IMG/VR virus record: IMGVR_UViG_3300047157_000081
Coordinates: 1 to 28,487 of that record
Length of the DNA stretch: 28,487 bases
Source of the DNA: a virus
Reading direction: 5' to 3' (one strand)
In this document: positions 1-28,487 of the stretch, one piece after another
Numbering within the stretch: position 1 is the first letter of the stretch
Layout: each line of letters opens with the position of its first letter
Position numbers and translations under genes: made by a program
Notes under the pieces: generated by a model
The model's database searches: none
Told to the model about the DNA's origin: nothing
The model's input: only the letters and a program-made list of their open reading frames with translations

Positions 1-585
1 ATTTAATTCTGGTGGTTCGGCAAAGGATGATAGCTTTTGTATATCACCTTTACAAAATACAATTAGTTGTTCCCATGATTTTAATCTTTGTGTTAATAAA
101 TTGTATTGGTGTTCTAAATAATCAGGTCTTAACATATCGTGAGTGTCATCAAAGATTCTGTATTCATTTTCATTTACATAAAACAAAAAAGGTTTTCTGT
201 TTGTGCAATGATAGTAGAAAGCAACTTGGCTTATGTGCATAGGATCAGGATCATTTGGGAGCTGCGTTGATGCCATGTAGTATTCATCTTTGCCTCTCTT
301 CTTTTTAATTGTAGGTGGTTTAGTTTTTGCCTCACCTATTTTTGTATTTGATTCGTAGTCTACCCTACCAATAATATCTATGAGCATATCCTTATCTTTG
401 CTAGACACATATCTTTCTGCTACTAACTTTTCATTACCAAATATTTCTTTGACAGCTTTCTTCATGTTCTCAATAGTTGGATGTGCAAAACTAATCATCA
501 TCTCTCTTGCTAGTTTATCTTTAGCATCTACTGGTGGACTATTCTTATCTATTGAGTCTAGCTCTTGTTGAAATATCATCGTCAT
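1..585 (-). CDS. PD-(D/E)XK exonuclease (Cas4/lambda-exonuclease-like), 3' end outside window
   Basis: The minus strand is open from an ATG at 585 to the window edge, about 195 codons, so the C-terminus is missing. A restriction-nuclease core is visible: E57, then G73-R-V-D76, then E85-A-K87 (the D...ExK signature), then H117-I-S-Q120-V-A-F-Y124, like the Q/Y motif of RecB/Cas4-type exonucleases. Such enzymes degrade DNA for phage nucleotide supply or recombination. The start overlaps the end of the upstream minus-strand gene by about 40 nt, so the two are probably one operon driven from the divergent promoter near 900. This gene has no frameshift. The fold call is by motif; the exact subfamily is inferred. 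Confidence 0.7.
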   Translation of the reverse strand, partial: MTMIFQQELDSIDKNSPPVDAKDKLAREMMISFAHPTIENMKKAVKEIFGNEKLVAERYVSSKDKDMLIDIIGRVDYESNTKIGEAKTKPPTIKKKRGKDEYYMASTQLPNDPDPMHISQVAFYYHCTNRKPFLFYVNENEYRIFDDTHDMLRPDYLEHQYNLLTQRLKSWEQLIVFCKGDIQKLSSFAEPPELN

Positions 586-854
586 AATTTTTGTTCTCTA
601 ATGTAATCTTCTTATCGCCTTGATATAAAACTTCACAGGTTAATCTTTGAGCTGTGTTATTTACAAGATTACCGAATGGTGCTTTGTATCTAATCAAGAA
701 TGTTCTTCTCAATCTCTTGTGGTAGAGAGTAGTTCAGCACAAACCTTGTAAAGTTTTGGCTTGAAGATGGACTCCAATGGTCTAACCCTTGACCACCATT
801 GAAATTTGAAATAGTTAGTATTTCTTTTGTAATATAATCTTGTTTTAATATCAT
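545..854 (-). CDS. Hypothetical phage protein, one frameshift
   Basis: Starts at ATG 854, preceded by AAAGGGA about 8 nt upstream, which is better placed than the in-frame ATG at 881. The N-terminal part runs to a stop near 689. A neighbouring frame then continues with RYKAPFGNLVNNTAQ... and ends at 545-547, inside the start of the exonuclease gene. I read this as one protein of about 100 residues with a single-base indel near 690. It is the first gene of the minus-strand operon. I do not recognise the family; its position before an exonuclease suggests a small DNA-metabolism or DNA-binding protein, which is only inference. Confidence 0.5.
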
Positions 855-880
855 TTGTTTTTTCCCTTTCGTTTTCCACA

Positions 881-909
881 TAGATACAGGTTAAATAACT
901 TCTTGTCAA
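881..909 (-). promoter_or_regulatory. Sigma70-like promoter for the minus-strand exonuclease operon
   Basis: On the minus strand TTGACA (909-904) is followed after 17 bp by TATCTA (886-881), preceded by TG. It lies 27 nt upstream of ATG 854. The -35 is consensus; the -10 is weak. The -35 overlaps that of the opposite promoter. Confidence 0.45.
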
Positions 910-930
910 ACCTTTTATATGCTATATATA
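903..930 (+). promoter_or_regulatory. Sigma70-like promoter for the HTH regulator
   Basis: TTGTCA (903-908), 16 bp spacer, TATATA (925-930), about 30 nt upstream of the ATG at 960. It is back-to-back with the minus-strand promoter, sharing the same TTGTCAA core. Confidence 0.5.
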
Positions 931-933
931 CAA

Positions 934-954
934 CCTATTAGTATAACAAATAGG
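934..954. promoter_or_regulatory. 6-bp dyad, candidate operator over the HTH gene leader
   Basis: CCTATT (934-939) and AATAGG (949-954) are perfect inverted repeats separated by 9 bp. They lie between the -10 box and the ATG at 960, and the right arm includes the AGG of the ribosome binding site. A repressor bound here, or an RNA hairpin, could block expression of the HTH gene. Confidence 0.35.
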
Positions 955-959
955 AGAAA

Positions 960-1195
960 ATGACACTTAAAGAATGGCGAAAGAAACAAGGTATATCTCA
1001 TTATACATTAGGTACTATGCTTAGGAATAAGATCCATAAATCCAGCGACCAACTCGCAGAGATATTGTTTGGAGTCTAAAGAAAAAAGATTCCCTAAACC
1101 AAAGATGGTTAAAGAAGATATTAGAAGTAACTAAAGGTAAAGTATCTTTGCAAGATTTATATAATGCGTGGTGGACCTATGAAGAAAGTAAATAA
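960..1195 (+). CDS. Cro/CI-like helix-turn-helix regulator, two frameshifts
   Basis: Starts at ATG 960 after AGGAG. The first frame gives a phage-repressor N-terminus (MTLKEWRKKQGISHYTLGTM) and stops at about 1078. The next frames supply RYCLESKEKRFPKPKM and then VTKGKVSLQDLYNAWWTYEE up to the stop at 1195. The lysine-rich segment followed by VTKGKVSLQDLYNA is typical of small Cro-like proteins. Two one-base indels (near 1058 and 1110) restore a single product of about 78 residues. It is the first plus-strand gene beside a divergent promoter with a dyad, so it probably controls the switch between the exonuclease operon and the plus-strand genes (inference). Confidence 0.65.
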
Positions 1196-1454
1196 GCTAC
1201 CTTATACAAAAGAGTACGAGTAATTTGGCAAGACATTGTATCTAATTCAAGTCAATGGATGACACTTTTGATGTAGATAAGGATCAACTTTATTTGGTGT
1301 GAAGATACAGGTTATTTATATATAAAGATCAAAGAAAGTAAAGATATTTGCTTCATATTCTTATGATGGTGATAAACTTACAGTTGGTAACACTAACTGC
1401 TATACCCTAGATCAGTTGTTAAAAAAATTAGAAGTACAAAATGACAAACGATAA
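1179..1454 (+). CDS. Hypothetical phage protein, several frameshifts
   Basis: Starts with ATG 1179 inside the end of the HTH gene. The product must be pieced together from three frames: MKKVNKLPYTK, RVRVIWQDIVSNSSQW, MDDTFDVDKDQLYLV, then IFASYSYDGDKLTVGNTN up to the stop at 1452-1454. The result is a small soluble protein of about 90 residues with no membrane segment. The frames join cleanly in order, which supports one real gene damaged by indels. I do not recognise a characterised family. The next gene starts inside its last codons, so the two are translationally coupled. Confidence 0.5.
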
Positions 1455-1614
1455 AATGTTTGATGAGATAGGTTGTCCTGATGAGCTAAAGAAATGTAAG
1501 GAAGAAATCAAACGACATAAAAAGCACATAGAAAAACTATCCAATCAGTTGCTAGACCTTGAGAGAATAATAGAAGAAAAAGAAAACGAGATTATAATAA
1601 TTAAAAATAGATAG
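1441..1614 (+). CDS. Small coiled-coil protein, 57 residues
   Basis: An intact frame from ATG 1441 to TAG 1612-1614. From about residue 12 the sequence is almost wholly E/K/I/L rich with heptad-like spacing (EEIKRHKKHIEKLSNQLLDL) and ends in IIIIKNR. This predicts one long amphipathic helix that would dimerise. It overlaps the previous gene by 14 nt and the inferred GTG start of the next gene by 1 nt, so it belongs to the early plus-strand operon. No function is known to me; small coiled-coil phage proteins often act by binding a host or phage partner. Confidence 0.6.
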   Translation: MTNDKMFDEIGCPDELKKCKEEIKRHKKHIEKLSNQLLDLERIIEEKENEIIIIKNR

Positions 1615-1994
1615 TGAGATACGCATAAACATTTTGATAAGGACCTATACTCAAAGTGGCATAGGCGTTTTGAAAATATCGCAATGGTCGATATAGATTC
1701 AGTTGAAATATGTCGTAACAAAGGTTGCTTGGCAACCACTCGCACTAATTGAACACGTCTATGACACAGGTAATTATACAGAAGTACACTAATGTGATTA
1801 AGTCTTTGGGTAAAGCTGCAAATCTGCCTGTATTTTTGGTGTTTTATAAAAAAACGACCCAGGATAGCCTAACCTTTAAAGTTCAGCGTCTAAGCACCAC
1901 CAATGGACCTTTAAACGCTATGTCTGAGGAAGAATGGGTCTCTGTTTTACGAGACTTGCAGGACCAACATAAGAAAGTATGTAAGTATGGATAA
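1614..1994 (+). CDS. PD-(D/E)XK-fold phage protein with an atypical catalytic motif, frameshifted
   Basis: Three frames join into one protein: DKDLYSKWHRRFENIAMVDI, DSVEICRNKGC, WQPLALIEHVYDTGN, then YTNVIKSLGKAANLPVFLVF, ending at 1994. The pattern YxKWHR ... DIDSVE ... PLALIE ... KAANLPVFLVFY ... FKVQRL matches a widespread phage/prokaryotic family with a restriction-nuclease-like fold, in which the last strand normally reads (A/L)IE-x-K. Here the lysine position is valine (IEHV), so catalysis is doubtful. The start is taken as GTG 1614; an upstream indel makes this uncertain. Frameshifts are placed near 1620, 1730 and 1785. Confidence 0.55.
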
Positions 1995-2104
1995 AGACTA
2001 GAGGATTTTTATTCACTTAACTTATAAATTGTACCATCACTTGATCTAAATTAGAGGGGGAAGAAAGTCTCATTGTCTATGTGTTATCTTATCTGTGATG
2101 AAAT

Positions 2105-2287
2105 ATGCTTGGAAGAAGAAACAATTATGAGGCAAGATTAAGGCACGCTACAATTCAAAAGGATACAGGTCTAGCTGTAGGACCACGATTCAAGAGCTGT
2201 TTATCCACTCTTAAGAAATTAAATGTAATTAAAACTTTAAGAGGTAAATCTGGTAAGACTTATATTGTTAATGAGGTAATTTCTTAA
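2105..2287 (+). CDS. Possible winged-helix DNA-binding protein (may lack its N-terminus)
   Basis: A 60-residue open frame. The segment ATIQKDTGLAVGPRFKSCLS followed by LKKLNVIKTLRGKSGKTYIV has the look of a winged helix: helix, turn, recognition helix, then a glycine-containing beta wing ending in an aromatic strand. No clear ribosome binding site precedes ATG 2105. An overlapping start at 2101 (MKYAWKKKQL, then stop) suggests that an indel may have separated the true N-terminus. It follows about 110 nt of non-coding DNA. It may be a replication or transcription regulator; the call rests only on the local pattern. Confidence 0.4.
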   Translation: MLGRRNNYEARLRHATIQKDTGLAVGPRFKSCLSTLKKLNVIKTLRGKSGKTYIVNEVIS

Positions 2288-2424
2288 AGCTGAAAAGCTA
2301 TGATAGTTAAATAATGAAACAACCCTAGATGTCCGTTAAAAGACTATATTAGAAGAAACAATATACATTATATAATATAGATAAAATAATAAGTAAGAAT
2401 AAAGGTAATAAAGATAATATATAA

Positions 2425-2625
2425 ATGAATCTAGCTACCCTCCCTGCCGATACCTTGAAAATGGATAAGAACAATGTCTATTATTGTAAGTTAGCCATTC
2501 AGAGAAAAGAGGAACTGGCTCGTCAAAAAAATTTAGTAGATCCAAGAATAATACAAAGGGAATTAAGTAAGATTAACAAAGGAAAAGAACTTCGCCTTAT
2601 AAAAGAAAGAAAGAATATAATATAA
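2425..2625 (+). CDS. Hypothetical protein, 66 residues
   Basis: Intact frame of a charged, helical protein with a basic C-terminus (KGKELRLIKERKNII). It lies 30 nt upstream of the zinc-knuckle gene and on the same strand as the small terminase. A TATAAT box at 2371-2376 lies 49 bp upstream but has only a poor -35 match, so I do not call a promoter. No family recognised. Its size, charge and place before the terminase small subunit suggest a small early phage protein. Confidence 0.4.
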   Translation: MNLATLPADTLKMDKNNVYYCKLAIQRKEELARQKNLVDPRIIQRELSKINKGKELRLIKERKNII

Positions 2626-2654
2626 GAAATAATTTAGATTATTAGGGGAACCTA

Positions 2655-3068
2655 TTGGCAAAAATAAAGATTAGATGTGAGGCGATTGCCAAGCACTCTG
2701 GGAAAAGGTGTAAGTGTCTTGGTAAATTTATCCCTACTTCAAGAAGAATGTTATGTCCTTATCATAAGGGTGGTAAGTCGTGGGATAATAAGACCAGGAA
2801 GTATAAAGGGTTATACAAGAATGATAATATCAATATACAAAACAAGATTAATATATTAAAAAACTTAAAGAACTTTAAACATAAAACAGATGACGAAATC
2901 AAAGAGTATATCCTCCAAGAAAAAGAACGAGCTAAGTCTCAACGATACCGAACAAAATACTATGCTCGGTCATTTAGTAGATGGAACAACCGCTTACGAG
3001 GTAGCAAAAGAACTACAGATCAAATTGAAAACTTTATACGATTACTTGGATCTAAACCCAAAGTTTAA
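2655..3068 (+). CDS. Cys/His zinc-knuckle (HGG-like) protein upstream of terminase small subunit
   Basis: Starts at TTG 2655, with AGGGG at 2644-2648 at proper spacing and no in-frame ATG nearby, so an unusual TTG start is likely. The N-terminus carries C8, C19-x-C21, C34-x2-H37 followed by KGG, resembling the short HGG-type zinc proteins that commonly sit next to phage terminase small subunits. After about residue 75 the frame is lysine/arginine rich and overlaps the small terminase frame for almost 180 nt. Either the overlap is real or an indel hides an earlier stop, so the C-terminal 50-60 residues are uncertain. Role: probably nucleic-acid binding (inference). Confidence 0.55.
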   Translation: MAKIKIRCEAIAKHSGKRCKCLGKFIPTSRRMLCPYHKGGKSWDNKTRKYKGLYKNDNINIQNKINILKNLKNFKHKTDDEIKEYILQEKERAKSQRYRTKYYARSFSRWNNRLRGSKRTTDQIENFIRLLGSKPKV

Positions 3069-3359
3069 AGATAAATTTAATAAAGCTCAAGAACGAGGTA
3101 TAAAACACTTGTTGAAAAGATGTGCGTTGTCTTTAATTCTGATGTCAAAGAGCTTACCAATGAAGAGCTGCTATTTTTAAGAGAGAAACAAAATTGGTTG
3201 AAGTTTGTAGCTCCAAGATTAAGCTCATTGTTTGTTGAACAAACTAAGCAGGAAGTAAAACAGGATACTACTTTGAATATAAAATGGGAATCTGAACCTG
3301 ATTTGATTGATGTTTCTGCTGATACAGTTTCTGATACTTCTGATAGTAAAGACCTTTAG
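2890..3359 (+). CDS. Terminase small subunit, one frameshift
   Basis: The first frame (ATG 2890) gives a lysine-rich start, then a helix-turn-helix (GTTAYEVAKELQIKLKTLYD) and PKFKDKFNKAQERGIKHLL. Near 3115 the reading moves to the frame continuing CVVFNSDVKELTNEELLFLR, LKFVAPRLSSLFVEQTKQEV and an acidic tail ending at 3359. The HTH, the helical middle and the WLKFVAPRLS segment leading to a beta-strand/acidic tail fit phage small terminases, which bind the packaging site and regulate the large subunit. The large subunit lies 2.4 kb downstream, separated by the accessory region, which is unusual. Identity is by architecture, not by close similarity. Confidence 0.6.
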
Positions 3360-3371
3360 CACTTAAAATAT

Positions 3372-3410
3372 TTAAGAGAGTCAGCTTAGCTAACTCCCTT
3401 AAATTTTGTT
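3372..3410 (+). terminator. Bidirectional-type hairpin between convergent genes
   Basis: TTAAG-A-GAGT-C-AGC (3372-3385) pairs with GCT-A-ACTC-C-CTTAA (3389-3402) around a TTA loop, with two A/C mismatches, followed by AAATTTTG. It lies between the small terminase stop and the end of the minus-strand operon, so it can stop transcription from both sides. Confidence 0.6.
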
Positions 3411-3428
3411 GTTGTGTTATTTGTTTAT

Positions 3429-3701
3429 TCATATTCTATTTTCTAACTCATAATGTGAAATATAATTTTTTTCTTTAACTAATTTATATTTTCTTTTATT
3501 TTTATCCCACATAAAAAAAGCATAAAAAACTTCTAAACCTTTATTAAATCCATCATGGTGATCCCATTTTTTATTTTCAATATCGTCCAAATGAGTATCT
3601 ATACAGCTATCACCACAATAAATATTAAAAGGTCTTAAATCACAATCAATAAAACTTAAAAGACTTTCCTCTCCACATTTATCGCAATAGTATTTTTTCA
3701 T
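3429..3701 (-). CDS. Small Cys-rich (zinc-binding) protein, last gene of the minus operon
   Basis: I chose ATG 3701 over the in-frame ATG at 3719 because AAAGGA lies about 8 nt before 3701. The 90-residue product has C6-x2-C9 and C29-x3-C33-x3-H37, a plausible zinc ribbon or treble-clef site, then an aromatic, lysine-rich C-terminal half (FYAFFMWDKNKRKYKL). Small zinc proteins in phage accessory operons often bind host enzymes, but no family is recognised here. It is the promoter-distal gene of a five-gene counter-oriented operon; about 40 nt separate it from the upstream membrane gene. Confidence 0.6.
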   Translation of the reverse strand: MKKYYCDKCGEESLLSFIDCDLRPFNIYCGDSCIDTHLDDIENKKWDHHDGFNKGLEVFYAFFMWDKNKRKYKLVKEKNYISHYELENRI

Positions 3702-3741
3702 TTTATTTTTTCCTTTCATCTTTTTGTATTTGTTTATTCAT

Positions 3742-3852
3742 CTAAAATATTATAGCTCCAAGAATAAACCCTACTAAAAATATAATCCATTCAGGTCTAT
3801 ATTGTAGCTCTAATTGTTGCCATTCTTGTTTAGTTTTACCCATTATTATCAT
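3742..3852 (-). CDS. 36-residue single-pass membrane protein
   Basis: ATG 3852 (or the in-frame ATG at 3843) to TAG 3742-3744. An N-terminal charged half (GKTKQEWQQLELQYRPEW) is followed by an uninterrupted hydrophobic segment (IIFLVGFILGAIIF) that ends the protein: one C-terminal transmembrane helix with the N-terminus cytoplasmic. The start overlaps the end of the upstream gene by 17 nt, typical of translational coupling. The first residues MII-GKT-EW resemble the N-terminus of the preceding protein, which suggests local duplication. Function unknown. Confidence 0.55.
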   Translation of the reverse strand: MIIMGKTKQEWQQLELQYRPEWIIFLVGFILGAIIF

Positions 3853-3982
3853 TTTTTATTTCCTTTTTTAGTTGTTCTATTTCTAATTGTAATTTGAGAA
3901 ACTGAGATAATATATAATACAGATCCTCTTTTTTCATACCTTGTTTTAACCATTCATTCTCAGTTTTTCCTAGTATTATCAT
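3836..3982 (-). CDS. 48-residue helical protein in the minus operon
   Basis: Intact frame ATG 3982 to TAA 3836-3838. The sequence begins MIILGKTENEWLKQGMKKED and continues as an amphipathic helix (LSQFLKLQLEIEQLKKEIKN), likely coiled coil, ending NDNNG. It overlaps the upstream gene at ATGA (3979-3982) and the downstream start by 17 nt. The GKTE-EW start parallels the downstream membrane gene (GKTKQEW), pointing to related N-termini. No known function. Confidence 0.55.
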   Translation of the reverse strand: MIILGKTENEWLKQGMKKEDLYYILSQFLKLQLEIEQLKKEIKNDNNG

Positions 3983-4128
3983 TGGTCCTCACTTTCTGTT
4001 TTTTTAATTAATACTTTTAATGATTGCTCTATTTCTTTTATTTCTTTTTTATCAGTATTAAAGATATTAATATAATCATCTATGACTTGATTAAGTCTAT
4101 CAATAGCTTGTTTTGTTTCTGTTTTCAT
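3979..4128 (-). CDS. 49-residue coiled-coil protein in the minus operon
   Basis: Intact frame ATG 4128 to TGA 3979-3981. It is almost fully helical and charged (MKTETKQAIDRLNQVIDDYI ... KEIEQSLKVLIKK) with heptad spacing of I/L/V, so a dimeric coiled coil is predicted. Both ends overlap neighbours through ATGA: the start with the 103-residue gene upstream, the stop with the 48-residue gene downstream. A GGGGTGC stretch precedes the start. Function unknown; the size and coupling suggest it is made in ratio with its neighbours. Confidence 0.55.
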   Translation of the reverse strand: MKTETKQAIDRLNQVIDDYINIFNTDKKEIKEIEQSLKVLIKKTESEDQ

Positions 4129-4436
4129 ATCGCACCCCCTTTCAATTCAATTATTAATTGTTCTATTTGTGGTCCATGTTTTAAACCTAGATATATTATA
4201 TAAAACATAGCCAGGAATAAAACATAATCTAAAAAGTTTAATATATTTTTAATCATTGCTTTTTGTTTTCCTATTCTTTTAACATTCCAATCAAATTCAG
4301 AATAAAACCTATCAAAAATATATTTAACTTTTTCTTGATCTGTTTTTAATTCTTTTTCATCATTATCTAATTCAACACATTCAAGAATATATTTTTTATA
4401 ATTCTTTTTATATGCTGTATGGTGTAGTTTAGTCAT
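4125..4436 (-). CDS. First gene of minus operon: 103-residue protein with one membrane helix
   Basis: Start taken at ATG 4436, eight nt after GGAGG (4449-4445); the in-frame ATG at 4451 overlaps that site. The N-terminal two-thirds is soluble and charged (YKKYILECVELDNDEKEL, KVKYIFDRFYSEFDWNVKRI). A hydrophobic segment then follows (FLDYVLFLAMFYIIYLGL), with an amphipathic C-terminus (HGPQIEQLIIELKGGAI). The N-terminal part resembles a small marine-phage protein type I have seen without a known role; the membrane segment may be a variant C-terminus. A promoter with TTGACC/TATGAT is upstream. Confidence 0.6.
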   Translation of the reverse strand: MTKLHHTAYKKNYKKYILECVELDNDEKELKTDQEKVKYIFDRFYSEFDWNVKRIGKQKAMIKNILNFLDYVLFLAMFYIIYLGLKHGPQIEQLIIELKGGAI

Positions 4437-4465
4437 TTTGTTTTCCTCCATTTGTTAATATACAA

Positions 4466-4495
4466 ATCATATACATATATTTATTTTAAGGTCAA
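4466..4495 (-). promoter_or_regulatory. Promoter of the five-gene minus operon
   Basis: On the minus strand TTGACC (4495-4490), 18 bp spacer, TATGAT (4471-4466), then GGAGG at 4449-4445 and the ATG at 4436. Confidence 0.5.
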
Positions 4496-4546
4496 TACAA
4501 AAAGTATATTTTTTTTATGTGTGATATTTATGCAACAGTATGTAGT

Positions 4547-4561
4547 TTAGAATAATTCTAA
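4547..4561. promoter_or_regulatory. 15-bp perfect palindrome, candidate operator
   Basis: TTAGAATAATTCTAA is self-complementary around its central A. It lies in the divergent region between the two facing-away promoters, 14 bp upstream of the TTGACA at 4575, a position suited to a dimeric regulator controlling both directions. Confidence 0.45.
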
Positions 4562-4574
4562 TATATTTATTTAG

Positions 4575-4603
4575 TTGACATATCTTTTTTGTATAATTAT
4601 ATT
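4575..4603 (+). promoter_or_regulatory. Strong sigma70-like promoter of cassette 1
   Basis: TTGACA (4575-4580), 17 bp spacer, TATATT (4598-4603); a TATAAT at 4592-4597 overlaps the spacer. RBS AGAGG follows at 4625-4629 and the ATG at 4636. Confidence 0.6.
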
Positions 4604-4635
4604 GAGATTAAACAAATAAACAAAAGAGGTATAAA

Positions 4636-4791
4636 ATGGAAAATCAAGAAAAATACAAAATAATTAAATTTAGAAAATCTGGAACTCAAAAAGTTATGGA
4701 GAAAAATTTAACTTTAGATGAGGCTAAAAGATATTGTAGTAGACCAGACACTAAAGGCAAAAACTGGTTTTGTGGATTTACAAAACAATAA
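4636..4791 (+). CDS. Conserved 51-residue phage protein (cassette 1)
   Basis: Intact frame ATG 4636 to TAA 4789-4791, with AGAGGT 5 nt upstream. The pattern YKIIKFRKSG ... VMEKNLTLDEAKRYCSRPDT ... WFCGFTKQ matches a small protein type that recurs in phages of many hosts: a short beta hairpin, then an LTLEEAxxHCSxPxT helix-turn and a W-F-x-G-(Y/F) end. Its function is unknown to me. It has its own consensus promoter and its own strong terminator, so it is a monocistronic, probably highly expressed early or host-takeover gene (inference). Confidence 0.7.
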   Translation: MENQEKYKIIKFRKSGTQKVMEKNLTLDEAKRYCSRPDTKGKNWFCGFTKQ

Positions 4792-4826
4792 AATATTTTT
4801 TAATTATTAAATAATAATAAACAATT

Positions 4827-4865
4827 AAACCCACTGATGATTAATTTTATTGGTGGGTTTTTTTT
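4827..4865 (+). terminator. Rho-independent terminator of cassette 1
   Basis: AAACCCAC (4827-4834) pairs with GTGGGTTT (4853-4860) around an AT-rich loop, followed by a run of Ts (4858-4865). It is a diverged copy of the terminator at 5049-5090. Confidence 0.85.
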
Positions 4866-4868
4866 ATA

Positions 4869-4896
4869 TTGACAATATATAAATTGGATATATAAA
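4869..4896 (+). promoter_or_regulatory. Promoter of cassette 2
   Basis: TTGACA (4869-4874), 16 bp, TATAAA (4891-4896), beginning 4 nt after the T-run of the preceding terminator. AAAGG at 4905-4909 precedes the ATG at 4920. Confidence 0.6.
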
Positions 4897-4919
4897 GAGA
4901 TTAGAAAGGTAAAAATAAT

Positions 4920-5036
4920 ATGAAAAAACACACTGTGGAAATAGATTTACAAGATTATCTATTTACTGAAAAACAAATTATTAATAAATTAAATAAAATT
5001 AATAATACTCATACAACTGAATTATTAAATCAATAA
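4920..5036 (+). CDS. 38-residue mini-gene (cassette 2)
   Basis: ATG 4920 (RBS AAAGG) to TAA 5034-5036. The product MKKHTVEIDLQDYLFTEKQI continues with an Asn/Lys/Ile-rich helix and ends TTELLNQ. It is soluble, with no cysteine or membrane segment. The frame is intact, and it sits exactly between its own promoter and terminator, which argues that it is expressed although very short. No family recognised. The transcript could also act as a small RNA. Confidence 0.5.
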   Translation: MKKHTVEIDLQDYLFTEKQIINKLNKINNTHTTELLNQ

Positions 5037-5048
5037 TAATAAACAATT

Positions 5049-5090
5049 AAACCTACTGATTAATTAATTTTAATTGGTAGGTTTTTTTTT
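5049..5090 (+). terminator. Rho-independent terminator of cassette 2
   Basis: AAACCTAC (5049-5056) pairs with GTAGGTTT (5077-5084) across a TTAATTAATTTTAA-type loop, followed by nine Ts. Compared with the first copy, one C-G pair has become T-A in both arms. Confidence 0.85.
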
Positions 5091-5416
5091 GTGTGAGATT
5101 CTGGAATAGAGGACCTGGAATAATAATTGTTATTAAACTTGCTATTCTAATATATATCGCAGCTGCGATCTCTTCCCATAAAATATCGGTCAACAATACT
5201 GACCTATCTACTTCCGATAATTAATAGTTATAGGAATTTGTATCAGTAACGCATTATTATCGTTACACCTAATATTGTACAGCTTAACCTATATTTTTGG
5301 TTTGCTCGACCCCCCCCTATACCCCACAATGCGACCGCAGTTTATTATATATATATACATGGGACTCGAGGACTCCCTTACAGCCAGTCAGCTTTACCCT
5401 TAACTAGATGTAGTAT
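5091..5416. other. Non-coding region with several dyads, upstream of the terminase block
   Basis: I see no convincing gene here. It holds a 14-bp perfect palindrome (ATCGCAGCTGCGAT, 5156-5169), an inverted repeat GGTCA/TGACC (5188-5204), GTAACG/CGTTAC with a 9-nt loop (5246-5266), a run of eight Cs (5310-5317), alternating TA (5345-5357) and a GGGA-C-TC/GA-C-TCCC hairpin (5361-5377). Its base composition looks more GC-rich than its surroundings. Candidate roles are a packaging (cos/pac) or terminal region, operators, or a structured RNA; none is proven. Confidence 0.45.
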
Positions 5417-5605
5417 ATGGACTACTTTGGAATAGACGATATAGAATCAGTTGCTTATGTTGATAAAAATAACAATGATGTTATTATAAAGTTTGTTGGT
5501 TTTCCCAATGAACTAGCTTCACAGCTATTTATTAACTATGTTATGCTATGTGTTGGCTTTGACTTTGAACCTGTAGATAGTATGCCTAGTACAAAGATAC
5601 ACTAA
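5417..5605 (+). CDS. Small hypothetical protein preceding terL
   Basis: Intact frame of 62 residues beginning MDYFGIDDIESVAYVDKNNN, then VIIKFVGFPNELASQLFINY and ending DSMPSTKIH. It predicts a small alpha/beta protein with no membrane segment or cysteine pair. Similar short proteins starting with (M)xYFGIDDIE occur, to my memory, just before the large terminase in pelagiphage-type genomes; the function is unknown. No strong ribosome binding site is seen. Its last codons form the first copy of a duplicated junction sequence (5574-5591). Confidence 0.55.
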   Translation: MDYFGIDDIESVAYVDKNNNDVIIKFVGFPNELASQLFINYVMLCVGFDFEPVDSMPSTKIH

Positions 5606-5702
5606 ATATGGCTTCAAAACTAAAACCTAAAGATTAAGTTTCACAAAGGTAATTGATGGTAAACACTAACCTGAAAGAACTAAATAGATAGTATGCCTAG
5701 TA
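5574..5702 (+). repeat. 18-bp direct repeat flanking a degraded mini-ORF before terL
   Basis: TAGATAGTATGCCTAGTA occurs at 5574-5591 and again at 5685-5702. Each copy is followed by a similar ATACACTA...ATATGG that ends in a start codon: ATG 5608 for the first copy, ATG 5722 (terL) for the second. The repeat therefore duplicates a gene-end/gene-start junction. Confidence 0.7.
5608..5687 (+). pseudogene. Frameshifted mini-ORF between the repeats
   Basis: ATG 5608 opens MASKLKPKD and then stops. Neighbouring frames give VSQR, VIDGKH and PERTK before the TAG at 5685-5687. It could be one 25-residue basic peptide broken by indels, or debris inside the duplicated junction. No family; low certainty. 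Confidence 0.25.
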
Positions 5703-5721
5703 AAAAATGATACACTATAAT

Positions 5722-6994
5722 ATGGATATTAAAATACCTTACACCCCTAGAAAGCATCAAGCCTACTTACACTAGAAAAAAATATCTAAATAACAGATGG
5801 AATGTATTAGTTTGTCATAGAAGGTTTGGCAAAACAGTATGTATGATTAATCATTTAATTAGGTCAGCATTACTGTCCAAAAATAAGAACCCTAGGTATG
5901 CCTATATAGCACCCACCTTCAAACAAGCGAAAAGTATTGCTTGGGATTACATGAAACAGTTTACAGCAAAGATACCTTACACCAAATTTAACGAAACAGA
6001 ACTAAGAGTAGATTTACCCAATGGCAGCAAGAATAACTTTACTAGGTTCAGAAAACTCTGATGGGTTAAGAGGTATATACCTTGATGGATGTGTGATTGA
6101 TGAGTACGCAAATGTAAACAGTAAGTTGTTTCCAGAAATAATTAGACCAGCACTATCAGATAGAAAAGGTTACTGTGTGTTTATTGGTACACCAGCAGGA
6201 ATGAACAATAACTTTTATGAACTATACCAACACGCACAAGGTGCAGATGATTGGTTTAACTACAAAGCAAAAGCTAGTGAAACAAAAATTGTAGATGCAG
6301 AAGAGTTAGTCAAGGCAAAAGAAGTAATGGGTGATAAGAAGTACCAGCAAGAGTTTGAATGTGATTGGATAGCAAACATAGAAGGTGCAGTATATTCAGA
6401 TGTACTTGTAAGATGGAAGATCAAAAACAATTAACTAGAGTTCCCTACGATCCATCACTACCAGTATCTACCGCATGGGATCTTGGGGTATCTGATCATA
6501 GTGCTATTATATTCTATCAGCAGTTAGGAAGAGCATTAATATAATAGATTACCATGAAGAAGAGGTCAAGGTTTACCTTACTATTACAGATGATTAAGGA
6601 TAAAGATTATGTTTACAAAGATCATTTTGCACCACATGACATTGAAGTTACAGATTTTGGTAATGGCAAAACCAGGAGAGAGGTCGCCTACCAATTAGGA
6701 ATTAGGTTTAAAGTCGTTCCAAAAATTCCACTAGAAGATGGTATACACGCAACCACAATGACCCTACCTAGATGTTGGATTGATACTGACCATTGCAAAA
6801 AGTTAATAGATGCGTTAAGACATTACCACAGGAAGTATATTGACAAAAATAGAATGTTCAGATCGAAGCCTGTACACGATTGGAGTTCTCATGCTTGTGA
6901 TGCAATGCGTTACCTAGCTGTTGGACTACAAGAAATTAATACTAGACAAACTGCTCCACAAAGTGTAGCAGATAATGAGTACAGGATTATATAA
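5722..6994 (+). CDS. terL: Terminase large subunit (ATPase/nuclease), several frameshifts
   Basis: Pieces in successive frames form one protein of about 424 residues. Walker A is CHRRFGKT (near 5813-5836, after RWNVLV) and AYIAPTFKQAKSIAWDYMKQ follows. Walker B with catalytic carboxylate is IYLDGCVIDEYANV (near 6075-6110), then YCVFIGTPAGMNN, the coupling motif. The nuclease half starts STAWDLGVSDHSAIIFYQQ, continues DYHEEE and ends VHDWSSHACDAMRYLAVG, supplying the metal-binding acidic residues. This is the motor that packages DNA through the portal. Breaks lie near 5775, 6040, 6410 and 6540-6570, so the apparent fragments are not separate genes. Start ATG 5722; the size suits short terminases of marine podoviruses. 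Confidence 0.9.
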
Positions 6995-6996
6995 TT

Positions 6997-7218
6997 ATGG
7001 GATCACTTTTTAAACCAAAAATGCCACCGCTGCCACCAGTTCAACCTTTGCCAGAACCGCCTAAAGCAGAAGTCTCGCAAGAAGAAAAAGACAGGATTGC
7101 AGCAGAACAAGCAGCGATTGAAAGAAAAAGAAAAGGCAGAAGATCAACAATATTAACTGGACCACTAGGTGTTGAAGAAGAAGCTGAGACAGAACAGAAA
7201 ACTTTATTAGGATCATAA
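6997..7218 (+). CDS. Proline/glutamate-rich virion-region protein, paralogue A
   Basis: Intact 73 residues: a proline-rich start (KPKMPPLPPVQPLPEPP), an E/A/K-rich helix, and a C-terminal motif GRRSTILTGPLGV ending EQKTLLGS. This short family lies between terL and the portal gene in many T7-like and marine podoviruses. The C-terminal motif returns in the gene at 7423, so the two are tandem paralogues. It starts 3 nt after the terL stop and ends in an overlap with the next ATG. Its role is not established; the position suggests a head or connector assembly helper. Confidence 0.65.
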   Translation: MGSLFKPKMPPLPPVQPLPEPPKAEVSQEEKDRIAAEQAAIERKRKGRRSTILTGPLGVEEEAETEQKTLLGS

Positions 7219-7421
7219 TGTTAGAAAAATTAAAAAGATATTTAAAAAAAAAAACCAAAAGTAAAAAAAGTAAAAAAGAACTTAGTATAAAGCAATAGAT
7301 CATGGTAATGACATTACTTTTGAAAACGAAGTTAAAAAACCAGAAGTAAAAGAAGTTAAAGAAACAATTTACGAAAGAAACAAAAGCAGAAACTAAATCA
7401 TCATTAACATTTGGAGAATAA
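7218..7421 (+). CDS. Lysine-rich small protein, frameshifted
   Basis: ATG 7218 overlaps the previous stop. The first frame gives MLEKLKRYLKKK and runs through a poly-A tract (a likely indel site at 7240-7250). A neighbouring frame continues AIDHGNDITFENEVKKPEV and KETI, and a third ends KETKAETKSSLTFGE at TAA 7419-7421. The result is about 67 residues, basic at the N-terminus and E/K-rich after. No family recognised. It sits between two paralogous genes and is translationally coupled to both. Confidence 0.45.
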
Positions 7422-7422
7422 T

Positions 7423-7658
7423 ATGGGTGGAGCAGTAGCAAGAATAGTTAGACCAAAGACCAAAACCACCACCTGCACCAGCTCCTGTAGTTGCACCTAC
7501 TGCAGCAGAAGTTTCTCAAAGCAACAGCAACAAATATGGATGGTTATGATGCAAGAAAGACTAAAGCAAAAGGTAGATCAACAACAATTATGACAAGTTC
7601 TAAAGGTGTAGAAGATGAAACATTAACATTAGGTAAGAAAAGTTTATTAGGACAATAA
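7423..7658 (+). CDS. Proline-rich virion-region protein, paralogue B, frameshifted
   Basis: ATG 7423, MGGAVARIVRPK, then after a shift KPPPAPAPVVAPTAAEVSQS, then GYDARKTKAKGRSTTIMTSS and finally GVEDETLTLGKKSLLGQ, stopping at 7656-7658. The C-terminal pattern GRSTTIMTSSKGVE...LLG mirrors GRRSTILTGPLGVE...LLG of the gene at 6997, so this is a tandem paralogue with a proline-rich N-terminus and the same end motif. The stop overlaps the portal ATG. Function unknown, probably head assembly. Confidence 0.6.
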
Positions 7659-9291
7659 TGGCAAGAACAGATTTAACTAAAAATTTATTATCAAGATACG
7701 AAAGACTAGAAGGTCAAAGACAAAACTGGGAAACACATTGGCAAGAAGTTGCAGATTATATGCAACCAAGAAAAGCAGATGTAACTAAAAAAAGAGCTAG
7801 AGGTGATAAAAGAATGGAACAATTTTTGATTCATCACCTATACAAGCAGTAGAATTATTAGCAGCATCATTACATGGTATGCTAACAAATCCATCTACAC
7901 CTTGGTTTACTTTAAGATTTAAAGATGAAGATATTGATAATGAAGATGAAGCAAAACTTTGGTTAGAAGCAGCAACAGATGCAATGTACACAGCATTTAA
8001 TAGATCAAACTTTCAACAAGAAATATTTGAATTGTATCATGACCTAATTACTTTTGGTACTGCAGCAATGTTTATCGAAGAAGATGATGATGACATTATA
8101 AAATTTTCAACAAGACATATCAACGAAGTATTTATTGCAGAGAATGATAAAGGTAGAATAGATACTATCTTAGAAGATTTAATATATCAGCTAGAGCTGC
8201 AATACAAAAATTTGGAGAGCAAGTATCATCAAGATGTTCAAGTAAAGCAAAAAAAGATCCTTACGAAGAAGTAGAAATACTACACGCAGTTTATCCAAGA
8301 TCAGATTTTAATCCTAAGAAAAAAGATAAAAAGCTAATATGCCATTTGAATCTGTCTATATGGAATATAAAAATGGTAATGAATTATCTGTTGGTGGATT
8401 TAAAGAGTTTCCTTTTGTAGTACCAAGATATTTAAAAGCATCAAATGAAATCTATGGAAGATCACCTGCAATGACAGCATTACCTGATGTTAAGATGTTA
8501 AATGAAATGTGTAAGACTACAATTAAAGCTGCACAGAAACAAGTAGACCCACCACTATTAGTTCCTGATGATGGTTTCTTATTACCTGTTAGAACTGTAC
8601 CAGGTGGATTAAATTTTTATAGATCAGGTACAAGAGATAGAATTGAACCATTAAACATTGGTGCAAACAATCCATTAGGTTTAAACATGGAAGAGCAAAG
8701 AAGAGATAGTATTAGAGCTGTGTTCTATGTAAATCAATTAATGATGCAACAAGGTCCACAAATGACAGCAACAGAAGTTATCCAAAGAAACGAAGAGAAG
8801 ATGAGATTGCTTAGGACCTGTATTAGGTAGACTACAATCAGAATTATTAAAACCATTAATTGATAGAGTATTTGCAATATTACTTAAGAAACAATATGTT
8901 ACCACAAGCACCAGAGTTTTTATCAGGTAGAGATATAGAAATAGAATATGTTTCACCACTTGCTAAAGCACAAAATCTACAGAGTTACAATCTATTATGA
9001 GAGCAGTAGAAATACTAGGAATCATTAGCAAATGTAGCACCAGTATTTGATTATGTTAATTTTGATAATTTAGTTAAACACTTAGCAGACATTGTTGGTG
9101 TGCCACAAAAAATATTAAAATCACAAAGTCAAGTCAATGCAGAAAGACAACAAGCACAACAACAACAACAGGAGCAAATGCAACAGATGCAACAACTACA
9201 ACAAGTTGCTAAAGCAGGAGGAGATATAGCACCACTAGCGAAAGCATTGCCAGAAGAAGCAAGAGCTGTAGCAAATGCTGAAGTGGAATAG
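7658..9291 (+). CDS. Portal / head-tail connector protein (T7 gp8-like), many frameshifts
   Basis: Joined frames give about 540 residues. Characteristic stretches in order: RYERLEGQRQNWETHWQEVA, SSPIQAVELLAASLHGML, TNPSTPWFTLRF, ELYHDLITFGTAAMFIEEDD, GGFKEFPFVVPRYLKASNEI, YGRSPAMTALPDVKMLNEMC, KQVDPPLLVPDDGFLLPV, GPQMTATEVIQRNEEK and GPVLGRLQSELLKPLIDRVF. These are hallmark segments of the podoviral connector that forms the 12-mer channel for DNA. The C-terminus (residues after about 470) is glutamine-rich (AQQQQQEQMQQMQQLQQ) and then alanine-rich. Breaks occur near 7825, 8190, 8230, 8335, 8812, 8890, 8980 and 9025. The stop is at 9291. Confidence 0.9.
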
Positions 9292-9292
9292 T

Positions 9293-9512
9293 ATGGAAGA
9301 TAAACAAACAATTAGAAAAATATTATGAAAAAATTAAAAAAAAATTACAATACATATTCAATACAGACGAAGGCAAAGAAGTCTTGTCTGATCTTGAAAA
9401 AAGATGTCATTATCATTCTACCACTAATGTAAAAGGTGATAGTCATGAAAGTGCATACATGGAAGGACAACGTAGTGTCCTTCTATTTATTAAATCAATG
9501 CTACGAAAATGA
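9293..9512 (+). CDS. Bbp19-like small phage protein, one frameshift
   Basis: ATG 9293 one nt after the portal stop. After MEDKQ, an early indel near 9312 leads into LEKYYEKIKKKLQYIFNTDE and GKEVLSDLEKRCHYHSTTN, then SHESAYMEGQRSVLLFIKSM, ending LRK* at 9510-9512. The pattern (I)FNTxEGKxVLxDLxxRC...YxEGxRxVxLxI is that of the Bbp19-like phage proteins usually found between portal and scaffold. About 72 residues, alpha-helical. Its role in head assembly is not known to me. Confidence 0.6.
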
Positions 9513-9526
9513 AAAGGAAAATAAAT

Positions 9527-10411
9527 ATGTCAAGAACAGATAACACAGGAAACTGTGCCTGTAGAAACAACGACTACAGAAACAGTAACACACCAACAAC
9601 ACTGCAACTAATGTTGCAAAAACCAGATACTCCTCACCAACAACAGAACAACCTAAAGTCGCTCATCTTGGAAAGATTCTATTAGTGAAGAGTTTAGAAA
9701 CGATCCTAACATAGAAAAGTTTACAGAGATAGATGCGTTAGCAAAATCTTATATCAATGCAACAAAATGATTGGTCAAGATAAAGTTGTTATACCAAATA
9801 AAAATTCTACAGAAGATCAATGGAATGAAGTTTATGATAAATTAGGTAGACCAGAATCTGCTGATAAATATACTTTAGATGCAAAATCTGAAGTTGTTCC
9901 TTTGATGAAATGCAATTAAATCTTTTGCAGAACAATCACATAAGCTAGGTTTAAATAATAAACAAGCTCAAGGTATCTTAGAGTTTTATAAAAATAATAT
10001 GGAAGGTACAGCTCAACAATCAAAGATTGATACTGAAACTGCTCAAGCTCAAGCTGAACAACAGTTAAGACAAGAGTGGGGTAGAGACTTTGAAGGTAAA
10101 GTAAAACAAGCTGGTGCATTAGCAAAAGCTAATATTAATCCAGAAGTTTTAGATATGACTTATCAAATGGTACAAGACTTGGAGATCATCCAGAGATTAT
10201 AAAAGGTTTTGCAAAGATAGCAGGTATGATGTCAGAAGATAAAATTGTTGCAACAGAAAGCGAAAATGCTAAATTCAGTTGCAGATATTGAAACTGAAAT
10301 ATCTGCTATTACTAATGATAGATGGACCTTATTGGAATAAAGCAACATCCAGATCATGATAAAGTAGTACAACAAGTTTATACATTAAGAGAAATGTTAA
10401 ATGCCAAGTAA
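9527..10411 (+). CDS. Capsid scaffold protein (T7 gp9-like), many frameshifts
   Basis: ATG 9527. The N-terminus is Thr/Val/Pro rich (VPVETTTTETVTP-like across two frames). The conserved middle reads FRNDPNIEKFTEIDALAKSY, INATKMIGQDKVVIPNKNS, then WNEVYDKLGRPESADKYTLD, then SHKLGLNNKQAQGILEFYKN and GRDFEGKVKQAGALAKANI. It ends YWNKQHPDHDKVVQQVYTL and LREMLNAK at 10409-10411. This acidic, helical, N-terminally disordered layout between portal and capsid is diagnostic of podoviral scaffold proteins, which direct procapsid assembly and leave before DNA fills the head. Breaks are frequent in 9540-9700 and near 9768, 9910, 10185, 10265 and 10325. Confidence 0.8.
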
Positions 10412-10440
10412 ATAATCTTAATGATAAGAGAAAACTTAGA

Positions 10441-10619
10441 AATATTGCGGTTGTAAAGGAACAGGTTCTTTTTCAAAAATTAATCCCTTGTAAGGGGTTA
10501 TTATAGTAGGTAAGACAATTCGCAAGAACCTTACTGACAAGAAGGAATAGACTCTAGTCTAACAGACTTTAAATGCAAGAATGCCTACTAATTTGAGTGG
10601 AGAACCTTTCTGTTTTTTT
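10441..10619 (+). ncRNA. Structured leader between scaffold and capsid genes
   Basis: No gene is seen in 10412-10646. AGGTTCTT (10463-10470) is complementary to AAGAACCT (10524-10531) and, with one G-U pair, to GAGAACCT (10600-10607). Inside the first pairing lies a hairpin TAATCCCT/AGGGGTTA (10481-10500, TGTA loop). GTAAG (10510-10514) can pair with CTTAC (10530-10534), which competes with the outer stem. A TAGAC/GTCTA hairpin follows (10548-10561). A run of Ts (10613-10619) ends the element, 27 nt before the capsid ATG. Mutually exclusive stems plus a T-run suggest an attenuator, processing site or regulatory leader. Confidence 0.45.
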
Positions 10620-10646
10620 AAATAACAATAAAATGGAGAGACAATT

Positions 10647-11505
10647 ATGTCATCACAAATAACTACAGCATTTGTACAGCAGTATTCTGCTAACATACAA
10701 ATGCTATCTCAACAAATGGGATCGTTATTAAGAGACAAAGTCAGTGTTGAAAGTGTTGTTGGAAAAAATGCTTTCTTCGATCAAGTTGGTTCAGTAACTG
10801 CAGTTGAAAAAACTAGCAGACATTCAGACACTCCGCAAATAGATACACCTCACTCAAGAAGAAGAGTATCTCTTGCGGATTATGAATTTGCTGATCTAAT
10901 CGATCAACAAGACAAAGTAAGACTCTTAATTGACCCGACTTCATCTTATGCTCAAGCCGCTGCTATGGCAATGGGAAGAGCAATGGATGATGTGATCATT
11001 GCTGCTGCAACTGGTACTGCGTTTACTGGTGAAACAGGATCAACAAGTCAAGCTGCTCAAACAGCAATCGCTGCATGGTTCTGCTGGTTTAACAATCGCT
11101 AAATTAAGAACTGCAAAAGAAAAGTTTGATTTAGCAAGTGTAGATCCTTCTATCCCTAGACACATTATAGTAGGACCAGAGCAAATCACAAACCTTTTAG
11201 GAACAACTGAAGTAACAAGTTCAGATTTCAACACTGTCAAAGCATTGGCAAATGGTGAAGTAAACTCGTTCCTTGGGTTTTAACTTTACTGTATCAAACA
11301 GACTTAGCAAAATCAGGTAACGACTAGAACTTGTATTGCTTTCGCACAAGATGGTATCACTCTAGGAATTGGTAAAGATGTAAATGCAAGAATAGACGAA
11401 AGAGCAGACAAATCGTATGCTACTCAAGTTTACTACTGCATGAGCATTGGTGCTACTAGAATGGAAGAAGCAAAAGTTCTTGGTATAGTATGTCAAGAAG
11501 CATAA
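10647..11505 (+). CDS. Major capsid protein, three frameshifts
   Basis: ATG 10647 with GGAGAG 8 nt before. The N-terminal frame is MSSQITTAFVQQYSANIQML, SVESVVGKNAFFDQVGSVTA, RHSDTPQIDTPHSRRRVSLA, DYEFADLIDQQDKVRLLIDP and AAAMAMGRAMDDVIIAAATG. After shifts near 11085 and 11285-11325 come LRTAKEKFDLASVDPSIPRH, IVGPEQITNLLGTTEVTSSD and RADKSYATQVYYCMSIGATR, ending LGIVCQEA at 11503-11505. The HK97-fold pattern (N-arm, DY.. loop, P-domain helices, MEE... end) and its place after scaffold identify it. About 286 residues, shorter than T7 gp10 but usual for pelagiphage-type capsids. Its own leader may set its high expression. Confidence 0.85.
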
Positions 11506-11520
11506 TAGGAGGATATATAT

Positions 11521-11983
11521 ATGGCTACAGTTTATTCAATACAAAAGACTAAATGGGACCAAAATGTTCCTTCAGAAAAATAGATACTACTGAACTAGCA
11601 GGTAGAGTAAGAGTTGCTTTGCAGAATATGAAGCAGCTTCTCTAGCATCTGGTGATGTTATTCAAATGTTTAATTTACCAAATGGTGCAAGAATCATTAT
11701 CTGGTAGATTAGCACATGATGCATTAAATGGTTCAACTACTTTATCAGTAGGTTATGCTGCACACACAAATGCAGCAGGTACTGCTGTAAGTGCTGATGC
11801 TGCTGCTTATAAAGCAGCTGGCTGCTTCAGCTTCAGCTACTGCTGCAAATGTTGCAACACTATTGCATTAGGTGAAAACTCTATTGTAGATGCTAACAAG
11901 ATGGTTTACCTGTTCAGTTACTCTAGGTGGAGCTGCATGGTACTGGTACTATTCAATTAACTATGATGTACGTTGTAGATTAA
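11521..11983 (+). CDS. Probable capsid decoration / head structural protein, frameshifted
   Basis: ATG 11521 preceded by AGGAGG. MATVYSIQKTKWDQNVPSEK leads, after a shift near 11580, to IDTTELAGRVRVAFAEYEAA, then SGDVIQMFNLPNGARIISGR, LAHDALNGSTTLSVGYAAHT and an alanine-rich stretch. It ends GTIQLTMMYVVD at 11981-11983. The composition (small beta-rich domain, GDVI...LPxGARI, STTLSVG) is like small coat or decoration proteins that follow the capsid gene in marine podoviruses. About 155 residues. A hairpin terminator follows immediately. Exact virion role inferred. Confidence 0.6.
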
Positions 11984-11997
11984 TAAATAAAATTTTA

Positions 11998-12022
11998 GGT
12001 GGGGGAGTAATCCCGCCTTTTT
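11998..12022 (+). terminator. GC-rich hairpin with T-run after the capsid/decoration genes
   Basis: GGTGGG (11998-12003) pairs with CCCGCC (12012-12017), one G-U pair, loop GGAGTAAT, followed by TTTTT (12018-12022). The ATG of the next gene starts directly after the T-run, so the hairpin may also hold that gene's Shine-Dalgarno (GGGGGAG). Confidence 0.7.
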
Positions 12023-12222
12023 ATGAAAAAGATACAAGATTTAAAACCTGTACTACATTTTAAAAAAGATAATTATGTATACAGATATGTGTTAGTAGAT
12101 AGGTTTAAGCATGATACTAAATATCATTATGGCTTTGATACTAAAGAAGAAGAACAGAAGAAGAAATATTTGCTTTAGAAAAAGATAGACAGATAAGGCG
12201 AAAGTATATTATAAGGAAATGA
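12023..12222 (+). CDS. Small hypothetical protein, one frameshift
   Basis: ATG 12023 directly follows the terminator T-run. The first frame is MKKIQDLKPVLHFKKDNYVY, RYVLVDRFKHDTKYHYGFDT, KEEE; after a shift near 12150 it ends EEIFALEKDRQIRRKYIIRK at TGA 12220-12222. The product is basic, aromatic and beta-rich at the start and helical at the end, about 65 residues. The stop lies 1 nt before the tail tubular A start. No family recognised. Its start implies either readthrough of the hairpin or a separate transcript. Confidence 0.45.
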
Positions 12223-12223
12223 T

Positions 12224-12805
12224 ATGGCATCAGTAGTAGACATTTGTAATGGAGCATTAAATCAACTAGGTGCAACAACTATCCTTTCACTAACAGAAGA
12301 TTCAAAAAATGCTAGACTTTGTAATCAAGATACACTCAAGTAAGAGATCAGTGTATTTAGATCACATCCTTGGAACTGTTTACAGAAAAGAGTAGAACTA
12401 GCAGCAGACACTACAGCTCCTGCTTGGGGTTTTAGTTATGCTTATACATTACCAGCAGATTGTTTAAGATTACTTCGAATATTAGATTATGATTTAACTA
12501 CAAAGTAGAAGGTAGAAAAATATTAAGTAATACATCTACTATGAAAATTTTATACATTGCAAGAGTTACAGATCCTAATGAATACGATGAATTATTAAGA
12601 GAAACTTTATCTGCTGCTTTAGGTGCTGATATTGCTTATGCAGTTACATCATCTAATCCAGCAACTCAAAATATGTATCAATTTGTTTCAAGATAAATTA
12701 AAAGATGCTAGATTTGTAGATGCAACTGAAGGTCAAAACAATTCACCTGATCTTGGAATGACAGATCAAATAGATGCTAGTACATTTATTAACTCAAGGT
12801 TTTAA
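12224..12805 (+). CDS. Tail tubular protein A (T7 gp11-like adaptor), frameshifted
   Basis: ATG 12224. MASVVDICNGALNQLGATTI, LSLTEDSKNARLCN, RDQCVFRSHPWNC-type segment (FRSHPWNCLQKRVELAADTT), APAWGFSYAYTLPADCLRLL, then SNTSTMKILYIARVTDPNEY, DELLRETLSAALGADIAYAV, ending FINSRF at 12803-12805. The W-G-x-x-Y-x-Y-x-L-P-A-D-C-L-R motif and length near 193 residues are typical of the podoviral adaptor ring joining portal to nozzle. Shifts near 12335, 12505 and 12690. It is directly followed by the nozzle gene, as in T7. Confidence 0.85.
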
Positions 12806-12808
12806 TAA

Positions 12809-15367
12809 ATGGCTAGAGTTGCTGTTGACAGCTTACAAACTTTACAGGTGGTGAACTATCACCACGATTAGATGGAAGAACTGATTTAACTAAATATACT
12901 TCTGGTTGTAAAACATTAGAAAATTTAGTTGTCTATCCACATGGTGCTGCAGCAAGTAGACCAGGTACAACATTTTGTAGCTGAAGTTGCTAATAGTGCA
13001 AACAAAACAAGATTAATACCTTTTGAATTTTCTACAACTCAAACTTATATGCTTGAGTTTTCTAATTTAAAAATGAGAGTCTACAAAGATAGTGGTGCTG
13101 TATTAGAAGGAGATAAAACTATATCTGCAATTACAAAAGCTAATCCTGCTGTAGTAACAGCAACTGGTCATGGTTATTCAAATGGTGATGAAGTAGTTAT
13201 TAGTAGTGTTGGTGGTATGACAGAAGTTAATGGTAAAAGATTTTTAGTTGCAGACAAAACAACTAATACATTTGAACTACAAATAAAGATGGAGTTAATA
13301 TAAACAGTTCATCATTTACAACTTATACTTCTGGTGGTGTATCTAATAAAGTTTTTGAAATTACAACACCTTATACAACTGCACAACTTTTTGATTTAAA
13401 ATTTGCACAATCGGCAGATGTAATGTACATTACTCATCCAGCACACGAAGTAGAAAAATTATCTCGTACTGGTCATACTGCTTGGACATTAACAGATGTA
13501 GATTTTACTAAAGGACCAATGCAAGATGCTAACACAACAGACACAACTTTAAATCCTGGTCAATCAGCAGTAGGTACAGGTATAGCTTTAGTTGCTTCTG
13601 CGGTTACAGGTATTAATGGTGGTTAGTGGTTTTTTATCTACAGATGTTGGAAGATTTGTTTTTTTAAGTGATGGTTATGCAAAGATAACAGGTGTTGGTA
13701 ATACAACTAATGCAGTACATTACAATTATTACAGCTTTAGATAATGCTAGTGCTACAGCTAATTGGCAACTAGGAGCTTTCTCAGATACTACAGGTCATC
13801 CTTCTTGTGTTACTTTTTTTGAACAACGATTAGTATTTGCAGGAACAACTAATCAACCACAAACAATATTTTTTTCAAAGTCTGGTGATTATGAAAACAT
13901 GGATGCAAACATTGGTGGAACTGTAGCTGATGATGATGCAATTATTTATACAATCGCATCTAACCAAGTTAATGCTATTAGATTTATGACAGCAACTAGA
14001 ACTTTAATTATTGGTACAGCAGGTGGTGAGTTTACAGTATCAGGTGGTGGTACAGATAGTGCTATTACACCTACAAATATATTAATTAAAAAACAATCTA
14101 ATCATGGTGCAGCTAATGTAGATGCTATAGCTGTAGGTAACGCAACATTATTTTTACAAAGAGCTAAAAGAAAAATTAGAGAACTAGCTTATAACTTTGA
14201 TGTTGATGGTTACATTGCACCTGACATGACTATCCTTGCTGAACATATTAGTGAAGGTGGACTAACACAATTGCATATCAACAAGAACCTAATCAAATTA
14301 TTTATGCAGTAAGAGGAGATGGTGAACTTAGTAGGTTTAACATATCAAAGAGAACAACAAGTAACAGCTTGGCACAGACATATCTTTGGTGGAAGATTTG
14401 GTAATGCAACAATTACAGTTACTGATTATGCAAATATTGCAAATGGTACAAGAATAGTTTTAACAAAAGCAGATGGTACAACTACAACTTTACATCCGCT
14501 ACATCTTCTGCTGGCAAAATTTCATACTACAACTAGTAACAATCAAACAGCAACAAATTTAAAAACATTAATAGATGCTGACTCTGATTTTACAGCAACA
14601 GTTAGTAGTAATGTAGTTACGATTACAGAAACATCACCATTGTCTACAGGATTTTTAACTATTACATCTTTAGATGATGCTACTCGATTAACAACTAATG
14701 AAGGTAAAGCAGTATGTGAAAGTGTTGCTGTTATTCCTACAGACGATACTGAGTATCAAGTTTATGTTATTGTTAAAAGAACAATTAATGGTGTTACAAG
14801 AAGATTTGTAGAATTATTAAATGTATTTGATTTTACAGAAACAGATAACACAACATTTAATTTTTTAGATAGTGCATTAAGTTATAGTGGTAGTGCTGTT
14901 ACAACAATATCAGGATTAGATCACCTTGAAGGACAAACAGTTTCTATATTAGCTAATGGTGCAACACACCCAGATAAAACTGTCAGCTCTGGTTCTATTA
15001 CTTTAGATCGTTCTTCAACAATGTTAAAGTAGGTTTAGTTACACATCAATATTACAAACTATGAGATTGATGCTGGTTCACAGAATGGTACATCACAAGG
15101 TAAGACAAAAAGAATATATGATATTACAGTTAAGAATATTTGAATCTATTGGTGTAGAAGTAGGGTGAATCTTTAGATAACATGGAAAGAATACCATTTA
15201 GAACATCATCTGATTTAATGGATCAAGGTATACCACCATTTACAGGAGATAAAGCTGTAGAGTTTAGAGGTAACTATGATACAGATGGTTTTATTTTTGT
15301 TAGACAAACTCAACCTTTACCTTTAACAATTTTATCTTTATACCCAAGATTAACTACAAACCAATGA
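12809..15367 (+). CDS. Tail tubular protein B (T7 gp12-like nozzle), many frameshifts
   Basis: ATG 12809. After a shift near 12840 the hallmark start FTGGELSPRLDGRTDLTKYT, GCKTLENLVVYPHGAAASRP appears, then TRLIPFEFSTTQTYMLEFSN. A central part carries TFFEQRLVFAGTTNQPQTIF, FSKSGDYENMD, RTLIIGTAGGEFTVSGGGTD and VDAIAVGNATLFLQRAKRKI, RELAYNFDVDGY. The end is ERIPFRTSSDLMDQGIPPFT, QTQPLPLTILSLYPRLTTNQ at 15365-15367. About 850 residues, matching the six-bladed nozzle protein. An insertion of beta-rich sequence (about 14400-14720) interrupts the canonical VGLTYQREQQVTAWHRH segment and may be a surface domain. Breaks near 12955, 13280, 13625, 13720, 14275, 14510, 15030 and 15135-15170. Confidence 0.88.
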
Positions 15368-15372
15368 TAAAA

Positions 15373-15812
15373 ATGTTATATATAGTACCTTACAGCTGAA
15401 CATGGAAGATTTATATTTCTAATCAAATGAATCATTCTTATGGATAAAGATGCACAATTTGAAGGAGATGCTATGCAACCTTTAGAACAAGATCATTTAG
15501 CTTTTACAGGTATTTAAATAAGAAACCTATTCTTTCTGCAGGTATGAAAATGATTTGGGGTGGTGTTGCAGAAGGTTGGGTTATTGCAACAACAAGATGT
15601 TTGGAATCATCCATTAGTTATTGCTAAAGCAATTAAGAAAGATTTTGCAAGAGTTGCAAAAGAAAATAATATTAAAAGAGTACAAACTGCTGTAAGAGCA
15701 GACTTTAAAAAGGTATAAGATTTGCAGAGTGGTTAGGTTTAGAAACGAAGGATTAATGAAACATTATGGTTTTGATGGTTCAGACCAATACAGATATGCG
15801 AGGATATTTTAA
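15373..15812 (+). CDS. GNAT acetyltransferase-like internal virion protein (T7 gp13 position), frameshifted
   Basis: ATG 15373. Joined frames give MLYIVPYSAEHGRFISNQ-like start, FEGDAMQPLEQDHLAFTG, then LNKKPILSAGMKMIWGGVAE, GWVIATT, WNHPLVIAKAIKKDFARVAK, NNIKRVQTAVRADFKK, then IRFAEWLGFRNEGLMKHYGF and YRYARIF at 15810-15812. The R-x-Q-T-A-V-R-A-D ... A-x-x-W-x-x-x-L-G-F-x-x-E-G pattern is the GNAT fold, seen in gp13-like proteins of podoviruses, where it may be structural rather than enzymatic. About 145 residues. Breaks near 15400-15435, 15515, 15600, 15715 and 15745. Confidence 0.75.
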
Positions 15813-17833
15813 TGAGTTGGGAAAATTAGAAGGAGAAACAAAAGTTGCTTTTGCAAAATCTGGTGTACAGGTAGTGGAACTGCTTATAAAATAGCTGCCG
15901 CTAATGCTAGAGAAGCTGTACTACAGAGAGAAATAATAACATATAATTCTAAAGTTGCTCAATCAAGAAAAATAGAACAAGCAAATTTTTCTAGAATACA
16001 AGGTAATATTGCAAGACAACAAGCTAGACTTGCAAAATCTGGTGTAATAATAGAGTTTCAACAAATATTATTCAAACATTAGATAACGAAGTATCAGTTA
16101 AAAGAAATAGATTATTAACAGCAGCTTATGTAGATAAAGATCCATTAGCTTTAAATTTAATTCAAACAGATTTAGAAACTTTATATGAACAAACTTATAA
16201 AGGTAGAATTGATACAGATGAATATAATAAATTAATTCAAGGTATACCTGGTGAAATACAAATATTTGAAGTTAGTCAATTAATATCTTCAAATCCTAGA
16301 CAGGCATATTCAGATTTAATGAATAAAGATAAATTTGTTAATCTTGATTTAAACAAAAGAGTTTCTTTAATTAGTGAAGTTAAAAGTGTTTTAATTCCAG
16401 AAATAAAAGATGAATATAAAAATCTTGTTGCCGCAGCTGCATTTGGCAAAGATGTTCCTTTTGATATAAAATTTGCAAAAGAAATTTTACCGCCAAGAAC
16501 ATTTAATAATATGATGAAAGAATATAGCAATGTAAAAGATACTGTTGCTGATGTTAAGATTTTAAACACAACATCTAATAAAAATTTATCACAAACTTTA
16601 GATAATATGCTTTCAAAAAGAGAACAAAGTAAAACATTTATTGAGTATCAAAAAGAAAAAAAAATTCTTGTAGAAGCAGTAAATGCTAGAAATGAAGCTA
16701 TGGCTAGTGATCCTGTGTTTTTCTTAAATGCTACCAATGATAATATAAAAGTATTAAGTGATGAACTACAAAATGAAAATAATCCAGATTTAAAACTACA
16801 AAAGAAAAAAGCATTAACAGAAATTTATGTTGAAACTCAATTAAATATGGGACAACCACCTTATCAAATAAAAGTTATGTCAAATTCTGAAGCTAGTGGT
16901 TTTGTTGAGCAATATGTAAATGGTGATCAAAATATGCGTATAGCAATGTTGCAAAATTTAGACGCAGAGTTTGGTGATTATAATTCAAATGCTATGCTTC
17001 AATTAACAAATGCAGGTTTACCTGTTACTGCCGAACTTTCTTCTTTTTTTAATAACCCAAAACTTACAGAAAGATTTTTAAGTTTTGATTCTAAAGATGA
17101 ACAAGACAGATTAAAACAATATGCAAAAGATAACAATATAACTTTCAATGATGTAAGAAAAAGTATTAGAGATAATTTAAGTGAATTTGAAGATGTTGTT
17201 ATGAGAGGTAGTAGATTTAATACAAGTGTTGCTTTAGATAAAATGGATAATATTGTAGATGTATTAAGTTATTATGCTTTAAATGAAATGGTTGCTGGTG
17301 AATCTCAAGGTTCAGCAGAAAAAAATGCTTATAATTTAATTAATAATAGTTTTGAAATACAAGATACTTTTTTTGTACCATTAGTTTACAATGGTAAATC
17401 TATTACATCAAGTGCAGATTTTATTGTTGAAAAAGCAAATCTTATAAAAGATTTTTATGTAGAAGATTTTGGTGCTGTTGCTTTTGAATCTGTAGATGAA
17501 GATGTTACAGATATAGAACTCAACGAAGCAATGAAAGACCAATTAAAAAATTTTGGTGAATGGAGAAATTCAGCAGATGGCACAGGTATAGTTTATGGAA
17601 TTGTATTTAATGATGGTTCTTTTGGTCCTGTAAAAAATCAAGAAGGAGAATATTTATCTTTTAATTTTGACAATACATCTTTAACAATACCAGGAACAGA
17701 TAAAGAGATGGATTTAGATATAAGAACTAAATCTCAACAACTTCAACCAAGAAGAGGTTATCCTGCTGTTTCAGAATCAGTTTCTAAATTACAAGCTAAT
17801 AAAGGTTCAGAAATAATAGGCAAAAGAAGATAA
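15812..17833 (+). CDS. Internal core / ejection protein region: gp14-like start joined to gp15-like body
   Basis: ATG 15812 (AGGA 8 nt before). The first part, after early indels, reads LGKLEGETKVAFAKSGV, GSGTAYKIAAANAREAVLQR, EIITYNSKVAQSRKIEQANF and IARQQARLAKSGV, the style of T7 gp14-like core proteins but without the usual longer N-terminus. A one-base shift near 16046 leads directly to NNRVSTNIIQTLDNEVSVKR, PLALNLIQTDLETLYEQTYK and the 504-residue frame beginning NKDKFVNLDLNKRVSLISEV, which resembles the middle and end of gp15-like ejection proteins. The gp15 N-terminus is not seen. From 16046 to 17833 the frame is intact. Alternative: gp14 ends at 16082 and gp15 starts at ATG 16319. Confidence 0.6.
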
Positions 17834-19029
17834 TGGCACAATTAGGATTTGGATTAAATATAAATGAAACTGCATCAAAGTTTGGTTACGATCAATATTC
17901 TACAAGACTAGGAGAAACTCTTGGAGCTATTGCTGCTGATAACTGGAACTTTAATCCTTTATCTTCTATTGGTACATATTATGATATGCAATCTGCAAGA
18001 TCACAATCTCTTGAAGATAATCAAGTTCGTATATCAAGAGATGAATTAAACAAAGAATATTCTGATTTAGGATTATTTTTTAAAGAAGATGAGTTTCAAT
18101 CTGTTGTAGATATAATGGTTGAAGAAAAAAAAGATGAAAGAAGTAGACAAAGCATTATTGAAAGAGGACCAAAAGGTTTTGGTGTAGGAGCATTAAAATT
18201 TGCTACAGGATTAGGAGTGTCTCTTTTTGATCCTATTAATATTGCTGCATCTTTTATACCTGTCTTTGGTCAAGCAAGATTTGCAGGACTTGTTGCACGA
18301 CAAGGTTTTACTAGAGCAAGATTAGCAAAAGGTGTTACAGAAGGTGCTGTCGGTGCTGCTATTGTAGAACCTATTGTTTATGGAGTAGCAAAAGAAGTAC
18401 AAGCTGATTATGGTTTAGCAGATAGTTTATTAAATATTACATTTGGAACTATTCTTGGTGGTGGACTTCATGTAGGTGCTGGTAAATTAAAAGACTTACG
18501 AACTGCTAGTAAATTTAAACAAAGAGTAAAAGAAGCTAATACACCAGATCAAGAATTAAATTTATATAAAGAATACTATCCAGAAAATGGAAAAATTATG
18601 AGAGATTTAGAAGTAACTAATCCTCAAACTAGAAGATTATTATTAGAAAAATCATTAAATGATTTATTATTAGAAAAACCTGTAGACACATCTCCTGTTG
18701 TTAGTGCTGATCCTGTTTTAAAAAATTCAGTAGATTCTGCTGCTACATCACAAACGAGATCGATACCTGATTCTACAGCAGATCAAATAGAACTTAATAA
18801 TGTAGAGCAAAATGTAGTTAATAAAAAAAGTTCAGATGTTGATGTTGAAATTAATAATTTAGAATTAAGATTAAATGCTATTAAAGAAAATCAAAAAACT
18901 AGAAAATTAGAAATAGATGATGATGTAGAAGTTAAATCGACTAAAGATGAATTAGATGAAGTTAATCAAAGATCAGAAGAATTAGATGAAATAATAAGAG
19001 ATGCAGTAAATTGTGTTAATGGAAGATAA
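17833..19029 (+). CDS. Internal virion / ejection protein (gp16-like, N-terminal part)
   Basis: Intact 398 residues; ATG 17833 overlaps the previous stop. The N-terminal half (GFGLNINETASKFGYDQYST) leads to a glycine/alanine-rich hydrophobic section (GVGALKFATGLGVSLFDPIN, IVEPIVYGVAKEVQADYGLA, LLNITFGTILGGGLHVGAGK) that could enter or line a membrane. After about residue 285 it becomes acidic, Asn/Lys rich and probably coiled coil (DVEINNLELRLNAIKE). The C-terminus ends AVNCVNGR. Proteins of this type with the next gene form the ejection channel for DNA delivery across the cell envelope. The split into two genes is normal in related marine phages to my memory. Confidence 0.65.
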   Translation: MAQLGFGLNINETASKFGYDQYSTRLGETLGAIAADNWNFNPLSSIGTYYDMQSARSQSLEDNQVRISRDELNKEYSDLGLFFKEDEFQSVVDIMVEEKKDERSRQSIIERGPKGFGVGALKFATGLGVSLFDPINIAASFIPVFGQARFAGLVARQGFTRARLAKGVTEGAVGAAIVEPIVYGVAKEVQADYGLADSLLNITFGTILGGGLHVGAGKLKDLRTASKFKQRVKEANTPDQELNLYKEYYPENGKIMRDLEVTNPQTRRLLLEKSLNDLLLEKPVDTSPVVSADPVLKNSVDSAATSQTRSIPDSTADQIELNNVEQNVVNKKSSDVDVEINNLELRLNAIKENQKTRKLEIDDDVEVKSTKDELDEVNQRSEELDEIIRDAVNCVNGR

Positions 19030-19031
19030 TT

Positions 19032-21559
19032 ATGTCAAAAAAATGTTTATTAAGAGTTGAACAATTACTAGCTAAATCATCAATCAAAGCAGCTAGAAAA
19101 GATGAAATTATTAATCAAATAAAGATTGCACAAGCAGAACAAAAAATTTCATCTATTGATGAAATAAATGTAGATAAAATTTCCCAAGAAGTTTCTGAAC
19201 AAATTAAATTACAAAAAAAAATTAATAAAAGAAATGCTATTGAAAATGAAATTAAAGGTAGAAAGTATGTGGAATATATTTTTGATAACTTTAATGATGA
19301 TCCAGCAGAAGGTTTAATTTCAATATTAGTTGGAACAAATAGAAGAGTTGCTGGAGCAAGAGCTTCTGTTGCTACCCAACAACAAGCAAGTGTTAATCAA
19401 CTTATAGCAGGTTTTAATGCAAAATTAAAAAATGAAAAATCTTTTCAGTTATTTGATAAAGCAGATAAAGAAACACAAAGAAGAATTGTTAGAACAATGT
19501 ATGAGTTAAATCAAAAAAAAACATCTATGGAAGAACAACTTGGTATGAAACCCCCTATAACAGAAACTAATCCTGATATAATTAGATTAGCTGAAGCTAT
19601 GGAAGGATATTCTGAAATGATTAGATTAAAATTAAATGATAGAGGTGCAAACATTTCAAAATTATGGGGTTATATAGTTAGACAATCACATGATCCTTAT
19701 CTTGTTAGAGATGCTGCAAAAGTATTAGGTAAAAATTTAGAAGATATGGATGATGGTATTGATCCAAACTTAAAAAGTAAAAAAGATATTAACTATAATA
19801 GAAATTACAAAGCATGGAGAGATTTTGTAATGGAAAAATTAGATCAAGAAAGAACATTTGCAGGTGTAGAAGATATAGAAGAATTTATGTTGTTTGTTTA
19901 TAATTCACTTGTAAAAAATCAATATTTAAAATCTGATGGTGCAGAATTTACTTTTGGTAGTAGACAAACTGCTAGAGGTAAGGATGTAGCAAAAGCTGCT
20001 GGTTTATCTGCAAAAAGAATTTTACATTTTAAAACTGCTGATGATTGGTTTGATTATAACGATAAATTTGGTGTCGGTAATTTAAAAGAATCTTTCTTTT
20101 CTGGACTTCAAACTGCTGGAAGAAACATTGGTATTATGGACACTTTAGGTACAAAACCTAAAAATAATTTTAGTAAAATTAAAAAAGCAGTTGGTAGATA
20201 AATTAAAAGAAAAACTTGGAAGAAGTAAACAAGATTTAAAAGCAAGTGATGCTAAATTTGATAAATTTTTAAAAGTTGTAGATGGTTCTATTTATACAGT
20301 AGAAAATTTTGCTGCTGCAAGATATTCTGCAATAGCAAGATCAATAGCATCTATGGCAAAACTAGGTGGTGCAACTGTTTCTGCTGCAGCTGATATAGGT
20401 ATTTATGGTTCAGAAATGAGATATCAAGGTAGATCATTTTTAGGTGGTATGGCAGAAGCTATGTACAAGTTTAGGAAAAATAAAAAATACAAACAAAAAA
20501 AAGATATAGCTGAAATGTTAGGTTTTATAGCAGATAATACTATTTATGATGTTGCTGGTAGATACCAAGTAGGTGATAATTTAAGTAAAGGTTTTACAAA
20601 AGCACAAAGAACATTTTTTAAATTAAATTTATTATCTTGGTGGACTAATACTCTTAAAGAAGGTTCAATGTTAGGTATGGCAAATTATTTTGCTAAACAA
20701 AAAAATTTAATTTTGAAAACTTAATCCACAATTAAAAAGTTTATTTAATGTTTATAATATTGATTCTACTAAATGGAATGTTATTAGAAAAACTGCAATG
20801 GAAAAAGCAGATGATGGAAAAGAATTTATTAACATAGGTTTGTTAGATCAAATATCTGATGCTGATATAAAAAAAATTACAGGATTAGATGATTTAAGTA
20901 AAAGAGAATTACAAATAGAAAAAGATAAATTTAAAGCATCTGTTTCTGGTATGCTTTTAGATAGATCAATTTATGCAGTTATAGAACCAGATGCTAGAGT
21001 TAAAGGACATTATGACACAAGGTTATTTAGGTGGTACAGGTATGGGTGAAGCAATAAGATTTTTTGGTCAATTTAAAGCATTTCCATTATGCGATTGTAC
21101 AAAAAGTTTTAGGAAGAGAAATTCTTATTTTAAAGGACCTAATAAAGATTTAGCAAGAGGAATAGTTGGATTAGGTTCTATTATTGTTACATCTGGACTA
21201 TTTAGGTTATTTATCAATGACAAAAAGATTTATTAAAGGTAAAGATCACCAAGAGATCCAACTAAATTAAATTCTGTTATGGCAGCTTTTTTACAAGGTG
21301 GTGGTCTTAGGTATTTATGGAGATGTATTATTTAAAGAAGTTAGATCAGTGAGGTGATATTATTGGTAATATTGCAGGACCAGTTCCTTTAACTGCATTT
21401 GATCTTGTTTAGCAATTAAATATGGTATAAGAGGTGAAGGTGGTAAAGCAGGTAAACTGCTTATAGAGCTGTTAGTCAAAGTATACCTTTTTTAAATTTA
21501 TTTTACTTAAAAACTGCTTTTGATTACTTAATTGGTTATCAAATTATGGAGGATTTTAA
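19032..21559 (+). CDS. Large internal virion / ejection protein (gp16-like, C-terminal part), frameshifted late
   Basis: ATG 19032, MSKKCLLRVEQLLAKSSIKA. The first 389 residues are intact, mostly helical (YVEYIFDNFNDDPAEGLISI, GYIVRQSHDPYLVRDAAKVL, FMLFVYNSLVKNQYLKSDG). After a shift at about 20195: DKLKEKLGRSKQDLK, AARYSAIARSIASMAKLGGA, SWWTNTLKEGSMLGMANYFA. After further shifts: SVSGMLLDRSIYAVIEPDAR, GYLGGTGMGEAIRFFGQFKA, GLGSIIVTSGLF, GGLGIYGDVLFKEV and PFLNLFYLKTAFDYLIGYQI. This order is the conserved end of gp16-type ejection proteins. I place the stop at TAA 21557-21559 after one indel; without it the frame runs into the fibre gene. About 840 residues. Indels cluster in 20700-21480. Confidence 0.75.
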
Positions 21560-21560
21560 T

Positions 21561-23952
21561 ATGACAGTATCATCAACAACAGTAAAAAATTCATATTCAG
21601 GCAATGGTAGTCAAACAACTTTGTTTATGGCTTCAAGATATTTGCAGATACAGATTTACAAGTTATTATCAGATCTCTACAGGAACAGAAACAACCAAAA
21701 GTTTAACAACTCATTACACAGTAACAGGTGCTAGGTAGTGCTTCAGGTGGTAATGTACGTATTTACATCTGGTAATACTCCTCCAACTGGTACAGAGACA
21801 GTTGTTTTAATTAGAAGATGTCCCGCAAACTCAAGCGATAGATTATATCGCTAATGATCCATTCCCTGCGGAGACACACGAAGAGGGTTTGGATCGTGCA
21901 ACCATGACAACTCAACAAGTTCAAGAAGAACTTGATAGATCAATAAAACTTTCAAGAACAAATACTATGACCTCTACAGAGTTTGCTGTAGGTGCAACAG
22001 ATAGAGCTAGTAAAGTTTTAGGATTTGATGCTAATGGTGAACTAACAGTTACACAAGAGCTTGGTACAAACAGAGGAAACTGGTCATCTGGTACAGATTA
22101 TAATGCTAGAGACATAGTTAAAGATACCTCAACAAATAATATTTTTTTAGTAAACACAGCACATACTGCATCAGGTTCACAACCTTTAACAACTAACGCA
22201 AATTCAGCTAAATATGATTTACTTGTAGACGCAGCAAGTGCAACGACATCAGCTAGTTCAGCATCTACGTCTGCTAGTACGATGCAACAACAAAAGCAGC
22301 AGAAGCAGCGACATCTGCATCAACAGCTACAACAAAGCAAATGAAGCAACTTCAGCAAGTAGTGCTTCAACGAGTGCAACTAATGCTGCAGCATTCTTTT
22401 GATAGTTTTGACGATAGATACTTAGGTGCTAAATCAAGTGATCCTTCAGTAGACAACGATGGTAATGCTTTATTAACTGGAGCATTATATTTTAATTCTT
22501 CAGATAATGTAATGAAGAACTACACAGGTTCTGCTTGGCAAACTTTAAAACCTACATCTTCTGAACAAACAAATATTAATACTTTATCTGCAAGTGCAGT
22601 AGTTGCTGATATGGCAATACTAGCTACAACAGATGTTGTTGCTGATATGAATACTTTAGCTTCAGCAGACATTGTTGCAGACATGAATACTTTAGCAACT
22701 GCTGATGTAGTTTCAGATATGAATACTCTTGCAACAGCAGACATTGTATCTGATATGAACACTCTTGCTACAGCAGATGTAGTAGCTGATATGAACACAT
22801 TAGGAACTGCGGATGTTGTAACTGATATGAATACTTTAGGTACAGCAACTAATGTAACTAACATGGCAACTGTTGCTACAAATATTACAGGAGTTAATTC
22901 TTTTGCAGAAAGATATAGAGTTGCTAGTTCTGATCCTACATCTAGTTTAGATGAAGGTGATCTTGCGTTCAATACGACAGATAATAATTTAAAATTTTAT
23001 AACGGAACAGCTTGGACATCTATCTCACCAGGTATAGCCAATGTTGTTGATGATTCAACACCACAACTAGGTGGTAACTTAGATGTACAAACTAATTCGA
23101 TTGTAACAACAAGTAATAGAAATGTTTTATTAGCTCCTAATGGTACAGGACTTGTTGAAATAAAAGGAAATGATAATGCTGGTCAAATACAATTAAATTG
23201 TGAACAAAATTCTCATGGTGTTAAAATTAAAGGACCACCTCATTCTGCTGGTCAATCTTATACTTTAACTTTACCATCATCTATTACTAATGGATTATTT
23301 TTAAAAACAGATGGTTCAGGTAATTTATCTTTTGCAGCAGTACCGGCAGAAACTAAACCAACTGTAGCAGATGTATCACAAACGATTGCTCCAGCTACAG
23401 CTACAACAATAAGTATTACAGGAACAAATTTTGTTTCAATACCACAAGTACAATTTATTAATGGTTCTACTGGTGCTATTACAAATGCTAATACAGTTTC
23501 ATTTACAAATGCTACTACACTTTCAGTTAATTGTAACTTTAGCAAGTGGTAACTATTTTGTAAGAATAGAAAATCCAGATGGTAATGCTGGAAGATCAAC
23601 AAACAATATTATTACTGCATCTACTGCACCATCATTTACAACAGCAGCAGGTTCACTAGGAACATTGCTGGTAATTTTTCTGGTACAGTATTTACAGTTG
23701 TAGGTTCATCAGATAGTGCAATACATTTACAGAGACAACAAGTGTTTTAGTTGGAAGTGGTGGAAGTCAAGCTAATTGCAGTTTAGCTTCAAATGGTGTA
23801 ATAACTACAAGTGATTTTGGTGGTAGTTCTACAACACCAACTACATACAATTTTACATTAAAAATTACAGATGCCGAAGGTCAGTTTGTAACTAGAGATT
23901 TTAGTTTAACAAGCTCAGCTTTGGAGCAACAGGTGGAGGACAATTTAACTAA
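21561..23952 (+). CDS. Tail fibre with T7-like N-terminal domain, frameshifted
   Basis: ATG 21561 with GGAGG at 21548-21552. The N-terminus TVSSTTVKNSYSGNGSQTTL, DTDLQVI-type segment, TTHYTVTGAG, VPQTQAIDYIANDPFPAETH and EEGLDRATMTTQQVQEELDR is the T7 gp17-like domain that attaches fibres to the tail. Next come a carbohydrate-module-like piece (GNWSSGTDYNARDIVKDTST), an Ala/Ser/Thr coiled shaft, an eight-fold 12-residue repeat (22578-22865), beta-rich receptor-proximal segments (FNTTDNNLKFYNGTAWTSIS) and an IPT/TIG-like domain (AETKPTVADVSQTIAPATAT). The stop is TAA 23950-23952, overlapping the next ATG. Frameshifts cluster at 21625-21835, 22275-22390 and 23535-23930. About 790 residues. Confidence 0.85.
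22578..22865 (+). repeat. Eight tandem 36-bp coding repeats in the fibre shaft
   Basis: Each 12-residue unit follows NTL-(A/G)-(T/S)-A-D-(V/I)-V-(A/S/T)-D-M. Units 3 to 7 are nearly identical in protein but vary at third codon positions. The in-phase D-M / hydrophobic spacing predicts a trimeric coiled or helical rod. Repeat number is likely to vary between relatives. Confidence 0.85.
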
Positions 23953-25553
23953 TGGCTAGTACATATTTATCAAGAACACAAGGAACAGGAAACAGACAAA
24001 AATTTACATTTCTGCTTGGGTAAAAAGAGTCTAAATTTAGTGGATTCAGACATATTTTATTGTCAAGCTTATACAGATGGAAGTAATTATTAGAGCAAAA
24101 TTACTTTTTGATGAAATACTTTAAGTATTTGGAAAGAAACAGGTGGTAGTTCAAGCTGCTAATATTAAAACAAATAGAAAATTTAGAGATACTAATGCTT
24201 GGTATCATATAGTAGTTGCAATTGATACAACACAAGGAACAGCAGCAGATAGAATAAAATTTATGTTAATGGTGTTCAAGAAACAGTCTTTTTCACAGAT
24301 TATCCTAGTCAAAATAGACTAATTATTTTAATTAAATCTGGTATCTGTAATTATAGGACATAGGTGGCTGGAAAAGTGGTTCATTATTTTGATGGTTCAA
24401 TGTCACATTTTCATTTTGTGATGGCTACAGCTTTAGCACCAACAGTATTTGGTTCAACAGATAGCACAACTGGAGAATGGAAAATAAATACTTCTCCTAG
24501 TTTTACTTATGGTAATAATGGTTTTACAATTTTAAAAGATGGAAACACAATTACAGACCAATCATCTAACTCTAATAACTTTACATTAGGTGGTGGTACA
24601 CTTACAAAAACAGAAGATTGTCCAAGTAATGTTTTTGCTACTTTAAATCCTTCTTTCATACAAATTTCGGCAATGGCTACTTCGGAACAACAGCAGTATC
24701 TAGTGCAGGAACTAACGCAAGTGGTAATGGAATATTTGAATATGATGTACCAACAGGTTATACTGCTTTATCAACAAAAGGATTAAACTTATAATGGCAT
24801 ACACAACAATTAATAAATCTACAGATTATTTTAATACTAAACTTTATACAGGTAATGGTGGAACACAATCTATTACAGGAGTAGGTTTTCAACCAGATTG
24901 GTATGGATTAAAAGATAGAGATGATCAAATGGTCATAAACTTATTTGATGCAGTAAGAGGTGCAACAAAAAGTAATTTACCTAATGATAATTCTGCAGCA
25001 AAATACTAACTACAAATAGTTTAACTTCTTTTGATAGTGATGGATTTACTGTTGGTTGGTGATAGTGGTGATACTTTTGTAGCATGGAATTGGAAAGCAG
25101 GAACAACTGGTTCAGGAACTACAACAGGTTCTGGTACAGGAAAAGCATATTCTTATTCTGTAAATACAACAGCAGGATTTAGCATTGTTAAATGGACAGG
25201 AAATGGAACTGCTGGACATCAAATTCCACATCATCTTGGGGTTAAACCACAAATAATATTTCCAAAAAGATTAAGTGATACTGCTGATTGGTTAGTTGGT
25301 TCAGATTACCTTGATACATCAATTCCTTGGCAAAAGTATTTAAAACTTAATACAACAGATGCAGTAGCAGATGGAGATAATTATGCTGATACAGTACCAA
25401 CAACTAGTGTTTTTAGTGTTGGAGATACTGGTGCATTAAATGGTAATAATGATACTTATGTAGCTTACTGTTTTGCAAGTAAAACTGGATATAGCAAAAA
25501 TTGGAAAATATACTGGTAATGGTTCTGCTGAATGCCTAAAAACTCTGCACTAG
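23952..25553 (+). CDS. LamG/concanavalin-like tail protein, possibly C-terminally truncated
   Basis: ATG 23952 overlaps the fibre stop. Joined frames give a LamG-like domain: STYLSRTQGTGNRQKFT, SAWVKR, HILL, TNAWYHIVVAIDTTQGTAAD, RIKFYVNGVQETVF-like, then TTGEWKINTSPSFTYGNNGF, TILKDGNTITDQSSNSNNFT. A second part reads AYTTINKSTDYFNTKLYTGN, GGTQSITGVGFQPDWYGLKD, SYSVNTTAGFSIVKWTGNGT, HHLGVKPQIIFPKRL and YVAYCFASKTGYSK, then GKYTGNGSAECLKTLH. Marine-phage proteins with this second domain usually continue far beyond the GNGSA motif, but here the frame meets the next gene. Likely a receptor-binding or tail accessory protein. Many indels, 24000-24380, 24660, 25000-25070, 25495. Confidence 0.65.
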
Positions 25554-25725
25554 AAAGAATAGAATCACACGAAAAACTTTGTCGTATCATGCAAAAGCAA
25601 ACTCATCAAAAAATTAACAACATAGAATCAGAAATTAAAGATATAAAAAACATATGTATTATGCTATGTCAGCTCTTATAGGTGGGATGTTTACAATTAT
25701 AATTATTTTGTTTGAAAAACTTTAA
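25532..25725 (+). CDS. XhlA-like membrane protein of the lysis region, one frameshift
   Basis: ATG 25532. MPKNSALERIESHEKLCRIM and KINNIESEIKDIK form an amphipathic coiled-coil N-terminus. After a shift near 25650, HMYYAMSALIGGMFTIIIIL gives one C-terminal transmembrane helix, ending FEKL at 25723-25725. A cytoplasmic coiled coil with a C-terminal membrane helix and about 64 residues is the architecture of haemolysin XhlA-type proteins that accompany phage holins. It lies just before nuclease-like, endolysin and holin-like genes. No strong Shine-Dalgarno is seen; the start overlaps the preceding frame. Confidence 0.55.
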
Positions 25726-25744
25726 TATTTAATAGGAGGTCTTT

Positions 25745-26052
25745 ATGGCTAGAAGAAAGAAAGCGGTTACAGGACTTGTTAATGAACTTGAAAGCACAGC
25801 TTGACCTTGCCAAAGACCCAAATATCCTTGTATTTACACCACTTGGAGGACTAGGACCTGTAGATATTGTTACTTTAAATATGACTACAGGTGAGTATAC
25901 TGCTTATGATGTTAAAACTAAAAATTATAGAAAAAAAGATTACATCCCTAGTGATGGCTATAAGAGAAATAGCTAAAGGATCTCTTATCAACCGCCAAAC
26001 AACTATGGAACAAAAGAAACTAAAGGTAAAAATTATTTATGCAACTATCTAA
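25745..26052 (+). CDS. Small PD-(D/E)XK nuclease-like protein in the lysis cassette, frameshifted
   Basis: ATG 25745 after TAGGAGG. MARRKKAVTGLVNELE joins, after an indel near 25795, AQLDLAKDPNILVFTPLGGL, GPVDIVTLNMTTGEYTAYDV, KTKNYRKKDYIPSDGYKRN; after another near 25970, KGSLINRQTTMEQKKLKV and stop 26050-26052. E14/E16, D40 (in GPVDIV) and D55-V-K57 fit the E...D...(D/E)xK signature of restriction-fold nucleases, such as resolvase- or VRR-like enzymes. About 100 residues. It overlaps the endolysin start by 14 nt. Possible roles are Holliday-junction/debranching before packaging or host DNA cleavage. The fold is inferred from motif spacing alone. Confidence 0.55.
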
Positions 26053-26524
26053 ACATTTTAAACTAGAAGAATTTACTAAATCAATGACAGCAACTCGTAA
26101 GGGTATTGATAATACACCTGGAGCTGGTGATATTAAAAACCTTGAGAATGTTTGTTATGAAATACTAGAACCAGTAAGAGCTAAGTTTGAGAAACCTATA
26201 ACTGTTACATCAGGATATAGATCAGAAGCATTATGCGAAGCTATTGGTTCAAAGAAAACTTCACAACACGCAAAAGGTCAGGCAGTAGACTTTGAGATTG
26301 CAGGTGTACCTAATATTCAAGTAGCTTATTGGTTACAAAACAATGTAGACTTTGACCAATTAATATTAGAGTTTTATAATCCAGATGATCCTGCTGGTGG
26401 TTGGGTTCATGTATCTTACAACGAATCAGGATCAAATAGAAAGCAAGTCTTAACTTATGATGGTAAGAAGTATGACAATGGTCTGCCAGACATGGAGTGG
26501 AAAGATGGAAAGGTAGTAGGATAA
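26039..26524 (+). CDS. M15-family peptidase endolysin
   Basis: Intact 161 residues. LSKHFKLEEFTKSMTA at the start, ITVTSGYRSEALCEAIGSKK, then SQHAKGQAVDFEI with H77-x6-D84, E111 in LILEFY and H124 in GWVHVSY: the zinc ligands H77, D84, H124 and the catalytic acid of D-Ala-D-Ala carboxypeptidase / L-Ala-D-Glu peptidase type M15 enzymes. It cleaves peptide crosslinks of peptidoglycan. No signal peptide, so it needs a holin; the holin-like gene starts in its stop codon (TAATG). Function by motif is well supported. Confidence 0.88.
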   Translation: MQLSKHFKLEEFTKSMTATRKGIDNTPGAGDIKNLENVCYEILEPVRAKFEKPITVTSGYRSEALCEAIGSKKTSQHAKGQAVDFEIAGVPNIQVAYWLQNNVDFDQLILEFYNPDDPAGGWVHVSYNESGSNRKQVLTYDGKKYDNGLPDMEWKDGKVVG

Positions 26525-26901
26525 TGTGGTTAAGTGCGATTAAACTTGCAGTTCAAGCAGGATCTCATATATACAAAAAAAAGCAGCAAACAAAAATGCT
26601 GATGGCAGATGCACAAATGCGTCATGCAGAAAAGATGAGTAGTGGTGAACTGGAATATAAAGCGAAGATTATTGAGAGTAATGATAATGGTTGGAAAGAT
26701 GAGTTTGTACTCATTCTTATATCCCTTCCTATGCTGCTATTGGCTTATTCTGTTTTCTCTGACGATCCTGACATTCGTGCAAAGCTAGACTTATTCTTTG
26801 AGTATTTTAAAAACCTACCTTATTGGTATCAAGCTATATTTATAGGTGTAATCTCTGCAATCTATGGTCTTAAAGGTGCAGATATAATGAGAAAGAAATG
26901 A
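26524..26901 (+). CDS. Holin-like two-helix membrane protein
   Basis: ATG 26524 in the endolysin stop (a longer upstream in-frame ATG at 26497 lies inside the endolysin and is less likely). 125 residues: an amphipathic N-terminus (WLSAIKLAVQAGSHIYKKKQ), a charged middle, TM1 at about 61-78 (FVLILISLPMLLLAYSVF), a short loop, TM2 at about 101-116 (WYQAIFIGVISAIYGL), C-terminus DIMRKK. Two helices with a basic tail and direct coupling to an endolysin fit a holin or holin-like protein. Stop at 26899-26901 overlaps the next ATG. Confidence 0.7.
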   Translation: MWLSAIKLAVQAGSHIYKKKQQTKMLMADAQMRHAEKMSSGELEYKAKIIESNDNGWKDEFVLILISLPMLLLAYSVFSDDPDIRAKLDLFFEYFKNLPYWYQAIFIGVISAIYGLKGADIMRKK

Positions 26902-27032
26902 TAACTAAAAGTTTTGCACAACAATACAGTAGAAAAACAAGTATGTTATCTCAACAAACTGGTAAGAAAAAAAAGAAAAAGAAATATAAAAATGAAAGTA
27001 TCAGAGAACACATCAGTAGCTATGCCAATTAA
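26898..27032 (+). CDS. 44-residue basic protein overlapping the next gene out of frame
   Basis: ATG 26898 overlaps the holin-like stop as ATGA. MITKSFAQQYSRKTSMLSQQ is followed by seven lysines and YKNESIREHISSYAN, stop 27030-27032. The last 41 nt overlap the next gene in another frame. The lysine run lies in an A-rich tract (near 26966-26985) where indels are likely. Small basic protein of unknown function; real expression is suggested by its coupled start. Confidence 0.45.
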   Translation: MITKSFAQQYSRKTSMLSQQTGKKKKKKKYKNESIREHISSYAN

Positions 27033-27356
27033 AAATATGATTGGTATCGTTATAGCTGTTGCTATGGGTGTCTTTGCTTATACAGAAGTTACTGCTAGAC
27101 TTACATCTCTAGAGACATCAAGAGAATTATTCCAAGCTGATCTACTTAAAAAATCAGAACAGAAACCTACTGATCAAGAACAGTTTATGTTATTAGAATC
27201 AGTTTATTTGAAGATGTAGAAAAATTAGCAGAAAATCAAGAACAAAATATGACTAACAAAGTTAATATAGAATTTACTCAAAAACAATTAGAAAAAGCAT
27301 TAGAAGATATAGAAAAATTAAAAGATAAAGTAAGAGAGAATGGTAATGGTCATTAA
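26992..27356 (+). CDS. Membrane-anchored coiled-coil protein (spanin-like architecture), one frameshift
   Basis: ATG 26992. MKVSENTSVAMPIKNMIGIV starts the protein; an N-terminal hydrophobic helix (MIGIVIAVAMGVFAYTEV) is followed by ARLTSLETSRELFQADLLKK, then after an indel near 27202 EDVEKLAENQEQNMTNKVNI and LEKALEDIEKLKDKVREN, stop 27354-27356. A signal anchor with a long periplasmic-facing coiled coil of about 120 residues resembles an i-spanin, which would bridge to the outer membrane in lysis, but I see no lipoprotein partner. The family is frequent in pelagiphage-type genomes to my memory. Confidence 0.55.
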
Positions 27357-27569
27357 TGATTGAAACAGTTGTAGCATTATTGATGATTGTAAATAATGAG
27401 ATTAAAGAACATAGAATACAACCATCTATGAGTGAATGTTTAAAAGGTAAAAGAGTTGCATCAAGAAAAATAATGATAATGTAGAGTATCAATGTATTAA
27501 ATCTAAAGCAGAACTTAGAAGATAATATTGATGGTGAGTAAATCAATTAAAAAATTAATATTAGAATAA
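27356..27569 (+). CDS. Small hypothetical protein, frameshifted
   Basis: ATG 27356 overlaps the previous stop (TAATG). MIETVVALLMIVNNEIKEHR, IQPSMSECLKGKRVASRK, then after shifts near 27470, NNDNVEYQCIKSKAEL, EDNIDG, KSIKKLILE, stop 27567-27569. An N-terminal hydrophobic stretch (ETVVALLMIVN) could be a membrane anchor or signal, followed by a charged domain with two cysteines (SEC, QC). About 70 residues. This type of protein, with SMSECLKxKR...VEYxCIKxKAE, recurs in T4-like and marine phages; no known function. Confidence 0.55.
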
Positions 27570-27862
27570 TGGCTATAAGAAAAACTACTAAAGGTAAAAA
27601 CGCAAACTACAGACCTACAAAGAAAGGTGCTGGTATGACAGCTAAAGGTGTAGCAAGATATAGAAGAGCTAATCCAGGATCTAAATTAAAAACTGCAGTA
27701 ACTAAAAAGAGTGGACTTACTAAAGATGCTAAAGCTCGTAGAAAAAGTTATTGTGCAAGATCAGTGCAGGTCAATTAAGAAAGATCATCAGCTAAAACTA
27801 GGAATGATCCTAACTCAAGAATAAGACAAGCAAGAAGAAGATGGAATGCATTGGTTGGATAG
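27569..27862 (+). CDS. Small strongly basic protein (DUF6321-like), frameshifted
   Basis: ATG 27569 overlaps the previous stop. MAIRKTTKGKNANYRPTKKG, AGMTAKGVARYRRANPGSKL, KTAVTKKSGLTKDAKARRKS, YCARS, then after shifts near 27755 and 27785, GQLRK, SSAKTRNDPNSRIRQARRRW, stop 27860-27862. The order GMT..GV..YRR.NPGSKL..AV...-SFCARS.G-..-DPNSR.R.ARRRW matches a family seen in marine phages and giant-virus-like genomes under DUF names. About 97 residues, highly positive: likely DNA-binding or packaged with the genome (inference). Confidence 0.6.
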
Positions 27863-27897
27863 ATGGTTTGAATCAAAAGATCAATGATGTTTTAACT

Positions 27898-28094
27898 ATG
27901 GACTTTACTAATTTTAGTAAAAGAAACAAAAAGTGTAAGTGTGGCAAGAAAAAAAACTTGGAACAAAATCAAAAGGTAAGTAAAAAAAACTAACAGCTAA
28001 ACATGATGGTAAAAAAACTTTACCTAAACTAACAAAGAAACAAAAAACTTTACAAAAAAAGATAATGAAGTCAAAAGCTAAAAAGAAAAAGTAA
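27898..28094 (+). CDS. Lysine-rich small protein with a CKCG motif, frameshifted
   Basis: ATG 27898. MDFTNFSKRNKKCKCGKKKN, then, after an indel in an A-run near 27950, LGTKSKG, then after another near 27982, KLTAKHDGKKTLPKLTKKQK, TLQKKIMKSKAKKKK, stop 28092-28094. KKLTAxQxxLPKxLQKxIMKSK is a common short phage motif. About 65 residues, more than a third lysine. It overlaps the next ATG. The sequence between 27863 and 27898 has no clear gene. Confidence 0.5.
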
Positions 28095-28231
28095 TGGCTA
28101 AACTTTGTGCAAAAGGTAAAGCTGCTGCTAAACGAAAGTTTAAAGTATACCCCTCTGCGTACGCAAATATGTATGCAAGTGGTGTATGTTCTGGTAGAAT
28201 AAAACCTAAAGCAAAACGAAAGAAAAAATAA
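28094..28231 (+). CDS. 45-residue basic Cys protein
   Basis: Intact frame, ATG 28094 in the preceding stop. MAKLCAKGKAAAKRKFKVYP, SAYANMYASGVCSGRIKPKA, KRKKK, stop 28229-28231. The W/Y-PSAYAN-x-YAS-x-x-CSGRI pattern is a small family found in marine phages, with a similar motif in other basic phage proteins. It has a single pair of cysteines (C5, C32) and is strongly positive. Probable nucleic-acid-binding; role unknown. It is coupled to the next gene, which starts in its stop codon. Confidence 0.6.
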   Translation: MAKLCAKGKAAAKRKFKVYPSAYANMYASGVCSGRIKPKAKRKKK

Positions 28232-28478
28232 TGTCTAAAGGTTTACGATCATGGGTACAAGCTAACTGGGTAGACATTGCTAATCCAAAAAAAAGGTGGT
28301 GGCTTTCCCAAGTGTGGTCGTAGTGGTGGTGAAAAAAGAAAGAACTATCCTAAGTGTGTACCTGCTGCAAAAGCTAGATCAATGTCTGCTAGTCAAAGAG
28401 CTTCAGCTGTATCAAGAAAAAAGAAAGCTGAAAGAAAAACAAGAACAAGATAAGAAACCTAACTACGCTAGGACTTAG
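28231..28478 (+). CDS. Small basic protein with two cysteines, frameshifted
   Basis: ATG 28231 in the preceding stop. MSKGLRSWVQANWVDIANPK, an indel in the A-run near 28291, then KGGGFPKCGRSGGEKRKNYP, KCVPAAKARSMSASQRASAV, SRKKKAERKT. One frame stops at 28453; with one more indel DKKPNYART stops at 28478, which I prefer. The pattern GLR.WV..-WVDI..PK..G.F..CGRS.GEKRK.YPKCVP..KA.SM-..QR.SAV.RK is a known small phage family of unknown role. It is the last of four small basic proteins. The window ends just after it. Confidence 0.6.
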
Positions 28479-28487
28479 TTAGTTCTT

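Follow-up and report, generated by a model that had tools for sequence, protein, structure and literature searches.

A conserved minus-strand array of small, probably exchangeable genes between the terminase genes of HTVC010P-type pelagiphages

The window analysed here (the whole stretch of DNA, a linear viral contig of 28,487 bp) carries between the genes of the terminase small (TerS) and large (TerL) subunits an array of very small minus-strand genes; these look like ordinary ORFans but represent one of the states taken by a conserved locus of probable exchange. We consider it likely that the locus is a conserved rack of exchangeable, translationally coupled accessory genes, which are swapped by annealing at short linkers, with anchor genes in a fixed order. 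The early accessory genes of phages are mostly uncharacterised, and it has long been asked how they change so rapidly in operons that nevertheless remain translatable. At this locus joints, anchors and slots can be read directly, so that modular exchange could be tested in a culturable phage-host pair.

The minus-strand genes of the window

Judged from its sequence, the window is assigned to the HTVC010P-type pelagiphages, a very common family whose host is the ocean bacterium SAR11. HTVC010P, Skadi, Lederberg, Greip and HTVC034P gave DNA matches over parts of positions 1-8000 and agreed with the window in similarity and gene order; the nearest cultured relatives showed about 72-83% identity to parts of this region. 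The minus-strand ORFs of 103, 49, 48, 36 and 90 codons, overlapping or abutting, which had been listed in the preliminary description, were all found (Table 1), and the five ORFs at 3429-4451 are real. Minus-strand ATG ORFs of at least 36 aa covered 97.8% of this interval and those of the plus strand 0%, while in 2000 dinucleotide shuffles the coverage was 5% on average and 49% at most, and none of the shuffles reached the observed value. GC skew and AT skew were both inverted across the array region. With the upstream ATG the 103- and 90-codon ORFs would be 108 and 96 codons long; the shorter starts have the better ribosome sites.

That the array consists of chance ORFs in the AT-rich DNA of an error-prone contig is very improbable. 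The AT content rises to 79% near the array, and TerS, TerL and the portal gene, the last in six pieces when compared with HTVC010P, are split over several frames, but the result of the shuffles, the low pN/pS values of anchors A and B (Table 1) and the annotated equivalents in cultured isolates all speak against an artefact. The frame breaks relative to HTVC010P across much of the window point to sequencing or assembly indels. The packaging, portal and neighbouring genes at 5722-9288 and 1-3359 are broken over several frames relative to HTVC010P; at 16319-20724 the ORFs (504, 398, 389 and 177 aa) are long and open, and the GC content is lower there. The contig may be a mixture of regions differing in sequence quality.

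Table 1. Features of the array and its surroundings in the window
Feature	Position	Strand	Basis or remark
TerS	2890..3359	+	frame-broken in the contig, two frames
Sixth ORF, anchor C, family 1, N-terminus MNKQITQQQ	3268..3432	-	family in 35/65 arrays; pN/pS 0.63
16-bp hairpin inside anchor C coding sequence, candidate terminator of minus array	3370..3404	-	-20.4 kcal/mol for 81-nt start
Linker copy ATGAATAAACAAATA, start of anchor C	3418..3432	-	part of longer D2 repeat
Slot-3 module, 90-aa product, C-x2-C...C-x3-C-x3-H, possible zinc site	3429..3701	-	ORF
Second copy of 15-mer ATGAATAAACAAATA	3727..3741	-	other side of slot-3 (zinc-type) module
Anchor B, 36-aa single-helix membrane protein, family 0	3742..3852	-	36/65 arrays; pN/pS 0.43
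Linker D3 copy 1, start of 36-codon gene	3820..3853	-	repeat search
Slot-2 module, 48-aa product, starts MIILGKTENEW	3836..3982	-	ORF; coiled coil in preliminary description
Linker D3 copy 2, start of 48-codon gene	3950..3983	-	79% identical to copy 1
Slot-2 module, 49-aa product, ends ESEDQ	3979..4128	-	ORF; coiled coil in preliminary description
Anchor A, 43-aa membrane gene MIKNILNF...KGGAI, family 2	4125..4257	-	27/65 arrays; pN/pS 0.26
103-codon fused ORF, about 60 N-terminal codons of phrog_11100 protein + anchor A	4125..4436	-	comparison with relatives
Promoter-like TTGACC-18-TATGAT for minus array	4466..4495	-	promoter scan; aligned among relatives
Control block between divergent promoters, strongly conserved	4491..4537		nearly invariant in 12 aligned sequences
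15-bp palindrome TTAGAATAATTCTAA	4547..4561		imperfect in several relatives
Promoter-like TTGACA-17-TATATT	4575..4603	+	promoter scan
Plus-side tiny gene, 51 aa	4636..4791	+	ORF
Stem-loop terminator of first plus unit	4827..4867	+	-16.1 kcal/mol
Promoter-like TTGACA-16-TATAAA of second plus unit	4869..4896	+	sequence
Plus-side tiny gene, 38 aa	4920..5036	+	ORF
Second, similar stem-loop terminator	5049..5091	+	repeat D1, 82% similar to first
TerL	5722..6991	+	pieces in three frames in the contig

The five genes had been described as intact. The 103-codon ORF, however, is a truncated fusion, the 90-codon gene lacks 22 codons present in relatives, and a sixth minus-strand ORF had been overlooked at the TerS end. 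In the fused ORF anchor A, a separate gene in relatives, is joined in frame to a fragment of a phrog_11100-type phage protein, the full length of which is about 121 aa. All 28 relatives that could be read with the ORF start (of 30 fetched) extend beyond the breakpoint of the window, most of them with a form of AEWLSGLAL; one further locus is without the ATG. At KQKAM the window sequence jumps to anchor A, and about 188 bp are missing relative to HTVC010P. The phrog_11100 protein gave a confident, all-helical model (pLDDT 92.5), for which there were no fold matches in the PDB at E<=0.001, and its good matches in BFVD were limited to unnamed or uncharacterised viral proteins. Proteins of the phrog_11100 type also occur on contigs of up to 51 kb (L192-L219), a size unlike that of HTVC010P-type phages. 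In HTVC010P (KC465898.1, 34,099-34,222) anchor A is unannotated and falls between two listed genes.

The first approximately 27 codons of the sixth ORF belong to the anchor C family, and its start overlaps the stop of the fifth, 90-codon gene in an ATGA. Most relatives are homologous to it only as far as about 3353, adjoining the TerS end, and the remainder runs antisense into TerS. The hairpin inside anchor C could act as a terminator between converging transcripts; selection on it beyond coding was weak (median z -1.0 in 36 sequences). The hairpin is kept in some relatives and absent in others.

The zinc-type gene has two relatives in IMG/VR (L036 and L037), where it is the 22 codons longer. 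The homology of these two to the window lies mainly at 3418-3780, that is, in the zinc-type gene and its linkers, the other matches being short and weak. In L036 a 26-nt linker pattern is matched exactly on both sides of the gene; when the whole collection was scanned, this pattern was found in five contig stretches. This gene would appear to be a module caught in exchange. Its predicted model was unusable (pLDDT 45) and a search for a solved relative of the protein gave none. At L036 1520-2173 the array with the zinc-type module converges on a 217-aa gene, which we take to resemble a 2OG-Fe(II) oxygenase; on account of this presumed neighbour, the module may cross phage groups.

The locus in relatives: anchors, slots and linkers

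The preliminary description regarded the array as inserted and saw no homology by eye. Its position and orientation are in fact conserved in HTVC010P-type relatives, which rules out a one-off insertion, and the array genes do have relatives. In the TerS-TerL interval the annotated minus-strand genes number six in HTVC010P, seven each in HTVC034P and Greip and nine each in Skadi-5 and Lederberg; in HTVC035P, HTVC203P, HTVC100P and HTVC024P the array is counter-oriented to the TerS-type gene, one HTVC100P gene excepted. With TerS and TerL as flanks, 96 intervals were obtained from the fetched loci, 65 of which, each 1.6-4.7 kb long, were left after removal of exact duplicates. A simple caller found 513 minus-strand genes in these arrays (median 59 aa) in 231 families, 151 of them single; spurious ORFs taken in by the caller may inflate the number of families, and distant homologues may be counted as different since the families were set by short-protein BLAST. 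Single-helix membrane genes made up 96 of the 513, and at 96 and 64 of the 448 gene junctions the overlap was 4 nt (-4) and 1 nt (-1), respectively.

The gene content of the array turns over fast. Pairs with TerS at least 95% identical (n=69) shared a median of only 21% of their array families (Jaccard 0.21). A dedicated superinfection-exclusion or anti-defence operon, the five products of which act together, would fit the two membrane-helix products, the tight translational coupling, the separate control region and the presence of an Ocr homologue at the same locus in relatives. However, the five genes do not travel together, their non-anchor families being found once or twice each among the 65 arrays, and the first ORF is both truncated and fused. 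Turnover on this scale would hardly be expected of a fixed complex; a dedicated operon is clearly unlikely.

The order A-B-C was held in all 33 arrays with two or more anchors; the window enters this count for B alone, since it carries A in fused form and C in overlap with TerS. No anchor was present in 17 of the 65 arrays and just one in 15; a rack with three anchors is therefore the best description of one subgroup. Slots 1-4 hold 16, 22, 14 and 9 families, respectively, in the 17 arrays that have the full set of anchors. Pairs of the same family in different arrays occupied the same slot in 27 of 33 cases, while the permuted mean was 9.9 and none of 2000 permutations reached 27. When near-duplicates were removed, the anchor order was kept in 29/29 and the slot in 15/17, as compared with 4.9 in permutations (0/2000). 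The slots between the anchors draw on largely separate gene pools. Anchors A and B were also the commonest near-identical blocks between phages with TerS less than 65% identical.

Homology between arrays began and ended close to the gene starts. Half (50%) of the 3577 right homology edges were situated 0-30 nt after a start codon (random positions 13%), and 49% of the 3325 left edges 40-0 nt before one (random 16.5%). Junction 54-mers preceding genes of different families were identical at 38 or more of the 54 positions in 485 of 127,203 pairs, gene-body windows in none of 127,546, and column-shuffled junctions gave 3.1 matching pairs; after removal of near-duplicate arrays (58/65 left) the values were 395 of 103,076 pairs vs 2.4. 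Among the 485 linked pairs 126 differ on both sides, some of them still sharing anchor A because the window's copy of it is fused. For the pairs with both neighbours different, the identity was 0.89 immediately upstream of the start codon, dropped to 0.58 at +10 to +19 and was at the background level (about 0.33) from +30, a part of the peak at the starts following from how the linked pairs were selected. Unrelated genes share linkers of 30-50 nt; in these lie the ribosome site and the start codon, and frequently a 4-nt overlap as well. Since the linkers are shared across junctions, unrelated proteins finish with the same residues, ESEDQ in 7 genes from 6 families and ESEE in 10 genes from 10 families. 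No mid-protein 4-mer common to three or more families was found among the array proteins.

The GKT-EW pattern shared by the 48- and 36-residue products had earlier been taken as the sign of a local duplication. Gene duplication was rejected, as nothing beyond the 34-nt start-codon linker is repeated and the gene bodies are unrelated. The start of the 48-aa gene lies in a linker common to other arrays.

Phage mosaicism is usually ascribed, as the consulted part of PMC3203893 states for mycobacteriophages, to ordinary illegitimate recombination with selection for intact genes, other breakpoints being lethal and the shared starts being common translation signals. This would explain why the linkers hold ribosome sites, and where genes overlap, the tails ESEDQ, ESEE and KGD/KGG at the C-terminus seem to be the translated ribosome site of the gene that follows; the 103-codon fusion of the window, too, resembles a short-homology deletion. 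Yet column shuffling keeps the ribosome-site composition and gave far fewer matching pairs than observed, the identity reaches 10-20 nt into unrelated coding sequence, and neither the fixed anchor order nor the slot-specific pools are predicted by this account, which we find rather unlikely.

In the exchange mechanism that we prefer, the operon of very small genes runs backwards from a divergent control region (4440-4640) towards the TerS end. Anchors A, B and C keep their order, and different phages fill the slots before, between and after them differently. Every join is a linker of about 30-50 nt that holds a ribosome site and a start codon, and in many cases an overlap of 4 nt (ATGA) or 1 nt. 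As the phages have linkers and anchors in common but not the gene bodies, a single gene could be swapped by strand annealing between co-infecting phages, the translation of the operon remaining unbroken. For annealing proteins, a few tens of bases of homology are enough. In HTVC010P an Erf-type annealing protein (PF04404, 3.4e-9; phrog_155, 1.4e-14) is encoded about 3 kb from the array, in a part of the genome outside the window. Its neighbour is called a nuclease in HTVC034P; the HTVC010P copy, which matched no Pfam or PHROG family, is probably a nuclease as well, and the homologue in the window is frame-broken. We tentatively suggest that the anchors could be homology posts, that each slot has its own gene pool and that Erf annealing at the linkers might swap single genes in frame.

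Possible functions of the array genes

The payload of the array would be early host-takeover and counter-defence proteins; the clearest example is the Ocr homologue present in three relatives. No product of the window matched Pfam above the cut-off. In PADLOC, a defence-protein library, the single match, a weak one (E 0.006), was given by the coiled-coil 49-aa product; integrase and Mistic identities of this product were rejected, the matches being sub-threshold. The function scan of the relatives covered 54 of the 94 listed proteins, and Ocr was the clear function match. This DNA-mimic anti-restriction protein (family 39) was present in 3 of the 65 arrays, all of relatives; it scored 36.3 bits against PF08684 (gathering score 25), above the cut-off, and E 1.8e-6 against T7 Ocr (gene 0.3; 1s7z), of which the window has no homologue. 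A gene of the Lederberg array reached 20.4 bits against ArdA (PF07275), below the gathering score of 27. Other matches in the arrays of relatives were GP88, DpnD-PcfM, Kyano_Gp96 and DUF7222, with two weak ones (E about 0.0025) in PADLOC. Acidic DNA-mimic character gave no clear signal in the first-position genes.

The accessory or anti-defence role proposed earlier finds support at the level of the locus, in the Ocr homologues and the sub-threshold ArdA match, but no gene of the window matches a known function. The recurrent single-helix membrane genes gave no pointer to superinfection exclusion. According to the consulted part of PMC6811365, restriction-modification and CRISPR are seldom used by SAR11, a point against anti-restriction as the chief function. 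The array is apparently a changing kit of accessory, sometimes anti-defence proteins. The locus also offers, by position and within a short stretch, candidates for small anti-defence proteins: genes that share it with Ocr-like modules could be screened without sequence homology. If the exchange mechanism is true, this would be a genome architecture selected for evolvability and a counter-defence library in a very abundant group of ocean viruses.

Control region, plus-side units and known systems

The present data support a separate module that runs against its surroundings and has a control region of its own. The 15-bp palindrome reported earlier in the shared divergent region is present. Promoter-like sites were found on both strands of this region, in agreement with the proposal of an own promoter; the scan as a whole, however, was no richer than shuffled sequences (26 sites vs 25.8), so the promoters rest on their individual scores and on conservation. 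The 19-mer core of the control block was exact in 57 of 220 loci, overlapping loci being counted apart, and the sequence around the second plus-unit promoter (4875-4903) matches relatives at up to 100%.

The PeSL elements of T4-type phages have reportedly been treated by Arbiol in 2010 and Comeau in 2014. There, too, small early genes are shuffled by recombination at short repeated regulatory sequences (see also PMC4503421). Each PeSL module has a promoter and a terminator; the modules of the minus-strand array, in contrast, overlap or abut with neither, the joint is a translational linker, and fixed anchors and slot-specific pools are added. In the SAS/ESAS of Cluster K mycobacteriophages a short conserved sequence likewise stands just before the starts of genes of different families (PMC3203893, in part); as described there, SAS is one 13-bp motif across the genome, whereas the array has several junction-specific linkers spanning stop and start at one locus, and these are AT-rich, unlike the published SAS consensus. 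The 'ORFanage' of cyanophage S-PM2 is also a patch of ORFans with fast gain and loss. According to the consulted part of PMC4503421, its authors linked it to a packaging end, to which the position of the present array between TerS and TerL is comparable; they proposed, however, its loss as one block by mispackaging and judged PeSL-type shuffling unlikely there. The hypervariable region of HTVC010P-type phages (PMC10504331, in part) is similarly variable at a conserved position in the same phage group, but it corresponds to Skadi-1 13,646-15,713 with tail/lectin genes, and the present array matches Skadi-1 near 2.7 kb. The literature search gave no description of the array; the main genome paper (Du 2021) may contain one. 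The exchange of modules at conserved joints is not new as such; the ordered anchors, slot-specific pools and translational linkers are new within the literature searched.

The plus side of the window is close to the PeSL layout, with two promoter-ORF-stem-loop units (4575-4867 and 4869-5091), so that the unit is repeated. One plus-side stem-loop was present in L006 and two in the window, and by a loose criterion one or more in 38 of the 65 plus regions. The near-copies of the stem-loop terminator at 4800-4866 and 5022-5090 bound the 38-aa unit, a PeSL-like layout in a pelagiphage.

Follow-up and report, generated by a model that had tools for sequence, protein, structure and literature searches.

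A conserved structured leader RNA almost certainly exists before the major capsid gene of HTVC010P-type pelagiphages, as judged from compensatory changes among homologous sequences. The window, i.e. the whole stretch of 28,487 nucleotides analysed (a 28.5-kb virus record), is HTVC010P-type pelagiphage DNA, and the readable first 118 residues of its capsid are 97% identical to the HTVC010P and HTVC203P capsids. Phages of this type are among the most abundant viruses of the ocean, and we know of no explanation for the control of their late genes. The structured leader, which is capsid-specific and retained in three clades, offers a testable way into the control of capsid dosage, and it adds an RNA family that is missing from Rfam. 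The leader belongs to the known kind of structured cis-regulatory mRNA leaders and probably tunes the amount of shell protein.

The leader core and its helices

The region under study lies directly 5′ of the major capsid ATG at 10647. Many genes of the window are broken by frameshifts, including the capsid gene and the capsid assembly (scaffold) gene (e.g. 10647-11500), a pattern which would be expected of an uncorrected long-read assembly; the capsid gene itself spans 10647-11505 on the plus strand, as do all features given here, its 3′ end being judged by eye from the sequence. The conserved core, delimited by a covariance model, conservation and covariation, covers 104 nt (10509-10612) and is organised as P1-P2-P3-J34-P4; covariance model R1 assigns it 111 bits (E 3.6e-18), the window being among the model's own sequences. 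It is followed by an A+T-rich spacer of variable length (10613-10634; 31-70 nt from core end to ATG in homologues) and by the Shine-Dalgarno sequence of the capsid gene, GGAGAGA (10635-10641). A search of the window for tRNA and tmRNA found none.

Leaders were collected from the DNA preceding the capsid gene in 80 viral contigs and isolate genomes, with loci then added by motif pattern, resulting in 107 distinct leaders for a tree-aware test and in alignment A1 of 44 diverse leaders; ten leaders with an extended P1 were set aside. Covariation defines P1 at 10510-10534 (GTAAG-ACAA-TTC-GCAA-GAA-C-CTTAC, with a GNRA tetraloop and a 4x1 internal loop), P2 at 10540-10555 (AGAAG-(G)AATAGA-C(T)TCT) and P3 at 10556-10568 (AGTCT-AAC-AGACT). 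In the 44 leaders, the outer and inner parts of P1 are paired in 97% and 95% of cases, with double changes in four of five and in all three pairs, respectively; the GTAAG/CTTAC pairing (10510-10514/10530-10534), which an earlier note on this sequence had taken for a competitor of another stem, is thus a genuine covarying helix. The P1 tetraloop is GTAA, GCAA, GAAA or GAGA (GNRA) in 96 of the 107 leaders. Within P2, pair 36-50 of A1 is GC in 23, CG in 14 and AU, UA or UG in 5 leaders (E_fit 0.004), and P3 is paired in 100% of cells, with double changes in three of its five pairs. Between P3 and P4 runs J34, a conserved single strand (UUUAAAUSCAAG). P4 (10576-10612; covariation and RNAalifold) comprises an outer AGA(G)A/UUUCU helix, an internal loop with AGAA and a variable inner helix, CCTACT...AGTGG. 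The inner helix is 100% paired with four of five pairs doubly changed, and the outer one 96% paired (44 leaders); across leaders the outer helix reads AGAGA/UUUCU, the internal loop has an invariant A(G/U)AAC and the inner helix is hypervariable. All three clades have a 1x4 internal loop with an ANAA strand in both of these hairpins, P1 as well as P4, perhaps as a repeated protein site.

Taken over the 44 leaders, the structure has 95.3% of its cells paired, and 18 of its 31 pairs show changes in both partners, which none of 500 shuffles matches, while sliding the partners by 1-3 columns lowers pairing to 36-46%; the compensatory changes that mark a conserved structured RNA thus go beyond the controls. 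RNAalifold, to which the structure was not supplied, recovers P1, P3 and both parts of P4. The tree-aware test, for which we used our own code to simulate substitutions on a FastTree tree of the 107 leaders, ranked 5565 pairs, and the top eight are all structural, the P3-loop/J34 contact coming first among pairs of P4, P2, P3 and P1; four of their fitted E-values lie at 0.001-0.02 and the other four at 0.26-1.6. Both covariation among homologous leaders and conservation upstream of related capsid genes, which the earlier note had named as checks, are therefore found, the former for the P1-P4 core rather than for the stems it had drawn, and the latter for 10509-10612.

Other origins of this signal were considered and rejected. 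On the antisense strand, plus-strand G-U pairs (e.g. column 85-96, 71 of 107 leaders) would become A-C. Relatives carry a small upstream gene (HTVC010P gp08) which extends into P2, so that the absence of a gene before the capsid, as first described, holds for the window, where this gene is broken by indels, but not for its relatives. P1 is nevertheless not mere coding sequence of that gene: the non-coding upstream type retains P1-P4, and coding is thus not the explanation for the conservation. A 16S-rRNA-like string, CGCAAGAACCTTAC, spotted by eye, is accounted for by the P1 3′ strand.

The core is found exclusively before the capsid gene, in agreement with the capsid-specific leader that had been proposed. 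Of 199 motif matches, 197 are positioned 84-123 nt ahead of ATGTC, where the capsid gene starts, and the remaining two are unrelated; in every HTVC010P-clade genome tested the covariance model has a single strong match, which precedes the capsid, and the best match in the HTVC028P genome is weak (E 0.47) and likewise before the capsid. This search of full phage genomes with the first-clade covariance model found no further copies, and did not find the Baldr leader. A 29-nt core pattern had no exact match in 84,980 bacterial and archaeal species genomes. Rfam 15 gave no match at the gathering threshold in the window, where a relaxed threshold returned chance matches only, and none in 8 homologous loci, so that no known RNA family is recognised, as the earlier note had it; the motifs of Weinberg 2017 are reportedly largely in Rfam. 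To our search the leader RNA is uncatalogued, and an earlier mention in print is possible. More distant capsid relatives, Alteromonas phage ZP6 (L088:1350-1500) and Vibrio phage K300 (L091:1330-1460), have consensus-like sigma-70 promoters (TTGACA/TTGACG...TATAAT) before the capsid, followed by a different leader; that of ZP6 has two hairpins with a common GTAGCCA...GGT loop, and a search for relatives of it found ZP6 alone.

The P3-loop contact in sister clades

Two sister clades, with capsids about 80% and 60% identical to those of the window's clade, retain the core layout. With the first-clade covariance model, HTVC028P-type leaders and a single Baldr-type leader are matched at E-values of 0.003-1; as all of these matches fall at the expected place before the capsid, homology of the leader across clades is likely, the single E-values being modest. 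HTVC028P-type leaders keep P1 with its ANAA/C loop, P3 and P4, and their P3 loop pairs fully with J34 in an H-type pseudoknot (UUGG/CCAA, UUGC/GCAA, UUAG/CUAA, GUGA/UUAC). This helix is paired in 100% of cells, with double changes in two of four pairs, and the whole structure is matched by none of 500 shuffles. Covariation is strongest at the homologous loop/J34 position (CG 21, AU 17, GC 7, UA 1), and the same pair tops covariation in the Baldr clade, whose capsid is 60% identical (AU 24, UA 9, CG 2, GC 1, two exceptions). On these comparative grounds the alignments show an H-type pseudoknot of the P3 loop with the strand after P3 in both sister clades. In longer leaders of the Baldr clade (L178-L257) an extra hairpin also seems to form a pseudoknot with an upstream CCGA/CCGU (CGA/UCG, CGU/ACG).

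In the window's clade the H-type pseudoknot is reduced to one coevolving position, C10563 of the P3 loop with G10575 of J34, which corresponds to the closing pair of the sister-clade pseudoknot. Base 3 of the P3 loop and its J34 partner are C-G in 40 leaders and A.C in the remaining 67, with zero exceptions and about six switches. Since A.C accounts for 67 of 107 leaders, the contact is not a simple Watson-Crick pair in the HTVC010P clade.

The region upstream of P1

Just upstream of P1, homologues have CCCTTG followed, after about 15-17 nucleotides, by a TATTATAA-like stretch, an arrangement kept in both the ORF-bearing (79) and the mostly non-coding (27) upstream types. In the ORF-bearing type codons confound the conservation of this promoter-like element; in the non-coding type the TATTATAA-like stretch lies inside a palindrome, TTAATCCCTTG...AAGGGATTAA. 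Leaders that lack the small upstream gene have this palindrome, and a phage regulator might use it as its operator. The corresponding region of the window, identified by homologue conservation, is TAATCCCTTG...AAGGGGTTATTATAG (10481-10508), shortened by roughly 20 nt; the record carries indel errors, and in view of the indels elsewhere in it the shortening may be an artefact. The "strong hairpin" pointed out earlier, TAATCCCTTGTAAGGGGTTA at 10481-10500, is present and corresponds to the conserved palindrome around the promoter-like element, in the shortened form of this record. Standard promoter scans called no sigma-70 promoter at the element, which we infer from its arrangement to fit a promoter plus operator with a start a few bases before P1. 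Transcription would then begin at a promoter of the host RNA polymerase, and the leader would be the 5′ UTR, forming the 5′ end of the capsid mRNA.

The earlier note had proposed a switch further upstream, in which AGGTTCTT (10463-10470) pairs with either of two copies of (A/G)AGAACCT (at about 10524 and 10600), resulting in two alternative long stems that, with a T7 tract (10613-10619), would act as an attenuator or processing site. All the quoted letters are present; the window can form both pairings, and its folding z-score is strengthened by them. However, the full 8-bp pairing is found in 1 of 106 homologous leaders, the window alone, where shuffles give an expectation of 1.1, and AGGTTCTT lies upstream of the likely transcript start; the T tract varies among homologues. 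No conserved intrinsic terminator (a G+C-rich hairpin with a U run) was called in HTVC010P or Baldr leaders, and the sole match there in a terminator scan of the window is the hairpin in the promoter-like region. As the match is at chance level and the T7 tract variable, this switch is a peculiarity of one sequence: as a conserved mechanism the alternative stems are already refuted, and we give them practically no chance. The region of 170-236 nt does fold more stably than dinucleotide shuffles, a check that the earlier note had named (z -2.7 and -2.5), but the core alone does not (z -0.5 in the window, mostly -0.1 to -0.95 in others), the excess stability of the window region being driven by the long stem with AGGTTCTT.

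Possible roles of the leader and related systems

A competing pairing may nevertheless exist, though with another partner. The 3′ strand of P4 reads CUUUCUG (10606-10612), a potential anti-Shine-Dalgarno by its complementarity to the ribosome site of the capsid gene. In the HTVC010P clade 106 of the 107 leaders allow at least five contiguous pairs (G-U included) between the P4 3′ strand and this Shine-Dalgarno (UGGAGAG); in 13 leaders the partners are GUCUCU and GGAGAC. Duplexes of each P4 strand with its own Shine-Dalgarno come to -5.84 kcal/mol versus -5.46 kcal/mol for permuted partners (3 of 5000 permutations, in a test that ignores relatedness), and in HTVC010P the capsid Shine-Dalgarno has the highest predicted pairing among 19 genes (P 0.95). 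Shuffling of the core lowers the predicted pairing only from 0.72 to 0.64, and the anti-Shine-Dalgarno is clear in the HTVC010P clade only, not clearly so in the sister clades. The P4 strand is pyrimidine-rich for reasons of its own, so that its complementarity to a purine Shine-Dalgarno may be incidental.

The leader is plausibly regulatory, as had been suggested, and the most likely mechanism, in which we place slightly less than even confidence, is that it controls capsid translation in cis as a translational switch. In the compact fold CUUUCUG would be held in P4 and the Shine-Dalgarno would be free; upon opening of P4, CUUUCUG would pair with GGAGAG and the capsid gene would be shut off, P4 formation and Shine-Dalgarno pairing presumably being mutually exclusive. 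The trigger might be a phage protein (the capsid itself or a different one), a protein of the host, a metabolite or ion, or the kinetics of folding. A more specific version, a gated pseudoknotted RNA that senses a phage protein or host signal and sets major capsid protein synthesis by exposing or masking the ribosome site, is put forward tentatively; if true, capsid dosage in these tailed DNA phages would be under the control of an RNA switch that several pelagiphage clades have conserved.

The ligand could be the capsid or another virion protein, which would bind the leader RNA as gp32 does its own message. The strict linkage to the capsid, the recurrent ANAA internal loops of P1 and P4, which could be protein sites, and a layout shared with the T4 gene 32 leader (pseudoknot, A+U-rich spacer, ribosome site) argue for such autogenous repression, which we nonetheless consider improbable, as we know of no evidence for RNA binding by HK97-fold capsid proteins. 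The leader could also work without any switch, its compact 5′ end, starting with P1, constitutively protecting the abundant capsid mRNA against ribonucleases of the host or the phage. P1 would indeed be placed next to the transcript start, a conserved island of HTVC010P-like phages includes a gene for a putative ribonuclease (PMC6487183), and the T4 gene 32 mRNA, which has a pseudoknot in its leader, is more stable than any other T4 message (PMC3014915); however, a protective hairpin alone needs neither invariant unpaired bases in J34 and the internal loops nor a coevolving tertiary contact, and we hold this role to be possible but rather unlikely.

A further comparison is with the put RNA of phage HK022, which has about 70 nt in two stem-loops and lies near a promoter (PMC9378689). 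By analogy, the nascent leader would bind the host RNA polymerase and allow readthrough of the long late operon. Like put, it is a phage-only, cis-acting, multi-hairpin RNA, probably promoter-proximal, and these phages are without an RNA polymerase of their own; an analysis of the related phage Skadi-1 found no riboswitches, tmRNA, terminators or phage RNA polymerase (PMC10504331). On the other hand, put is located at early promoters, whereas the capsid leader occupies a mid-operon site and has about 104 nt, four hairpins and a pseudoknot contact, outside the two-stem-loop architecture of put, and no terminators have been identified for the polymerase to overcome. We thus regard such antitermination as distinctly unlikely, less so only than the AGGTTCTT stems. 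Nor does the leader have the make-up of an intrinsic-terminator attenuator.

With translational riboswitches that sequester the Shine-Dalgarno the leader shares conserved unpaired bases, a pseudoknot and a 3′ strand able to pair with the ribosome site, but it differs from these in having no metabolic gene context, ligand or Rfam match. The glutamine riboswitch of marine phage Melnitz, where it is tied to tmRNA, and of Pelagibacter phage Mosig (PMC9004378) is likewise a structured RNA whose phage carriers infect streamlined marine bacteria; it is, however, of a known class, whereas the capsid leader matches no Rfam family. The closest likeness is to the gene 32 leader of T4, T2 and RB69, an autogenous translational operator composed of a pseudoknot, an A+U-rich spacer and the ribosome site (PMC3014915). 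In both, the leader of a phage gene contains an H-type pseudoknot, which for the pelagiphages is seen in the HTVC028P (100% of cells) and Baldr clades, and an A+U-rich spacer precedes the ribosome site; the pelagiphage leader differs in being located at another gene, in its additional hairpins P1, P2 and P4, and in having no known protein ligand. By analogy, and with no claim of membership, the capsid leader would work most like that of T4 gene 32.
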